From: Allobosea sp. 117
GTDB taxonomy: Bacteria; Pseudomonadota; Alphaproteobacteria; Rhizobiales; Xanthobacteraceae
Length of the DNA stretch: 64,000 nucleotides
Assembly (NCBI RefSeq): GCF_000702305.1
Contig: NZ_JNLC01000018.1
Span: 124,001-188,000, forward strand
Reading direction: 5' to 3'
In this document: positions 1 to 64,000 of the stretch, piece by piece
How the letters are laid out: each line of letters starts with the position of its first letter
Numbering within the stretch: position 1 is the first letter of the stretch
Program-made: the position numbers and the translations under genes
The notes under the pieces: generated by a model
What the model was told of the DNA's origin: nothing
Seen by the model: only the letters and a program-made list of their open reading frames with translations
Databases searched by the model: none

Positions 1-2
1 TC

Positions 3-470
3 GCCTGGAAGCAGGTGCTGATCATGGTGGTCACGGCGGTTCTGCTGGCCGGCTTCTGGTATCTCGTGCAGAAGACCGCACTCGGCCGCGCCCAGCGCGC
101 CTGCGAGCAGGACCGCAAGATGGCCTCGCTGCTCGGCATTAATGTCGACCAGACCATCTCGCTGACCTTCGTCATCGGCGCGGCGCTCGCCGCCGTCGCC
201 GGCGTGATGTACCTGATGTATTATGGCGTCGCGAATTTCGCGGACGGCTTCGTGCCCGGCGTGAAGGCCTTCACCGCCGCCGTGCTCGGCGGCATCGGCT
301 CGCTGCCCGGCGCCGTGCTCGGGGGGCTGCTGATCGGCCTGATCGAGGTCTTCTGGTCGGCATATTTCTCCATCGAATACAAGGATGTGGCGGCGTTCTC
401 CATCCTTGCCATCACCCTCATCTTCCTGCCTCAGGGCCTGCTCGGCCGGCCGGAAGTCGAGAAGGTGTGA
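3..470 (+). CDS. livH: Branched-chain amino-acid ABC transporter permease LivH, 3' part
   Basis: C-terminal part of a LivH-type inner-membrane permease; the reading frame is already open at the left edge, so the start lies outside the window. It contains the cytoplasmic loop typical of the family (ALGRAQRACEQDRKMASLLGI), which contacts the ATPases, then hydrophobic helices with the glycine-rich stretch around FTAAVLGGIGSLPGAVLGG. It would form the pore with LivM, whose gene starts 12 bases downstream; livG, livF and a binding-protein gene follow, giving a full Liv importer for leucine/isoleucine/valine or related amino acids. The substrate is inferred from the family, not from this sequence. 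Confidence 0.95.
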   Translation, partial: AWKQVLIMVVTAVLLAGFWYLVQKTALGRAQRACEQDRKMASLLGINVDQTISLTFVIGAALAAVAGVMYLMYYGVANFADGFVPGVKAFTAAVLGGIGSLPGAVLGGLLIGLIEVFWSAYFSIEYKDVAAFSILAITLIFLPQGLLGRPEVEKV

Positions 471-482
471 GGAAAGCCCATC

Positions 483-1970
483 ATGGCCGTCCAGCTTGCC
501 GAGTCTCCTCCGGCCGCCACCCAGCCGCCCGCTACCCCGCCCGCCCAGACGACCGCCGCTGACACGAACTCTGCCTTCGGCCATGCGCTGAAGGATACGC
601 TGATCACCGGGCTGATCGCCCTCGGCCTGCTCGGCCCGCTGGTCGGTTTCGAGACCGTGGTGCGCGACACCGGAGCCGGCAGCGCGCTCGGTCTCGCCTA
701 CCGGCCGGTGGTGGTCGCCGTCATGGTCGCCATCATCATGGTCGGCCGGCTCGTCCTCAATCTCACCGTCTGGTCACCCAACCGCGTCGTGAAGACCCGC
801 TCCGGGCCTTCGGTGTTCGATCGCATGGGCACCGCGGTCGGCCCGGTGGTCAAGCCGGCGCTGTTCGCCTTCGCCGTCGCCTTCCCGCTCCTCGCCGCCA
901 TGCTGATGGGCGGGCTCAACGAGAGCCGCTACCTGATCGACCTCGGCATCCTGATCCTCACCTATGTGATGCTCGGCTGGGGCCTCAACATCGTCGTCGG
1001 CCTCGCCGGCCTGCTCGATCTCGGCTACGTCGCCTTCTACGCGGTCGGCGCCTACACCTACGCGCTGCTCGCCACCTCCGCGCCGATCAACGAGTTCTTC
1101 TCCGGGCTGCTCGGCGAGACCTTCTGGGCCAACTGGGCATTCTGGATCTGCCTGCCCATCGCCGGCATCTTCTCCGGCCTGTGGGGCATGATCCTCGGCT
1201 TCCCGGTGCTCCGGCTGCGCGGCGACTATCTCGCTATCGTGACGCTGGCCTTCGGCGAGATCATCCGCCTGGTGCTGATCAACTGGGTCGACTTCACCGG
1301 CGGCGGCGCCGGCATCGCCTCGATCCCTCGCGCCACCTTCTTCGGCGTCCCCTTCACCGCGGGCGAGGACGGATTCGCGGCGCTGTTCGGGCTCGAATTC
1401 AACCCGATGCACCGCATCATCTTCCTTTATTTCGTGATCCTGGCACTCGCGCTGATCACCGCCTTCGCTACCGTTCGGCTGCGCAAGCTGCCCGTCGGCC
1501 GCGCCTGGGAAGCGCTGCGCGAGGACGAGATCGCCTGCCGCTCGCTGGGCATCAACACCACCAACACCAAGCTCTCGGCCTTCGCCACCGGCGCCATGTT
1601 CGGCGGCTTCGCCGGTTGCTTCTTCGCCGTGCGCGCGGGCTTCGTGAGCCCGGAGAGCTTCACCTTCGACATCTCGGCGATGATCCTCGCCATTGTCGTG
1701 CTGGGCGGCATGGGCTCGCAGATCGGCGTCGCGGTGGCGGCGGCGGTGATGCTGGGCGGCATGGAGATGCTGCGCAACCTCGGCTTCCTGAAGCAGATCT
1801 TCGGCAACGACTTCGACCCGAGCCTCTACCGCATGCTGATCTTCGGCTTCGCCATGGTGGCGATCATGGTGTGGAAGCCGCGCGGCCTTGTCTCGACCCG
1901 CGAGCCGACCATCTTCCTTAAGGAGCGCAAGGCGGTCTCCGGCGACCTCGTGAAGGAGGGCCACGGCTGA
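483..1970 (+). CDS. livM: Branched-chain amino-acid ABC transporter permease LivM
   Basis: Second permease of the Liv importer, 495 residues. An Ala/Pro-rich N-terminus (about 1-30) leads into hydrophobic segments that are extra relative to the shortest LivM proteins. The conserved LivM core follows, with [16 protein letters not shown] near residue 180, [20 protein letters not shown] near 245 and the ATPase-contact loop [19 protein letters not shown] near 340. The N-terminal extension with added membrane helices is common in Rhizobiales LivM. The ATG follows livH after 12 bases, and its TGA shares one base with the livG ATG, indicating one transcript and coupled translation. Confidence 0.95.
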
Positions 1971-2932
1971 TGCAACCCTCGACCGGCAACGCTGCCCCCT
2001 ATCGCTGGGATGCCGATCCCATCCTCCTCGTCGAGCACCTGTTCATGCGCTTCGGCGGCCTCGTCGCCGTGAACGACCTCTCCTTCAATGTCGGGCGCGG
2101 CGACATCACCGCGCTGATCGGCCCGAACGGCGCCGGCAAGACCACAGTCTTCAACTGCATCACCGGCTTCTACAAGCCGAGCGAGGGCCGGCTCGTGCTC
2201 GGCCACGGCCGTGCGCCGACACCCGAGGAGGTGGCGACCGTCACCGCCCATGGCGAGCGGGCGCTGGTCGGCTCCGACGCCGCCGTCTATCTGCTGGAGC
2301 GCATGCCCGACTACCGGGTCTCCGGCGAGGCAAAGGTGGCGCGCACCTTCCAGAACATCCGCCTGTTCACCGGCATGACCGTGCTGGAGAACCTGATGGT
2401 GGCCCAGCACAACGCGCTGATGTCGGCCTCGGGCTATTCGCTCAAGGGCCTGTTCGGCCTGCCGGGCTGGCGCGCGGCGCAGCGCACGGCGACCGAGAAG
2501 GCGCAATACTGGCTGGACAAGGTCGGCCTGACCGATCGCGCAGACGATCCGGCCGGCGACCTACCCTACGGCGCCCAGCGCCGGCTCGAGATCGCCCGCG
2601 CCATGTGCTCCGACCCGATCCTGCTCTGCCTCGACGAGCCCGCCGCGGGCCTCAATCCACGCGAGAGCCTTGAGCTGAACACGCTGCTGCGCGCCATCCG
2701 CGCCGAGCACAACACCTCGATCCTCCTGATCGAGCACGACATGAGCGTGGTGATGGAGATTTCCGACCACGTCGTCGTGCTCGACTACGGCACCAAGATC
2801 GCCGACGGCACGCCCGAGGCGGTCAGGAACGACCCGCGCGTCATCGCCGCCTATCTCGGCGTCGACGAGGACGCGGTCGAGGAGGTCGAAGCGGAGATCG
2901 AGGCCGAGATCGCCACGGGGGCCCAATCGTGA
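1970..2932 (+). CDS. livG: Branched-chain amino-acid ABC transporter ATP-binding protein LivG
   Basis: Cytoplasmic ATPase of the Liv importer, 320 residues. Walker A GPNGAGKTT is at residues 51-59, the LivG-type signature LPYGAQRRLEIARAM is near 200, Walker B LLCLDEPAAG follows, and the switch His is in LLIEHDM. The protein is longer than the usual 255-260 residues: about 40 residues (roughly 73-115) are inserted between Walker A and the Q-loop segment ARTFQNIRLF, and an acidic tail (EDAVEEVEAEIEAE) ends it. Such insertions occur in Rhizobiales LivG proteins. The gene overlaps livM by one base and livF by four. Confidence 0.95.
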   Translation: MQPSTGNAAPYRWDADPILLVEHLFMRFGGLVAVNDLSFNVGRGDITALIGPNGAGKTTVFNCITGFYKPSEGRLVLGHGRAPTPEEVATVTAHGERALVGSDAAVYLLERMPDYRVSGEAKVARTFQNIRLFTGMTVLENLMVAQHNALMSASGYSLKGLFGLPGWRAAQRTATEKAQYWLDKVGLTDRADDPAGDLPYGAQRRLEIARAMCSDPILLCLDEPAAGLNPRESLELNTLLRAIRAEHNTSILLIEHDMSVVMEISDHVVVLDYGTKIADGTPEAVRNDPRVIAAYLGVDEDAVEEVEAEIEAEIATGAQS

Positions 2933-3699
2933 ATGCAGTAAGCGCCGCCGCGTCGGGTTCGCCGGCATCCATGCCGTCCGCGCCCATGTTGTCCGTTCGC
3001 GGCGTGAAGACCTTCTACGGAAACATCATGGCGCTGAAGGGCGTCGACATCGACGTCAATGCGGGCGAGATCGTCACGCTGATCGGCTCCAACGGGGCCG
3101 GCAAGTCGACCCTGATGATGACCATCTTCGGCCAGCCGCGCGCCCGCGAAGGCGCCATCCTGTTCGAGGGGCGCGACATCACCAAGATGCCGACGCACGA
3201 GATCGCCATGCTGCGCATCGCCCAGTCCCCCGAGGGACGGCGCATCTTCCCGCGCATGACGGTCTTCGAGAACCTTCAGATGGGCGCCTCCATCGACGGC
3301 ATGGCGCATTTCGACAATGACCTCGAGCGCGTCTTCACCATGTTCCCCCGCCTCAAGGAGCGCATCAACCAGCGCGGGGGCACGCTGTCCGGCGGCGAGC
3401 AGCAGATGCTGGCGATCGGCCGCGCGCTGATGAGCCGCCCGCGCCTGCTCATGCTCGACGAACCTTCGCTCGGCCTCGCGCCGCTGATCGTCAAGCAGAT
3501 CTTCGACGCCATCCGCGAGCTCAACCGCACCGAGGGGCTGACCGTGTTCCTGGTCGAGCAGAACGCCTTCCACGCGCTCAAGCTCGCCCATCGCGGCTAT
3601 GTTCTGGTCAACGGGCTGGTGACCATGTCCGGCGAGGGGCGCGAGCTGCTCGAACGGCCGGAGGTGCGTGCCGCCTATCTCGAAGGCGGGAGGCACTGA
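2929..3699 (+). CDS. livF: Branched-chain amino-acid ABC transporter ATP-binding protein LivF
   Basis: Second ATPase of the Liv importer, 256 residues. It shows Walker A GSNGAGKST, the LivF-typical stretch AQSPEGRRIFPRMTVFENL, the ABC signature LSGGEQQMLAIGRAL and Walker B LLMLDEPSLGLAP. The GTG start overlaps the livG stop (GTGA), implying translational coupling. The first 22 residues form an Ala/Ser/Pro-rich extension ahead of the first beta strand (LSVRGVKTFYG), which is slightly unusual; a nearby ATG at 2933 is out of frame and cannot be the start. Confidence 0.95.
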   Translation: MNAVSAAASGSPASMPSAPMLSVRGVKTFYGNIMALKGVDIDVNAGEIVTLIGSNGAGKSTLMMTIFGQPRAREGAILFEGRDITKMPTHEIAMLRIAQSPEGRRIFPRMTVFENLQMGASIDGMAHFDNDLERVFTMFPRLKERINQRGGTLSGGEQQMLAIGRALMSRPRLLMLDEPSLGLAPLIVKQIFDAIRELNRTEGLTVFLVEQNAFHALKLAHRGYVLVNGLVTMSGEGRELLERPEVRAAYLEGGRH

Positions 3700-3700
3700 G

Positions 3701-4177
3701 ATGGTCACGCAATCCGGCACCGCCATCGCCGACGGCTCGCCCCGCGCGATCGCGGTGCTGCTGCCTTTCGCGATCGTCGCGGCCGTCGTCGCCGCCTTCC
3801 TCTTCCTGCCCGATCTCGTGGTCGAGGTCTCGCGCGGCGACTTCGCGCTGATCACCCTGTTCCTCGGCGGCGGCGCGGCCTGGCTCTCGGGCCGTGCCAT
3901 CGCCTCGACCTGGCGCCCCTACCGACAGGCCATCTTCTATGCCGTGCTGCTCGGCTGCGTGGTGCGCTTCTTCCACTTCGCGCTGTTCGAGGGCACGCTG
4001 CTCTCGCTGCACTACTTCCTTACCGACACCGCTTTCCTGGCCGCCGTCTCCACGCTGGGCTTCCGCGCCGAGCGGGCGGCGCAGATGTCGACCCGCTACG
4101 GCTGGCTCTACGGCAAGGCCGGCCGCTTCGGCTGGAAGGCGGGGACGGAGGGCAAACCCTCGCCGGACGTTGCGTGA
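3701..4177 (+). CDS. Small membrane protein of the liv operon (DUF6867-like)
   Basis: Membrane protein of 158 residues with hydrophobic segments at about residues 17-38, 45-60, 75-95 and 100-118. The motif YRQAIFYAVLLGCVVRFFHFALFEGTLLSLHY matches what I recall of a family found just after livF in many Rhizobiales (DUF6867). The basic C-terminal tail would be cytoplasmic. The ATG lies one base after the livF TGA, so it belongs to the operon. Its role is unknown; constant linkage to liv genes suggests an accessory subunit or stability factor, but that is inference. The family name comes from memory and should be confirmed by profile search. Confidence 0.8.
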   Translation: MVTQSGTAIADGSPRAIAVLLPFAIVAAVVAAFLFLPDLVVEVSRGDFALITLFLGGGAAWLSGRAIASTWRPYRQAIFYAVLLGCVVRFFHFALFEGTLLSLHYFLTDTAFLAAVSTLGFRAERAAQMSTRYGWLYGKAGRFGWKAGTEGKPSPDVA

Positions 4178-4306
4178 ATCCGCTTCACCATGATTCGGAT
4201 CACCGTCGACTCCGGCGTGGAAAAGGGCATGATGGTCTGGTGGGGCGAATGCCGCGCCGGACCGGCTGCGTAAGTTCGAACCTCAGAACCACTTAGGGGA
4301 TCTTTC

Positions 4307-5407
4307 ATGAAGAAGCTTCTGTTTGCCGGCATTGCGCTCGGCGCCGCGATGGCGCTGACCGCTCCGGCGTCGGCACAGGTGAAAGTCGGCGTCGGCGGCC
4401 CGATCACCGGCCCGAACGCCACCTTCGGCGCGCAGCTCAAGAACGGCGCCGAGCAGTGGGTGGCGGACGTCAACGCGAAGGGCGGCATCCTCGGCCAGAA
4501 GGTCGAACTCTTCGTCGGTGACGATGCTTCCAAACCCGAGCAGGGCGTGTCGGTCGCCAACAAGTTCATCTCGGACGGCGTCAAGTTCGTGATCGGACAC
4601 TTCAACTCGGGCGTGTCGATCCCGGCTTCCGAGCAGTATGCCGAAGCGGGCGTGGTGGCCATCTCCCCGGCCTCGACCAATCCGAAGCTGACCGAGCGCG
4701 GCCTCACCAACGTGTTCCGCACCTGCGGCCGCGACGACCAGCAGGGCGCGGTCGCCGCCGAGTACATCGTGAAGAACCTGAAGGACAAGAAGGTCGCGAT
4801 CGTTCACGACAAGACCCCTTACGGCAAGGGTCTCGCCGACGAGACGCAGAAGGCCATGAACAAGGCCGGCGTGAAGGAAGTCCTCTACGAGGGCATCAAC
4901 CCCGGCGAGAAGGACTATTCGGCGCTTGTTTCCAAGCTCAAGGCAGCCAACGTCGACATTCTCTACTATGGTGGCCTGCACACCGAAGCCGGCCTGCTGG
5001 TGCGCCAGATGCGCGACCAGGGTATGAAGACCGTGCTGTTCTCGGGTGACGGCATCACCGACAAGGAATTCTGGACCATCGCCGGCCCCGGCGCCGCGGG
5101 CACGCTGATGACATTCGGCCCGGATCCGCGCAAGAACCCGGCCGCCGCCAAGGTCGTCGAGACCTTCAAGGCGAAGGGCATCGATCCGGAAGGCTACGTC
5201 CTCTACTCCTACGCTGCCGGCCAGGTCATCCAGCAGGCTGCAGAAGCGGTGAAGTCGGTCGATACCAAGAAGGTCTCCGAGTACATCCACTCGGGCGCGA
5301 CCTTCGACACGGTGCTCGGCAAGCTGAACTTCGACAAGAAGGGCGACCGCACCAACCTCGACTACGTCCTCTATGTCTGGAAGGACGGCGGCTACACCGA
5401 GATGTGA
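4307..5407 (+). CDS. livK: Branched-chain amino-acid ABC transporter substrate-binding protein
   Basis: Periplasmic binding protein, 366 residues. Residues 1-23 are a Sec signal peptide (MKK, hydrophobic core, ASA cleavage before QVKVG). The mature part starts with KVGVGGPITGPNATFGAQLKNG, the type-I periplasmic-binding fold of the LivJ/LivK family, and keeps the ligand-pocket stretches SPASTNPKLTERG and FRTCGRDDQQG. It delivers branched-chain or related amino acids to LivHMGF. A purine-rich stretch (TTAGGGGATC) precedes the ATG. The gene is separated from the upstream operon by 129 bases, so it may have its own promoter, and it is followed by a strong terminator. Confidence 0.95.
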   Translation: MKKLLFAGIALGAAMALTAPASAQVKVGVGGPITGPNATFGAQLKNGAEQWVADVNAKGGILGQKVELFVGDDASKPEQGVSVANKFISDGVKFVIGHFNSGVSIPASEQYAEAGVVAISPASTNPKLTERGLTNVFRTCGRDDQQGAVAAEYIVKNLKDKKVAIVHDKTPYGKGLADETQKAMNKAGVKEVLYEGINPGEKDYSALVSKLKAANVDILYYGGLHTEAGLLVRQMRDQGMKTVLFSGDGITDKEFWTIAGPGAAGTLMTFGPDPRKNPAAAKVVETFKAKGIDPEGYVLYSYAAGQVIQQAAEAVKSVDTKKVSEYIHSGATFDTVLGKLNFDKKGDRTNLDYVLYVWKDGGYTEM

Positions 5408-5447
5408 GCTGAAGCTCCATCGCGCCTGGCGCCTGATGCGATCAAGA

Positions 5448-5480
5448 ACCCGCCGGAGCGATCCGGCGGGTTTTTATTTG
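5448..5480 (+). terminator. Intrinsic terminator of the liv operon
   Basis: A perfect 10-bp stem (ACCCGCCGGA pairing with TCCGGCGGGT) closes a GCGA tetraloop and is followed directly by TTTTTATTT. It lies 40 bases after the binding-protein stop. Confidence 0.93.
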
Positions 5481-5866
5481 GGGTGCAGACGATGATCCGG
5501 CTCCCACCAATCCGCCTGTCTGGCATCTGGATTCTGGTGAAACGGCATGGATGAGTGGCAGGCCGTAACGAGGCCGCCATTGGCATAGGGGATGACGAGG
5601 AAATCGTCTCTTGAGCATTCACTCGCCGTCGCGGCGAAGAAGTCCCGCGCACGCTGCCGCACGCAGTCGTTATCCACCGATACACAGCCAAGAAGACCTC
5701 CTCGGGTACCAAGCAGCGCGTTGCTGTGGTCGAGGGGAAGTCTCAGCGGATGCTTCGCCACCGGTTCCAGCTGAAAATCAGCGATCCGAAACAGGAAGAC
5801 ATTCATGCCCTCTCGGGCCACGAACGCCTCGATCGGCTCGCAACTGTAATAGAGATGGTACAACAC
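5474..5866 (-). CDS. Hypothetical protein, 130 residues
   Basis: Open frame of 130 codons on the minus strand, upstream of the CcdA-like gene only in position (its stop points toward the liv terminator). Composition is not obviously that of a shadow frame: it has a mixed globular profile (MLYHLYYSCEPIEAFVAREG at the start, then RIADFQLEPVAKHPLRLPLD), four cysteines and no signal peptide or membrane segment. I recognise no family. Codon choice is less GC-rich at third positions than in its neighbours, so it may be a recently acquired or non-functional gene. Its 3' end overlaps the T-tract of the liv terminator. Only moderately supported. Confidence 0.5.
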   Translation of the reverse strand: MLYHLYYSCEPIEAFVAREGMNVFLFRIADFQLEPVAKHPLRLPLDHSNALLGTRGGLLGCVSVDNDCVRQRARDFFAATASECSRDDFLVIPYANGGLVTACHSSMPFHQNPDARQADWWEPDHRLHPK

Positions 5867-5896
5867 GGCGGCCCTCGGCGGCTCGGACTGGCGAGG

Positions 5897-6628
5897 CTAC
5901 CCCAGCCGCGCCAGCGCCGGAAACGTCTCCAAGAGCCAGAAGCTCGCATTGGCGATCCAGCCGGACAGGAAGCCTATGCCGGTGAGCACCAGGAGGCCGC
6001 CCATCGCCTTCTCCACCATCGGCAGGTAGCGCCGCGCATGGACGAGGAGCCCGAGCGCCGGGCGCGCCATCGCCGCGACCAGCAGGAACGGCACGCCGAG
6101 CCCGGCCGAATAGATGGCGAGCAGACCGGCGCCATGCGCCAGCGTCTGCTCGGAGGCCGCCACCGCGAGGATCGCCGCCAGCACCGGCCCGATGCAGGGT
6201 GTCCAGCCGAAGGCGAAGGCCAGCCCCATCACATAGGAGCCGGCGAGGCCTACCGGCGCGTCGACATGCACCCGCTTGGTGGTGCTGAGCCATCCGAACC
6301 GGAACACGCCGAGGAAATGGAGGCCCATCAGCAGGATGGAGACGCCGGCGATGATCGCAAGTTCCTGCGAGTAGAGCCGCAGATACCCCCCCACCACCGA
6401 AGCGCCCGCGCCGAGCGCCACGAACACGGTCGAGAAGCCGGCGACGAACAAGAGCGCCGCGCCCAGCGTGCGCCGTGCTGCCGCGTCGGTCGGCGCCTTG
6501 TGGGTGATCTGGTCGAGGCTGGTGCCGGCGAGATAACACAGATAGGGCGGGACGAGCGGCAGCACGCAAGGCGAGACGAAGCTCGCGAGACCCGCGGCGA
6601 AGGCTGCCGGAAGCGTGACGTCGGCCAT
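5897..6628 (-). CDS. ccdA: CcdA/DsbD-type membrane protein (cytochrome c biogenesis, thiol transfer)
   Basis: Inner-membrane protein of 243 residues with about six hydrophobic segments. The start was set at the ATG giving MADVTLPAAFAAGLASFVSP. It has the two CcdA signatures: SFVSPCVLPLVPPY near residue 15 and GLAFAFGWTPCIGPVL near 120, each with one of the two cysteines that pass reducing equivalents from cytoplasmic thioredoxin to periplasmic acceptors such as CcmG or DsbD-like proteins. There is no N- or C-terminal thioredoxin domain, so it is the short CcdA form. No ccm genes are adjacent, so the partner is unknown. Confidence 0.92.
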   Translation of the reverse strand: MADVTLPAAFAAGLASFVSPCVLPLVPPYLCYLAGTSLDQITHKAPTDAAARRTLGAALLFVAGFSTVFVALGAGASVVGGYLRLYSQELAIIAGVSILLMGLHFLGVFRFGWLSTTKRVHVDAPVGLAGSYVMGLAFAFGWTPCIGPVLAAILAVAASEQTLAHGAGLLAIYSAGLGVPFLLVAAMARPALGLLVHARRYLPMVEKAMGGLLVLTGIGFLSGWIANASFWLLETFPALARLG

Positions 6629-6765
6629 TCTGGTCCCTACCTGCCGTTCGGGAGCCCGAACATGATGGCTGCATGGCAGGCCGGGCCGGCGAAGGCAATG
6701 CGGCGGCTCCGCCCATCGCCGGGATGTGATAGGCATCGGCGCTCCAACCGGGGCAGGCTGAAGAG

Positions 6766-7770
6766 ATGCGCAACCTCATCACCGACGTCGACGGGCTGCG
6801 GGTCGGCCATGCGGGCGACCTCGCCATCGGCTCGGGCGTGACCGCGATCCTGTTCGACGCGCCGACCGTCGCCTCGGTCGATGTGCGCGGCGGCGGCCCG
6901 GGCACGCGCGAAACCGATCTCCTGGCGGCCGATGCGACCGTCGGCGCCGTCGACGCCCTCATGCTGTCCGGCGGCTCTGCCTTCGGGCTCGAGGCGGCGG
7001 CCGGGGTTATGGCGCTGCTCGCCGAGCGCGGCGTCGGCTTCGAGGTCCGCGGCGCGCGGGTGCCAATCGTCCCCGGTGCCATCCTGTTCGATCTGCTGAA
7101 CGGCGGCGACAAGAACTGGGGCCGCTTCCCGCCCTATCGCGAGCTCGGCTATGCGGCGGCCGAGGCGGCCGGGCTCGACTTTGCGCTCGGCAGCCACGGC
7201 GCCGGCCTCGGCGCCACTACGGCCGGCCTTAAGGGCGGGCTCGGCTCAGCCTCCATGGTGACGGCGAGCGGCCATACGGTCGGCGCGCTGGTGGCCGTCA
7301 ACGCGGCGGGCTCGGCGGTGGTGCCGGGAGGCCCGCACTTCTTCGCCGCGCCCTTCGAGCGCGAGGGCGAGTTCGGCGGGCTCGGCCTGCCCTCCCCCTT
7401 CCCCGCCCTCGGCGCGCGCCCGGCGCTGAAGAGCCTGCCGGCCGGTGCGAACACCACGCTCGCCGTGGTCGCCACCGACGCGGCGCTGACCAAGGCGCAG
7501 TGCAAGCGCATGGCGGCGATGGCGCATGACGGCCTAGTGCGCGCCATCTGGCCGGTCCACACCCCGCTCGAAGGCGACACGGTGTTCGCCGCCGCCACCG
7601 CCCGCAGGCCGCTCACCGATCCGGTCCACGGCCTCGCCTTTCTCGGCATCGCCGCGGAGGTCACGCTCGCCCGCGCCTGTGCCCGCGCCGTCTATGAGGC
7701 AACCGCTCTCCCCTACCCTGGTGCCGTGCCGGCATGGCGCGACCGCTGGCCGGAGCACGCCCCGGCCTGA
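6766..7770 (+). CDS. P1 family (S58, DmpA-like) self-processing peptidase
   Basis: Protein of 334 residues of the DmpA/BapA class, N-terminal-nucleophile hydrolases that cut themselves into two chains and act as aminopeptidase/amidase. It has the early motifs ITDVDGLRVGHAGD and GGGPGTRETDLL, the glycine-rich MLSGGSAFGLEAA, and the processing region AGANTTLAVVATDAAL. Cleavage is expected between Asn229 and Thr230, making Thr the nucleophile where DmpA uses Ser (family knowledge plus inference). No signal peptide is seen, so the enzyme is probably cytoplasmic. The gene is a single unit between the divergent ccdA gene and the proVWX operon. Confidence 0.9.
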   Translation: MRNLITDVDGLRVGHAGDLAIGSGVTAILFDAPTVASVDVRGGGPGTRETDLLAADATVGAVDALMLSGGSAFGLEAAAGVMALLAERGVGFEVRGARVPIVPGAILFDLLNGGDKNWGRFPPYRELGYAAAEAAGLDFALGSHGAGLGATTAGLKGGLGSASMVTASGHTVGALVAVNAAGSAVVPGGPHFFAAPFEREGEFGGLGLPSPFPALGARPALKSLPAGANTTLAVVATDAALTKAQCKRMAAMAHDGLVRAIWPVHTPLEGDTVFAAATARRPLTDPVHGLAFLGIAAEVTLARACARAVYEATALPYPGAVPAWRDRWPEHAPA

Positions 7771-7857
7771 GTTGTCGCCTCACTGGCCGGCGCCGTCGCA
7801 TATGTACAATCGGCAGAGCAGCCATGCGCCCGACACTCCCCTCATAAAGAGGGGCGC

Positions 7858-9066
7858 ATGAGCGAAGCACAGCCGCGTATCAAAGTTCGTGGACTGACCA
7901 AGATTTTCGGCGAAAATCCCCTGCCCGCGCTCCGGCTGCTCGAGCAGGGCAAGGGACGCGCGGAGATTCTCGCGGCCACCGGCGCGGTGGTCGGCCTTCA
8001 GGACGTGAACTTCGACGTGAACGAGGGCGAGATCCTCGTCGTCATGGGCCTGTCGGGCTCCGGCAAGTCGACCTGCCTGCGCTGCATCAACCGGCTGGTC
8101 GAGCCGACCGCCGGCAAGGTGCTGGTCGACGATATCGACGTCACCGCGCTGTCCGAGAAGGACCTGCTCGCCTTCCGCCGCACCCGCTTCGGCATGGTGT
8201 TCCAGCAATTCGCGCTGTTCCCCCACCGCACCATCCTCAAGAATGTCGAATACGGCCTCGAGATCCAGAATGTCGCCCCCGCCATCCGCACCGAGCGAGC
8301 GCTCGCCGCCATCGAGCAGGTCGGCCTGAAGGGCTGGGACCAGCATTTCCCCTCGCAGCTCTCCGGCGGCATGCAGCAGCGCGCCGGCCTCGCCCGTGCC
8401 CTCGCCCTCGACCCGGACGTGCTGCTGATGGACGAGGCCTTCAGCGCGCTCGACCCGCTGATCCGCCGCGACATGCAGGGCGAGCTCGTCACCCTGCAGA
8501 AGCGGCTCAAGAAGACCATCGTCTTCGTCTCGCACGACCTCGACGAGGCGATCGCACTTGGCGGGCGCATCGTGCTGATGAAGGACGGGCGCATCGTCCA
8601 GCAGGGCTTCGCCGCCGACTTCCTTGCCAATCCGGCCGACGACTATGTGCGCCGTTTCGTCGAGCATATCGACGTGCTCGGCGTGGTGACGGCGGGTGAC
8701 GCTATGCGCGAGGCCGCGTGCGTCGCCGAATGGAGCACCACCGCCGACGAGGCGCTCGGCCGACTGGAACAGTCCGGCGATCCGGCCGTCACCGTCGTCT
8801 GCAACGAGGGACGCTTCCAGGGCACCGTCGAGGCGCCGACCCTGCGTGGCGCTGGCACCACGCCGATCAGACTGCTGCTCTCCGACCAGGATGCCTGCGT
8901 CGTCGAGAGCGCGACGCTGACCTCGGCCGTCGCCAAGCTGGCCTCCGGACGCGGCGAGATCGCGGTGGTCGGACCGGACCGGCATCTGCGCGGCGTCATC
9001 ACCAACACCGACCTCGTGCAGGCGCTCGCCCGGCGCAACGGGTCGTCGGCCGGTACGGCGCGGTAG
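7858..9066 (+). CDS. proV: Glycine betaine/proline ABC transporter ATP-binding protein ProV
   Basis: ATPase of an osmoprotectant importer, 402 residues. It has the ProV-specific N-terminal extension (GLTKIFGENPLPALRLLEQG), Walker A GLSGSGKST near residue 68, signature LSGGMQQRAGLARALA, Walker B LLMDEAFSALDP and the switch SHDLDEA. Residues from about 285 on form a CBS-domain-like regulatory tail ending HLRGVITNTDLVQALARR, which in relatives senses ionic strength or nucleotides. The ATG is preceded by AAAGAGGGGC. It is followed nine bases later by the permease gene. Confidence 0.94.
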   Translation: MSEAQPRIKVRGLTKIFGENPLPALRLLEQGKGRAEILAATGAVVGLQDVNFDVNEGEILVVMGLSGSGKSTCLRCINRLVEPTAGKVLVDDIDVTALSEKDLLAFRRTRFGMVFQQFALFPHRTILKNVEYGLEIQNVAPAIRTERALAAIEQVGLKGWDQHFPSQLSGGMQQRAGLARALALDPDVLLMDEAFSALDPLIRRDMQGELVTLQKRLKKTIVFVSHDLDEAIALGGRIVLMKDGRIVQQGFAADFLANPADDYVRRFVEHIDVLGVVTAGDAMREAACVAEWSTTADEALGRLEQSGDPAVTVVCNEGRFQGTVEAPTLRGAGTTPIRLLLSDQDACVVESATLTSAVAKLASGRGEIAVVGPDRHLRGVITNTDLVQALARRNGSSAGTAR

Positions 9067-9075
9067 GAGGACGCG

Positions 9076-9930
9076 ATGGAGTTCGAGATCCCCCGCATCC
9101 CCCTCGCCGAGATGTGCGACGTCGCGCTCGAATGGGCGACCGAGCACTTCTCCAGCGTCACCCGCGCCATCAGCGCCGTGGTCGGCACCGGCATCGAGGC
9201 GACGACTGATTTCCTTGTCGCGCTGCCGCCGTGGCTGGTGATGGTGGCCTTCGGCCTCATCATCTGGCGGTTGACGACGCTGCGCATCGCGCTGTTCAGC
9301 GTGCTCGGCTTCGCCTTCCTGTGGAACCTGGAACTGTGGCGCGCCACGCTCCAGTCGCTGGTGCTGGTGCTGGTGTCGACGCTGTTCGCGCTGATGATCG
9401 GCATCCCGATCGGCATCGGCGCGGCACTGAGCAAGCGCTTCTGGCGTGTCGTCGGTCCTGTGCTCGACATGATGCAGACCATGCCGAGCTTCGTCTATCT
9501 GATCCCGGCGATTCCGTTCTTCGGCCTCGGCGCGGTCTCGGCGGCCTTCGCCACCATCGTCTTCGCCATGCCGCCGACCATCCGCCTCACCGCGCTTGGC
9601 ATCATGCAGACGCCGCCGGAGCTGGTGGAGGCCGCCGACGCCTTCGGCTCCAGCAAGATGCAGAAGCTGTTCAAAGTGCAGCTTCCGCTCGCCATCCCCA
9701 CCATCATGGCCGGCATCAACCAGACCATCATGCTGGCGCTCTCCATGGTGGTGATCGCCGCCATGATCGGCGCCGGCGGCCTCGGCGGCGAGGTGTGGAA
9801 GGCGATCCAGAGGCTGGAGGCCGGCCAGGGTTTCCAGGCGGGCATCGCCATCGTCGTGCTCGCCGTCATCCTCGATCGCATCACCCAGTACGTCGCCCGG
9901 CGCATGCGCATGGACAAGCACACCGCCTGA
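9076..9930 (+). CDS. proW: Glycine betaine/proline ABC transporter permease ProW
   Basis: Permease of 284 residues with a long polar N-terminus (about 1-50), as in ProW, followed by six or more membrane segments. The permease coupling loop is GIMQTPPELVEAADAFGSSKMQKLFKVQLPLAIP, with the EAA-type pattern. GIPIGIGAALSKRFWRVVGPVLD and MMQTMPSFVYLIPAIPFFGLG are characteristic of the ProW/OpuAB family. An AGGAGGACGCG Shine-Dalgarno sequence immediately precedes the ATG. It works with ProV and the binding protein encoded 71 bases downstream. Confidence 0.94.
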   Translation: MEFEIPRIPLAEMCDVALEWATEHFSSVTRAISAVVGTGIEATTDFLVALPPWLVMVAFGLIIWRLTTLRIALFSVLGFAFLWNLELWRATLQSLVLVLVSTLFALMIGIPIGIGAALSKRFWRVVGPVLDMMQTMPSFVYLIPAIPFFGLGAVSAAFATIVFAMPPTIRLTALGIMQTPPELVEAADAFGSSKMQKLFKVQLPLAIPTIMAGINQTIMLALSMVVIAAMIGAGGLGGEVWKAIQRLEAGQGFQAGIAIVVLAVILDRITQYVARRMRMDKHTA

Positions 9931-10001
9931 CAGCCAAACCGGAAGCGGATCAACGACTTCCGGCCCGAAACCGAACTTCCCGAGATTGGAGAACTGACGA
10001 G

Positions 10002-10856
10002 ATGTCGAAGATCGCTTCCTTCCTGAAATCCGCCGCCGCCGGCGCTGCCGCGCTCGGCCTCGCTATCGGCGCCGCGCATGCGGAGAAGAAGGACCTCACC
10101 ATCGCCTATGTCGAGTGGTCGGACGCCGTCGTAGCGACCAACATCGTGAAGACCGCGCTCGAGGACAAAGGCTACAAGGTCAAGATCGTGCCGCTCTCCG
10201 GCGCCGCCATGTGGCAGGCGGTGGCGAGCGGCGAGGCCGACGCCATGGTCGCCGCCTGGCTGCCGGGCACCCACGCCGCCTACTATGCCAAGCTGAAGGA
10301 CAAGGTCGACAATCTCGGCCCGAACGTCACCGGCGCCAAGATCGGCTGGGCGGTGCCGACCTATGTCGACATCGCCACCATCGAGGACATCAAGAAGGAT
10401 CCCGCCAAGTTCGGCGGCAAGGTGATCGGCATCGATCCCGGCGCCGGCCTGATGAAGGCTTCCGAGAAGGCGATCAAGGAATACGCCCTGCCGGTGAAGC
10501 TGGTGGAAGGCTCGGACGCCACCATGGTAGCGGCGCTGAAGGACGCCTACGGCAAGAAGGAGCCGATCGTCATCACCACCTGGACGCCGCACTGGATGTT
10601 CGCGACCTGGGACCTGAAGTACCTCGAGGACCCCAAGGGCGTGTTCGGCGGCGAGGAGACGGTGAACACCGTGGTCTCCACCAAGCTGAAGACCGAGGCG
10701 CCCGAGGCCTACAAGATCCTCGACAACTTCGCGCTGTCGCTGGCCGACGAGCAGGCGGTGATGGTGGAGAATGAGAAGCCCGGCGCCAATCCGGTCGAGA
10801 CCGCCAAGGCATGGGTCGCCGCCAACAAGGCCAAGGTCGACGCCTGGTCGAAGTGA
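10002..10856 (+). CDS. proX: Glycine betaine-binding periplasmic protein (ProX/OpuAC type)
   Basis: Binding protein of 284 residues. Residues 1-27 are a Sec signal peptide ending GAAHA before EKKDLTIAYVEWSD. The mature protein is of the OpuAC/ProX family: aromatic residues likely to cage the quaternary ammonium lie in VEWSD, GAAMWQAV, AAWLPGTHAAYY and TTWTPHWMFATWDLKYLEDP. The start was chosen at the ATG preceded by GGAGAACTGACG, which gives the signal peptide. Third gene of proVWX; a strong terminator follows 35 bases after the stop. Confidence 0.94.
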   Translation: MSKIASFLKSAAAGAAALGLAIGAAHAEKKDLTIAYVEWSDAVVATNIVKTALEDKGYKVKIVPLSGAAMWQAVASGEADAMVAAWLPGTHAAYYAKLKDKVDNLGPNVTGAKIGWAVPTYVDIATIEDIKKDPAKFGGKVIGIDPGAGLMKASEKAIKEYALPVKLVEGSDATMVAALKDAYGKKEPIVITTWTPHWMFATWDLKYLEDPKGVFGGEETVNTVVSTKLKTEAPEAYKILDNFALSLADEQAVMVENEKPGANPVETAKAWVAANKAKVDAWSK

Positions 10857-10891
10857 GCCGGCCGGGGCGCCGAATCCGTCCCTGACATGAG

Positions 10892-10924
10892 AAAGGCGGC
10901 CGGATCGCTCCGGCCGCCTTTTCG
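10892..10924 (+). terminator. Intrinsic terminator of proVWX
   Basis: A 13-bp stem (AAAGGCGGCCGGA with TCCGGCCGCCTTT) closes a TCGC loop and runs into TTTTCG. It is flanked by A- and T-runs, so it may also end the minus-strand gene that lies downstream. Confidence 0.92.
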
Positions 10925-10949
10925 TATCGACCGTCCGCAGGCCACCCGG

Positions 10950-11279
10950 TCAGGGGCACACGTCCCAGAAGCCGGTCGTGCGCTGCGGGTTGGTGTAGTA
11001 CCAGCAATAACCCGGCTGCGGCGGCGGTCCCGCCAGCGAGGCCGCGGCGGCGCCGGCAACGAAGCCGATCGCCGCGCCGGCCGCGATGGCTCCACCCGGC
11101 CGCCAATAGCGCCGCGGCGTCACCACCACCACGCCACGCGGCGGAGCATAGACGCGCGGCCGCCCGGCCGCACAGCCCGCCGGCCCGCACGCCACCCACG
11201 CACCGGCTTCCCTGACCGGCAGCGTCGCACCCGCGCCGGAGACGAGAGCGACGGCCAGCAACAGGCTCGTCTTCTTCAT
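10950..11279 (-). CDS. Small exported Gly/Ala-rich hypothetical protein
   Basis: Protein of 109 residues with a Sec signal peptide ([21 protein letters not shown]). The start is supported by a Shine-Dalgarno sequence AAGGAGAAGG seven bases upstream. The mature part has paired cysteines ([12 protein letters not shown]), a basic stretch [13 protein letters not shown], a glycine-zipper-like hydrophobic segment [23 protein letters not shown] and a Tyr/Trp/Cys-rich tail ([20 protein letters not shown]). The architecture resembles small Rhizobiales envelope proteins of unknown function. The glycine zipper suggests membrane or envelope association, which is inference. Confidence 0.75.
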
Positions 11280-11440
11280 GCGACCTTCTCCTTGTTCCCG
11301 AGCGAAGCCGCATCGAATCGAACCCCCGCGGCCCCTCGCAATTGTACTGCAACCCAAGGTGCAGGGCATCGGCGCTCTGCGCTTCGCGGGCCGGATTGCG
11401 GCGCTTGAGCGCGCATGTTAGGCCCGCGCCGGAGACCGAC

Positions 11441-12127
11441 ATGACCCATCGCCCACTGATCATCGCCCCCTCGATCCTCGCCAGCGACTTCGCGCGCTTC
11501 GGCGAGGAAGTCCGCGCCATCGACGAGGCCGGCGCCGACTGGATCCATATCGACGTGATGGACGGGCATTTCGTGCCGAACATCTCCTTCGGCCCGGAGG
11601 TGGTGCGCGCCATCCGTCCGCTTAGCGCGAAGTTCTTCGACGTGCATCTGATGATCGCGCCGGCCGATCCCTATCTCGAGGCCTTCGCCAAAGCGGGCGC
11701 CGACCTCATCTCGGTCCACGCCGAGGCCGGCCCGCATCTTCACCGCTCGCTGCAGGCGATCCGTGGGCTCGGCAGACGAGCAGGCGTGGCGCTCAACCCG
11801 GCGACACCCGCCAGCGCCATCGAGAACGTGCTCGACGACGTCGACCTGGTGCTGGTGATGACGGTCAATCCGGGCTTCGGCGGGCAGGCCTTCATCGCGC
11901 CCATGCTGGAGAAGATCGCCCGCATCAAGGCGATGATCGGCGACCGGCCGATCGACATCGAGATCGACGGCGGGGTGACCAAAGACAACGCGGCGGCCTG
12001 CGCCCGGGCCGGCGGCAACGTGCTGGTCGCCGGATCGGCGGCGTTCAAGGGCGGCGCAGCAGCCTATGCCGGCAACATCGCCGCCATCCGCGACGCCGCC
12101 GCGCAGGCACGCGGCGAGCTGGTCTGA
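11441..12127 (+). CDS. rpe: Ribulose-phosphate 3-epimerase
   Basis: TIM-barrel enzyme of 228 residues interconverting D-ribulose-5-phosphate and D-xylulose-5-phosphate in the pentose phosphate/Calvin cycles. Signatures seen: [17 protein letters not shown] (catalytic Ser region), [17 protein letters not shown] with metal-ligand His/Asp, FDVHLMI with the third ligand, VNPGFGGQ (phosphate loop) and IEIDGGV with the last catalytic Asp. The length is normal. The ATG follows GCCGGAGACCGAC. No carboxysome or cbb genes are visible nearby, so a housekeeping role is most likely. Confidence 0.96.
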
Positions 12128-12136
12128 GGCGGGCGA

Positions 12137-12406
12137 TCAGCTCGCCGCCAGCGCCGCACCGGTGTCCCGACCCGGCGTCACCGGCAGGATTTCGAATTCC
12201 ACGAGATCGGCCCATTCGGCCACCCAGCGCTGCAGCAGCGTAACGTCGTCGCATTGCATAAGCTGGAAGCACCGGCCGAGATCAGCCGTCACCCAGCTAT
12301 CCACGAAGGCGATGCCATCGGGCATGAGCCTGCCCTGCTCGCGAAAGCGGCGATAGACCGCCTTGGCGTTCTGGTCGCGGAAACGCTCGATCACCATGAA
12401 CAGCAT
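12137..12406 (-). CDS. DUF3303-type small protein
   Basis: Protein of 89 residues (MLFMVIERFRDQNAKAVYRR) with the pattern of DUF3303 proteins, small ferredoxin-like-fold proteins of unknown function. Conserved-looking features are MVIERFRD, GRLMPDGIAFVDSWV, RCFQLMQCDD and LLQRWVAEWADLVEFEI. A second start three codons downstream (MVIERF) is equally possible. The stop codon faces that of rpe nine bases away, so the two genes are convergent. No function can be inferred from context. Confidence 0.8.
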   Translation of the reverse strand: MLFMVIERFRDQNAKAVYRRFREQGRLMPDGIAFVDSWVTADLGRCFQLMQCDDVTLLQRWVAEWADLVEFEILPVTPGRDTGAALAAS

Positions 12407-12554
12407 AGGTGGCCCTGCAGATGGTTGAGACCGCTGAGGTGCGCGCCGGGCGCGCAGGCCCATTCAAGCACATCGTGCCGCCGCGCGGCATTTGTCCCGA
12501 ACCCGCCTATCTGCTAATCCGCGCCATCCAGTCCGTCCGTCGAAAGAGCCGCCC

Positions 12555-13862
12555 GTGATCCCGCGCTATACCCGTCCCGAGATGGCTTCCATCTGGGAGC
12601 CGCAGACCCGCTTCCGCATCTGGTTCGAGATCGAGGCGCACGCCACCGATGCGCTGGCCGAGCTCGGCGTGGTGCCGAAGGAGGCGGCGGCGAAGATCTG
12701 GGAGAAGGCGAAGGACGCCACCTTCGACGTCGCCCGCATCGATGAGATCGAGGCGGTCACCAAGCACGACGTCATCGCCTTCCTGACGCACCTCGCCGAG
12801 ATCGTCGGCCCCGAGGCGCGCTTCGTCCATCAGGGCATGACGTCTTCGGACATACTCGACACCTGCCTCAACGTGCAGCTCGTGCGCGCCGCCGACATTC
12901 TGATCAAGGACGTCGATCGCCTGCTCACGGCGCTGGAGACGCGCGCCTTCGAGCACAAGCTGACCCCGACCATCGGGCGCTCGCACGGCATCCATGCCGA
13001 ACCGACCACCTTCGGGCTGAAGCTCGCGCAGGCACATGCCGAGTTCCAGCGCAACCGCGCCCGTCTTGTCGCCGCCCGCGAAGAGGTCGCCACCTGCGCG
13101 ATTTCCGGCGCGGTCGGCACCTTCGCGCAGGTCGACCCGCGCGTTGAGGAATATGTCGCGGCCAGGATGGGGCTGAAGGTCGAGCCGGTCTCGACGCAGG
13201 TCATCCCGCGCGACCGCCACGCCGCCTATTTCGCCGCGCTCGGCGTCGTCGCCTCCTCGATGGAGCGCGTGGCGATCGAGATCCGGCACCTGCAGCGCAC
13301 CGAGGTGCTGGAGGCGGAGGAGTTCTTCTCCGAAGGCCAGAAGGGTTCCTCGGCCATGCCGCATAAGCGCAACCCCGTGCTCACCGAGAACATCACCGGC
13401 CTCGCCCGCCTCGTGCGCGGCATGGTGACCCCGGCGCTGGAGAACGTCGCGCTCTGGCACGAGCGCGACATCTCGCATTCCTCGGTGGAGCGGATGATCG
13501 GCCCGGATGCGACGGTGACGCTCGATTTCGCGCTGAACCGGCTCGCCGGCGTGGTCGAGAAGCTGATGGTCTATCCGGAGAACATGCGGAAGAACCTCGA
13601 CCGCCTCGGCGGCCTCGTCCATTCGCAGCGCGTGCTGCTGGCGCTGACGCAAAAGGGCGCATCGCGCGAGGACGCCTACCGGCTGGTGCAGCGCAACGCC
13701 ATGCCGGTCTGGCGCGGCGAAGGCGAATTCCAGACGCTGCTGACCAACGATGCCGACGTCCGCAAATATCTGAGCGCGGAGGAGATCGCCGAGAAATTCG
13801 ACCTCGGCTACCACCTCAAGCACGTCGACACGATCTTCCGGCGGGTCTTCGGTCGCGCGTGA
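12555..13862 (+). CDS. purB: Adenylosuccinate lyase
   Basis: Fumarase-superfamily enzyme of 435 residues acting twice in purine synthesis (SAICAR to AICAR, and adenylosuccinate to AMP). The signature loop GSSAMPHKRNPVLTENI with the catalytic Ser is present near residue 270, with HGIHAEPTTFGLK carrying the active-site His and QGMTSSDILDT. The GTG at 12555 is chosen as start because it gives the family N-terminus IPRYTRPEMASIWEPQTRF; an upstream ATG at 12492 would add 21 residues unlike the family. It lies upstream of purC-purS-purQ-purL but is separated by four other genes. Confidence 0.95.
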   Translation: MIPRYTRPEMASIWEPQTRFRIWFEIEAHATDALAELGVVPKEAAAKIWEKAKDATFDVARIDEIEAVTKHDVIAFLTHLAEIVGPEARFVHQGMTSSDILDTCLNVQLVRAADILIKDVDRLLTALETRAFEHKLTPTIGRSHGIHAEPTTFGLKLAQAHAEFQRNRARLVAAREEVATCAISGAVGTFAQVDPRVEEYVAARMGLKVEPVSTQVIPRDRHAAYFAALGVVASSMERVAIEIRHLQRTEVLEAEEFFSEGQKGSSAMPHKRNPVLTENITGLARLVRGMVTPALENVALWHERDISHSSVERMIGPDATVTLDFALNRLAGVVEKLMVYPENMRKNLDRLGGLVHSQRVLLALTQKGASREDAYRLVQRNAMPVWRGEGEFQTLLTNDADVRKYLSAEEIAEKFDLGYHLKHVDTIFRRVFGRA

Positions 13863-13965
13863 ATCGACGCGTGAACGCGCCGATTCCGTTTCTCAAGGCC
13901 TTGAATCGATACTGCAAGGACCGGAATCGTTCTCTCAGCCCGCACCGCTAAGTCGTTGTTCCGAC

Positions 13966-14634
13966 TCAGCGCCTCATGCCGCCGGCCGGCCCGCCACTAG
14001 GACGGAACATGACCCCACCCGAGGGGCCGCCCCCGCCTCCGCTGGCCCGATAGGCCGGCGCGCCGGACGGCCCGCCGGGACGCGGACCGCCACTCATGGA
14101 CGGCGGGCGATAGCTCGGCGGCGGCCGCATTCCGGGCGGCGGACCGCCGGAGGGCGAACCACCGCTCCAGCCGGGCGGCGGCTTGCCGCCACCCGAGGAA
14201 GGGGGATAGTTCGGGCGGTAATAGCCGCCGCCCCAATAGCCCGGCCCCCAGTAGCCGGGGCCCCAATAGCCGGGGCCGCCTATGTAGCCGGGCCCCCAAT
14301 AGCCGGGGCCGGCGTAATAGCCGTAGCCATATCCGCCGTCGTAATAGTCGTTGTAGAAGTAGCTCTGCGAGGGGCGCACCACGACGCTGGTGCCGCGCCC
14401 GCGCGACAGGTAGCGCGCGCTGACATAGCCGCCGCCGATACGGCACCAGCTCCCGCCGCAGCTCGCGACGTCGACGCGGGTGCCCGCTGGCAGAGAGGTG
14501 ACGACGCGATATTTCGTGCCCGGTCCGCTGCGGACATTGACGTCCGCCGTGACAGTCGCCGGCCAAGCCGCAGCGGCCACCGTGCCGCCGATGAGCAGGC
14601 CGGCCGCCAGCCCCAGGGATTTCATCGCACTCAT
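13966..14634 (-). CDS. Exported SH3b-domain protein with Tyr/Gly/Pro repeat tail
   Basis: Protein of 222 residues. After a signal peptide (MSAMKSLGLAAGLLIGGTVAAAAWP), residues about 26-85 are a bacterial SH3 domain (TVTADVNVRSGPGTKYRVVTS, with the WCRIGGGYVSARYLSRG end). A low-complexity tail follows: repeats of the type GYWGPGYxGGP and YWGPGYWGP at about 115-150, then Gly/Pro/Ser-rich sequence with PPPGM and SGGPRPGG blocks. SH3b domains bind peptidoglycan or peptides, so a cell-wall location is likely (inference). The start is fixed by GGAGGTGACA just before the ATG. Confidence 0.85.
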   Translation of the reverse strand: MSAMKSLGLAAGLLIGGTVAAAAWPATVTADVNVRSGPGTKYRVVTSLPAGTRVDVASCGGSWCRIGGGYVSARYLSRGRGTSVVVRPSQSYFYNDYYDGGYGYGYYAGPGYWGPGYIGGPGYWGPGYWGPGYWGGGYYRPNYPPSSGGGKPPPGWSGGSPSGGPPPGMRPPPSYRPPSMSGGPRPGGPSGAPAYRASGGGGGPSGGVMFRPSGGPAGGMRR

Positions 14635-14827
14635 TGTCACCTCCCACGCGCGGCCGCACCAGCGAGGCGGCACATGATGCATATTTCAAACACGCCGGCC
14701 CGCGGCGCTCTGATCCGCCGCAAGCAAGCCCGATCATTTGACGCTGGATGACATGGGGAGGCGTATGCCACGGCGCCAGCCCGCGCGAGGCCCGATCCGC
14801 GGAGGGCTTATGCCATGGACCGAGGCC

Positions 14828-15619
14828 TCAGCCCCCGGCCCGCTCCAGCGCGGCGGCGGCACCGGCAGAGGCGAAGGCGATCTCGTTGCCCATAGCGATC
14901 AGCGCATAGCCGCGCGCGACATAGTCCCGGGCAAGTTCCGGCGTGTTGGCGTAGATGCCGGCGATGCGCCCGTGCCGCACGCATTGCAGCCGGACCTTCT
15001 CCACCGCCTGAGTCACCAAAGGATGCGCGGGATCGGTGGCATGGCCGCGGGTGAGCGACACGGCAAGGTCGTTGGGTCCGACGAAGAGTCCGTCGATGCC
15101 GTCGACGGCGGCGATCTGGTCGAGGTTGCGCAGCGCCGTCTCGCTCTCGATCATCACGAAGACGGGAGTGAGGTGGTTGGCGCGGTGGACATAGGACGTG
15201 CGGTCCAGCCCGGAGAACGCCATGCCGCGCAGCGGGCCGAAGCTGCGTCCGCCGACCGGCGGATATTTCAGGGCGGCGACGACGGCGCGCGCCTCCTCGG
15301 CGGTATTCACCATCGGCACGATGATCGCCGCGGCGCCCACATCGAGCGCGCGCGCCCCGAGCGCGATGGCGCCGAGCGGCAGGCGCACGATCGCGCTGCC
15401 GCCAAAGGTCGCGATCGCCGGAACCGCCTGCTCGATCGCGGCGAAATCATAGAGCCCGTGCTGGGCATCGAGGACGACCGCGCCATAGCCCGAGCGCACA
15501 ATCGCCTCGGCCATCTGCGGGCTGGGCACGACCGACCAGAATGCGAAAACCGGCGCACCGCCGCGCAGACGCCCTGCAAGCGCGAGAGGCCCGGCCTCCG
15601 CGGACTGGTTGACCGACAT
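14828..15619 (-). CDS. HpcH/HpaI-type aldolase (2-keto-3-deoxy acid aldolase family)
   Basis: TIM-barrel class II aldolase, 263 residues. It has the family pattern FWSVVPSPQMAEAIVRSGYGAVVLDAQHG with the catalytic His, IVRLPLG (substrate Arg), the metal-ligand Glu in FVMIESETALRN, and GLFVGPNDLAVSLT with the metal Asp. Such enzymes split 4-hydroxy-2-oxo acids into pyruvate plus an aldehyde. QHG replaces the EHG found in HpaI. No pathway partner is adjacent. A second member of this family is encoded at 56107-56886 in a clearer catabolic setting. Confidence 0.87.
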   Translation of the reverse strand: MSVNQSAEAGPLALAGRLRGGAPVFAFWSVVPSPQMAEAIVRSGYGAVVLDAQHGLYDFAAIEQAVPAIATFGGSAIVRLPLGAIALGARALDVGAAAIIVPMVNTAEEARAVVAALKYPPVGGRSFGPLRGMAFSGLDRTSYVHRANHLTPVFVMIESETALRNLDQIAAVDGIDGLFVGPNDLAVSLTRGHATDPAHPLVTQAVEKVRLQCVRHGRIAGIYANTPELARDYVARGYALIAMGNEIAFASAGAAAALERAGG

Positions 15620-15638
15620 GCCCCGCCCCCGCCGACGC

Positions 15639-15962
15639 TCAGTTGCCCTGCTTCAACGCTTCCTTGGCCTCGATGAGGAACTCGTCCATCGTCCGGCGGA
15701 TGCGATGCTCGGAAACGTCGAGCCCCTTGGCGTCGAAGTCGGTCTTGAGCTTGCGGTAGACGTCCTCGTCACCGGCCTCCTCAAGGTCGGCCTCGATCAG
15801 CGAGCGCGCATAGGCGTCGGCCGCCTCGCCGGTCAGGCCGAGCTTCTGGGCCGCCCACAGGCCGAGCATCCTGTTGCGACGTGCGTGAGCCTTGAATTTC
15901 AAGGCTTCGTCATGGGCATATTTGGCCTCGAACGCGTCTTCACGGTTGTCGAACGTGCTCAT
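15639..15962 (-). CDS. F1Fo-ATPase inhibitor, zeta subunit family (DUF1476)
   Basis: All-helical protein of 107 residues matching DUF1476, identified in Paracoccus denitrificans as the zeta subunit that blocks ATP hydrolysis by F1 (established for that species; inferred here). Seen: start MSTFDNREDAFEAKYAHDEA, the central LWAAQKLGLTGEAADAYARSLIEADLEEAGDEDV and the C-terminal RRTMDEFLIEAKEAL. The length is typical. It is convergent with nothing and lies 19 bases upstream of the aldolase gene on the same strand, so co-transcription is possible. Confidence 0.9.
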   Translation of the reverse strand: MSTFDNREDAFEAKYAHDEALKFKAHARRNRMLGLWAAQKLGLTGEAADAYARSLIEADLEEAGDEDVYRKLKTDFDAKGLDVSEHRIRRTMDEFLIEAKEALKQGN

Positions 15963-16283
15963 TGAGCCTCACGCTTGTGATGTCACGGATCGCCGGCTTG
16001 ATTATCGCGCAGCCGACACCAAATCAACGGCGTCAACCTAGCCAACCGGCCCCTACGTCAATGTGACGCCGGTAAGAGCGACCATAGCACCCATGGCAGC
16101 CACGCGGCCATCGCGTTGTATCCCGACCGCCGATCGGCTAGTGTCCGGCGGTGGGCGCTTGTGCAATGCGACACGAATCGACGGAGCACGTCACGCCGCC
16201 TCAAAGCTCGGCGCCCAAAGCCGTGGACCAGTTAGAACCGGAGCCCCGGCACGATGGATTTCCTCAATCGACGGTACCCACCC
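15963..16283. other. Divergent intergenic region before purC
   Basis: About 320 bases between the DUF1476 gene (leftward) and purC (rightward), so it must carry both promoters. I see no convincing PurR-like palindrome, riboswitch or RNA gene. An ATG at 16254 could extend purC by ten codons. Confidence 0.5.
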
Positions 16284-17066
16284 ATGAGCCGCCGCCGCCG
16301 CATTTACGAAGGTAAGGCGAAGGTCCTTTACGAAGGACCCGAGCCCGGCACTTTGATCCAGCATTTCAAGGATGACGCCACCGCTTTCAACAACAAGAAG
16401 CACGACGTCATCGACGGCAAAGGTGTGCTGAACAACCGCATCTCGGAATATGTGTTCCAGAAGCTGAATGAAATCGGCGTCCCGACGCATTTCATCAAGC
16501 GCCTGAACATGCGCGAGCAGCTCATCCGCGAGGTCGAGATCATCCCGCTCGAGGTCGTGGTGCGCAACGTCGCTGCCGGCTCGCTGTCGACCCGCCTCGG
16601 CATCGAGGAAGGCACCCAACTACCGCGCTCGATCATCGAATTCTATTACAAGAACGACCAGCTCAACGACCCGATGGTGTCGGAAGAGCACATCACGGCG
16701 TTCGGCTGGGCCACCACCCAGGAGATCGACGACATCATCGCGCTGGCGATTCGCGTCAATGACTTCCTGTCCGGCCTCTTCCTCGGCGTCGGCATCCGTC
16801 TTGTGGACTTCAAGATGGAATGCGGCCGCCTCTGGGAGAACGACATGATGCGCATTGTCGTCGCCGATGAAATCAGCCCGGACTCGTGCCGGCTGTGGGA
16901 CATCAAGTCGAACGACAAGCTCGACAAGGACCGCTTCCGCCGCGACATGGGCGGGCTGGTCGAGGCCTATTCCGAGGTCGCCCGCCGGCTCGGCATCATG
17001 TCCGAAGGCGAGCGCCCGCAGGGCACCGGCCCGGTTCTGGTGAAGTCCGCCGAGCCCAGCAAATGA
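16284..17066 (+). CDS. purC: Phosphoribosylaminoimidazole-succinocarboxamide synthase
   Basis: SAICAR synthase of 260 residues, joining aspartate to CAIR with ATP. It starts [20 protein letters not shown] (nucleotide-binding strand loop) and has [30 protein letters not shown] (substrate-binding motif) and VDFKMECG, with [12 protein letters not shown] near the end. The ATG at 16284 fits the length of Rhizobiales PurC; an in-frame ATG at 16254 has a better spaced GGAG and cannot be excluded. A terminator-like hairpin follows before purS. Confidence 0.95.
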
Positions 17067-17096
17067 AACGTTGAGCCGCGTGCGGCCCGATGATAG

Positions 17097-17127
17097 GCGG
17101 GGGCTGGAAGGCCCCCGCTTCGTTTTT
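17097..17127 (+). terminator. Terminator or attenuator between purC and purS
   Basis: An 8-bp GC stem (GCGGGGGC with GCCCCCGC) around a TGGAAG loop, followed by TTCGTTTTT. It lies inside the purine operon, so it may attenuate purS-purQ-purL relative to purC. Confidence 0.85.
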
Positions 17128-17174
17128 CAAGCCTGATCCCGAGCTTGCCCGAAGCCTATCCGAAGAGAAGCACC

Positions 17175-17417
17175 ATGAAGGCGCGTGTCCTCGTCACCCT
17201 GAAATCCGCCGTGCTCGATCCGCAGGGCAAGGCCATCGAGGGCGCGCTGCGCTCGCTCGGCGTGCCGGGTGTCGCCAGCGTGCGGCAAGGCAAGGTGTTC
17301 GACGTCGAGCTCGAAAGCGCCGACAAGGACAAGGCCGAGGCGACTCTGAAGGATGCCTGCGAGAAGCTGCTCGCCAATACGGTGATCGAGAGCTACCGCA
17401 TCGAGTTCGTCGGATGA
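17175..17417 (+). CDS. purS: Phosphoribosylformylglycinamidine synthase subunit PurS
   Basis: Small subunit of the three-protein FGAM synthase (PurSQL), 80 residues. It shows the typical pattern MKARVLVTLKSAVLDPQGKA, LRSLGVPGVASVRQGKVFD and CEKLLANTVIESYRIE. PurS bridges PurL and the glutaminase PurQ and helps carry ammonia between them. The ATG at 17175 gives the family N-terminus. The purQ gene does not follow directly: a 78-codon coiled-coil gene intervenes. Confidence 0.95.
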   Translation: MKARVLVTLKSAVLDPQGKAIEGALRSLGVPGVASVRQGKVFDVELESADKDKAEATLKDACEKLLANTVIESYRIEFVG

Positions 17418-17450
17418 TATCCTAGGCTCCGCTCGGGAAAGGCGCTCGCG

Positions 17451-17687
17451 ATGGCTGAAGTTACCAGTGAGCTGATCTACGAGGTGCTCAAGGCGATGCC
17501 GGATCGTCTGGGGAAGCTCGAAGACAAGATGGATGAAGTGAAGCAGGAGCTTCAGGCGATCCGCACCCACCAACTCGCCATGCAGCAGGATACCCAGAAC
17601 ATATATTCGGCCCTCACGCGTCAGGACACGCGCCTCGAGCGCATTGAACGTCGGCTCGAACTGACCGAAAGCCCGCTCGCTCCATGA
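17451..17687 (+). CDS. Small coiled-coil protein inserted between purS and purQ
   Basis: Protein of 78 residues, almost wholly helical. Residues about 8-45 form heptads (VLKAMPDRLGKLEDKMDEV, KQELQAIRTHQL), and a second helix LERIERRLELTESPL ends it. No membrane segment or cysteine. The TGA overlaps the purQ ATG (ATGA), so translation is coupled to purQ, which makes it likely to be real and expressed with purine synthesis. I do not recognise a family; similar short coiled coils occur as orphan proteins in Rhizobiales. It could be an adaptor of FGAM synthase or simply a passenger. Confidence 0.75.
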   Translation: MAEVTSELIYEVLKAMPDRLGKLEDKMDEVKQELQAIRTHQLAMQQDTQNIYSALTRQDTRLERIERRLELTESPLAP

Positions 17688-18382
17688 AATCCGCCGTCAT
17701 CCTGTTTCCCGGCTCCAATCGCGAGGGTGATGTCGCTCGCGCCATCGCCGGCATCTGCGGCACCAAGCCGAACATCGTCTGGCACGCCGACAGCGAGCTG
17801 CCCCCCGGCACTGACCTCGTCGTCCTGCCGGGCGGGTTCTCTTATGGCGACTATCTGCGCTGCGGCGCCATCGCTGCCCGCGCCGGCATCATGCCGGCGG
17901 TGCACGCCCATGCCGCCAAAGGCGGGCTGGTGCTAGGCATCTGCAACGGCTTCCAGATCCTATGCGAAAGCGGCCTGCTGCCCGGCGTGCTGGTGCGCAA
18001 CGCCCGGCTGCGCTTCATCTGCCGCGAGGCGCTGCTGCGCGTCGAGCGCATCGACACGCCCTTCACCCGCCGCTACGCCAAGAACGCCATCGTCCGCTTC
18101 CCCGTCGCCCATGGCGAGGGCAACTACACCGCCGACGCCGAGACGCTGCGCCGCCTCGAGGGCGATGGCCGCGTGATCTTCCGCTATGTCACGGCGAGCG
18201 GCCAGCGCGACGACGAGCAGGTGCTGAACGGCGCCGCCAACTCCATTGCCGGCATCGCCTCCGAGAAGCTGAACGTGCTCGGCCTGATGCCGCACCCCGA
18301 GAACCATGTCGATCCGCTGCTCGGCTCCACCGATGGCCGGCCGCTGTTCGAGAGCCTTGCGAGCGTGCTGGAGCGGGCCTGA
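17684..18382 (+). CDS. purQ: Phosphoribosylformylglycinamidine synthase subunit PurQ (glutaminase)
   Basis: Class I glutamine amidotransferase of 232 residues that supplies ammonia to PurL. The nucleophile Cys87 is in LGICNGFQIL, the oxyanion strand motif is LVVLPGGFSYGDYLRCG, and the His/Glu pair is in LMPHPENHVDPLLGSTDG. The start overlaps the upstream coiled-coil gene by four bases; purL follows 40 bases later. Confidence 0.96.
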   Translation: MKSAVILFPGSNREGDVARAIAGICGTKPNIVWHADSELPPGTDLVVLPGGFSYGDYLRCGAIAARAGIMPAVHAHAAKGGLVLGICNGFQILCESGLLPGVLVRNARLRFICREALLRVERIDTPFTRRYAKNAIVRFPVAHGEGNYTADAETLRRLEGDGRVIFRYVTASGQRDDEQVLNGAANSIAGIASEKLNVLGLMPHPENHVDPLLGSTDGRPLFESLASVLERA

Positions 18383-18422
18383 GGCCTGCCCACGCCCCCG
18401 AAATTGAGATGATGGCGGTCGC

Positions 18423-20633
<2,211 letters not shown>

Positions 20634-20645
20634 GGGAGTCGGACC

Positions 20646-20882
20646 ATGGCCATGGAAGCATCCGAGATCGAGCGGCTGATCCGCGCCGGGCTGCCGGACG
20701 CTGAGATCGTCATCCGCGATCTTGCGGGAGACGGCAATCACTACCACGCGACGGTGGTAAGCGAGGCGTTCCGCGGCAAGTCGCGCGTGCAGCAGCACCA
20801 GCTCGTCTACAAGGCGATCGGTGAGCAGATGGGCGGCGTGCTGCACGCTCTCGCTCTACAGACCGAAGTGCCGAAGAGCTGA
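20646..20882 (+). CDS. bolA: BolA family protein
   Basis: BolA/IbaG-like protein of 78 residues: MAMEASEIERLIRAGLPDAEIVIRDLAGDGNHYHATVVSEAF then FRGKSRVQQHQLVYKAIGEQM with the conserved His used with a CGFS glutaredoxin to bind a [2Fe-2S] cluster. The gene is followed by exactly such a glutaredoxin, a widespread pairing that supports a joint role in iron-sulfur or iron homeostasis. Confidence 0.93.
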   Translation: MAMEASEIERLIRAGLPDAEIVIRDLAGDGNHYHATVVSEAFRGKSRVQQHQLVYKAIGEQMGGVLHALALQTEVPKS

Positions 20883-20889
20883 TCCGGCC

Positions 20890-20917
20890 GCCCGGCGACA
20901 GCGCGCCGGGCTTGCGT
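20890..20917 (+). terminator. Possible terminator between bolA and grxD
   Basis: An 8-bp stem GCCCGGCG/CGCCGGGC around ACAGCG, followed only by a weak TTGCGTTATT. It may be a transcript-stabilising hairpin instead. Confidence 0.4.
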
Positions 20918-21017
20918 TATTGTGATGGCAAGGGTTGAACGGCGCGGCTCGCGTCCTCACCTATGGATCGACAGGACACTGGCTCCCGCGCGGAGCCTGA
21001 GACGGGGTAGGCGCCAC

Positions 21018-21356
21018 ATGAGCATCCACGATTTCATTGACAGCCAGGTGAAGAGCAACGACGTCGTCGTCTTCATGAAGGGCACGCCGCAATTCCCGAT
21101 GTGCGGCTTCTCCGGTCAGGTGGTGCAGATCCTGAACCATCTTGGCGTTGACTATAAGGGTATCAACGTCCTCGATTCCGACGAGATGCGCCAGGGCATC
21201 AAGGAATTCACGAGCTGGCCGACCATCCCCCAGATCTTCGTGAAGGGCGAGTTCATCGGCGGCTGCGACATCGTCCGTGAGATGTTCCAGTCGGGCGAGC
21301 TGCAGACCCTGCTCGAGGAGAAGGGCGTGCCGGTGATGGGCCGCGCCTCGGCGTGA
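21018..21356 (+). CDS. grxD: Monothiol CGFS glutaredoxin (Grx4/GrxD type)
   Basis: Glutaredoxin of 112 residues with the monothiol active site CGFS at residues 29-32 in [14 protein letters not shown], the glutathione-binding TVP-like [19 protein letters not shown], and the end segment [14 protein letters not shown] glutaredoxins bind a bridging [2Fe-2S] cluster with glutathione and deliver it to apoproteins, often with BolA, whose gene lies upstream. The ATG at 21018 gives the family start [19 protein letters not shown]. Confidence 0.95.
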
Positions 21357-21384
21357 GCCTTCCCGTGCCGACCGACATGCATTG

Positions 21385-21408
21385 CGGGGCGCTTCGGCGC
21401 CCCGTTTT
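21385..21408 (+). terminator. Intrinsic terminator after grxD
   Basis: An 8-bp stem CGGGGCGC/GCGCCCCG with a TTCG tetraloop, followed by TTTTCGTTT. Confidence 0.92.
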
Positions 21409-21481
21409 CGTTTGAACGGATGACCAGAACGAACGTTCTAGCCTTTCCGTTCTCGGCGACGGAACAGGGAGTTCAGGCCGC

Positions 21482-21874
21482 GTGACGAAGAACTCGCCTC
21501 CACAGGAGACCGCTTCCCAGCTCATCGACGCGCGGATCAGCGAACTCGGCGACTGGCGGGGCGCGATGCTCGCCCATGTCCGCGCGCTCATCCGGCAGGC
21601 CGATCCCGACGTCGTCGAGGAATGGAAATGGCGCGGCGTGCCCGTCTGGTCGCACGACGGCATCATCTGCACCGGCGAGACCTATAAGAACGTGGTCAAG
21701 CTGACCTTCGCCAAGGGCGCCTCGCTCGATGACCCCTCCAAGCTGTTCAACGCCAGCCTCGACGGCAATTTGAGGCGCGCCCTCGACCTCCACGCGGGCG
21801 ACCATATCGACGCGGGCGCCTTCAAGGCGCTCATCCGCTCGGCTGTGAAGCTGAACAGAGCCAAAGCGCGGTGA
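21482..21874 (+). CDS. DUF1801 domain protein
   Basis: Protein of 130 residues with the DUF1801 pattern: helical start, IRQADPDVVEEWKWRGVPVWSHDGIICTGETYKNVVKLTFAKGASLDD and the C-terminal LDLHAGDHIDAGAFKALIRSAVKLN. Relatives have a YdhG/frataxin-like fold but unknown function. The GTG at 21482 is the only good start; upstream, the stretch GGAACAGGGAG could serve as ribosome-binding site. It is a monocistronic gene convergent with rpsD and shares a terminator with it. Confidence 0.85.
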   Translation: MTKNSPPQETASQLIDARISELGDWRGAMLAHVRALIRQADPDVVEEWKWRGVPVWSHDGIICTGETYKNVVKLTFAKGASLDDPSKLFNASLDGNLRRALDLHAGDHIDAGAFKALIRSAVKLNRAKAR

Positions 21875-21904
21875 TCGCCGCTGCGAGGCTGAATACAGCA
21901 ACAA

Positions 21905-21930
21905 AAAAGCCGCCCATTGGGGCGGCTTTT
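21905..21930. terminator. Bidirectional terminator between DUF1801 gene and rpsD
   Basis: An 11-bp stem AAAAGCCGCCC/GGGCGGCTTTT with ATTG loop; T-runs on both strands serve the convergent genes. Confidence 0.92.
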
Positions 21931-21951
21931 CGTATCGGCGATCCGAAAAGA

Positions 21952-22569
21952 TCAGCGCGAGTAATATTCGACGACCAGGTTCGGCTCCATCACGACCGGA
22001 TACGGAACCTCATTCAGCTCCGGCACGCGGGCGAACTTGGCGGTCATCTTGGAGTGGTCGACCTCAAGATAGTCCGGCACGTCGCGCTCGCCGGAGGCGG
22101 CTGCCTCGATCACGAGGGCGAGCTGCTTGGAGGCGTCCTTCACCTCGACCACGTCGCCGACCTTCACCTGGTAGCTCGGGACGTTGACGCGGCGGCCGTT
22201 CACCTTCACGTGGCCGTGGCTCACGAACTGGCGGGCGGCGAACACGGTCGGCACGAACTTGGCGCGGTAGACGACCGCGTCGAGACGGCGCTCCAAGAGG
22301 CCGATCAGGTTGGCGCCGGTGTCGCCCTTGAGGCGCGAGGCCTCGACATAGACCGAATAGAACTGCTTCTCGCCGATCGAGGCATAGTAGCCCTTCAGCT
22401 TCTGCTTGGCGCGCAGCTGCACGCCGAAATCGGAGAGCTTGCCCTTGCGGCGCTGGCCGTGCTGTCCGGGGCCGTATTCGCGCTTGTTGATGGGGCTCTT
22501 CGGGCGGCCCCAGATGTTCTCGCCCATACGGCGGTCAAGCTTGTGCTTGGCCGAAACGCGCTTGCTCAT
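21952..22569 (-). CDS. rpsD: 30S ribosomal protein S4
   Basis: S4 of 205 residues, a primary 16S rRNA binder. Start [38 protein letters not shown]; the S4 RNA-binding domain is [46 protein letters not shown]. Residues 1-50 carry no zinc-binding cysteines, so this is the C-minus form. It is a single gene here, not within an S13-S11-alpha operon, as is usual in alphaproteobacteria. Confidence 0.97.
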
Positions 22570-22760
22570 GCGCTGGTCCTCTTCGCATCGGTTGCGGTTT
22601 GGATCGCGCCCCCTCCTCTCCCCCTCTCGGGGTCGACAGGCACTGTCCGAACGCGCCGGACAGAACCACGGGTGCGTGAAACGTCACGCGGGACCGTTTC
22701 CAGTCCCGCGAGGAGGCGGTGCATAGGCGGAAAAGCGCGGAAGGTCAAGAGCCGGGCGCC

Positions 22761-24062
22761 TCAGCGCCCCTTCCTCAGCGCATCCAGCACGTCGAGGCTG
22801 GCATAGCCGTCGGCGGGGGCGAGGCCCACCTTCTCCTGGAAGTTCCGCACGGCGCGCATCGTCATGTTGCCGACCCGTCCGTCCGTGCCGCCGGTGTCGA
22901 AGCCGGCGGCGGTGAGGCGCTTCTGCACTTCCTGCACCTCGGCCAGCGTCAGCGCCCGCTCCCCGCCGGGGAACGGCGTCTTGAACGGAGGGTCTCCCAG
23001 TACCCGGTCGCCGAGATGGCAGACCGCGAGCGCGTAGTTCATCGACGGGTTGTAGGACTTCACCGCGTAGAAATTCTGGGTCAGCAGGAAGCACGGTCCG
23101 TCCGTGCCGACCGGCGCCCACAGCCGGGCGGAAGCCTTGGGATAAGCGAAGCGGCCAGCCGCCGGCTTCACGCCGAGCCCCTGCCATACCTCGACGGTGC
23201 GCACGGTGCGCGCGTCCGCAAGCTTGTCCGGCAGGCCGGCCATGGTCACCTCGAAGCCCCACGGGATGCCGCGCTGATAGCGCCCGCGCTTGATCAGGTA
23301 AATGGCGCTGCCGGCGAGCGCGTCGTCGACGTCGTAGGGCGAGATGCGCCCGTCGCCGTCGAAATCCGTGCCGACATTGAGCCAGACCTCCGGCATCCAC
23401 TGCGTATGGCCCATGGCGCCGGCCCAGGAGCCCCGCATCTCCTCCGGCGTCGCCCAGCCGCGCTGCACGATGACGAGCGCGTTGAGAAACTCGGTCTCCC
23501 AATATTTGCGCCGTCGCGGCTCGCCCCAGGCGAGCGCGCCGAGCGAGGCGAAGACCGGCTTCATGTGATCCGGATCGTCGACCAGTTCGCCGAAGGCGCT
23601 CTCCATGCCCCATAGGCCGAGCAGAACGTCCGGCGCGACGCCGTAGTCGGCCTCCAGCCGCTTCAGCAGCGCCGCGTGCTTCTTCGCCGCCGCCCGGCCG
23701 GTCACGAGGCGCCATTCCGAGATACGGCGGTTGAGATATTGCCAGAGCTCCTCGCGGAATTCCGGCTGTGCGCTTTCCTTGGCGAACACGCTCATGTCGG
23801 GCTTCAGCGTCCGCGTGACCCGATCATAGACCGCGTCGGAAATGCCGCGCGCCCGCGCGCGGGCGCGGAACCCCTCGACCCAGGCCGGAAAGGACTGCTT
23901 GGCGGATTGCGCGAAGGCTCCGCTCCCGGCCAGCAGTAGCGCGCCGGCACCAGCCAGCAGCGACCGACGGTCGAAGACGGATTCAGCAGAGCTCGGAATC
24001 ACCAATGCACCCGCACGCACCTCACCTTGCGACACATTGCGGGTGGATCGCGGCGGCGGCAA
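22761..24062 (-). CDS. Lytic murein transglycosylase, MltB type, with C-terminal peptidoglycan-binding domain
   Basis: Periplasmic enzyme of up to 433 residues that cuts the glycan strand of peptidoglycan. A twin-arginine-like signal (DRRSLLAGAGALLLAGSGAFAQ, residues 31-52) is followed by the SLT domain with catalytic Glu154 in GLWGMESAFGELVDDP, and AGAMGHTQWMPEVWLNVGTDFDGDGRISPYD. Residues about 365-430 are a PG-binding-1 domain (LAEVQEVQKRLTAAGFDTGGTDGRVG). The first codon is uncertain: GTG codons around residues 15-21 have an AAGGTGAG sequence near them and would give a shorter leader. Confidence 0.9.
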   Translation of the reverse strand: MPPPRSTRNVSQGEVRAGALVIPSSAESVFDRRSLLAGAGALLLAGSGAFAQSAKQSFPAWVEGFRARARARGISDAVYDRVTRTLKPDMSVFAKESAQPEFREELWQYLNRRISEWRLVTGRAAAKKHAALLKRLEADYGVAPDVLLGLWGMESAFGELVDDPDHMKPVFASLGALAWGEPRRRKYWETEFLNALVIVQRGWATPEEMRGSWAGAMGHTQWMPEVWLNVGTDFDGDGRISPYDVDDALAGSAIYLIKRGRYQRGIPWGFEVTMAGLPDKLADARTVRTVEVWQGLGVKPAAGRFAYPKASARLWAPVGTDGPCFLLTQNFYAVKSYNPSMNYALAVCHLGDRVLGDPPFKTPFPGGERALTLAEVQEVQKRLTAAGFDTGGTDGRVGNMTMRAVRNFQEKVGLAPADGYASLDVLDALRKGR

Positions 24063-24077
24063 GACGCGTGTTGCGCG

Positions 24078-24998
24078 TCAGGCGACTACGGGCATCGCCT
24101 CGATGAGTTCGCCGGCGCGCACCGGGCGCTCGACGATGTGACCGACCAGCGCCGCGTCGAGCGGATGGCCGGTGGAGAACAGCCGCAGCGGCGCCGGGCT
24201 CGCCGAGAAGGCGACGGGGCCGAGCAGCGAGCCAAGGCGACGTGCGATCGCCGGCGCCGGATCGACCCAGCGCACCGGCCATGGCGCGGCGCGCTTCAGC
24301 CGGTCGAGCACCAGCGGATAGTGCGTGCAGGCGAGCACCACGGTGTCGGTGCGCGCGCGCACCTCGCGCACGAAGCAGGGGCCGATCTCTGCGGCGAAGG
24401 CGGCGTCCGGCACCTCGTCGCCCGCCATCGCTGCCTCAGCCATGGTAGCGAGGTTGGTGCTGCCGACCAGCGTCACGCGGCAGTCGCCGGCGAAATCGCG
24501 GATCAGCGCCTGGGTATAGTCGCGCTTCACGGTACCCGGCGTCGCCAGCACGCTGACCTGCCGCGTGAGGGAGGCCTCGCAGGCCGGCTTGATCGCCGGC
24601 ACGGTGCCGATGAACGGAATAGTGTAGCGGGCCCGAAGCGCCGGCAGGACCAGCGTGGAGGCCGTGTTGCAGGCGATCACCACCGCGTCGGGATCGAGCC
24701 GTGCGATCAGCGCGCCGACCACCGCCAGCACGCGCCGCACCAGTTCGTCCTCGGAGAGCCGGCCATAGGGGAAGCCGGCATCGTCGGCCGCATAGACGAA
24801 GCGGGCATCCGGCCGGGTCCGGGCCAGCTCGCGGAACACCGAGAGGCCTCCGAGGCCGGAATCGAAGACGAGGATGGTGGGCGGACGAAGCGCGGTGGCG
24901 GGCGTATGCGACGACACGGATGACAGCCCGAAGCTCGGCCCGGTGGACGGCGCGGGGCCGAAACCGGAAGCGGGTGAAGTCTCGATACGCATCGTCAT
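24078..24998 (-). CDS. murI: Glutamate racemase
   Basis: Cofactor-independent racemase making D-glutamate for peptidoglycan, 306 residues from the chosen start. The two catalytic cysteines are Cys110 (VVIACNTAST) and Cys224 (VVLACTHYPLVLD); FDSGLGGLSVFREL and DDAGFPYGRLSEDEL are conserved. The first 38 residues are a Ser/Pro-rich linker not usual for MurI; starts at 25019 or 25007 are also possible, so the N-terminus is unsettled. It lies downstream of the RNA methyltransferase gene on the same strand, with a gap of about 80 bases. Confidence 0.92.
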   Translation of the reverse strand: MTMRIETSPASGFGPAPSTGPSFGLSSVSSHTPATALRPPTILVFDSGLGGLSVFRELARTRPDARFVYAADDAGFPYGRLSEDELVRRVLAVVGALIARLDPDAVVIACNTASTLVLPALRARYTIPFIGTVPAIKPACEASLTRQVSVLATPGTVKRDYTQALIRDFAGDCRVTLVGSTNLATMAEAAMAGDEVPDAAFAAEIGPCFVREVRARTDTVVLACTHYPLVLDRLKRAAPWPVRWVDPAPAIARRLGSLLGPVAFSASPAPLRLFSTGHPLDAALVGHIVERPVRAGELIEAMPVVA

Positions 24999-25080
24999 GT
25001 CCCCCATCCCAGGCGGCATTGTGGCGCGTCTTGGTGAACGGAGCGTTTCCGCGCAGAGCTGTGGCGGAAAAATCGCGTGG

Positions 25081-25911
25081 TCAGTCCTCGGCTTCGGGGG
25101 ATTTCGCACCCTTGCGCTCGAAACGCGCGGCCCGGCGCGCCATGCGCCCTTCCCTGCCCTCGACCAGAGCGGTGATCATGCCGTGCAGGGTCGCGAGGTC
25201 CTGCTTGGTCAGGCCGACGCGGTGGAAGATGTTGCGGATGTTGCGCGTGGTGGAGGGGCGCTTCTCCGGTGAGCGGAAGAACGCCGCCTCGTCGAGCTCG
25301 CGCTCGATATGGTCGAACAGGGCGAGCAGGTCCGCCTTGTCGGCGATCGGCGAGCGATCCGGCGGCGCGAAGGGCAAGGCGCCCTGCGAGGCGAGCTTGA
25401 ACCATTCATAACCGACGATCGCCACCGCCATGCCGAGATTGAGCGAGGCGAAGGCCGGGTTCACCGGCAGTGTCAGGATGGCGTCGGCCAGGGACACCTC
25501 CTCGGTGTAGAGGCCGGTGCGCTCGCGCCCGAACAGCAGGCCGACATCCTCGCCGCCGGCGAGACGCAAGGCCACCTCGGCCGCCATCGCGTCCGCCCCG
25601 AGCACGGGTTTGGCCATGCCGCGCTCGCGTGCCGTAGTGGCGGCGACGAACTTCAGGTCGGCGATCGCCGAGCGCAGGTCGGGAAAGAGCTCCGCGCCCT
25701 CCAGGATGCGGTCGGCGCCGGAGGCGAAGGTGACGGCCTTGGGGTTCGGCCACCCCTCGCGCGGATTGACGAGCCGCAGCCGCGACAGCCCGAAATTGCC
25801 CATGGCCCGCACGGCCGAGCCGATGTTCTCCCCAAGCTGCGGCTCGACGAGGATGACCACCGGTCCGCCCTCGGCCCACGCCTTCGTGCTGTCGGTTCCC
25901 GCGCCCGGCAT
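25081..25911 (-). CDS. SPOUT RNA methyltransferase of the TrmJ/TrmH group 1 family
   Basis: Predicted SAM-dependent tRNA 2'-O-methyltransferase, 276 residues. VVILVEPQLGENIGSAVRAMGNFGLSRLRLVNPREGWPN is the SPOUT motif 1, FGRERTGLYTEEVSLADAILTLPVNPAFASLNLGMAVAIVGYE carries motifs 2-3 and the trefoil knot. TrmJ methylates position 32 of tRNAs in E. coli; the exact target here is inferred. The ATG at 25911 is fixed by GGAGGGGCGAC; residues after about 240 form a helical, basic tail. Confidence 0.9.
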   Translation of the reverse strand: MPGAGTDSTKAWAEGGPVVILVEPQLGENIGSAVRAMGNFGLSRLRLVNPREGWPNPKAVTFASGADRILEGAELFPDLRSAIADLKFVAATTARERGMAKPVLGADAMAAEVALRLAGGEDVGLLFGRERTGLYTEEVSLADAILTLPVNPAFASLNLGMAVAIVGYEWFKLASQGALPFAPPDRSPIADKADLLALFDHIERELDEAAFFRSPEKRPSTTRNIRNIFHRVGLTKQDLATLHGMITALVEGREGRMARRAARFERKGAKSPEAED

Positions 25912-26224
25912 GTCGCCCCTCCGCAAAGCCCGCTGATATAGCCGCGCGCGGTCCGCTTGCGAAGCGCCCCACCGGTCGCGGGCGCAATTTCCGCGAACCG
26001 CGCCGCGGTTTGGAGCCGGCGACGTCAAGCCGTTGATACGGAAGGACTTCCCGATTGCCGGAAAATCGCCCGCGACGGGCCTCGGATCCTCACGATTTAC
26101 CTAAAGTCGGCGCAGCGGATGCTTTCCCAATTCCGGGCGACGCGTTATCACGCCCGCACCGGCGCGTGCCGCGGACACTCGCTGAGGCCCCAATACGATA
26201 TTACCATCCGCACGAGGAACGATC

Positions 26225-27436
26225 ATGGCGAAGATCAAGGTGGCGAATCCCGTCGTCGAACTCGACGGCGACGAGATGACCCGCATTATCTGGCAGTACA
26301 TCAAGGACAAGCTGATCCACCCCTACCTCGATGTGAATCTTGAGTATTACGACCTCAGCATCGAGCACCGCGACGCCACCAACGACCAGGTCACGGTGGA
26401 TGCTGCCGAAGCGATCAAGCGCGTCGGCGTGGGCGTGAAGTGCGCCACCATCACCGCCGACGAGGCGCGCGTGAAGGAGTTTGGCCTGAAGGAGATGTGG
26501 AAGTCGCCGAACGGCACCATCCGCAACATCCTCGGCGGCGTGATCTTCCGCGAGCCGATCATCTGCAAGAACGTGCCGCGCCTTGTTCCCGGTTGGACCC
26601 AGCCGATCGTCGTCGGCCGCCACGCCTTCGGCGATCAGTACCGCGCCACCGATTTCAAGGTGCCGGGCAAGGGCAAGCTGACGATCAAGTTCGTCGGCGA
26701 GGACGGCACCGTGATCGAGAAGGACGTCTATTCCTATCCCGGTTCCGGCGTCGCCATGGCGATGTACAACATCGACGAGTCGATCCGGGAGTTTGCGCGC
26801 GCCTCGCTCAATTACGGCCTGATGCGCAACTATCCGGTCTATCTTTCGACCAAGAACACCATCCTCAAGCAGTATGACGGCCGCTTCAAGGAGATCTTCC
26901 AGTCGATCTACGACGCCGAGTTCAAGGCCGAGTTCGAGAAGCGGAAGATCTGGTACGAGCACCGCCTGATCGACGACATGGTCGCCTCGGCGCTGAAGTG
27001 GTCCGGCGGCTATGTGTGGGCCTGCAAGAACTATGACGGCGACGTACAGTCCGACATCGTCGCGCAGGGCTTCGGCTCGCTCGGCCTGATGACCTCCGTG
27101 CTGATGACTCCGGACGGCAAGACGGTCGAGGCGGAAGCCGCGCACGGCACGGTGACGCGCCACTATCGCGAGCACCAGAAGGGCAAGGAGACCTCGACCA
27201 ACTCCATCGCGTCGATCTTCGCCTGGACACGCGGTCTCGCCCATCGCGCCAAGCTCGACGACAATGCCGAGCTCGCCACCTTCGCCAAGACGCTGGAGAA
27301 GGTCTGCGTCGACACGGTGGAAAGCGGCGACATGACGAAGGATCTCGCACTCCTCGTCGGCGCCGACCAGAAGTGGCTCTCCACCACCGGCTTCCTCGAC
27401 AAGGTGTCCGAGAATCTCTCGAAGGCGCTCGCCTGA
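26225..27436 (+). CDS. icd: NADP-dependent isocitrate dehydrogenase
   Basis: TCA-cycle enzyme of 403 residues, homodimeric type close to eukaryotic NADP-IDH, as in most Rhizobiales. Seen: start [20 protein letters not shown], the substrate serine/arginine segment [23 protein letters not shown], and [24 protein letters not shown] with metal Asp residues, then [17 protein letters not shown] for NADP. Preceded by GAGGAACGATC. Full length. Confidence 0.97.
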
Positions 27437-27454
27437 CGCCTCCGCATACGACAG

Positions 27455-27481
27455 GGCGCGGCGGACATGCGCCGCCGCGCC
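27455..27481. terminator. Hairpin between convergent icd and K+ channel genes
   Basis: A perfect 10-bp GC stem (GGCGCGGCGG with CCGCCGCGCC) around ACATGCG. There is no T-run, so it may stop or stabilise transcripts rather than be a classical terminator. Confidence 0.45.
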
Positions 27482-27553
27482 ATCCCTGCCCCGCAGGCAC
27501 CGCTTAGGCCTCCGCGGCCCCGAGGAGCCACGGCGCCAGGCCCGAGACGCGCC

Positions 27554-28810
27554 TCACATCGGCTTTGTGTCGCCCCGCGCGGGTATCTCGTCGCCCGCGA
27601 TATCGGCGCTGCGCTTCAGCGCGTGCGGGCCTTCCACCTCCCGCGCCATGGCGCGAATGCGCTGGCCGATCTGCGGATGGTGATGCACCACCTCGTCGAG
27701 GTCGCGCGCATCGAGCATCAGTAGCATGCAGCCGGTGCGCGCCCGCGCCGTGGCGGCGCGCTTCGCCTCGTGCAGCAGCGCCATCTCGCCGAAGAACTGG
27801 CCCTCGCCGAGCAGCACCGTCTCGTGCACGAACTCGAGCTCCACCTCGCCCGAGGCGATGAAATACATGGAGCTCGCGACCTCGCCGCGCCGCACCACGA
27901 TCTCGCCCGGTTCCGCGCGGTGCGCCGAGAGGATCTTGTGGATCTCGCCGATGCCGGCGGCGTCGAGATCGGCGAACAGCGGCACGCGCGCCACCATGCC
28001 CCAGGTGATGATGAAGTCGCGCCGCTTGATCACCTCGACGAAGGCGGTGGCGATGATGCCGACCGGCAGGGCGATCATGATAAGGCCGGAGAGCATGGTG
28101 AAGCCGGCGATGACGCGGCCCGGCGCCGAGATGGGATAGACATCGCCATAGCCGACCGTCGTCACCGTCGCGATCGCCCACCACATCGCCTGAGGGATCG
28201 AGCCGAACTTGTCCGGCTGCACGTTGCGCTCGGCCACATACATGGCCGAGGCCGAGACCAGCACCACCGCCACCACCAGCCAGAAGCAGGCGACCAGCGA
28301 CTGCCGCTCCGAGCGCAGCACCTCGATGAGCGACTGCATGCCGGGCGAGTAGCGCGCGAGCTTGACGAAGCGCAGCAGGCGCAGGATGGCGAGCGTGCGC
28401 AGCTCGAGGCCGAGAAAGGCGGAGAGCACGAAAGGCAGCCAGGCCAGAAGATCGACGATGGCCGGCAGGGTCGCCATGTAGCGCAGCCGCGCCCTCGCCT
28501 GGCTGAGCCCGCGATAACGTGGATTCTCCGGCGACACCCAGACGCGGCCGGCATATTCGACGGCGAAGACGACCAGCGAGAACGCCTCGAACAGATGGAA
28601 TTCCACGCGGTCGCGGAGCGCGAGGCTCGGCACGGTCTCCAGCACCGCAGCAGTGACATTGGTGAGGATGAGGAGGATGAGCCCGTAATTGATCCACTCG
28701 GCCAGCGGATCATGGGCGGCATCGCGCTCCAATATCTCGTAGACGCGGCGGCGGTGCTTGCGCGTCGGCCGGAACGCCTCCCACCATCTGCCCTTCCTGT
28801 GGGCCGTCAT
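27554..28810 (-). CDS. Voltage-gated-like K+ channel with cyclic-nucleotide-binding domain
   Basis: Inner-membrane channel of 418 residues. Six membrane segments span about 40-285; S4 is arginine-rich (LRTLAILRLLRFVKLARY, residues 138-154). The pore helix and filter are AIATVTTVGYGDVYP (TVGYG at 218-222), giving K+ selectivity. After the S6 helix, residues about 290-400 form a cyclic-nucleotide-binding domain with the phosphate cassette FFGEMALLHEAKRAAT. Related bacterial channels (MloK1 type) open with cAMP; whether ligand binding is retained is inference. The start is at 28810, after AGGGGCGTTG. Confidence 0.9.
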   Translation of the reverse strand: MTAHRKGRWWEAFRPTRKHRRRVYEILERDAAHDPLAEWINYGLILLILTNVTAAVLETVPSLALRDRVEFHLFEAFSLVVFAVEYAGRVWVSPENPRYRGLSQARARLRYMATLPAIVDLLAWLPFVLSAFLGLELRTLAILRLLRFVKLARYSPGMQSLIEVLRSERQSLVACFWLVVAVVLVSASAMYVAERNVQPDKFGSIPQAMWWAIATVTTVGYGDVYPISAPGRVIAGFTMLSGLIMIALPVGIIATAFVEVIKRRDFIITWGMVARVPLFADLDAAGIGEIHKILSAHRAEPGEIVVRRGEVASSMYFIASGEVELEFVHETVLLGEGQFFGEMALLHEAKRAATARARTGCMLLMLDARDLDEVVHHHPQIGQRIRAMAREVEGPHALKRSADIAGDEIPARGDTKPM

Positions 28811-29217
28811 CAACGCCCCTGCCCCACGCAATCGGCCTGCCGGCGCACCCTGCGCCCGCATTCACTCGGCTCGAAACGCTCTCACGGCACGTGCCGGTCG
28901 ACCCGACGCAAACCCGTACGCCGAGCCGGACGCGTCGACACGTAGCCGGGCCTGTCCAAGCCTATTCTGCACGTCGCGGCCTCGGATGCCGAGGGAGCCC
29001 CTCCCGAGCCGGCTGCGCCCAGGATCGCGCTACAGCCCCATCGGAGCCGATGGAGCCCTCCCGAGCTGGCTCCGCCCTTCAAACCTGATGGCGAGCGACT
29101 GCCGATCCTCCGGCGCAACCTGCCCGCAGACACGTTATCAAGGGCGAAGGGCAATCCCGACCCAAAGTCGGCCGCCGGCTTCACCACGCGACAACCGTTG
29201 CCGCCGGCTGGCCGTAC
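28811..29217. other. Gene-free stretch with an imperfect duplication
   Basis: About 400 bases between the K+ channel promoter side and the end of alaS. No reading frame looks coding. Two diverged copies of a segment of about 35 bases lie at roughly 28990-29022 and 29050-29080, sharing the core GAGCCC(C)TCCCGAGC. It must hold the channel promoter; no clear -35/-10 pair was found. Confidence 0.5.
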
Positions 29218-31872
<2,655 letters not shown>

Positions 31873-32149
31873 TGAACAGGGTCCGCCGGGTTCACTCAGA
31901 CGACCGGCGCTCGGGGCGCCGGCCCGCGCAACCATGCGCGAGCCCCGGTTCTACCGACGCGCCAATGCCTTGTCCAGAAAGGCCGCGCGCCGCCCCGCCA
32001 CGCCGGCCAAACGCCTCAAACGCAGGCGATCCGCGCCGGCATCCCGGCGTCCGATATCCATGGCCGCGATCAGCCTTCCCGGATCGCGTACCGGATGGAG
32101 GAGCAGGCCCGCAGCCAGCCGCCCCGAACCCGGCTCCCGAAACCGGCCA

Positions 32150-33229
32150 TCACTCCGGTTCGCCGTCCGCGCCTTCCTCAGCCGCGCCACCGAGGATCTG
32201 CTCGGCGATCAGACCGGCATTCTGGCGGATGGTGGCCTCGATCCGGCCGGCGACGTCGGGATTCTGCCGCAGGAAGGCCTTGGCGTTCTCGCGACCCTGG
32301 CCAAGGCGCTGGCTGTCATAGGAGAACCAGGCCCCCGATTTCTCCACCACGCCGGCCTTGACGCCGAGATCGATGAGCTCGCCCATCTTGGAGACGCCCT
32401 CTCCATACATGATGTCGAACTCGACCTGCTTGAAGGGAGGCGCCAGCTTGTTCTTCACCACCTTCACGCGGGTCTGGTTGCCAACCATCTCGTCGCGTTC
32501 CTTGATCGCGCCGATGCGCCGGATGTCGAGCCGGACCGAGGCGTAGAACTTCAGCGCGTTGCCGCCCGTCGTGGTCTCCGGGCTGCCATACATCACGCCG
32601 ATCTTCATCCGGATCTGGTTGATGAAGATTACCATGGTGTTGGAGCGGCTGATCGAGGCGGTCAGCTTTCGAAGCGCCTGGCTCATCAGGCGCGCCTGCA
32701 TGCCGGGCTGGCTGTCGCCCATCTCGCCGTCGAGCTCGGCGCGGGGGGTGAGCGCCGCGACCGAATCCACGACCAGCACGTCGACGGCACCGGAGCGCAC
32801 GAGCGTATCGGCGATCTCGAGCGCCTGCTCGCCGGCATCCGGCTGCGAAATGAGCAGATTGTCGAGGTCCACCCCGAGCTTGCGCGCATAGATGGGGTCG
32901 AGCGCATGCTCGGCATCCACGAAGGCGCAAATCCCGCCCTTCTTCTGCGCCTCGGCAATGGTGTGCAGCGCAAGCGTGGTCTTGCCCGAGGATTCCGGGC
33001 CGAAGATCTCGACGACCCGTCCGCGCGGCAGGCCGCCGATGCCCAGCGCGATATCGAGGCCCAGCGAGCCGGTGGAGACCGTCTCGACCTCGATCACCTT
33101 GTCGCTCTTGCCCAGCCGCATGATCGAGCCCTTGCCGAAATGCCGCTCGATCTGGGAGAGCGCTGCGTCCAGCGCCTTGGCCTTGTCCATGGAAGATCCT
33201 TCGACGAGTCGCAACGTCGACTGAGTCAT
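32150..33229 (-). CDS. recA: RecA recombinase
   Basis: ATP-dependent strand-exchange protein and LexA co-protease, 359 residues. Walker [10 protein letters not shown], Walker B-like [13 protein letters not shown] loop 1/2 region EGDMGDSQPG-type ([18 protein letters not shown]) and [28 protein letters not shown]. The start at 33229 ([21 protein letters not shown]) matches Rhizobiales RecA. The C-terminal tail is acidic. Regulated by the LexA box about 70 bases upstream. Confidence 0.97.
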
Positions 33230-33297
33230 TGCTGGGCTCCGGTGTCTGCGCAAGGGCTGGTTGAGGTATGTTTTTGTTTGTACCCTATATGTTCCCT

Positions 33298-33312
33298 GTT
33301 CGCAATATGTTC
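33298..33312 (-). promoter_or_regulatory. LexA (SOS) box of recA
   Basis: GTTC-N7-GTTC (GTTCGCAATATGTTC), an exact match to the alphaproteobacterial LexA consensus, lying 69 bases upstream of the recA start in the recA/amiC divergent region. A third GTTC at 33291-33294 is not correctly spaced. Confidence 0.88.
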
Positions 33313-33456
33313 CATTCCCGCCTTTGATCGCACCCGCTGAGCAATGGCAGATGCGGCGACCTGCGCGTTGCGCAATCGTCGGGAGCGCTCTGTTCAAACC
33401 GCCGGCGAACGTTCATGAATACGGCAAGATTTGGATAGCGCTTGGAGGTCTGAGGT

Positions 33457-34611
33457 TTGATTGGCGGAGCGTGGCGTGTCGGTCTGTTGTATTCGACGAC
33501 GGGCGTGACCGCGAACATCGAGCAGACGCAGCTGAACGCAGCCCTTCTCGCGATCGAGGAAATCAACGCCGCCGGCGGTGTATTGGGGCGGCCCATCGAG
33601 CCGCTGCACGTGGATGGCGGCTCCCGCCCCCGGCGCTTCCGCGAGATCGCCGAGCGCATGCTGGGCGTCGAGGGCGTGCGCCTGCTGTTCGGCTGCTACA
33701 TGTCGAGCGTGCGCAAGGCGGTCCTGCCGCTGATCGACGGCTATCGCGGGGCGCTGTTCTACCCGACCTTCTACGAGGGGTTCGAATATTCGCCGCAGGC
33801 GATCTTCACCGGCGCGGTGCCGAACCAGAACGCCTTCCAGCTCGCGAAATACGTGCTGACCAAGCACGGCCAGCGGGTGTTCTTCATCGCCTCCAACTAC
33901 ATCTACCCTTATGAATCCAACCGGATCATGAGCGACTTCGTCACCCAGGCCCGGGGCAAGGTGGTGGACGAGCTCTACATCGCGCTCGACGCCGGCCCGG
34001 ACGAGATTTCCCGCGCCATCAAGCGGATCAAGAAGCACAGCCCGGACGTGATCTTCTCGACCATCGTCGGTCAGGCCACGGCGCCCTTCTACGAGGCTTA
34101 CCGGCAGGCCGGGCTCGATCCGTCCACCATGCCGATCGCCACCGTCACCACCTCGGAGGCGGACGTCGCGGAGATGGCGCCGGGCGTGGCGGAAGGCCAC
34201 ATCTCGGCAGCCACCTTCTTCGACACGCTGGCGACGCCGGCTGCGCGCGCCTTCGTCTCCGCTTACCGGGCCCGCTTCGGAGCGGATGCGCCGGTCCCCT
34301 CAGCCGCCGAGGCGGCCTATTTCCAGATGCATCTGGCGGCGCGGGCGCTGGCCCGGGCCGGCACGGACGATCCCCGCAGGGTCATCGCCGAGATCAAGTC
34401 GATCGAGTTCGATGCGCCGCAGGGGCGGGTGCGCGTCGACGCCGAGAACCATCACACCTATCTCTGGCCTCGCGTCGCGCGGCTCGATGCCAAGGGGCGT
34501 TTCCAGATCATCTGGAACCCGGGTGTGCGCGTGAAGCCGGACCCCTATTGCATCTCGCAGAGCCTCGACGACTGGTCGGCGGATTTCGTGGAGCAGACGG
34601 AAATCTTCTGA
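33457..34611 (+). CDS. amiC: AmiC-type amide-binding sensor
   Basis: Protein of 384 residues with the fold of periplasmic amide-binding proteins but no signal peptide, as in Pseudomonas AmiC, the cytoplasmic partner that silences AmiR until an amide binds. It keeps WRVGLLYSTTGVTANIEQTQ, LLFGCYMSSVRKAVLP, YPTFYEGFEYSP and TVTTSEADVAEM, all resembling AmiC. The TTG start is preceded by GGAGGTCTGAGG. The gene ends seven bases before amiR, as in the ami operon. The ligand could be urea or a short amide rather than acetamide (inference from the neighbouring urease and dimethylformamidase). Confidence 0.9.
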   Translation: MIGGAWRVGLLYSTTGVTANIEQTQLNAALLAIEEINAAGGVLGRPIEPLHVDGGSRPRRFREIAERMLGVEGVRLLFGCYMSSVRKAVLPLIDGYRGALFYPTFYEGFEYSPQAIFTGAVPNQNAFQLAKYVLTKHGQRVFFIASNYIYPYESNRIMSDFVTQARGKVVDELYIALDAGPDEISRAIKRIKKHSPDVIFSTIVGQATAPFYEAYRQAGLDPSTMPIATVTTSEADVAEMAPGVAEGHISAATFFDTLATPAARAFVSAYRARFGADAPVPSAAEAAYFQMHLAARALARAGTDDPRRVIAEIKSIEFDAPQGRVRVDAENHHTYLWPRVARLDAKGRFQIIWNPGVRVKPDPYCISQSLDDWSADFVEQTEIF

Positions 34612-34618
34612 GCGCGCC

Positions 34619-35227
34619 ATGACGATCCAGATCCTGCGGGACATCAGAGGACTGCGGGTGCAGGTCATCCACGCCAACGACGTGGAGGGCCAGCAGCTCG
34701 TCGACCACCTCAAGCGCATCGGCTGCGTCGTGGAGACGACATGGCCGCCGCCCTCGGCCTATGCCGAGCATGCCGATCTCGTGCTCCTCTCGGTCGACCA
34801 GGAGGATCGCGACACGCTCTACAAGCTCATCCGGTCGCAATCCGCGAACGCGCCGACGGTGATCGCCATCGTTGGCTACGAAAACCCGTCGACCCTCGCC
34901 CTCGTTCTGGAGAGCGGGGCGCTCGCCGTGATCGAGCGCCCAATCAAGCCGTTCGGCCTGCTGACGCAGATCACCCTGGCGCGGAGCCTGTGGCTTGAGC
35001 GGAAGGAGCAGGCCCGCCGCATACGCAAGCTCGAGCGCAAGGTCACGAGCATGCAGCAGATCCAGAAGGCCAAGGCCATCCTCATGGCGAGCCACAATAT
35101 CTCAGAGGACGAGGCCTATCAGTCGCTGCGCCGGCAGGCGATGGCCAAGCGGATATCGATGGAGGAGATGGCGACCGCCATCATCAACGCGAGCGAGCTC
35201 TTGAATTTCCGTCCCGATAATGCTTAG
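34619..35227 (+). CDS. amiR: AmiR-type ANTAR antiterminator
   Basis: Protein of 202 residues: an N-terminal pseudo-receiver domain (about 10-125; no full phosphorylation pocket, VLLSVDQED where a receiver has its Asp), a coiled coil at about 122-145 (ERKEQARRIRKLERKVTSMQ) and a C-terminal ANTAR domain (IQKAKAILMASHNISEDEAY, then LRRQAMAKRISMEEMATAII). ANTAR domains bind RNA hairpins with six-base loops having A at position 1 and G at 4 and prevent termination. Two such hairpins lie just downstream, before the urease operon. AmiC, encoded upstream, is the expected inhibitor. Confidence 0.92.
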   Translation: MTIQILRDIRGLRVQVIHANDVEGQQLVDHLKRIGCVVETTWPPPSAYAEHADLVLLSVDQEDRDTLYKLIRSQSANAPTVIAIVGYENPSTLALVLESGALAVIERPIKPFGLLTQITLARSLWLERKEQARRIRKLERKVTSMQQIQKAKAILMASHNISEDEAYQSLRRQAMAKRISMEEMATAIINASELLNFRPDNA

Positions 35228-35271
35228 CTTGCTTTCGTCGCATGGCTGCATTGCGCTGGCCGTCGACATAG

Positions 35272-35297
35272 CCGGATAATCAAGGCTGATTATCCGG
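35272..35297 (+). promoter_or_regulatory. ANTAR-type hexaloop hairpin P1
   Basis: A perfect 10-bp stem (CCGGATAATC with GATTATCCGG) closes the six-base loop AAGGCT: A at loop position 1 and G at position 4, the published ANTAR target rule. It lies 45 bases after amiR and 11 bases before the terminator hairpin. Expected to bind the AmiR ANTAR domain. Confidence 0.75.
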
Positions 35298-35308
35298 AGA
35301 GGCGATGT

Positions 35309-35349
35309 AGCCCGGCAAACCCCATGACATGGGTTTGGCGGGCTTTTTT
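35309..35349 (+). terminator. Terminator-like hairpin in the urease leader
   Basis: A long stem (left arm 35309-35322, right arm 35331-35344, one internal G-G mismatch) with a CATGACAT loop, followed by TTTTTT. It would stop transcription between amiR and the urease genes unless overridden. Its left arm shares bases 35309-35312 with a weak alternative 3-bp hairpin (35301-35312, loop GATGTA). Confidence 0.85.
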
Positions 35350-35355
35350 GTTTGC

Positions 35356-35375
35356 GCGGAACAGGGACGTTCCGC
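35356..35375 (+). promoter_or_regulatory. Second ANTAR-type hexaloop hairpin
   Basis: A perfect 7-bp stem (GCGGAAC with GTTCCGC) closes the six-base loop AGGGAC, again A1 and G4. It sits seven bases after the T-run of the terminator-like hairpin, whereas classical dual-hexaloop targets have both hairpins before or overlapping the terminator. Confidence 0.6.
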
Positions 35376-35749
35376 CGATCCAATGACATTGCCGCGGCGG
35401 CATTTACCGGTCGCCCCGTCCCTGCAGGGTTGCTTCCACCGCCACACGGCTGGATGGCCGGTCCTGACGTCGCTCCGTCACACCTCTGAACGATCCCGGT
35501 TTGCGCCACGCGGCGCCACAGGAGGCTTGCGCATGCAGCATGGTGACATTTCGTCGGGAGATATGTGTCCGGCTAAGCATTGGCGCTCGATAACGGCCGG
35601 GCGGATCGTGTGCGGGATCGTCGCACTCGAAGACTCTATCGATGGCATCCCCGGCGAGGCTCCCGCCCGCAGGTGATGCAGCGTCGGCCCTGTGCGCATC
35701 GCGCAGGGTCCGGCCCGGAACGGATTCATTGCGTCGAGCTGTCTCTCCC

Positions 35750-36214
35750 ATGCTGATGATCGAACGTGTTCTCGGAAGTCGACTGGAGCCTTCGCTGCAC
35801 GAGCGGATCCACCGCCTGGAGCACCACGGCACCGTCGATGTCGTGACGGTCTCCGCGATGGACATGTCGCGCCGGCGCCTGCGGCTGCTTTCCGCAAAGG
35901 GAGAGGACATCGCGATCGCCCTGCCCCGCGACCAGAAGCTGTTCGACGGCGCCGTGCTGCTGATCGACGACGAGCGGGCGATCGTGGTGCGGGCCGAGGT
36001 CGAGCGCTGGCTGAGCTTCCAGCCGCGCTCCATCGCGGAAGGGGTCGAGCTCGGCTATCACGCCGGCAATCTGCACTGGCGCGTGCGCTTCGCGGGCGAA
36101 CGGCTGCTCGTCGCGCTCGAAGGCCCGATCGAGACCTATTATGCGCGGCTCGACGCGCTGCCCGGCGTCTCCTCGATCCCCCGTCTGGTCGTGACCGGGG
36201 AGATGGCGGCATGA
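35750..36214 (+). CDS. ureE: Urease accessory protein UreE
   Basis: Nickel metallochaperone of urease, 154 residues from the chosen ATG (a second ATG two codons later is possible). Seen: MIERVLGSRLEPSLHERIHRL, then DMSRRRLRLLSAKGEDIAIALPRDQKLFDGAVLL (UreE N-domain) and VELGYHAGNLHWRVRFAGERLLVALEGPIETYYARLDAL, where the conserved metal-binding His of the C-domain falls in GYHAGNLHW. There is no His-rich tail, as in a shorter UreE class. First gene of the urease operon after the structured leader; it overlaps ureF by four bases. Confidence 0.88.
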   Translation: MLMIERVLGSRLEPSLHERIHRLEHHGTVDVVTVSAMDMSRRRLRLLSAKGEDIAIALPRDQKLFDGAVLLIDDERAIVVRAEVERWLSFQPRSIAEGVELGYHAGNLHWRVRFAGERLLVALEGPIETYYARLDALPGVSSIPRLVVTGEMAA

Positions 36215-36876
36215 TCGGGCAGCTCCTCGCCATCTGGCAGGCCGACACGGCCTTTCCGAGCGGTGGCTTCGCTTTCTCCAACGGGCTGGAAGGCCTCGCG
36301 GCGCTCTCCGGGCCGATCGACGAGATGGAGCTGGAGAATGTCGTCGCCAACGCACTGCGCCGCCGCTGGGCGAGCGCCGATCGGGTGGCCTTGGCTCGGG
36401 CCTATCGGGTGGCCGACGATCTCGATCGCGTCGAGGCGATCGATCGCGAGGTCGAGGCCTCGACCCTCGCCGAGCCGTTCCGCCTCGGTTCCCGGCGCAA
36501 CGGGGCGAGCCTGATCGCGGCCCATGCGCGCATCGGCACGCCCGGTGCGCGGGAATTCCAGGGGCGGGTGCGGCAGGGCCGCGCGCTCGGCCATCTGCCG
36601 GTGGCGCAGGGCGTGCTGTGGCGCGGCGCCGGGCTGGATGCCGCCAGCGCCATGCTGGCGTCCGGCTATGTGGCGCTTTCCGGCTTCACCACGGCGGCGG
36701 TCCGGCTCGGCCTGCTCGGCGCGGTGAGCGCGCAGGGCATTGTGCGCCGCCTCCTGCCGCTGCTGGCCGAACTCGCGGCCGCTCCGCTGCCGTCCCGGAT
36801 CGAAAGCTTCTCCCCGCGTCTCGACATCGCCGCGATGCGTCATGCGCGCGGCGAGGTCCGCCTGTTCTCCAATTGA
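36211..36876 (+). CDS. ureF: Urease accessory protein UreF
   Basis: All-helical protein of 221 residues that gates nickel delivery in the UreD-UreF-UreG complex. Start MIGQLLAIWQADTAFPSGGFAFSNGLEGL (the SGGFxxSxGLE pattern of UreF) and end PRLDIAAMRHARGEVRLFSN. The ATG overlaps the ureE TGA (ATGA). Central segments FQGRVRQGRALGHLPVAQGVLW are typical. Confidence 0.93.
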   Translation: MIGQLLAIWQADTAFPSGGFAFSNGLEGLAALSGPIDEMELENVVANALRRRWASADRVALARAYRVADDLDRVEAIDREVEASTLAEPFRLGSRRNGASLIAAHARIGTPGAREFQGRVRQGRALGHLPVAQGVLWRGAGLDAASAMLASGYVALSGFTTAAVRLGLLGAVSAQGIVRRLLPLLAELAAAPLPSRIESFSPRLDIAAMRHARGEVRLFSN

Positions 36877-36890
36877 GTGCTTGAACGCCC

Positions 36891-37586
36891 ATGCTGCTGA
36901 CGCCGACCGAACTGGAACGCCTGACGATCTTCTCCGCGGCGGAGCTGGCGCGAAAGCGCCGCGCGCGCGGCTGCAAGCTCAACCATCCGGAGGCGGTGGC
37001 CTTGATCACCGACGAGATACTGGAAGGCGCGCGCGACGGCCGTTCGGTCGCCGAGCTGATCGGCCATGGCGCGACCATCCTGACCAGCGCGGACGTGATG
37101 CCGGGCGTGCCGGCGATGATCGACATACTGCAGGTCGAGTGCGTGTTCCCCGACGGCACGAAGCTGGTGACCGTGCACGAGCCGATCCGTCCCGAGGAAG
37201 GCTCGGCCGCAGCGACGGTGACACCCGGCGAGAGCCTGCCGCTGGACGGCGAGATCGAGCTCAATGCCGGGCGCCCGAAAGTCACGCTTCAGGCCGTCAA
37301 CACCGGCGACCGGCCGGTGCAGATCGGCTCGCACTTCCATTTCTTCGAGGTGAACCGCGCGATGGAGTTCAACCGCGCGGCGGCCTTCGGCATGCGACTC
37401 GACATTCCGGCAGGGACAGCGCTGCGCTTCGAGCCCGGCCAGTCCAAGGAGGTCACGCTTGTCCCGTTCGGCGGCCGGCGCTTCCTCGGCGGCCTGAACG
37501 GCCTCTCGGACGGCGACACCACCACGGCGGAAGCCCGCGACGCAGCGCTCGAACGAGCGCGCGCCGCCGGCTTCCGGGGCGCGTGA
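36891..37586 (+). CDS. ureAB: Fused urease gamma/beta subunit
   Basis: Single protein of 231 residues joining UreA (gamma, about 1-100: [68 protein letters not shown]) to UreB (beta, about 120-225: [69 protein letters not shown]). Separate ureA and ureB genes are usual in proteobacteria; fusions are known in Helicobacter and some actinobacteria. It sits between ureF and ureC. Confidence 0.93.
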
Positions 37587-37596
37587 GGAGGCGGCG

Positions 37597-39309
37597 ATGG
37601 CGATCATCCGGCGTCGCGACTACGCAGCCCTCTACGGCCCGACCGTCGGTGACGGCGTCCGCCTGGGCGACACGTCCCTCGTCGCCGTGGTCGAGAAGGA
37701 CCATGCGGTCTATGGCGACGAATGCCTGCATGGCGGCGGCAAGACGCTGCGCGACGGCATGGGTCTCGCCGCCGGCATCACCAATGCCGAGGGCGCACTC
37801 GACTTCCTGCTCTGCAACGTGACGGTGATCGACGCCGTCCTCGGCGTGGTGAAGGGCGATCTCGGCATCAAGGACGGGCGCATCGTCGGCATCGGCAAGG
37901 CCGGAAATCCCGCCGTCATGGACGGGGTCGATCCGCGGCTCATCGTCGGCGCCGGCACTACGGTGCGCGACTGCGAGGGGCTGATCGCCACCGCCGGCGG
38001 CATCGACGTGCATGTGCATTTCGATAGCGCCGGCCTTGTCGAGCACGCGCTGGCGAGCGGGATCACCACCATGCTGGGCGGCTCGCTCGGGCCGATCACC
38101 GTGGGCATCGATTCCGGCGGGCCGTTCAACACCGGCAAGATGCTGCAGGCCTCCGAGGCCTGGCCGATGAATTTCGGCTTCCTCGGGCGCGGCAACAGCC
38201 ACATTCCCGGCTCGCTGAAGGAGCAACTGGAAACCGGCTGCCTTGGCCTCAAGATCCATGAGGACTGGGGCGCCATGCCGGCGACCATCGACGCCTGCCT
38301 GCGCTCGGCGGACGAACTCGACTACCAGGTCCAGCTCCACACGGACACGCTGAACGAAAGCGGCTTCCTCGAAGACACGCTGGCCGCCATCGGCGGGCGC
38401 ACCATCCACATGTACCACACGGAGGGCGCGGGCGGCGGCCACGCGCCGGACATCATCCGCGTGGCGGGCGTAGCGCATTGCCTGCCCTCGTCGACGAACC
38501 CGACCAATCCCTACACGGTCAACACGTTCGACGAACATCTCGACATGACGATGACCTGCCACCACCTCAATCCGGCCCTGCCGGAGGACGTGGCCTTCGC
38601 AGAGAGCCGCATCCGCGCGCAGACCATCGCCGCCGAGGACATCCTCCACGACATCGGCGCCATCTCGATGCTCGGCTCGGACAGCCAGGGCATGGGCCGC
38701 ATCCACGAGGTGATCTGCCGGACCTGGCAGCTCGCCTCCAAGATGAAGGACCAGCGTGGCGCCCTGCCGGAAGAGAAGCCGGGCTTCGGCGACAATGAGC
38801 GCATCCGGCGCTACATCGCGAAATACACCATCAACGCGGCGCGCACCTTCGGCATCGCCGAACATGTCGGCTCGCTGGAAGCCGGCAAGATGGCCGACAT
38901 CGTGGTCTGGCGGCCGGCCTTCTTCGGCATCAAGCCCGAACTCGTCATCAAGGGCGGCTTCATCGCTTGGGGCGCGATGGGCGACAGCGCCGCCTCGCTG
39001 ATGACCTGCGAGCCCGTGCTGCTGCGCCCGCAATGGGGCGCCTTCGGCCGCGCCGCACCGGCGCTCTCGGCTTGCTTCGTCCATCCGCTCGCCATTGCAC
39101 GCGGGCTCGGCGAGGAACTCGGCCTGTCGAAGCGGCTGCTTCCGGCCAGCGGCACGCGCGGACTGCGCAAGTCGGACATGCTGCACAACGACGCCTGCCC
39201 GAACATCCGCGTCGATCCGCAGACCTTCGACGTGTTCGTGGACGGGGAGCTCGCGACCTGCGAGCCCGCCGAGACGCTGCCGCTCGCGCAGCGCTACATG
39301 CTGCGGTGA
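37597..39309 (+). CDS. ureC: Urease alpha subunit (divergent pocket)
   Basis: Catalytic subunit, 570 residues. All nickel and catalytic residues of urease are present: His139/His141 (GGIDVHVHF), carbamylated Lys219 (GLKIHEDWG), His in [25 protein letters not shown], flap Cys321-His322 (TCHHLNPAL) and Asp362 ([12 protein letters not shown]). It differs from standard ureases near the substrate: SQAMGRVGE is SQGMGRIHE, and the GTHATTCTPG region reads [10 protein letters not shown] and is about three residues shorter. It converts urea to ammonia and carbamate if the pocket still accepts urea. Confidence 0.92.
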
Positions 39310-39314
39310 CCGCC

Positions 39315-39965
39315 ATGCTGGAATGGGGAGCGACACAGGGGATCGGACCGCGGACGTCGTCCGCGGCGCGGATCGGCATCGGCGGCCCGGTCGGGTCGGG
39401 CAAGACCGCGCTGATCGAGCGGCTGATCCCGGCGCTCGACGCGCGCAACGTCGATTTCGCGGTCGTCACCAATGATCTCGTCACCAAGGAGGACGCCGAG
39501 CGGCTGCGACGCTCCGGCCTGATCGACCCCGAACGCGTGTCGGCGGTCGAGGCCGGCGCCTGCCCGCATACCGTCATTCGGGAAGACCCCACCCTCAACA
39601 TGGCGGCGGGCGACGACCTGGAGAGCCGTTTCCCGGGGCTCGAGCTGGTGATCTTCGAATCCGGCGGCGACAACCTCGCCTCGACCTTCTCGCTGGACCT
39701 CGTCGACTGGTGGATGTTCGTGATCGATGTCGCCGGCGGCGACGACATCCCCCGCAAGAAGGGTCCCGGCGTCCTGAAATGCGACCTGCTGGTGGTGAAC
39801 AAGGTCGATCTCGCGCCGCATGTCGGGGTCGATCTGTCCTCCATGCTCGCCGAGGCACAGGCGGCGCGGGGCGAGCGCCCCGTCGTCGCCACCAATGCCC
39901 GGTCGGGCGAAGGCGTGGACACGGTGGCCGACATGATCTGTCGCGCCGTGCTGTTTCACACATGA
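39315..39965 (+). CDS. ureG: Urease accessory GTPase UreG
   Basis: SIMIBI GTPase of 216 residues powering nickel insertion. P-loop GGPVGSGKT at residues 23-31, nickel-site Cys-Pro-His in [26 protein letters not shown] and the specificity motif VNKVDLAP. The ATG at 39315 is used; a GTG at 39306 would overlap the ureC stop (GTGA) and is also plausible. Ends with a four-base overlap with ureD. Confidence 0.95.
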
Positions 39966-40825
39966 GGCCGGCGACCTATTCCGAAGGTATGGGCCCCTCC
40001 GCCGCCGGTCGCCGGCGGGCCGCCGAACTCGTCTTCGCGCAAGGAGGAGGACGATCCGCCCTCATCCGCCAGATCGCGCCCTACCCCTTTCACATCACGC
40101 GCCCTTTCGCGCTCGATGCCGAGCGCGCTGACCTCGCCACGCTCTATCTCCAGTCGGCATCCGGAGGGATCTATCGCGGCGACGAGCTGAGCCTGCGCAT
40201 CGATGTGCGTGATGGTGCGCTCGCCCATGTCACCAGCCAGGCGGCGACCGTGGTGCACGACACCGGCGCGCGGCCCGCCAGCCAGCACACGGTCCTGCGC
40301 TTGGGACGGGAGGCCTTCACGGCGCTAACCCTCGATCCACTGATCCTGTTTCCCGGTGCGGAGCTCGACACCCGCACCGAAATCCATCTCGCCGAGGGCG
40401 CGTGCGCGATCTTCGCGGAAGGCGTGGCCTGGCACGACTATTCCGGCGAGGGGCGCCCGTTCGGCCGGCTCTCCTCGGAGACGCTGGTGTTCGACGGGGG
40501 CGATCGGACGGCCGTGATCGACCGCGCGACGATCACCGGCGCGGAGCTCGCCGGCGCCGCCTCAATTCTGGGCGCCGGGGCCGGCGCCTTCGGCTCGGCC
40601 CTGCTGCTGGGGCCGACCGAGCGCCTGCCGGAGGCGGCAGCCATCGAGGACATGCTGGATCGCACCGGCTGCCTCGGTGGCGCCTGCGCCGCGCCGAACG
40701 ACATGGGGATTTCCGTCCGGATGATCGCGCCGAACGGAGGGCAGATCGTGCGCGCCGTCGAAGGTCTCTTTTCCCTCGGTGTCGAAAGGATGCTCGGCTT
40801 TGAGCCCGCTCGTCGCCGCAAATGA
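39962..40825 (+). CDS. ureD: Urease accessory protein UreD
   Basis: Scaffold protein of 287 residues for the urease activation complex. It has the UreD pattern: [57 protein letters not shown] and [31 protein letters not shown]. Its place at the end of the operon (ureE-F-AB-C-G-D) differs from the common ureD-first order. The ATG overlaps the ureG stop by four bases. Confidence 0.93.
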
Positions 40826-41094
40826 GCCCCGCGGGGCGCTCCGAACCCGGCTGCGCCGGCGGCGGGCTGCGGGCCGCCGCTTCGACCGGGGTGCCGTCTT
40901 CGCGGGCATTCCCGCTGCGCGCTCCGACCATGAGCGCGCATCCCGGGTTCGCGTGAGACGGGTGGGATACTGTCTATATGAAGAGCGCCATCAGTTAAAT
41001 GCGTACGGATGTTAGATAATTATGGATCGATGTAGTCATTCATACCGATAATGTAGGAATGCATATGAATATATTCACGGCTTCAAAGGAATAT

Positions 41095-41108
41095 TCTCAA
41101 TATTGAGA
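41095..41108. repeat. 14-bp perfect palindrome TCTCAATATTGAGA
   Basis: Perfect inverted repeat in the AT-rich region upstream of urtA; possible operator. Confidence 0.6.
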
Positions 41109-41239
41109 TGCACATAAATTCATCAATACGCTGATCAATATTTTGCCACACGTTTTCCGCACGAGAATATTATTATAACTGAGAAGAAATATTATTGACA
41201 GGTAAGAATGCTTCGACATAGCGTCTTGTCGTAGCGATC

Positions 41240-41253
41240 GGCGCTCCGAGTGC
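41240..41253 (+). promoter_or_regulatory. Candidate sigma-54 promoter core of the urt operon
   Basis: GG-N10-GC (CGGCGCTCCGAGTGCTT) with the spacing of -24/-12 elements, 63 bases before the urtA start. Flanking bases match the full consensus only partly, and no clear NtrC palindrome was seen upstream, so this is weak. Confidence 0.3.
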
Positions 41254-41316
41254 TTGGCCTGGGGCTGGCGGGTGCCCGCGCTTTCACCGTTTCCATACTT
41301 CCAAGGGGTCGCAACG

Positions 41317-42618
41317 ATGGATTTCACGCGTAGGAAATTGCTCAAGACCGCCGGCCTCGCATCTGCAGCATTGGCGGCTCCGCATCTCTGGATCCCCGGC
41401 GAGGCCTGGGGCGCGGCGCTCAAGAAGGGCGAGCCGCTCAAGGTCGGCCTGCTGTTCTCCCTCACCGGCGCACTGGCCGTTCCGGAGGAGGATTCGACCC
41501 TCGTGCTCCAATACGCCTTCGACGAGATCAACAAGGCCGGCGGCGTCGGCGGCGTGCCGGTCGAGCCGGTGATCGTCGACGCCAAGTCGGACTTCAACGT
41601 CTATTCGGAGAAGACCAAGGAGCTGATCCTGCGCGAGAAGGTCACCGCGATCTTCGGCTGCTACACCTCGGCGAGCCGCAAGGCGATCCTGCCGACGGTC
41701 ATGCAGCGCGATCACCTGCTCTATTATCCGACCTGCTACGAAGGCGCGGAGTGCACGCAGAACACGATCTGCACCGGCCCGCTCGCCAATCAGCACTCGA
41801 AGGACCTGATCCCCTTCATGGTGCAGAACTTCGGCAAGAAGGTCTTCTTCGTCGGCTCCAATTACGTCTGGCCGAAGGAGTCGAACAAGAACGCCAAGAT
41901 CTGGCTGCAGCAGGCGGGCGGCGAGCTGCTCGGCGAGGAATACATCCCGCTCGGCAGCTCGGAGTTCGGCCCGGTGCTGAACAAGATCCGCGACGCCAAG
42001 CCGAACTTCATCTTCTCCACCGTGGTCGGCGCCTCCGACATCGCCTTCCACAAGCAGTTCAAGCAGGAAGGCTTCAAGGTCGACTCCATGCCGATCGCCT
42101 CGCTCACCACCGGCGAGATCGAGACGCGGGCGATGGGCGCCGAGTTCGGCGCCGGGCACTTCCTCTCCGCGCCGTATTTCCAGACGCTCGACAACCCCAC
42201 GAACCAGAAGTTCGTCGAGGGCTTCCTGAAGAGCAAGTACGGCAAGAACGGCACGACCCACTACAACATGGAGGAGACCTACCTCTCCGCCTATGTGTTC
42301 AAAGCCGGCTTCGAGAAGGCGGCGGCGGCCGTCGGCTTCGAGAACGTTACGCCGCGCGCCATCCGCGACAATTCGGGCGGCATCCGCATCGAGGACAACG
42401 TCTCGCCGGAAGGCCTGGTCTGGATCGACGAGAACAACTTCAACACCTGGCTGAAGCCCAAGATCGGCCAATGCCAGGCGGACGGCACGTTCAAGGTAGT
42501 GAAGGCCGCCTCCGAGCAGGTCGCACCCGATCCCTATTCGATCTACCCCGATGCCGGCGTGTGCACCAAGGAAGGCCTCAAGGCCCCCGACGGCAAGGTC
42601 CGCAAGAGCGTCATCTGA
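41317..42618 (+). CDS. urtA: Urea/short-chain amide ABC transporter binding protein (UrtA/FmdD type)
   Basis: Periplasmic binding protein of 433 residues. A twin-arginine signal TRRKLLKTAGLASAALAAPHLW leads the protein, as in UrtA. The mature part has LKVGLLFSLTGALAVPEEDSTLVLQYAFDEIN, FGCYTSASRKAILP, YYPTCYEGAECTQNT and SLTTGEIETRAMG, all UrtA/FmdD-like and related to AmiC upstream. The start is fixed by AAGGGGTCGCAACG. Urea is the usual ligand; the Methylophilus FmdD relative binds formamide and acetamide too, and the dimethylformamidase genes nearby make amides plausible. Confidence 0.9.
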   Translation: MDFTRRKLLKTAGLASAALAAPHLWIPGEAWGAALKKGEPLKVGLLFSLTGALAVPEEDSTLVLQYAFDEINKAGGVGGVPVEPVIVDAKSDFNVYSEKTKELILREKVTAIFGCYTSASRKAILPTVMQRDHLLYYPTCYEGAECTQNTICTGPLANQHSKDLIPFMVQNFGKKVFFVGSNYVWPKESNKNAKIWLQQAGGELLGEEYIPLGSSEFGPVLNKIRDAKPNFIFSTVVGASDIAFHKQFKQEGFKVDSMPIASLTTGEIETRAMGAEFGAGHFLSAPYFQTLDNPTNQKFVEGFLKSKYGKNGTTHYNMEETYLSAYVFKAGFEKAAAAVGFENVTPRAIRDNSGGIRIEDNVSPEGLVWIDENNFNTWLKPKIGQCQADGTFKVVKAASEQVAPDPYSIYPDAGVCTKEGLKAPDGKVRKSVI

Positions 42619-42631
42619 CCGCGATCAGACT

Positions 42632-42657
42632 GCCTCGCCGGCTCCGGCCGGCGGGGC
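42632..42657 (+). other. Intercistronic hairpin after urtA
   Basis: A 10-bp stem (GCCTCGCCGG with CCGGCGGGGC, one G-T pair) with a CTCCGG loop and no T-run. Such hairpins after binding-protein genes protect the upstream message and keep permease levels lower. Confidence 0.6.
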
Positions 42658-42753
42658 GGCCGCCCCAAAGAAACGATCAGGCCACCAGGAGTTCAGACGC
42701 GGCGGAATCCGCGGTGGATATCGGTGGCAGCTTTCCGCGACGAAGGGTTTGCG

Positions 42754-43629
42754 ATGGACTTCGGATCGATCCTGAACGCGCTCATACTGGGTATCAGCAT
42801 CGCGAGTATCTGGCTTATCGCCGCTCTAGGGCTGACCATCATCTATGGAGCTGCCGGCGTCATCAACATGGCGCATGGCGAATTCATCATGCTGGGCGCC
42901 TACAGCTCCTACATGCTGCAATATTACGTCGGGGTCCCGTATCTCTTCTGCATTCCGATCTCCTTCGTCATCGTCGCCCTGGTCGGGCTCGTGCTCGAGC
43001 GTGGGCTGATCCAGTATCTGTACAAGCGCCCGCTCGACACGCTGCTCGCGACCTACGGCGTCTCGCTCGTGCTGATGCAGGGCGTACGGCTGATCTTCGG
43101 CTCGGACCCGAAGTATCTGGCGGTGCCGGAGATCTTCTCCTCGAACCTCTCGCTCGGCTTCGTGTCGATCTCCACTTTCCGCGTCATCGTGTTCGGCATC
43201 ACCGCGCTTCTGGTGCTGGCGCTCTGGGCGCTGTTTTACAAGACGCGCTTCGGCGTGCAGGTGCGCGCGGTAATGCAGAACAAGGAGATGGCCGCCTCCT
43301 TCGGCATCAATTCCAGCCGCATCTACATGCTCACCTTCGCGCTCGGCGCGGGGCTGGCCGGCGTTGCCGGCTCGCTGTTCGGCGTGCTGAACATCGTGCT
43401 GCCGACCATGGGGTCGAGCTATGTCGTGCAGGCCTTCCTCATGGTCGTGGTAGGCGGCGGCTCGCTCGCTGGCAGCGTCGTCGCGAGCGGCGTGACGGGC
43501 GAGCTGCAGTCGGTCTTCGCCTTCTTCACCAACGACACTTTCGCGCGCTTCGTCATCTTCGTGCTGATCGTCGTCTTCCTCAGGTTCCGGCCCCAGGGCC
43601 TCTTCGCCCAGGCAGGAGCGCGTCGATGA
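42754..43629 (+). CDS. urtB: Urea/amide ABC transporter permease UrtB
   Basis: LivH-like permease of 291 residues with about eight membrane segments. MDFGSILNALILGISIASIW starts it; GLTIIYGAAGVINMAHGEFIMLGAY, LATYGVSLVLMQGVRLIFGSDPKYL and the coupling loop RFGVQVRAVMQNKEMAASFGIN are characteristic of UrtB. The start at 42754 is preceded by GAAGGGTTTGCG. Its stop overlaps a 14-codon frame that precedes urtC. Confidence 0.92.
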   Translation: MDFGSILNALILGISIASIWLIAALGLTIIYGAAGVINMAHGEFIMLGAYSSYMLQYYVGVPYLFCIPISFVIVALVGLVLERGLIQYLYKRPLDTLLATYGVSLVLMQGVRLIFGSDPKYLAVPEIFSSNLSLGFVSISTFRVIVFGITALLVLALWALFYKTRFGVQVRAVMQNKEMAASFGINSSRIYMLTFALGAGLAGVAGSLFGVLNIVLPTMGSSYVVQAFLMVVVGGGSLAGSVVASGVTGELQSVFAFFTNDTFARFVIFVLIVVFLRFRPQGLFAQAGARR

Positions 43630-43676
43630 AACGGAAGAGCAACCTGAAGATCACGCGGGACGCGGGCTGAGGCGCC

Positions 43677-44780
43677 ATGGGAAATCTCTATCACAACAAG
43701 ACGGCGCAGTGGGTGGCCTATGCGGCGTTCTTCGCCGCCCTGGCCGCCATCCCGCTGAACATCGACGACGACTTCCTGCTGAACCAGCTCGCCACCTACG
43801 GCGTCTACGGCATGCTCGCTTTGTCGATCAGCCTGTGCTGGGGATTTGGCGGCATCCTCAATCTCGGGCAGGGCATCGCCTTCGGTCTCGGCGCCTACGG
43901 CATGGCGATGACCATGCAGATGCAGACGCAGACGGAATCGAACCCGATCCCGCCCTTCATGCTGAACAACAGCCTGGATTACCTGCCCCTGCTCTGGCAG
44001 CCCTTCCAGAGCACCATGCTGGGGCTGATCCTCGCGGTGGCGGTGCCGACGCTGTTCTGCGCGATCTTCGGCGGCATCATGTTCCGCGCGCGCGTCTCGG
44101 GTCCGTTCTTCGCGATCATGACGCTCGCGATGCTGTCCGCCTTCTACACGATCATCCTCGACCGGCAGCCCTATACCGGCGGCGTCAACGGCATCACCCC
44201 GCCCTCGCCGTTCCAGTTCGCCGGCATCGAGGTCGATCCCTACAGCCCGCTCGCCTATTGGTGCGTGTTCTTCGCGCTGCTGATCGCCGCCGTGCTGGCC
44301 AAGCTGATCACCCAGAGCTGGTTCGGCCTCGTCACCCAGGCGATCCGCGACGATGCCGAGCGCGTGCGCTTCCTCGGCTACAGCGTCGCCGGCTACGAGA
44401 CGATGATCTACACGGTCGCCGGCCTTATCGCGTCGGTCGCCGGCTGCCTGTGGGTGATGCTGGTGCAGTATGTGTCGCCGGCTCAGCTCGATGTCGGCTT
44501 CAGTCTCTCCATGGTCATCTGGGCGGCGATCGGCGGGCGGCTGTCGCTGATCGGCTCGATCGTCGGCGCCTTCGTCATCCAGGGCGCGCAGAGCTATCTC
44601 GGCGACACCTTCCTCTCCACCTGGCTGCTGATCCTGGGCGCCTTCTTCATCGTGATCGTGCGCTTCCTGCCGAACGGTCTTTCGAGCCTGCTCGAAGCCG
44701 CCCTCGGCCTGCTCTCGACCCGGAAGAACGGCGCCTCCCCGGAGCAGTCGAACGGCACCAAGCCGGTTCCAGCGGAGTAA
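43677..44780 (+). CDS. urtC: Urea/amide ABC transporter permease UrtC
   Basis: LivM-like permease of 367 residues. SISLCWGFGGILNLGQGIAFGLGAYGMAM, RARVSGPFFAIMTLAM, LDRQPYTGGVNGITPP and the coupling loop LVTQAIRDDAERVRFLGYSV are typical UrtC. It pairs with UrtB in the membrane. The C-terminal tail is polar. urtD follows after six bases. Confidence 0.93.
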   Translation: MGNLYHNKTAQWVAYAAFFAALAAIPLNIDDDFLLNQLATYGVYGMLALSISLCWGFGGILNLGQGIAFGLGAYGMAMTMQMQTQTESNPIPPFMLNNSLDYLPLLWQPFQSTMLGLILAVAVPTLFCAIFGGIMFRARVSGPFFAIMTLAMLSAFYTIILDRQPYTGGVNGITPPSPFQFAGIEVDPYSPLAYWCVFFALLIAAVLAKLITQSWFGLVTQAIRDDAERVRFLGYSVAGYETMIYTVAGLIASVAGCLWVMLVQYVSPAQLDVGFSLSMVIWAAIGGRLSLIGSIVGAFVIQGAQSYLGDTFLSTWLLILGAFFIVIVRFLPNGLSSLLEAALGLLSTRKNGASPEQSNGTKPVPAE

Positions 44781-44786
44781 AGGCCG

Positions 44787-45533
44787 ATGCCGGGACTTCT
44801 CGAAATCCACAACCTCTCCAAGAGCTTCGACACCATCAAGGTGATCGACGACTTCAGTCTCGAAGTCGTCGAAGGCACGCTCTGCTGCCTCGTCGGCCCG
44901 AACGGGGCCGGCAAGACCACGACGATGGATCTCATCACCGGACGCATCAAGCCGACCGCCGGCAGGGTCGTCTTCGCGGGCCAGGACATCACCGGCCTCG
45001 ACGAGCACGTCATCGCCCGCGCCGGGATCGGCCGGAAGTTTCAGGTGCCGGCGGTCCTGCGCGACCTGACGGTCCGGCAGAACCTTACCGTCGCCTATAG
45101 CCGGCAGACCAATCCGTTCTGGAACCTGTTCCGCTTCCGCGCGCCGGGCCTCGACCAGAAGCTCGACGAGATCGCAACGCTCGCGGGCCTCACCGACAGG
45201 CTGAACGAGCGCGCCGGCATCCTCTCCCATGGCGAGACCCAGTGGCTGGAGATCGGCATGGTGTTGATGCAGGAGCCGCGGCTCATGCTGATGGACGAAC
45301 CCATCGCCGGCATGACCGAGAGCGAGATCGAGAAGACGGCCCGCATCTTCAGGGCACTCCGCCAGACCACGACCCTCATTGTGGTCGAGCACGACATGGG
45401 CTTCGTCCGCGAGATCGCCGACGTCGTCACCGTCATGCACATGGGCTCGCTGCTGGCGCGGGGCTCGATCCAGGAGATCGAGGCCAACCCGCGGGTGCGC
45501 GACGTCTATCTCGGCGAGCAGGAGGCCGCCTGA
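44787..45533 (+). CDS. urtD: Urea/amide ABC transporter ATP-binding protein UrtD
   Basis: ATPase of 248 residues: Walker A GPNGAGKTT, the UrtD-type GRKFQVPAVLRDLTVRQNL, a signature loop reading LSHGETQWLEIGMVL (SHGE in place of SGGQ, usual for UrtD), Walker B LMLMDEPIAGMTE and VVEHDM. LivG-like in the Liv-family transporters. Urt complexes use one UrtD and one UrtE. Confidence 0.94.
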   Translation: MPGLLEIHNLSKSFDTIKVIDDFSLEVVEGTLCCLVGPNGAGKTTTMDLITGRIKPTAGRVVFAGQDITGLDEHVIARAGIGRKFQVPAVLRDLTVRQNLTVAYSRQTNPFWNLFRFRAPGLDQKLDEIATLAGLTDRLNERAGILSHGETQWLEIGMVLMQEPRLMLMDEPIAGMTESEIEKTARIFRALRQTTTLIVVEHDMGFVREIADVVTVMHMGSLLARGSIQEIEANPRVRDVYLGEQEAA

Positions 45534-45535
45534 CC

Positions 45536-46234
45536 ATGCTGCTCAACTTCGACAACGTCTCCTCCTATTACGGCGCGACGCGCATCCTGCGCGACTTCTC
45601 CTTCGAGATGGAGAAGGGGCAGTGCCTGTGCGTGCTCGGGCGCAACGGTGTCGGCAAGACGACGCTGATGCGCACCATCATGGGGCTGACCGACCGCTCG
45701 ACCGGCTCGATCCGCATCAATGGCGAGGCGATCGAGGGCAAGGCCCCCTATCAGCGCGCGACCTACGGCATCGGCTATGTGCCGCAGGGGCGCGGCATAC
45801 TCTCGGACTTCACGGTGCGGGAGAACATCCTGCTCGGCACCTTCGCCCGCAAGGACAAGGCGCCGGAGATTCCGGAAATCTGCCTGCGCATCTTCCCCTA
45901 TCTGCGCGACAACCTTGACCGGCGGGCCGGACTGCTGTCCGGCGGCCAGAAGCAGCAGCTCGCCATTGCCCGCGCGCTCGCCGTCGGGCCGCAGGTGCTG
46001 CTGCTGGACGAACCGACGGAAGGCATCCAGCCGAACATCGTCCACGAGATCGGCGAGATCCTGCAGATGCTGAACCGGGAGCTCGGCATCAGCCTCATCC
46101 TGACCGAGCAGCACATCAAGGTGGCCCGCAAGCTCGGCGACGCCTTCCTGATGGTCGACAACGGCCGCGTCGTCGCCCGCGGCGCCATCGCGGAGATGAC
46201 CGACGAGCTCGTCGAAGAGCACATGACCATCTGA
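45536..46234 (+). CDS. urtE: Urea/amide ABC transporter ATP-binding protein UrtE
   Basis: Second ATPase, 232 residues: Walker A GRNGVGKTT, YVPQGRGILSDFTVRENILLG, signature LSGGQKQQLAIARALAV, Walker B LLLDEPTEGIQPNIV and TEQHIKVARKLGD. The ATG lies two bases after the urtD stop. Last transporter gene; about 190 bases with a promoter separate it from the dimethylformamidase genes. Confidence 0.94.
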   Translation: MLLNFDNVSSYYGATRILRDFSFEMEKGQCLCVLGRNGVGKTTLMRTIMGLTDRSTGSIRINGEAIEGKAPYQRATYGIGYVPQGRGILSDFTVRENILLGTFARKDKAPEIPEICLRIFPYLRDNLDRRAGLLSGGQKQQLAIARALAVGPQVLLLDEPTEGIQPNIVHEIGEILQMLNRELGISLILTEQHIKVARKLGDAFLMVDNGRVVARGAIAEMTDELVEEHMTI

Positions 46235-46274
46235 CGAGTTTAGTTTCCTGAGCAGAAAACTTTATTCTTTAGTA

Positions 46275-46303
46275 TTGACCGATACGGCGCGTTACTGTAG
46301 ATT
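46275..46303 (+). promoter_or_regulatory. Sigma-70-like promoter of the dimethylformamidase operon
   Basis: TTGACC (-35) and TAGATT (-10) separated by 17 bases, in the locally AT-rich gap after urtE and 121 bases before the small-subunit start. The long leader contains three hairpins. Confidence 0.55.
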
Positions 46304-46322
46304 TTGAATCGTAAAAAATCTT

Positions 46323-46402
46323 GGTGACGCATCGTCGTTACTGAGCATGATCGGCCTTTAACTGCTGGCCGACTGATGTGTTGCGCTCCGGGGCAGGGGC
46401 GC
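46323..46402 (+). other. Structured leader with three hairpins before the dimethylformamidase genes
   Basis: Stems GGTGACG/CGTTACT (46323-46342, six-base loop CATCGT), TCGGCC/GGCCGA (46351-46372, ten-base loop) and GCGCTCC/GGGGCGC (46383-46402, six-base loop GGGGCA). The first and third have hexaloops, but neither has A1 and G4, so they do not fit the ANTAR rule. Function unknown. Confidence 0.45.
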
Positions 46403-46424
46403 TCTTCCAAAAAGCGAGGTCGTC

Positions 46425-46865
46425 ATGATCCCTATTCCAAAGAAGGGAACGCCTGAGCGCGAGGCGCTCATCCGTGAGCATCGGGAATGCGTCGACTCCA
46501 TGAAGGGCGTCGCCGGCTTCTCGGTCCTGAAATGCGAGACGCCCGGCGACACCACGGTCGTCACCGGCGGCGTGCACGAGAATCCGGTGCTCCGCCGTGT
46601 CCTGCTGCGCATGCGCGGCGAGTCGCCCAAGGGCAAGCTCGTCGTCATCTGCACCAAGGTCGACGCCGAGTGGCGCATCGGCCGCCTGTCGGGCATCCGC
46701 GGCGTGCCGCCGGAATTCGTCAACGACAAGGTCTACACCGACGAGCAGGAGATCCAGCACGACATCTTCCTGATGCGGCTCGACGAGCTGCCGGAGACGG
46801 CGGGCATGCCGGAGCACTTCAGAGAGGGGTGGAAGCGCAGGGACGACAACTGGCCGGTGACCTGA
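46425..46865 (+). CDS. N,N-dimethylformamidase small (alpha) subunit
   Basis: Protein of 146 residues, MIPIPKKGTPEREALIREHR, with two cysteines (REHRECVDSM, VLKCETPGDT), VTGGVHENPVLRRVLLRMRGESPKGKLVVICTKVDAEWRIGRLSG and an acidic middle. It matches the size of the roughly 15-kDa small subunit of N,N-dimethylformamidase, and the next gene encodes the large subunit, so the assignment rests on size and context as much as on sequence. In the known enzyme two small and two large subunits join. Named DMFases split DMF to dimethylamine and formate. Confidence 0.8.
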   Translation: MIPIPKKGTPEREALIREHRECVDSMKGVAGFSVLKCETPGDTTVVTGGVHENPVLRRVLLRMRGESPKGKLVVICTKVDAEWRIGRLSGIRGVPPEFVNDKVYTDEQEIQHDIFLMRLDELPETAGMPEHFREGWKRRDDNWPVT

Positions 46866-46998
46866 CGCCCGCTTCCCCTCCGGGGCCGGACAGTCGGTCC
46901 GGCTCCGCCTTTTCCCGATCGATTGAAAGCGCGCCTTCGAGCGAGGGCGCGAACGGCGGCTGCTTGCCTCGCGCAAGTCTCAAGGACTGGAGAATGCC

Positions 46999-49395
46999 AT
47001 GTGCGCCATGCGGTTGACTGGCTACGCTGACAAATTCAGCGTCCACCCCGGCGACAAGATCAAGTTCTACGTCAATTGCGACGGCCCGGCCGAGTTCAAG
47101 GCCGAGGTCGTGCACATGATCAACGGCGACACCAACCCGCGCGGGCCGGGCTTCATCGAGAAGTTCATCGCGGCGGATTGCAACGGCACCTATAAGGGGC
47201 GCAAGCAGATCATCCACGGCGGCTCCTACGGCTATGTCGTGGATGCGCCGCAGTTCCATGTCGACAGCTTCACTCTGCAGTGCTGGATCTGGCCGACCAC
47301 GCCGAAGACCCATCCGCGCTACTGGAAGCACGGGGCGCAGGGCCTCGTGACCAAGTGGTCGCAGGGCAAGGGCTATGGTCTCTTCATCAACGAGGAGGGC
47401 TTCGTCGAGCTGCGCATCAACGAGCATAGGATCACGACGGGTGCGCCGATCCGCGATCACGCCTGGCACTTCATCGCCGCGAGCTTCGACGCCACCACCG
47501 GCGAGGTCGTGCTCTATCACGAGCCGCAGATCGTCTATGCCCTCGACCCGGTGATCGAGCCGGTCAAGACCACCGTCGCGGCGAAGATCGAGCATAGCGC
47601 CGCCCCGGTCGCCCTCGCCGCCTATGTCGAGAAGATGGACGACAGCCCGCTCGCCAAGTCGGCGCGTCCGGCCGGTGTCTGGTTCACCGGCAAATACAAC
47701 GGCAAGATCGACAGCCCGCGCATCTGCAACAAGGCGCTGTCGCGCTTCGAGATCGAGCAGATGAAGGCAGGCGCCCAACCGGGCCTCACCGAGCGCCGCA
47801 ACTCCGGCCCGACCGGCGCGCTGTCCGAAGCCATCGTCGCCGCCTGGGACTTCTGGGACGGCATCGACACCATCGTCGCCAAGGACAACGGCCCCTACCG
47901 CTTCGACGCACAGCTCGTGAACTGCCCGACCCGCGCCATGACCGGCCACAACTGGGCCGGCGAGAATTTCGACTGGAAGTTCGCCAAGAAGGAATACGGC
48001 GCGATCCACTTCCACGACGACGACGTGGACGACGCCCGCTGGGAGGTCGATGTCGAGTGGACGGTGCCGGCGGAGGGGCTCAAGAGCCGCTTCTACGCCC
48101 TCAAGCTCACCACCTCGGAAGGCGACGAGGACTACGTCCCGTTCTGGATCGTGCCGCGCGTCGGCAAGGAACAGTCCAAGATCGCGGTGATGGTCCCGAC
48201 CATCAGCTACATGGCCTATGCCAACGAGCATGTGGCCTGCAACGCCGGCGGCGCGGAGCTGTTCGTCTACCGCGTGCCGATCATGCAGCAGCAGAACATG
48301 TTCCTGGCCGAGCACCGCGAATATGGCGGCTCGATCTACGACACGCACACCGACGGCTCGGGCATCTGCCTGTCGTCGCGGCTGCGCCCGATCCTGTCGA
48401 TCCGGCCGAAATACGATCACTTCCTCGCCCAGGCACCGTGGCAGTACCCGGCCGACCTCCACCTCATCTACTGGCTGGAGACGATGGGCTACGAGTACGA
48501 CGTGGTCACCGACGAGGACGTCACCTATGACGGCCTCGCGCGGCTGGAGAACTACAACGTCGTCATCACCGGCTCGCATCCCGAGCACAATTCGGGCCCG
48601 CAGCTCGATGCCCTGCACAACTACACGCAGCGCGGCGGGCGCCTGATGTATATGGGCGCCGACGCCTGGTACTGGGTGCATTCCTATCACCCGGCCTATG
48701 ACGGCCTCGGGCGCGGCGTCGTCACCGAGATGCGGCGCTGCGAGTCCGGCATCCGCACCTGGCGCGCCGATCCGGGCGAGTACTACCATCAGGGCACGGG
48801 CGAGCTCGGCGGCATGTGGCGCTATCGCGGGCGCTACCTCCACTCGGTCGCCGGCGTTGGCATGTCGTCCGAGGGCTTCGACATATCGAGCTATTTCAGC
48901 CGCACGCCGGAGAGCCTCGATCCGCGCGTCTCCTGGGCGTTCGACGGCATCACCTATGACGAGCCGCTCGGCAATTTCGGCCTCGTCGGCGGCGGCGCCG
49001 CCGGCCTCGAGCTCGATATCGTCGACACCATGCTCGGCTCGCCGCCCCACACCCTGGCGGTCGCCACCTCGGCCGGCCGGCACACCGAGGCCTATCTCCT
49101 CGTCATGGAGGATTTCGGCTTCAACCAGCAGGGCCTCGACGGCACGGTGCATCCCCGCGTGCGCGCCGACATCGCCTATCACGAGACGCCGAACGGCGGC
49201 GCGGCCTTCTCCTTCTCGTCCATCGCCTTCTGCGGCTCGCTGCCGTGGAACAACTGCCAGAACAACATCTCCACGCTGGTGAAAAACGTTCTGGACCGGT
49301 TCTCGACGGACGGGCCGCTGCCGCCTCCGCCCGCCGACGCCATCAAGTATCGCGGACGTGCGGACTACGAGGCCCCGGTCGCCGCCGGTCGCTGA
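46999..49395 (+). CDS. N,N-dimethylformamidase large (beta) subunit
   Basis: Protein of 798 residues (a start at 47008 is possible). N-terminal region about 5-80 is beta-rich; about 85-260 looks like a LamG-type jelly roll (FTLQCWIWPTTPKTHPRYW, GYGLFINEEGFVELRIN, HAWHFIAASFDATTGEVVLY). The catalytic half follows. In the characterised Paracoccus enzyme iron is held by two Tyr and one Glu; by spacing the equivalents here are Tyr407 (ISYMAYAN), Tyr447 (GGSIYDTHTDG) and Glu529 (TGSHPEHNSG), an alignment made from memory. It probably hydrolyses DMF or related formamides. It lies 133 bases after the small-subunit gene. Confidence 0.88.
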   Translation: MCAMRLTGYADKFSVHPGDKIKFYVNCDGPAEFKAEVVHMINGDTNPRGPGFIEKFIAADCNGTYKGRKQIIHGGSYGYVVDAPQFHVDSFTLQCWIWPTTPKTHPRYWKHGAQGLVTKWSQGKGYGLFINEEGFVELRINEHRITTGAPIRDHAWHFIAASFDATTGEVVLYHEPQIVYALDPVIEPVKTTVAAKIEHSAAPVALAAYVEKMDDSPLAKSARPAGVWFTGKYNGKIDSPRICNKALSRFEIEQMKAGAQPGLTERRNSGPTGALSEAIVAAWDFWDGIDTIVAKDNGPYRFDAQLVNCPTRAMTGHNWAGENFDWKFAKKEYGAIHFHDDDVDDARWEVDVEWTVPAEGLKSRFYALKLTTSEGDEDYVPFWIVPRVGKEQSKIAVMVPTISYMAYANEHVACNAGGAELFVYRVPIMQQQNMFLAEHREYGGSIYDTHTDGSGICLSSRLRPILSIRPKYDHFLAQAPWQYPADLHLIYWLETMGYEYDVVTDEDVTYDGLARLENYNVVITGSHPEHNSGPQLDALHNYTQRGGRLMYMGADAWYWVHSYHPAYDGLGRGVVTEMRRCESGIRTWRADPGEYYHQGTGELGGMWRYRGRYLHSVAGVGMSSEGFDISSYFSRTPESLDPRVSWAFDGITYDEPLGNFGLVGGGAAGLELDIVDTMLGSPPHTLAVATSAGRHTEAYLLVMEDFGFNQQGLDGTVHPRVRADIAYHETPNGGAAFSFSSIAFCGSLPWNNCQNNISTLVKNVLDRFSTDGPLPPPPADAIKYRGRADYEAPVAAGR

Positions 49396-49468
49396 CCGGA
49401 TATCGACCATTGCCCCGCGCCGCACGCGCGGCGCGGGGCAGGACCGTGCAGGTGCAGGAGGGTCGAAC

Positions 49469-50569
49469 ATGCTCAACCGGCCGGACCTCGGCTATGTCGA
49501 CGAAGGCAAGGACCTCGCGAGCCCGGACTTCTACGCGGCGGCTGTCGGCGAGATCGGCCAGGCGCGCGTGCTGCCGCCGGAAGCCTATCGTTCGCTCGTC
49601 TTCTCCAATCTGGAGGACGAGGCGGTCTGGACGCGGGACTGGATTTGCATCGGCTCTCGGGGGGCACTACCCGAGGTCGGTGACCTGCTGCCGTTCACCG
49701 TGGGCACGCACGGCATCCATGTCCAGCGCACGCCGCAGGGTCTCAGGGGCCGGTTCAACAAGGCGCAGCACGGCGGCTGCCGGATGGTGCCCCTTCAGTG
49801 CCAGACCGGAACGAAGACGCGCTGTTCCTTCACCTCCTGCGGCTATAGCCGCGACCGGCCGGCCATTCCGGCGGGCGCGCTCGGCGACGGCACCCCGGAG
49901 ATGCACCAGTATCTCGGCCTGAGGCCCGAGCGGCTGCTCGGCGTCCATGTCCGCAACTGGGGGCCGCTGATCTTCGTCAATCTCGACATGTTTCCGGCAG
50001 CGCCGGAGGCGAGCCTAGCGGCGCTCGATCACGCCGCGGGCTTTTTCGGCGAAGGCCATGGCGCCTGCTCGGACGAACGCTGGCTCGAATTCGCGGCGAA
50101 CTGGAAGCTGGTCGCCCAGAGCCTGACGGCGGGCACGCCGGTCGACGAGGACGAGACCGGCGTCTGGCAACTTTCCGAGATCTCGCTGCAAGGCGGCGCG
50201 ACCGCCCGCGCGGCGCTCGTCTTCCCCAATCTCGTTCTGATGGCCGCTGCCGGCGAAACCTGCGCGATCATTCTCCAGCCCACCGCGCTCGGCCAGACGC
50301 TTTGCCGCGTCCGTGTCCATGGCAATCCCGACGCCGAGGAGCTGGAACGCTGGTGCGGCGAGGTCCGCGCGCGGGCGGAACGGGCCGTCGCCGATCACGC
50401 CAATTTCTCCCGCTGGGGGGCGAGCCACCGTCCCGAGACGGTGGGTCTCGCGCCGCCGCTTCAGACCGTGCCGCAGGGCCTGTGGCTCCAGCGGCAGCTC
50501 GTCGCGCGGGTCGCCCGCGTGCCGAGCGAAGCGATCGAGCAGCCCATCTACCAGAATCCGAGGAACTGA
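49469..50569 (+). CDS. Rieske oxygenase alpha-subunit-like protein with lost metal ligands
   Basis: Protein of 366 residues with the layout of a ring-hydroxylating oxygenase alpha subunit: N-terminal Rieske-like domain (about 55-165) and C-terminal SRPBCC-like domain. The Rieske pattern C-x-H-(n)-C-x-x-H is replaced: after FN the residues are Lys98-Ala99-Gln100-His101, and the second pair is Cys119 ... Thr122. The catalytic-domain triad is also missing after NWKLVAQSLTAGTP (no Asp/His-x4-His). It is therefore unlikely to be a normal oxygenase. The start is set by CAGGAGGGTCG. It lies 73 bases after the dimethylformamidase large-subunit gene; its role is unknown. Confidence 0.75.
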   Translation: MLNRPDLGYVDEGKDLASPDFYAAAVGEIGQARVLPPEAYRSLVFSNLEDEAVWTRDWICIGSRGALPEVGDLLPFTVGTHGIHVQRTPQGLRGRFNKAQHGGCRMVPLQCQTGTKTRCSFTSCGYSRDRPAIPAGALGDGTPEMHQYLGLRPERLLGVHVRNWGPLIFVNLDMFPAAPEASLAALDHAAGFFGEGHGACSDERWLEFAANWKLVAQSLTAGTPVDEDETGVWQLSEISLQGGATARAALVFPNLVLMAAAGETCAIILQPTALGQTLCRVRVHGNPDAEELERWCGEVRARAERAVADHANFSRWGASHRPETVGLAPPLQTVPQGLWLQRQLVARVARVPSEAIEQPIYQNPRN

Positions 50570-50574
50570 TAGCC

Positions 50575-51273
50575 GTGCTGTCCCTTCGAATGGAACCGGA
50601 TCACGCCTCCCCGCTCGCCGGGGCGGTCCATGCCTACAATGCCGGGGATTTCACGACGGCGTTCGCTCTGTTCTCCGAGCAGGCCGAGCAGGGAGATGCC
50701 GAGGCCGCGACCTGGCTCGGCGCGCTTTACGCGCATGGCGAGGGCGTCGAGGCCTCGCTTTCCAAGGCGTTCGCCCATTATCTGGTCGGCGCCGAAGCCG
50801 GAAACCCGATGGCGCAGACCAATGTTGGCGCCATGCTGGTCATGGGCAACGGCGTCGCGCGCGATGTCGCGACGGGCGCGGCGTGGCTCGCCCGTGCCGC
50901 GGAGCAAGGCGATCTCTACGCCCAGTACAATCTGGCCACGCTCTATTCCAGGGGCGAGGGCATCGCGCGCGACGACGAGGCGGCGGCGAAATGGTATCGC
51001 CGCGCCGCCGAGGCCGGCCATTACCCCTCGCAGGCGCGGCTCGGCTATCTCTGCGCCAACGGCATCGGCGTCGAGAAGGACTTCGTCCAGGCCTATCTCT
51101 GGCTCTCGCTTGCCGCCCAGCACGGCATCGGCGCGGCGCTCGCGGCGCTGGAGGCGATCGTCACCCAGATGTCGGCCGCGGAGAAGAACCGGGCGGCGGC
51201 CGAGGTCGACAAATGGCGCGCCCGCACGCGCGACGTCTCGCGCCACGCGCGCCTCATGCCGCTTCCGGGGTGA
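50575..51273 (+). CDS. Sel1-like repeat protein
   Basis: Protein of 232 residues built from about five Sel1-type TPR-like helical pairs: GDAEAATWLGALYAHGEG, GNPMAQTNVGAMLVMGNGVARD, GDLYAQYNLATLYSRGEGIARDD, GHYPSQARLGYLCANGIGVEKD and a last YLWLSLAAQHGIGAAL. No signal peptide, so cytoplasmic. Sel1 repeats serve as protein-binding scaffolds. The GTG at 50575 has AGGAA ten bases upstream; ATG at 50590 is an alternative. The gene starts six bases after the Rieske-like gene and overlaps the next, so it is in the dimethylformamidase operon; its partner is unknown. Confidence 0.85.
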   Translation: MLSLRMEPDHASPLAGAVHAYNAGDFTTAFALFSEQAEQGDAEAATWLGALYAHGEGVEASLSKAFAHYLVGAEAGNPMAQTNVGAMLVMGNGVARDVATGAAWLARAAEQGDLYAQYNLATLYSRGEGIARDDEAAAKWYRRAAEAGHYPSQARLGYLCANGIGVEKDFVQAYLWLSLAAQHGIGAALAALEAIVTQMSAAEKNRAAAEVDKWRARTRDVSRHARLMPLPG

Positions 51274-51566
51274 TGGCGATGATCCTCAGCGTCCAGCAGA
51301 TCAAGTACGAGCTGCTCCTGTACATCAAGGAGTTCGGAGGGCGTGCCGCGGACTGGAAGGTTGGCGTGGCCGACGACGCGCCGCGGGCCCTGTTCCAGGA
51401 GAACGCCGTCGACGAGAAGGTCGACATCTGGTGCTGGAAGCCGGCGCTGACGCCGGCGGCGGCGCGCACCGTCTACCGCTACATGACCGAGCAGTTCCAT
51501 GTGCCGCCCGCCGAGCGCAGCGGCGAGGGGCGCTGCGTGTTCCTGTTCCGCAAGGGAGCCGTTTGA
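51273..51566 (+). CDS. Conserved-looking hypothetical protein, 97 residues
   Basis: Small protein MAMILSVQQIKYELLLYIKEFGGRAADWKV with a hydrophobic helix-strand pattern, VDEKVDIWCWKPALTPAAARTVYRYMTEQFHVPP and an end GRCVFLFRKGAV. The pattern suggests a compact alpha/beta fold, with Cys residues at about 54 and 89. I recognise no family. Its ATG shares a base with the Sel1 gene stop and its stop directly abuts the next ATG, so it is translated with the operon. Confidence 0.75.
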   Translation: MAMILSVQQIKYELLLYIKEFGGRAADWKVGVADDAPRALFQENAVDEKVDIWCWKPALTPAAARTVYRYMTEQFHVPPAERSGEGRCVFLFRKGAV

Positions 51567-52877
51567 ATGCGGGCCGGACCCGCGGCTTCCATGCCGCCCT
51601 CCGCAGCCGGGGCGCCCATCGACCCGGCGCGGCTCGCGGCGATGATGGAAGCCGTCTCGGTCTTCGGGGGCGGTGAAGGCGGCGCCATGATGCGCCTCGC
51701 GCTCTCGCCCGAGGACAAGGCAGCCCGCGGCTGGCTGGCCGGCTGGTTTCGGGATAACGGCTTTGCGCCGGCCGTCGACGCGATCGGCAACCAGTTCGGC
51801 AGGCTGGAGCTCGCCGGACCAGGCGCGCCGGTCGTCATGGTGGGATCGCATCTCGACAGCCAGCCCAATGGCGGGCGCTTCGACGGCGCGCTCGGCGTGG
51901 TCTGCGCCTGCGAGGCGGTGCTGGCCGTCCGCACGGAGATGCAGCGGCGCGGCGTGGCGCCGGCCTGCAATTTCGTGATCGTCAACTGGACCAACGAGGA
52001 AGGCGCCCGCTTCCAGCCGAGCCTGCTGGGCTCCAGCGTCTTCACCGGCGCCGCCGAGCTCGACTGGGCGCTCGGGCGCCGCGACGGGGACGGCGTGAGC
52101 GTGGCGCAGGCGCTGGATGCCATAGGCTATGCCGGTGTCGACACGGTCGCGGTGCCCGACGCCTTTCTCGAACTCCACATCGAGGGAGGGCCGGTGCTCG
52201 AGCGCGCCGGACGGCCTCTCGGGGCCTTCGCCCGCTTCTGGGGCGCCTCCAAATACCGTCTGGCCTTCATCGGCCGACAGGCCCACACCGGTCCGACCCC
52301 GATGGCCGAGCGCAAGGACGCGCTGCTCGCCGGGGCCTATGTCATCGCCGGCCTGAAGGATCTGGCGGGCGAGTACGGGCTCGAGCTGCACACCTCGGTC
52401 GGGCGGCTCGAAGTGTTCCCGAATTCGCCCAACACCGTGCCGGGCGAAGCGCTGCTGTTCATCGAGCTGCGCTCCGCCTCGCCGGAAATCCTAGCAAAGG
52501 CGGAAGAGCGGCTGGAGGTGATGATCAGCGCGGCGGCGGCCAGGGCGGATGTCGCCTTCGAGGTGCGTGCGATCGATCGGCGCGCGGCCGGCCGCATGGA
52601 TGCGGGCCTGCTCGCTCTGGCGGAGAAAGCCGCCAGCGCGCATGGCGTACCGGTGATCGCGCTCGATACCGTGAGCGGCCACGATGCGGTGAGCCTCTCG
52701 GCGGTCTGTCCCGCCCTGATACTGGCGGTGCCGAGCGTCGGCGGCGTCATCCACCATCCGACCGAGCTGACCGCGCCGGAACATCAGGCATTCGGAGCGC
52801 AGATTCTCGCCGACATGCTTCTGGCGCTGGCGACGCAGGGTCTCTCGGCCATCCGGCACGGTGGGGAAAGTCGATGA
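51567..52877 (+). CDS. M20 family amidohydrolase (N-carbamoyl amino acid hydrolase/allantoate type)
   Basis: Zinc-dependent hydrolase of 436 residues of the carbamoylase branch of M20. Metal ligands lie in VMVGSHLDSQPNGGRFDGALGV, VNWTNEEGARF (Glu pair), FLELHIEGGPVLE (His) and GVIHHPTE at the end; the bridging loop is SGHDAVSLS. Residues about 220-330 are the lid domain with the substrate Arg/Asn typical of the class. Such enzymes release ammonia from N-carbamoyl amino acids or ureidoglycolate-like compounds. Context (amide and urea genes) suggests a ureido or amide substrate. Overlaps the next gene by four bases. Confidence 0.87.
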   Translation: MRAGPAASMPPSAAGAPIDPARLAAMMEAVSVFGGGEGGAMMRLALSPEDKAARGWLAGWFRDNGFAPAVDAIGNQFGRLELAGPGAPVVMVGSHLDSQPNGGRFDGALGVVCACEAVLAVRTEMQRRGVAPACNFVIVNWTNEEGARFQPSLLGSSVFTGAAELDWALGRRDGDGVSVAQALDAIGYAGVDTVAVPDAFLELHIEGGPVLERAGRPLGAFARFWGASKYRLAFIGRQAHTGPTPMAERKDALLAGAYVIAGLKDLAGEYGLELHTSVGRLEVFPNSPNTVPGEALLFIELRSASPEILAKAEERLEVMISAAAARADVAFEVRAIDRRAAGRMDAGLLALAEKAASAHGVPVIALDTVSGHDAVSLSAVCPALILAVPSVGGVIHHPTELTAPEHQAFGAQILADMLLALATQGLSAIRHGGESR

Positions 52878-53836
52878 ACAAGCCGCAGACGCTCTCGGAC
52901 CCGCAGGAGTTGCTGGCGAGGGCCGCGCTGGCCAAGGCGCCGATACTCGCCGGACGCGATACCGAGCTCGCCCCCGGCGTGCCGGGCGTGGCCTCGCCCT
53001 CCTATCACGGCGTCGAATCCTCGACCTATCAGGTCGTGGTGGAGGGGGCGCCCACCGGCTTCCTGAAGGTCGCCGTCGCCGAAATCCGTCATCTGGTGGA
53101 TGTCACCGCCGCGGCGGAGGCCGCCCGGTGGGCATCCTCGCTCGGGCTCGCCCCCAAGCCACTCTTCGTCGCCGGGGACGAGGGAGCCATCCTGTTCGAG
53201 CATCTCGGCGAGGGATGGCGTGTCGCCCGCATCGACGACCTTCGCCGGCCGGACATCATGGCGGGCGTGATCGTCGCGCATCGGAGCATCGCGGATGGAC
53301 CGCCGCTGGGCCGGGACTGGAACGTGTTCGACGGCATCGGCGAATTGTGGGCGGCCTTCGACCCCGCCGATCCCGGTCTTCCTCCCGATGGCTGGTGGCT
53401 CAAGCAGAACGTCGATGCCATCGGCGAGGCCATCGCCGCGGCCGGCAGCGACCTGAAACCGGCGCATGCCGACCCGCATGCCTCCAATCTGATGATCGGT
53501 CCCGGCGGGGCATTGCGGCTCGTCGATTTCGACATGGCCGCCAATGTGGACCCCTATTATCAGCTCGGCGCCCTGATGAACGAGGCCTACCAGTTCGACA
53601 CCGAAATGCGGGCTGCGCTCGAGATGTTCGACGGCGCCGTGCGCGAGAGCGCCTTCCAGCGCTGCCGGGCCTATGCGGCGGCGGACGATCTCTACTGGGC
53701 GCTGCGCAGCCTCCTGCTCGACCGGCTGCATCCGCGCCGGGGCCTCGAATTCCGCAAATACGCCAGTTGGCGGTTCCTGCGGTGCCGCATGTTGGTCGGC
53801 CGCCCCGGCTTCGAGGAAGCCCTGCGATCGCTGTGA
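52874..53836 (+). CDS. APH/choline-kinase-type phosphotransferase 1
   Basis: Predicted small-molecule kinase of 320 residues. The catalytic loop HADPHASN has the intact pattern H198-x-D200-x4-N205, and the DFD motif (LVDFDMA, Asp218) supplies the Mg ligand. The N-terminal lobe has an atypical Gly-rich loop (YHGVESSTYQVVVEG) and a Lys in FLKVAVAE. The phosphate acceptor is unknown; choline, ethanolamine and methylated amines are family possibilities. It overlaps the M20 gene (ATGA) and is followed 13 bases later by a second kinase. Confidence 0.82.
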   Translation: MNKPQTLSDPQELLARAALAKAPILAGRDTELAPGVPGVASPSYHGVESSTYQVVVEGAPTGFLKVAVAEIRHLVDVTAAAEAARWASSLGLAPKPLFVAGDEGAILFEHLGEGWRVARIDDLRRPDIMAGVIVAHRSIADGPPLGRDWNVFDGIGELWAAFDPADPGLPPDGWWLKQNVDAIGEAIAAAGSDLKPAHADPHASNLMIGPGGALRLVDFDMAANVDPYYQLGALMNEAYQFDTEMRAALEMFDGAVRESAFQRCRAYAAADDLYWALRSLLLDRLHPRRGLEFRKYASWRFLRCRMLVGRPGFEEALRSL

Positions 53837-53849
53837 AGGAAGCGTGCTC

Positions 53850-54782
53850 ATGAACCGGCTCGGCATGGCGAGTACCGAGGCTGAACGCGACATCGAAGCC
53901 GCGATAGCGGCTGTGCGACCCTGGCACGGCCGGCAGATCGGCTATCGCCCGGTGCTCGGCGGCATCTCCAACACCAACTGGCGCGTGGAGGTGGAGGGTT
54001 ATGGCGTCTACTTCGTGAAGATCCCCGGCCGCGGCACCGAGATGTTCATCGACCGCAACGTCGCGGCCGCCGCCGGCCGTCAGGCCGAGATGCTGGGCAT
54101 CGGCCCGTGCACCTTCGACCATCTGGCCGACCGGGGCATCGAGATTACCGAATTCCTCGACGATTGCCGTCCCTCCACCAATCGCGATTTCGCCGATTCA
54201 GGCGTGCGGGCCGAGGTGGTGCGCGTCTATCGCCTCCTCCACGAGGCGCCGCTGCTGCCGCTGACGAAGACGGTGTTCGACATGATCGACGAGCACAAAC
54301 GGCAGGTCGCGGAGCTGGGCGGCGCCGTGCCGGCGGACTTCACCTGGCTCGACCGGCAATACGCCATGGCGCGCTCCGCGATGGAGGCCGCCGGTCTCGA
54401 TCTGGTGCCGTCCTTCAACGACCCGATGCCGGGCAACTTCCTGATGCGCGGTGATGGCTCCATCCTGCTCATCGATTTCGAATATGCGTCGAACAATGAC
54501 CGGATGTACGACCTCGCCATCTGGAGCGGCGAGATGTTCTTCTCCGAGCCGGTCGAGCGGGAGCTGATCGAGATTTATTACGGCCGCTGCACGGAGCAGC
54601 TCTACGCCCGCCTTGCCGTCCACAAGGCGCTTGCCGACATCAAGTGGTCGACATGGGCGATGGTGCAGAACCGGGTGTCGGCCCTGGATTTCGATTTCTA
54701 CAAATACGGCATCTGGAAATACATGCGGGCGCGCTCGATCATCCAGGACACTCGCTGGCCGGCCTTCCTGAAGGCGCTGTGA
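53850..54782 (+). CDS. APH/choline-kinase-type phosphotransferase 2
   Basis: Second kinase-fold protein, 310 residues, different from its neighbour. LGGISNTNWRVEVEG is a choline-kinase-like nucleotide loop, VYFVKIPGRGTEMFIDR carries the ATP-site Lys, and the catalytic loop SFNDPMPGN keeps Asp191 and Asn196 but has Phe189 where His is usual. LIDFEYA (Asp209) is the Mg site. YDLAIWSGEMFF and the C-terminal helices match bacterial choline/ethanolamine kinase-like proteins. Last gene of the run; the next gene is on the other strand. Confidence 0.82.
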   Translation: MNRLGMASTEAERDIEAAIAAVRPWHGRQIGYRPVLGGISNTNWRVEVEGYGVYFVKIPGRGTEMFIDRNVAAAAGRQAEMLGIGPCTFDHLADRGIEITEFLDDCRPSTNRDFADSGVRAEVVRVYRLLHEAPLLPLTKTVFDMIDEHKRQVAELGGAVPADFTWLDRQYAMARSAMEAAGLDLVPSFNDPMPGNFLMRGDGSILLIDFEYASNNDRMYDLAIWSGEMFFSEPVERELIEIYYGRCTEQLYARLAVHKALADIKWSTWAMVQNRVSALDFDFYKYGIWKYMRARSIIQDTRWPAFLKAL

Positions 54783-54873
54783 GCCGGCGGCTAGTCGGAA
54801 CGGCGCGTCTCCGCCCGCAGCGGGCAATCGCTGCCCGCGCCGCCTCCGCGCGAGCAGCCCCTTCGCGGATCGT

Positions 54874-56091
54874 TCAGATGACGGCCTCCTCGAGGAACGG
54901 CTCGTTGCGCGGCACTCGCTCGTAGCGGAAGGGCGACAGGTCGAGGGTCTGGAAGGCGCCGTGGACGATCAGCTCGGAGACCGCGCGCCCGACCGCCGGC
55001 GACTGCTGCAGCCCGTGCCCGGAAAAGCCGTTGGCGAACATGAAATTCGTCACCTCCGGGTGGAAGCCGACGATGCCGTTGTGGTCGAGCATGTTGTACT
55101 CGTAGTGGCCGGTCCAACTCTGCTGCACCTTCAGCGCCTCGAAGGCGGGAATGCGGTGCCACAGCGCGGGCCAGATGCGCTCGTCGAATTCCTCGTGATG
55201 CATCTGGAAGTCGTCGTAATCGGCCGGGCCGTCGTCGACCGGCGTGTTTCCGGTCAGGAAGAGCTCGCCCTCCGGACGCACGAAGGTGCCCGACAGATCG
55301 ATCACGTTCGGCATCCGGCCGGGGATCGGCGTCGCGCTGGAGAACACGAAGCTGTAGCGCTTGAAGGGCGCGACGGGGATCGACAGCCCGGCCATCGCGG
55401 CGACCTGCTGGGCACGCGGACCGGCGGCGTTGACGAGCGTTCCGCAAGAGACGGTCTCGCCGGTCGCCAGATGCACGGCGACGACGCGCCCGCCCGTCAC
55501 CGACAGGGCGGTCACGGCATTGTCGATATATTCGACGCCGGAGGCGCGGGCCGCGCGGCGAAAGCCGTTGAGCAGGCCCATCGAATCGAACCAGCCCTCG
55601 TCGCGCGAACCCCACGCGCCACCGCCGAGGTCCTCGACATTGAGCCAGGGAAAGCGATCCTTCAGCGGGCCGGGATCGAGGAAGACGGTGTGAGCACCGA
55701 GGCTGCGCTGGAGGTCCACCCGGTCCTTGGCCGCCTCGACGCCCTCGGGCGAGCAGCAATAGAGATAGCCGTGCTCCTTGAAGCCCAGATCGGGGGCCGG
55801 CTCGTCCTTGTAGAAAGGCGCCATCCGCTCCGCGAAGCTGCGGATGATCTCGATGCCGAACTGGCTGATCTTGACGTTGATCGGGTTGGAATATTGCTGG
55901 CGGATCGCGCTCGTCGACAGCGCCGTCGAGGAGAATTCATAGCTGCTGTCGCGCTCCACCACGAGGATGGACAGGCGCGTGCCGAGAGCCTGGCTGAGCC
56001 AGTAGGCGACCGAGGATCCGACGACCGCACCGCCGACGATGACGATGTCGTAGGCCGCGCGCGCCGGCGGCTTGTAGGGAGGAATGGCCAT
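54874..56091 (-). CDS. DAO-type FAD-dependent amino-acid oxidase/dehydrogenase
   Basis: Flavoprotein of 405 residues of the glycine/D-amino acid oxidase family (sarcosine/dimethylglycine type). The FAD-binding start is DIVIVGGAVVGSSVAYWLS, VVERDSSYEFSSTALS follows with the ribose Glu, and the end has GFHPEVTNFMFANGFSGHGLQQSPAVGRAVSELI. No covalent-flavin signature is obvious. It likely oxidises a secondary amine or N-methyl amino acid, which would fit dimethylamine or N-methyl compounds, but this is inference. The gene ends 15 bases after... its ATG at 56091 lies 15 bases downstream of the aldolase stop, so they form one operon. Confidence 0.88.
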   Translation of the reverse strand: MAIPPYKPPARAAYDIVIVGGAVVGSSVAYWLSQALGTRLSILVVERDSSYEFSSTALSTSAIRQQYSNPINVKISQFGIEIIRSFAERMAPFYKDEPAPDLGFKEHGYLYCCSPEGVEAAKDRVDLQRSLGAHTVFLDPGPLKDRFPWLNVEDLGGGAWGSRDEGWFDSMGLLNGFRRAARASGVEYIDNAVTALSVTGGRVVAVHLATGETVSCGTLVNAAGPRAQQVAAMAGLSIPVAPFKRYSFVFSSATPIPGRMPNVIDLSGTFVRPEGELFLTGNTPVDDGPADYDDFQMHHEEFDERIWPALWHRIPAFEALKVQQSWTGHYEYNMLDHNGIVGFHPEVTNFMFANGFSGHGLQQSPAVGRAVSELIVHGAFQTLDLSPFRYERVPRNEPFLEEAVI

Positions 56092-56106
56092 GGCGAAGGT
56101 TCCAGC

Positions 56107-56886
56107 TCAGCGGGCGAAAGAAGCGACCAGAGCGTCGGAACCGCGGGCAAGCAGGCCGAGGTCCGAACCGACGGCCACCATGGTGAAACCGTCCGCGATA
56201 TAGCGGTCGGCATCGGCCTTCACCGGCGCCAGAATGCCGCTGGCCTTGCCGGCCGCCGCAGCCGCCTTGCGAACCGAGGCGATAGCCTCCTGCACATGCG
56301 CGGCACCGGGATTGCCCATGGCCCCCATGTTCGTGGACAGGTCGCCGGGGCCGACGAAAAGCACGTCGACGCCCTCGACCGCCGCGATCTCGGCCGCCTT
56401 GGCGACGCCCGTCTCGCACTCGATCTGCACCGCCAGCAGTTGCTCCCGCCGGGCATTGGCATGATAGCCGGCGATGCGGCCGAAGGCATTGGCCCGATGA
56501 GCGACGGAAAAGCCGCGGATACCGTGCGGCGCATAGCTCATCGCGGCGACGATGGCGCGCGCCTGATCCGCCGAGCGGACATTGGGAATCATCAGGCTGC
56601 GCGCCCCGGCATCCAGCATCTGCTTGATCAGATTGGGATCGTCGGAGGGAAGCCGGACGGCGCCCTCGCAGGTGGAGCCGTTCAGCACTTGGAGCTGCGC
56701 CATGATGCTGCGCAGGTCGTTGGGGCTGTGCTCGCCGTCGATGAGAACCCAGCCCGCGCCCGAGCCCGCGACGATCTCCGTCGTCAGGGCGGAAGCGAGG
56801 GAACACCAGACGCCGATATGCGGCCGACCGGCCGTCACCGCCGCCTTCAGGGAATTGGGTCGCTCCTGCATCTCGTCGGTCTCCAT
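56107..56886 (-). CDS. HpcH/HpaI-type aldolase, second copy
   Basis: Class II aldolase of 259 residues: IGVWCSLASALTTEIVAGSGAGWVLIDGEHSPND with the catalytic His in the canonical GEHSPND form, VRLPSDDPN, metal Glu in VQIECETGVAKA and Asp in VLFVGPGDLSTNMG. Expected to cleave 4-hydroxy-2-oxo acids to pyruvate and an aldehyde. It is closer to HpaI than the copy at 14828-15619 (GEHS rather than AQHG). First gene of the leftward operon with the FAD oxidase; divergent from the shikimate-dehydrogenase-like gene. Confidence 0.9.
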   Translation of the reverse strand: METDEMQERPNSLKAAVTAGRPHIGVWCSLASALTTEIVAGSGAGWVLIDGEHSPNDLRSIMAQLQVLNGSTCEGAVRLPSDDPNLIKQMLDAGARSLMIPNVRSADQARAIVAAMSYAPHGIRGFSVAHRANAFGRIAGYHANARREQLLAVQIECETGVAKAAEIAAVEGVDVLFVGPGDLSTNMGAMGNPGAAHVQEAIASVRKAAAAAGKASGILAPVKADADRYIADGFTMVAVGSDLGLLARGSDALVASFAR

Positions 56887-57068
56887 AGAACGCGCGCATT
56901 GAAATTTGTATTATGTCATATATCGTATGAGTCAGAGACGGAAGCCACTTTACGTGTTGTGTGAGCTGGAAGTCGCGGCGCCCCAGTCGCGCGTTCGGCC
57001 AGCGCCGCGCCGGCAAGTTCGGCTGCCATCGGGATTACGCGAACCCACGAACGAAAGGCAGTGAACCG
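56887..57068. promoter_or_regulatory. Divergent promoter region with inverted repeat
   Basis: Locally AT-rich spacer between the aldolase and the AroE-like gene. It contains TCATA-N5-TATGA at 56916-56930, a possible operator for the GntR/FCD or LysR regulator encoded downstream. Confidence 0.5.
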
Positions 57069-57881
57069 ATGCGCGGGACTGGCAAGGCCGATGTCTTCGT
57101 GATGCTGGCCCATCCGGTTGGGCACGCGAAAAGCCCCGGAATCTTCAACGAGATTTTCGAGCGCAAGGGCCTCGACAGCCTGATGGTGCCGCTTAGCTGC
57201 CGCCCAGAGGACTTCGAAACCTTCTGGGCCGGCATCACCGCGGCCGAGAACATTCGCGGCGTGATCATTTCCGTCCCCTACAAGACGGCAGTCTTCCGCA
57301 AATGCGCTGCTGCCCATGACCGTGCCGCGCGGGTGCAGAGCGCCAATTCGGTCCGCCGGCTGCCGGATGGGACCTGGTACGCCGACAATTTCGACGGTGT
57401 GGGCTTCATCGACGGGCTGAAGGCGGGCGGCCACCGGATCGCAGGCCAGCGCATCCTTCAGGTGGGCGCCGGCGGCGCCGGTTCGTCCCTCACCTATTGT
57501 CTCGCGGAAGCCGGAGCGGCGGAGATCCGCCTCGCAGATATCGACTCTGCCCGGGCGGAGAACCTCGCGGCATTGGTGAACAAGGCATTCCCGCAATGCC
57601 GCGTCACCGTCGGCGAGCCCGATCCGTCCGGAATGGACATGGCGATCAACGCGACCCCTTCCGGGCTGAAGGCGACCGACCCCCTCCCCCTCGACGTCAG
57701 CAGGCTGACACCGGACATGACGGTGGTGGACATCATCATGGAACCGGCCGAAACCACCCTGCTTCGCGCGGCCAAGGAGATCGGCTGCCGCATCCAGCCC
57801 GGCCGCCCGATGATGGATTTCCAGGTCCAGGGCATGTCCGAATTCTTCGACATCGAACGCCGGAGCCGGTCCAATGGCTGA
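57069..57881 (+). CDS. Shikimate dehydrogenase-like oxidoreductase
   Basis: AroE-family protein of 270 residues. VGHAKSPGIFNEIF is the substrate loop (SPGIFN where AroE has SPxxHN), the catalytic Lys72 is in ISVPYKTAVF and the Asp109 in ADNFDGVGF. The NAD(P) domain starts ILQVGAGGAGSSLTYCLA and NATPSG follows. MMDFQVQGMSEFF ends it. The loss of the His and the catabolic context make a side activity on another hydroxy acid more likely than aromatic synthesis; no other aro genes are near. Overlaps the next gene by eight bases. Confidence 0.85.
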   Translation: MRGTGKADVFVMLAHPVGHAKSPGIFNEIFERKGLDSLMVPLSCRPEDFETFWAGITAAENIRGVIISVPYKTAVFRKCAAAHDRAARVQSANSVRRLPDGTWYADNFDGVGFIDGLKAGGHRIAGQRILQVGAGGAGSSLTYCLAEAGAAEIRLADIDSARAENLAALVNKAFPQCRVTVGEPDPSGMDMAINATPSGLKATDPLPLDVSRLTPDMTVVDIIMEPAETTLLRAAKEIGCRIQPGRPMMDFQVQGMSEFFDIERRSRSNG

Positions 57882-58680
57882 AACGCGCACGGCTGTCGTC
57901 ATCGGCGGCACGTCCGGTATCGGCCGCGCCATCGCCCTGCGCTTCGCGGAGGATGGCTGGGGTCTGGCGGTCTCGGGGCGCAACGCGGCGCGCGGCGAGG
58001 CCGTCGCGGCGGCCTGCCTGTCCGCGGGCGCTCCCGCCGCGGCGTTCTTCGAGACGGACGTCGCCGATGCCGCATCGGTCGAGGCGCTGGCGCAGGCGGT
58101 AGAGGCGGCGTTCGGGGTGCCGGACGTCGTCGTGAACTGCGCCGGCATCCTGCAGAGCGGCAAGCACGTGCTCGATCAGGACCTCGACGAGGACGAGCGG
58201 ATGTGGCGCGTGAACTACCGCGGCACGCTGCTGGGCTGTCAGGTCTTCGGCCGGCTGATGTCGGGCGCCGGCCGCGGCGCCATCCTCAATGTCGGCTCGC
58301 TGGCCTCCTTCGCACCACTGTCGCTGCCGGCCTATACGCCCGGCAAGCACGCCGTGCTGGCGCTGACGCAGATACTCGCCGCCGAGCTCGGACCGCATGG
58401 CGTGCGGGTCAATGCCGTGGCGCCCGGCTACACCCTCTCCGACGGATTGAAGGCCAAGATCGCCAAGGGCGAGCGCAACCCCGAGGCCATTCAGGCGACC
58501 ACCGCGCTGCGCCGCTTCGTCGACCCGCGGGACGTCGCAGAAGCCGCGCTGTTCCTGTGCTCGGAACGCGCGGCCTCCATCACCGGCGTGACATTGCCGG
58601 TCGATGCCGGCTGGCTGGTCCAGGCGCCCTACGCGCAATATCTGCAGGGCAATCCGATCCGCCCCACCCCCACGACATGA
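57874..58680 (+). CDS. SDR family oxidoreductase 1
   Basis: Classical short-chain dehydrogenase of 268 residues: GGTSGIGRAIALRF (TGxxxGIG), NCAGIL (NAG motif), catalytic Ser/Tyr/Lys in NVGSLASF and YTPGKHAVLALTQ. Full length, NAD(P)-dependent; substrate unknown. It overlaps the AroE-like gene by eight bases and lies 12 bases before the RidA gene. Confidence 0.92.
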   Translation: MAETRTAVVIGGTSGIGRAIALRFAEDGWGLAVSGRNAARGEAVAAACLSAGAPAAAFFETDVADAASVEALAQAVEAAFGVPDVVVNCAGILQSGKHVLDQDLDEDERMWRVNYRGTLLGCQVFGRLMSGAGRGAILNVGSLASFAPLSLPAYTPGKHAVLALTQILAAELGPHGVRVNAVAPGYTLSDGLKAKIAKGERNPEAIQATTALRRFVDPRDVAEAALFLCSERAASITGVTLPVDAGWLVQAPYAQYLQGNPIRPTPTT

Positions 58681-58692
58681 CAGGCGAGACCC

Positions 58693-59040
58693 GTGAACGA
58701 CATTCGGCGCTTCGAGTTCGATACCCGCATCCACCACGGCGTCATCCACAACGGGACGCTCTATCTGACCGGGCAGGTCGCGACGCCGGGGCAATCCGCC
58801 GCCGCGCAGATGCGTGAGGTGCTCGGCAAGATCGACACGCTGCTCACCAAGGCGGGTACCGACAAAACGCGGATCCTGCACGTCCAGATGTGGCTGGATG
58901 ACGTGCGCGACTTCGACGAGGTCAACACGGTGTGGGACGCCTGGATGCCGAAGGAACACGCGCCGGCGCGTTCCTCGGGCGAGGGCCGCATGGCCAAGCC
59001 CGGCATGCTCGTCGAGCTGATCGTCACGGCCGCGATTTGA
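58693..59040 (+). CDS. RidA family protein
   Basis: Trimeric RidA/YjgF-type protein of 115 residues: YLTGQVATPGQSAAAQMREVLGKIDTLLTKAGTDKTRILHVQMWLDDVRDFDEVN, with the Arg of the active site in PARSSGEGRMAKPGMLVEL. RidA deaminates reactive enamine/imine products of amino-acid oxidases or PLP enzymes, which fits the FAD oxidase encoded nearby. The GTG start is preceded by GGCGAGACCC. Confidence 0.92.
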   Translation: MNDIRRFEFDTRIHHGVIHNGTLYLTGQVATPGQSAAAQMREVLGKIDTLLTKAGTDKTRILHVQMWLDDVRDFDEVNTVWDAWMPKEHAPARSSGEGRMAKPGMLVELIVTAAI

Positions 59041-59100
59041 AGGGGCTTGCCGATCGGCGCAACATCGTCCATCCGCGCCTGACAGGATGAAGGGAACGCG

Positions 59101-59889
59101 ATGACGAAGCGCAAGCCGCTCTCCGCCATGGTCGCCGAAAGCCTGAGCGAGAAGATCCGCTCCGGCGGCTTGCAGCCCGGCGCCCAGTTGCCGACCGAGG
59201 CCGAGCTCTGCGCCGAATATGACGTCAGCCGCACGGTGGTGCGCGAGGCGATCGCGCGCCTGCGCTCCGAAGGCGTGGTGGTGCCGCAGCAGGGGCGCGG
59301 CATGTTCGTCAGCGAGGCACCGGCGCCGCACAACTTCTCGATACCGGAGGAGGCGCTCAGGACGCTGCCGGAAACCATCTCGTTGCTGGAACTACGCCTG
59401 AGCGTCGAGGTGGAGGCGGCGGGACTCTGCGCCGAGCGCCGGACGTCCGCGGAGGCCAGCAGCATCCGCGCGCTGATGGAACAGGTCGATGCCCGGCACG
59501 AGGACCCGGACGCGGTCCAGATCCACTACGACTACGATTTCCACCTCGCCATCGCCAAGGCCGCACGCAATGAGTTCATGTACGGCTTCCTGACGTATCT
59601 GCGCCCCATCATCGTGCCGCGCTTCCAGCTCGGGCATATCGTGGCCGCAGAGTTTAAGGAGACCTACTATGCCCGCATCCACGACGAGCATCGGCAGATC
59701 GTGACGGCGATCGAGAAGCAGGATGCGCGCGCGGCGCGACGGGCCATGCGCGGGCATCTGACCAACAGCCTTGCGCGCGTGCGCGCGCTCGCTCTGGCAT
59801 CCGGCATCGACGCGGCGGGCGGCGACCAGAAGGCAACCGCTGCGTCTCTTTTCGCCGATCTGGAAAGGCCGGCCCGCGTCGACAAGTGA
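59101..59889 (+). CDS. GntR family regulator, FadR/FCD type
   Basis: Repressor-type regulator of 262 residues: N-terminal winged helix ([49 protein letters not shown]) and C-terminal all-helical FCD ligand domain ([65 protein letters not shown]) with the metal-binding His pattern. The ligand is likely a small organic acid. The probable target is its own cluster, for example the inverted repeat at 56916-56930. Confidence 0.93.
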
Positions 59890-60140
59890 TCGCGCGGCGC
59901 GCGAAAGCCAGGTTTGTCGCCGCACCCATCCGCTGCGGCCCTGCCACCGGAATCCGGGGCCGCCGACTTTCAGCAAGAGCCAAGGCTTCTCCGGCGCTGG
60001 CGCGAGCCCGCCGACCGCGCGCCGTTCTTCGCGCACCGGAGGGATTGGAAAGCTTATCTTTCGAATCTCTGGGGTTTTCTTGGTTTGCCGTCGCCGACGG
60101 AAGCCACACACTCGTCTGCGGAACAATTGGGGAAGCCCAC

Positions 60141-60854
60141 GTGACCACAGCCTTCATCACGGGTGCGACGAGCGGTATCGGCCGGGCGATGGCGTTGGCG
60201 CTGAGCGAGGCCGGCTACGAGGTCTATGCCATCGGCCGCAGCAAGGCCGCGCTGGAGGAACTGCGGTCCGAGCGCCCGGGCATCACGCCGATCGCCGTCG
60301 ATGTCACCGACCGCGAGGCCATCGAGGCCATCGTCAGCGATCTGCACATCGACGTGCTGATCAACAATGCGGGCATCATGCCGCCGCTCGGCAATTTCGC
60401 GGACATGAAGCTGTCGGACATCGACACCGCGCTGGAGATCAATCTCAGCGCGGCGATCCTCCTGACGCGGCTGGTCGTGCCGCAGATGCGCGAGCGGCAG
60501 TCGGGGCACGTCATCTTCACGGGCTCGTCCGCGGCCCATGCGCCGTTTCCCAACGTCGCGGTCTATTCCGCCACCAAGGCGGCCCTTGCCGGCTTCGCCG
60601 CCGCCCTGCGGGCCGATCTCTCGCCCTACGGGATCCGCGTCACCGAGATCGTACCCGGCCGCGTCGAGACGCAGCTCTACAAGGACATTCTCGACGCCAA
60701 GGCGCGCGCCGCCATGTACGCCGGCAACGTCGCGGTCCAGCCCGAGGACGTCGCCAGCATGGTCGTTACCCTCCTCAGCCTGCCCCAATGGGCCGACGTC
60801 ACCCGCTTCGACATCATGCCCACCCGCCCGACCACGCCGAGCGGCAGCAAGTGA
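60141..60854 (+). CDS. SDR family oxidoreductase 2
   Basis: Short-chain dehydrogenase of 237 residues: [55 protein letters not shown] with Ser/Tyr/Lys. Resembles the YdfG-like 3-hydroxy acid dehydrogenases. The GTG at 60141 is the best start; there are about 250 bases upstream without a gene, so a promoter may lie there. SDR 3 follows after 11 bases. Confidence 0.9.
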
Positions 60855-60865
60855 GGTTAAGGACA

Positions 60866-61615
60866 ATGCAGGGACTTTCCGCGCTCATCGTTGGCGGCGG
60901 CTCCGGGCTCGGCGCTCTGCTCGCCCGCATGGCGGTCGACGACGGTGCGACCGCCATCGGCATCATCGACATCAACCGCGCGGCGGCTGAGGCCGCGCTG
61001 GAGCCGGCGCGCGCCAAGGGGCTGCCGACGGCGGTCGCCGAATGCGACATCCAGGTCGGTCCCCAGTGCCATGCTGCCTTTGAGGCCGTCGCCGCCCAGC
61101 TCGGGCGCATCGACACGCTGGTCAACTGCGCCGCGATCTATCCGCGCCGCCCCATCCTTGAAATCACAGACGAGGAGTGGGACGCCTCCAACGGTATCAA
61201 CATCAAGGGCACCTATCACATGATGGTTGCCGCCATCCGGCACATGCAGTCCCAGGAGCCGAAAGACCAGGTGCGCGGGCGCATCGTCAACCTGACCTCG
61301 GTCGACGCCTTCAAGGCGCATCCGCAGAACGCCCACTACGCCGCCACCAAGGCCGCGGTGGTCAGCCTGACCCGTTCGGTCGCCCATCACGTCGCCAAGG
61401 ATGGCATCCTGGTGAATTCCGTCGCCCCGGCCGGCATGGCGACCGAGCGCGCGCGCCAGCTCGGCTTCCTCGAGGAGCTCGCCAAGGCGAGCCCGCTCGG
61501 GCGCGGCGCGCAGCCGACCGAGATCGCCCAGTGGGTGCTCATGACCGGCGGGCCGAAGAACACTTACATGACCGGCGAAAACGTCATCGTGTCAGGCGGT
61601 TACATCTATGCCTGA
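60866..61615 (+). CDS. SDR family oxidoreductase 3
   Basis: Short-chain dehydrogenase of 249 residues: [21 protein letters not shown] (GGGSGLG variant), [35 protein letters not shown] with the catalytic Tyr/Lys, and the end [13 protein letters not shown] typical of the FabG branch. ATG preceded by TTAAGGACA. Confidence 0.92.
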
Positions 61616-61699
61616 CGGCCGGCGCGGCCATTCGGCGGCGGTGTTCCGTCTGTTCGCGTGATCGATGGTGTCCTGAAGCGGGACGGGGTGGGAGAGGCA

Positions 61700-62650
61700 A
61701 TGACCGGAAAGCTGCGTCTTCCCCCGCTGAACGCGCTGCGGGTCTTCCACGCGGTCGCGCGGCACAAGAGCTTTCGCCACGCGGCCGATGAGCTGCTGGT
61801 GACGCCACAGGCGGTTGGCCAGCAGATCAAGCTTCTGGAGGACATCCTCCAGGTGACGCTGTTCGAGCGCAAGGGTCGCTCGATCGAGCCGACGGAGTCG
61901 GCGATCCTGCTGTCGCACTACGTGAAGGCCGGATTCGACGAGTTCGCCGAAGGGGTGCGCCGGGTCACCAAGACCACCTACCGGGACCGCATCAACCTAA
62001 ATGCAAGCCCGTATTTCGCCACGCATTACCTTCTGCCGCGGCTGTCCTCGTTCCGCGAGATCCTGCCCGGTGCGGACCTGCGCCTGACCACCATGGTCGA
62101 TCTGCCCGACTTCGCCCGCGACGACATCGATATGACCGTCCAGTGGGGCTATGGCGGCTGGTCCGACTACGAGACGATCCTGCTGGTTCCCGACCCCAAG
62201 ATCATCTGCTGCACGCGGCAGATCGGCGAACAGATCAGATCGGCGCAGGACCTGACGCGCTTCACGCTGCTCGACACCGTCAAGTCGAAGCGCCTGTGGC
62301 CGGACATCCTGCGCCATCTCGGCGTGCAGCAGGCCGACAGCGACCGGAGCATCGGCTTCGACGACGCCGCCACCATGCGGCGCGCGGCGCTGCAGGGCAT
62401 CGGCGTCGGGCTGGTCTCGGTGATCGACGCCGAGGAGGATCTGCGCTCCGGCGCACTCGTCGCGCCGCTCGGCCGCGACGCCCTCGTCGACATGCCGCCG
62501 GAGGAGATCCCGGGCTTCTACCTCATCGTGCCCAAGGGCCATCTGCGTGTGAAGGCCGTCGCGGCCCTGCATCGCTGGCTCATTCAGCAGGATTGGGGAA
62601 GCGACCTGAAGATCGCGCCCCTCCCCGACCTGACCCGCCGGCCCGATTGA
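61700..62650 (+). CDS. LysR family transcriptional regulator (GcvA-like)
   Basis: Regulator of 316 residues: N-terminal helix-turn-helix LPPLNALRVFHAVARHKSFRHAADELLVTPQAVGQQIKLLEDILQVTLFERKGRSIEPTES and a periplasmic-binding-like effector domain with INLNASPYFATHYLLPRL and DFARDDIDMTVQWGYG, close to GcvA. The ATG at 61700 has GGGAGAGGCA just upstream; an in-frame ATG at 61658 would add 14 residues. It lies between the SDR genes and an amino-acid transporter operon and may control either. Confidence 0.92.
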   Translation: MTGKLRLPPLNALRVFHAVARHKSFRHAADELLVTPQAVGQQIKLLEDILQVTLFERKGRSIEPTESAILLSHYVKAGFDEFAEGVRRVTKTTYRDRINLNASPYFATHYLLPRLSSFREILPGADLRLTTMVDLPDFARDDIDMTVQWGYGGWSDYETILLVPDPKIICCTRQIGEQIRSAQDLTRFTLLDTVKSKRLWPDILRHLGVQQADSDRSIGFDDAATMRRAALQGIGVGLVSVIDAEEDLRSGALVAPLGRDALVDMPPEEIPGFYLIVPKGHLRVKAVAALHRWLIQQDWGSDLKIAPLPDLTRRPD

Positions 62651-62725
62651 CGACCGCTTTGCGAACCGGGCGGCAGCGCCCCAACAACCGGAAAACCGAA
62701 CAACTTCAAGAGTGGAGAACGGAAC

Positions 62726-63763
62726 ATGCAGCTTCTCAAATGGGGTGCGGCCGCCGCCCTGGCGCTCGGTCTCACGCAGATCTCCCCGTCGGCGGAAGCC
62801 GCCGGCGGCAAGACGCTCGACGCCGTGAAGGCGCGCGGCGTGCTGAACTGTACGGGCCACGACGGCTCCTATCTCGGCTTCGCCGAGGTCGACGACAAGG
62901 GCAACTGGAAGGGAATGGACATCGACCTGTGCCGCGCCGTAGCAACGGCCGTCCTGGGCGATCCGTCGAAGCTGAAGATCGTGCCGATTAGCTGGGCGCA
63001 GCGCTGGCCGTCGGTGCAGTCCGGCGACGTCGACATCATCATCAAGGCGTCCGGCGGCACGCTGAGCCGCGACACCGAGCTCGGCCTGCAGTTCTCGATG
63101 TCCTATTACCTCGGCACCACCAAGGTGATGGCGCACAAGGAACTCAACCTGAAGACGCTCAAGGACGCCGACGGCGGCTCCATCTGCATTCCGGCCGGCA
63201 CCTCGCAGGAGCAGCAGGTCGCGGCCTACGCCCAGAAGATCGGCATCAAGCTCCAGCCCGTCGTCATCGAGAAGACCGAGGAGCTGGAGCAGGCCTATTT
63301 CTCCAAGCGCTGCGATCTCTACGCCCAGTGGGGGCCGGTGCTCGCCATCGCCCGCGTCGCCAAGGGCAAGGTCGACGAGCACGTGCTGCTGCCCGACGTC
63401 CTGGCCGTCGAGCCGGAAGTCATGATCGTGCGGCAGGGCGACGACAACTGGGTCGACATCGCGAACTGGACGCTGACCGCGCTGCTGTTCGCCGAACAGG
63501 AGGGCATCACCTCCAAGAACGTCGACGAGCTCCGGGCCAAGCCCACCTCGCCGCAGGTCGCCAAGTTCCTCGGCGCGACGCCCGGCATGGGCAAGGGCCT
63601 CGGCCTGTCCGACGACTGGGCCTACAACGTCATCAAGAAGGTCGGGAACTACTCCGAGATCTTCGATCGCGATCTCGGCAAGGACTCCCCCTACAAGATG
63701 GACCGCGACCTGACCAACCTTTGGAATAATGGCGGCGTCCTGTTCCCGCTGGTCATCGACTGA
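62726..63763 (+). CDS. aapJ: General L-amino-acid ABC transporter binding protein (AapJ/BztA type)
   Basis: Periplasmic binding protein of 345 residues. Signal peptide MQLLKWGAAAALALGLTQISPSAEA; mature part TLDAVKARGVLNCTGHDGSYLGFAEVDDKGNWKGMDIDLCRAVATAVLGDPSKLKIVPISWAQRWPSVQSGDVD, typical of AapJ/BztA, and the end LGDDWAYNVIKKVGNYSEIFDRD. Broad-specificity amino-acid uptake in rhizobia. RBS AAGAGTGGAGAACGGAAC. Confidence 0.93.
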   Translation: MQLLKWGAAAALALGLTQISPSAEAAGGKTLDAVKARGVLNCTGHDGSYLGFAEVDDKGNWKGMDIDLCRAVATAVLGDPSKLKIVPISWAQRWPSVQSGDVDIIIKASGGTLSRDTELGLQFSMSYYLGTTKVMAHKELNLKTLKDADGGSICIPAGTSQEQQVAAYAQKIGIKLQPVVIEKTEELEQAYFSKRCDLYAQWGPVLAIARVAKGKVDEHVLLPDVLAVEPEVMIVRQGDDNWVDIANWTLTALLFAEQEGITSKNVDELRAKPTSPQVAKFLGATPGMGKGLGLSDDWAYNVIKKVGNYSEIFDRDLGKDSPYKMDRDLTNLWNNGGVLFPLVID

Positions 63764-63771
63764 GCGCGCTC

Positions 63772-63803
63772 CGGCTCCACCCGGTCGACATCGGGTGGAG
63801 CCG
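63772..63803 (+). other. Intercistronic hairpin after aapJ
   Basis: An 11-bp stem CGGCTCCACCC/GGGTGGAGCCG with a ten-base loop and no strong T-run (GTCGTTCCCTTT). It probably stabilises the aapJ message and lowers expression of the permease genes. Confidence 0.65.
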
Positions 63804-63830
63804 TCGTTCCCTTTCCGGAGAAGTCGGTTG

Positions 63831-64000
63831 ATGGGAAGCCTGCTGAGAAATCAGAAGGCCCGCAACGCAGTGTTGCAGGTGCTCTATGTCGGCACGCTGG
63901 GTTCGCTGGTTCTCGCCGGCTTCCTCATCGCGCGGCAGAACCTCGCGGCGCAGGGCATCACCTCCGGCTTCGATTTCCTCCTGAAGCCAACCGGCTGGGA
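63831..64000 (+). CDS. aapQ: Amino-acid ABC transporter permease (AapQ/BztB type), 5' part
   Basis: First 56 codons of a gene running off the window: MGSLLRNQKARNAVLQVLYVGTLGSLVLAGFLIARQNLAAQGITSGFDFLLKPTGW. A membrane segment at about 16-35 and the GITSGFDFL motif fit AapQ-type permeases, and position after aapJ supports it. Confidence 0.85.
   Translation, partial: MGSLLRNQKARNAVLQVLYVGTLGSLVLAGFLIARQNLAAQGITSGFDFLLKPTGW

Follow-up and report, generated by a model that had tools for sequence, protein, structure and literature searches.

A candidate AmiC/AmiR antitermination leader with a third hexaloop hairpin ahead of a urease operon in Allobosea sp. 117

The region at about 35236-35375 of the DNA analysed here is very probably the 5' leader of a urease operon and an antitermination switch operated by AmiC and AmiR. 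The DNA, referred to below as the window, is a 64,000 nt stretch of Allobosea sp. 117 (contig NZ_JNLC01000018.1, positions 124,001-188,000 of the forward strand). The leader contains a hexaloop hairpin (P1), a second hexaloop (P2) overlapping the left arm of an intrinsic terminator, and a third hexaloop hairpin (P3) past the terminator. Judged by its sequence, the P1-P2-terminator portion is the canonical dual-hexaloop design of Ramesh 2012 as given in the main text of that paper (PMC3369931), and so of an already known type; the new part is P3, a third hexaloop that could act only after read-through.

The genes on either side fit such a switch, and all those described here are transcribed rightwards (+ strand). 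Upstream are an amiC-like ligand sensor gene (33457-34611) and an amiR-like ANTAR regulator gene (34619-35227). The AmiC-like protein matches Pseudomonas aeruginosa AmiC (1pea) with a phmmer E of 2.5e-105, the best among solved relatives, with UrtA-type binding proteins ranking next; what we take to be the AmiC pocket positions are mostly kept, with F here in place of P. aeruginosa P107, and do not distinguish an amide from urea. The AmiR-like protein matches AmiR (1qo0, E 2.4e-22), again the best solved relative, and EutV (6wsh, E 2e-10), scores over the PF03861 cut-off, and is one of five proteins in the genome to do so. Its Ser58 aligns with the phospho-acceptor Asp54 of EutV; the AmiC-like protein thus adjoins an ANTAR protein whose pseudo-receiver has no phospho-acceptor Asp, and AmiR is therefore presumably controlled by ligand rather than by phosphorylation. 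Three of the four EutV residues that contact the loop according to the accessible portion of PMC8934654 (Lys149, Glu160, Tyr164 and Arg142) are kept in an alignment to 6wsh, with K152, E163 and Y167 at the places of the first three and M145 at that of R142.

Downstream of the leader, a short open reading frame (35533-35676) that starts MQHGDISS behind AGGAGG is probably a remnant of the start of amiE, judging from these eight residues and from gene order in relatives. It is followed by ureE, ureF, a fused ureAB, ureC, ureG and ureD (35750-40825), with ureE, ureAB and ureC over their NCBIfam cut-offs, and then by urtABCDE-like ABC transporter genes (41314-46234), with urtB over and urtA below its cut-off. 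Between ureD and urtA there is an AT-rich gap of about 490 bases (40826-41313) in an otherwise GC-rich operon; the gap has no hexaloop hairpin of at least 4 pairs with A at loop position 1 and G at position 4 (A1/G4), and the urt genes may therefore have a separate promoter.

In the leader itself, P1 (35272-35297) has ten Watson-Crick pairs and the loop AAGGCT, which obeys the A1 and G4 rule, and is separated by a 3 nt linker (35298-35300) from P2 (35301-35312; GGC[GATGTA]GCC), a spacing within the 2-25 nt range between ANTAR hairpins reported in the text of PMC8164766. The P2 loop has G at position 4 and G, not A, at position 1, and the right arm of P2 shares bases 35310-35312 with the left arm of the terminator (35310-35343; -23.9 kcal/mol), which runs into a T6 tract at 35344-35349. 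Six bases after the T tract is P3 (35356-35375), with 7 pairs and the loop AGGGAC. The hairpins that the earlier sequence-only reading of the window had described are real, with letters and coordinates exact on re-checking the sequence.

Folding in silico gives pair probabilities of 0.98-1.0 for P1, P3 and the base of the terminator, and the fold of 35265-35400 has z = -5.2; the energy model also closes the P1 loop further by an extra A-U pair, giving 11 pairs and four loose bases. The terminator is far more stable than P2 (-23.9 vs -3.6 kcal/mol), and enforcing P2 takes the leader fold from -56.8 to -50.8, a cost of 6 kcal/mol that bound AmiR would have to pay and that fits a protein-dependent antiterminator. 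A possible promoter for the leader, TTGAAT-N17-TTAGCT, overlaps the end of amiR (35201-35229, + strand); a TTGA.../TTAG... pair is present in 16, partial in 6 and absent in 9 of 31 leaders (window included), and TTGAAT-N17-TTAGCT scores below threshold in a promoter scan. The window has no Rfam match at gathering score, nor does 35100-35800 have a related one at E up to 5; we know of no ANTAR model in Rfam 15.

Comparison with relatives carries the argument for the leader. AmiR relatives were collected from the order (50 of 297 genomes, E up to 1e-15), the family (18 of 198, E up to 1e-25), the phylum (13 of 398, E up to 1e-25), named genome contigs (22 loci) and plasmids (157 records matched, with 9 used as leaders among the matches listed), and leader types were set by hand, the window's type having an AmiR about 50% or more identical and the formamidase type about 34-42%. 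Relatives of the window's type again have P1, P2 and the terminator after amiR, and in their parsed leaders the P1 loop starts 18-21 nt before P2. All 22 aligned leaders (window included) have G at loop position 4, in P1 and P2 alike; at position 1, P1 has A in 19 leaders and G in the other 3, and P2 has G (13 leaders), A (5) or T (4), and published curation, in the text of PMC8164766, tolerated a single point variation in the loop. RNAalifold predicts 18 pairs for the 22 leaders, and at 13 of these, P1 pairs among them, at least one sequence has changed on both sides with pairing kept; the base of the terminator stem is near invariant.

The sequence-only reading had made its proposal depend on conservation of the hairpins in related genomes and on covariation of their stems, and both were found. 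Conservation, covariation and gene order uphold its AmiR-type antitermination leader, next to amiC and amiR and ahead of urease, but not its layout, in which P1 and P3 formed the hexaloop pair. That pairing was rejected because it is P2 that matches the geometry known for such leaders, at a position that hardly varies. The reading had itself mentioned 35301-35312 as a weak alternative that could be the true second element, and its constant spacing from P1, invariant G4 and overlap with the terminator arm identify this P2 as the canonical second hexaloop.

A leader model found matches in 9 of 385 genomes of the class, the window's own included, where nothing besides the window leader matches at E up to 1. 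The first pass of this search is lossy, and missed a stretch of contig C14 in the same genome that scored a weak 22.2 bits when searched directly; this is the formamidase-type leader of a second AmiC/AmiR pair. A search for the same leader at 26 amiE loci of the phylum gave one clear match (L149). In three urt leaders from Rhizobium johnstonii and Agrobacterium (L131, L132 and L136, at about 3640-3780), P2, the terminator and P3 are present and there is no clear P1 at the usual place, which counts against the scheme.

By default, we infer, RNA polymerase would halt at 35344-35349, because the terminator outcompetes P2. Binding of a ligand by AmiC, either a short amide or urea, would release AmiR, which would then bind the hexaloop of P1 and next that of P2; P2 would thereby take the left arm of the terminator, and transcription would continue into ureEFABCGD. 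A part for P3 in this decision at the terminator (35310-35343) was considered and rejected, as P3 is transcribed only once the polymerase is past the T tract. Being made on read-through RNA only, and able to fold only after the polymerase has escaped, P3 would act afterwards, and its best interpretation is as a third AmiR site that stands alone.

An unusual feature of these leaders is that P3, the additional hairpin that the sequence-only reading had placed after the terminator, is conserved as a third hexaloop. To be scored, a hexaloop hairpin needed 4 or more uninterrupted pairs and a loop starting 5-60 nt past the T tract; each of the 16 letter combinations possible at loop positions 1 and 4 was counted. 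An A1/G4 hairpin is found in 31 of 42 AmiR-linked leaders, vs 0, 2 and 2 of the 42 in the three windows that follow along the sequence; A..G leads the letter pairs, the next best occurring in 8 leaders. The 31 include the L040 match at +59, which is probably due to chance. With stems of at least 5 pairs the count is 26 of 42 (vs 0, 1 and 0 in the later windows), and 300 dinucleotide shuffles of the 42-leader set give a mean of 1.8 leaders and a maximum of 7. Many of the 42 leaders remain kin, and stricter counts were therefore made: with relatives above 0.8, 0.7 and 0.6 similarity removed, P3 is present in 25 of 36, 18 of 28 and 13 of 18 leaders, with at most 2 in any later window (0, 1 and 0 at the 0.6 limit).

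The 42-leader set was assembled from the parsed loci. No leader was parsed in L021, L034, L035, L047, L051, L053-L057, L081 or L091-L093, and that of L096 is weak; L047, with a weak T tract, was added by hand. Left out were L020 (without a leader), L022, L023, L029 and L030 (misparsed), the exact copies L026, L067, L068, L070, L076 and L077, L007-L010 and L012 (taken as copies of L037, L046, L038, L039 and L041), and L038 and L134 (a 0.9 similarity limit), together with leaders of another kind, the tandem-type L123, L126 and L127 and the single-module L119. P3 is missing or degenerate in 11 of the 42 (L013, L043, L044, L047, L049, L071-L075 and L079); in L044 the hairpin is present with a loop that begins with G, as also appears by eye in L043 and L047. 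Past the terminators of L072, L074 and L075, leaders of the window's family, there are short hairpins of GAC...GTC type, whose loops, by eye, break the A1/G4 rule or have five bases.

The P3 stem also covaries by three of five measures. In an alignment of 20 hairpins (A2), picked partly by eye and including L013, L043 and L044 despite their failing the strict rule, the covariation score is 0.426 vs 0.201, 81.4% vs 67.3% of cells are paired, and 27 vs 14.7 cells have two-sided changes, each value reached by 0 of 500 shuffles; the inner pairs are biased by selection of the hairpins and the outer pairs less so. Pairing falls to 28-59% when the alignment is slid. Two other measures are not above shuffles: the pairs with a two-sided change (5 vs 4.7; 362 of 500 shuffles) and the further pair types (11 vs 10.0; 159 of 500). 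P1, P2 and the terminator are also present in formamidase-type leaders, from more distant AmiR proteins, with a post-terminator hexaloop in 2 of 19 (vs 1, 3 and 0 of 19 in the later windows), so P3 belongs to the AmiR branch of the window.

The chance of about 1 in 500 per 500 bases that the sequence-only reading gave for a single hairpin of this kind overstated the case. Five A1/G4 hexaloop hairpins with 7 or more pairs lie on the + strand of the window, P1 and P3 included, and the three others correspond to about 0.02 per 500 bases, or nearer 1 in 40; the strong evidence is therefore comparison and conservation rather than an odds figure. These five hairpins are what can be said for regarding P1 and P3 as products of chance or of composition in GC-rich DNA, an explanation that conservation against the position and shuffle controls, together with stem covariation, leaves with virtually no credibility.

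If P3 is a free-standing site, it would most simply hold AmiR on the read-through mRNA, as titration feedback or as a relay, and a sponge or relay is no more than our best guess. As a sponge, P3 would have each urease mRNA remove active AmiR and so damp its own induction, somewhat like EutX RNA in its action on EutV; this is possible, and we put it forward tentatively. P3 keeps its A1/G4 loop and its stem though it lies past the point of termination and on read-through RNA only, and its loop lies anywhere between 13 and 47 nt from the T tract (leaving out two sites at +59), the kind of variation that an independent site would show. There are precedents: the accessible text of PMC5821096 describes an EutV site in EutX that is not tied to a terminator and sequesters EutV, and single hexaloops have been proposed as the minimal ANTAR target (PMC8934654, the portion available). 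However, the EutX site is a dual hexaloop, and a single one may bind weakly.

Alternatively, P3 could act locally, with bound AmiR holding the nascent RNA or message and blocking Rho, decay or re-pausing, or favouring translation, which we regard as somewhat unlikely. Its place soon past the terminator is conserved, and in the window it precedes a long untranslated stretch, both in favour of a local role; however, no further element common to the leaders was noticed, no motif search having been made, and a second terminator-like site follows P3 in only 7 of 42 leaders, although the scan used detects even the main terminator in just 20 of the 42.

In the plasmid leaders L126 (5008-5200, Rhizobium etli), L127 (4775-4965, Roseibium) and L123 (2120-2320, Shinella WSD5-1) two successive hexaloop/terminator modules, P1-P2-T1 and P3-P4-T2, can be seen by eye before urtA or amiE. 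This tandem arrangement is a possible double gate, and some loops of the second module, by eye, have no G4. Such leaders lend something to the notion that P3 is the surviving first half of a lost second module (P3-P4-terminator 2). We consider it improbable, since a preserved A1/G4 loop and stem covariation across so many leaders are hardly to be expected of a relic, and the AmiR proteins of L126 and L127 are just 28% and 33% identical to that of the window.

The gene order of relatives links the leader to urease and points to its history. Six Methylopilaceae loci (L037-L041 and L046) have amiC-amiR-leader-amiE followed by urease genes, with an extra gene interposed in L038 and L039. In Chenggangzhangella methanolivorans (L040) the amiE frame (6805-7773) is short of the usual 345 codons and the ureF match is split in two (8477-9104), which may reflect frameshifts in the gene or the assembly. 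The window and Ancylobacter moscoviensis (L036) keep the leader in a gap of about 500 bases between amiR and ureE, too short for amiE, which is absent there. In the AmiR tree these two lie inside the Methylopilaceae branch (100/99, a branch of nine rows) and apart from the amidase-linked AmiR of other Ancylobacter; one genome whose leader matches that of A. moscoviensis (G805) has the second, amidase-linked kind of AmiR too, with amiE. This gene order and the AmiR tree suggest that the amiE-urease operon was transferred with its leader, and that amiE was then lost in the lineage.

A leader left behind in this way might be the dead relic of an amidase operon, with urease under its own promoter and free of AmiR, and several observations lean in that direction: amiE lies between the leader and ureE in relatives, the window keeps about eight codons that resemble its start, and the amiE of this genome is on another contig. 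However, between the window and L036, neither of which has amiE there, P1 and P3 show pair-keeping changes only (three two-sided and two one-sided, with 0 of 17 pairs broken), and the P1 loop of L036 has G at position 1. The stretch from P3 to the ribosome site, by eye, aligns poorly between the two. Selection on the leader thus seems, from these pair-keeping changes, to have outlived amiE. The operon would have some 515 nt of 5' UTR ahead of ureE, and the switch could be bypassed by a promoter that has escaped notice closer to that gene; PMC12316311, in the part available, predicts sigma-54 control of urease in many alpha- and betaproteobacteria, but no sigma-54 pattern occurs between the leader and ureE at up to 2 mismatches. 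Since, in addition, this amiE-less order is also found in Shinella, on another branch of AmiR, we judge a dead relic to be very unlikely, and a working switch ahead of urease remains the preferred reading.

The single close amiE of this genome (the sole match at E up to 1e-120) is on contig C16; amiC- and amiR-like genes lie close to it, and any leader there is at best decayed (12.9 bits, no T tract). The leader-like stretch there (L109, 5197-5420) has A at loop position 4, and is apparently a decayed or diverged switch.

Other arrangements are found on plasmids and elsewhere. A plasmid of A. polymorphus has amiC-amiR-leader-urtABCDE-amiE-ureEFABCGD. One of Shinella sumterensis has amiC-amiR-leader-ureEF, then gamma/alpha subunit genes, ureG, ureD and a hupE/ureJ gene, with amiE absent, and its leader contains P1, P2, the terminator and P3; an unannotated S. 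oryzae plasmid has nearly the same leader and ureE start. As the cases fall on more than one branch of AmiR, urease has come to lie behind such a leader more than once. A Rhodospirillales metagenome-assembled genome (L047, 31-9953) has the order ureC-ureG-ureD-amiC-amiR-leader-urt, so that urease precedes the regulators and the leader precedes the transporter. A counter-example is genome G115 (L110, 6059-8332), with amiC-amiR-ureEFABCGD: in it ureE begins about 19 nt after amiR; there is no recognisable leader between them, and just weak 4-pair hexaloop candidates upstream of amiC.

The leader resembles the ANTAR dual-hexaloop leaders of EutV/eutP, NasR/nasF and AmiR/amiE, as set out in the available text of PMC3369931 and PMC8934654, in its P1, terminator-overlapping P2, short linker, U-tract terminator, neighbouring ANTAR gene and invariant G4, and differs from them in the G that starts the P2 loop of the window, in the third A1/G4 hexaloop past the terminator, and in having urease downstream. 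Compared by protein, the AmiC-like sensor and pseudo-receiver ANTAR regulator are like those of P. aeruginosa (1pea, 1qo0), but the window order is amiC-amiR-leader-target, the target is urease and amiE is absent; early termination in the P. aeruginosa amiE leader is reported in PMC8297930, and a plasmid amiC-amiR-amiE with transporter genes in PMC13209695, each in its accessible portion. P3 is reminiscent of EutX/Rli55 in being an ANTAR site untied to a terminator, but it has just one hexaloop and is part of the target operon's own mRNA, whereas EutX, as described in the text available of PMC5821096, is a separate small RNA with a riboswitch and a dual hexaloop. Closest in nutrient field are the ANTAR sites that the main text of Ramesh 2012 (PMC3369931) predicts upstream of urea transporters, an RNA of the same kind, and urt-like genes lie behind many of the leaders here; that main text has 0 occurrences of 'urease'. 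The sequence-only reading knew of ANTAR control for amidase, nitrate and ethanolamine genes and not for urease; in the literature searched, most subscription papers and all supplements being out of reach, neither a urease under an ANTAR leader nor a post-terminator hexaloop is described.

Collectively, these leaders may represent a three-hexaloop ANTAR architecture, in which two loops decide on antitermination and the third, present on read-through RNA only, binds AmiR and sets the gain of the switch by feedback or relay, and in which the module, placed repeatedly before urease and urea-transport operons, would make the urease of these Hyphomicrobiales inducible through RNA by urea or an amide; we find this plausible, at a little short of even chances. 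If it is true, urease joins the amidase, nitrate and ethanolamine genes as a target of an RNA-binding antiterminator, and, as there is a conserved ANTAR loop where the terminator is unaffected by it, current ANTAR models would miss a step after read-through. The sufficiency of a single hexaloop, as proposed in the part of PMC8934654 available, would also become testable on a natural, conserved example with many ready variants.
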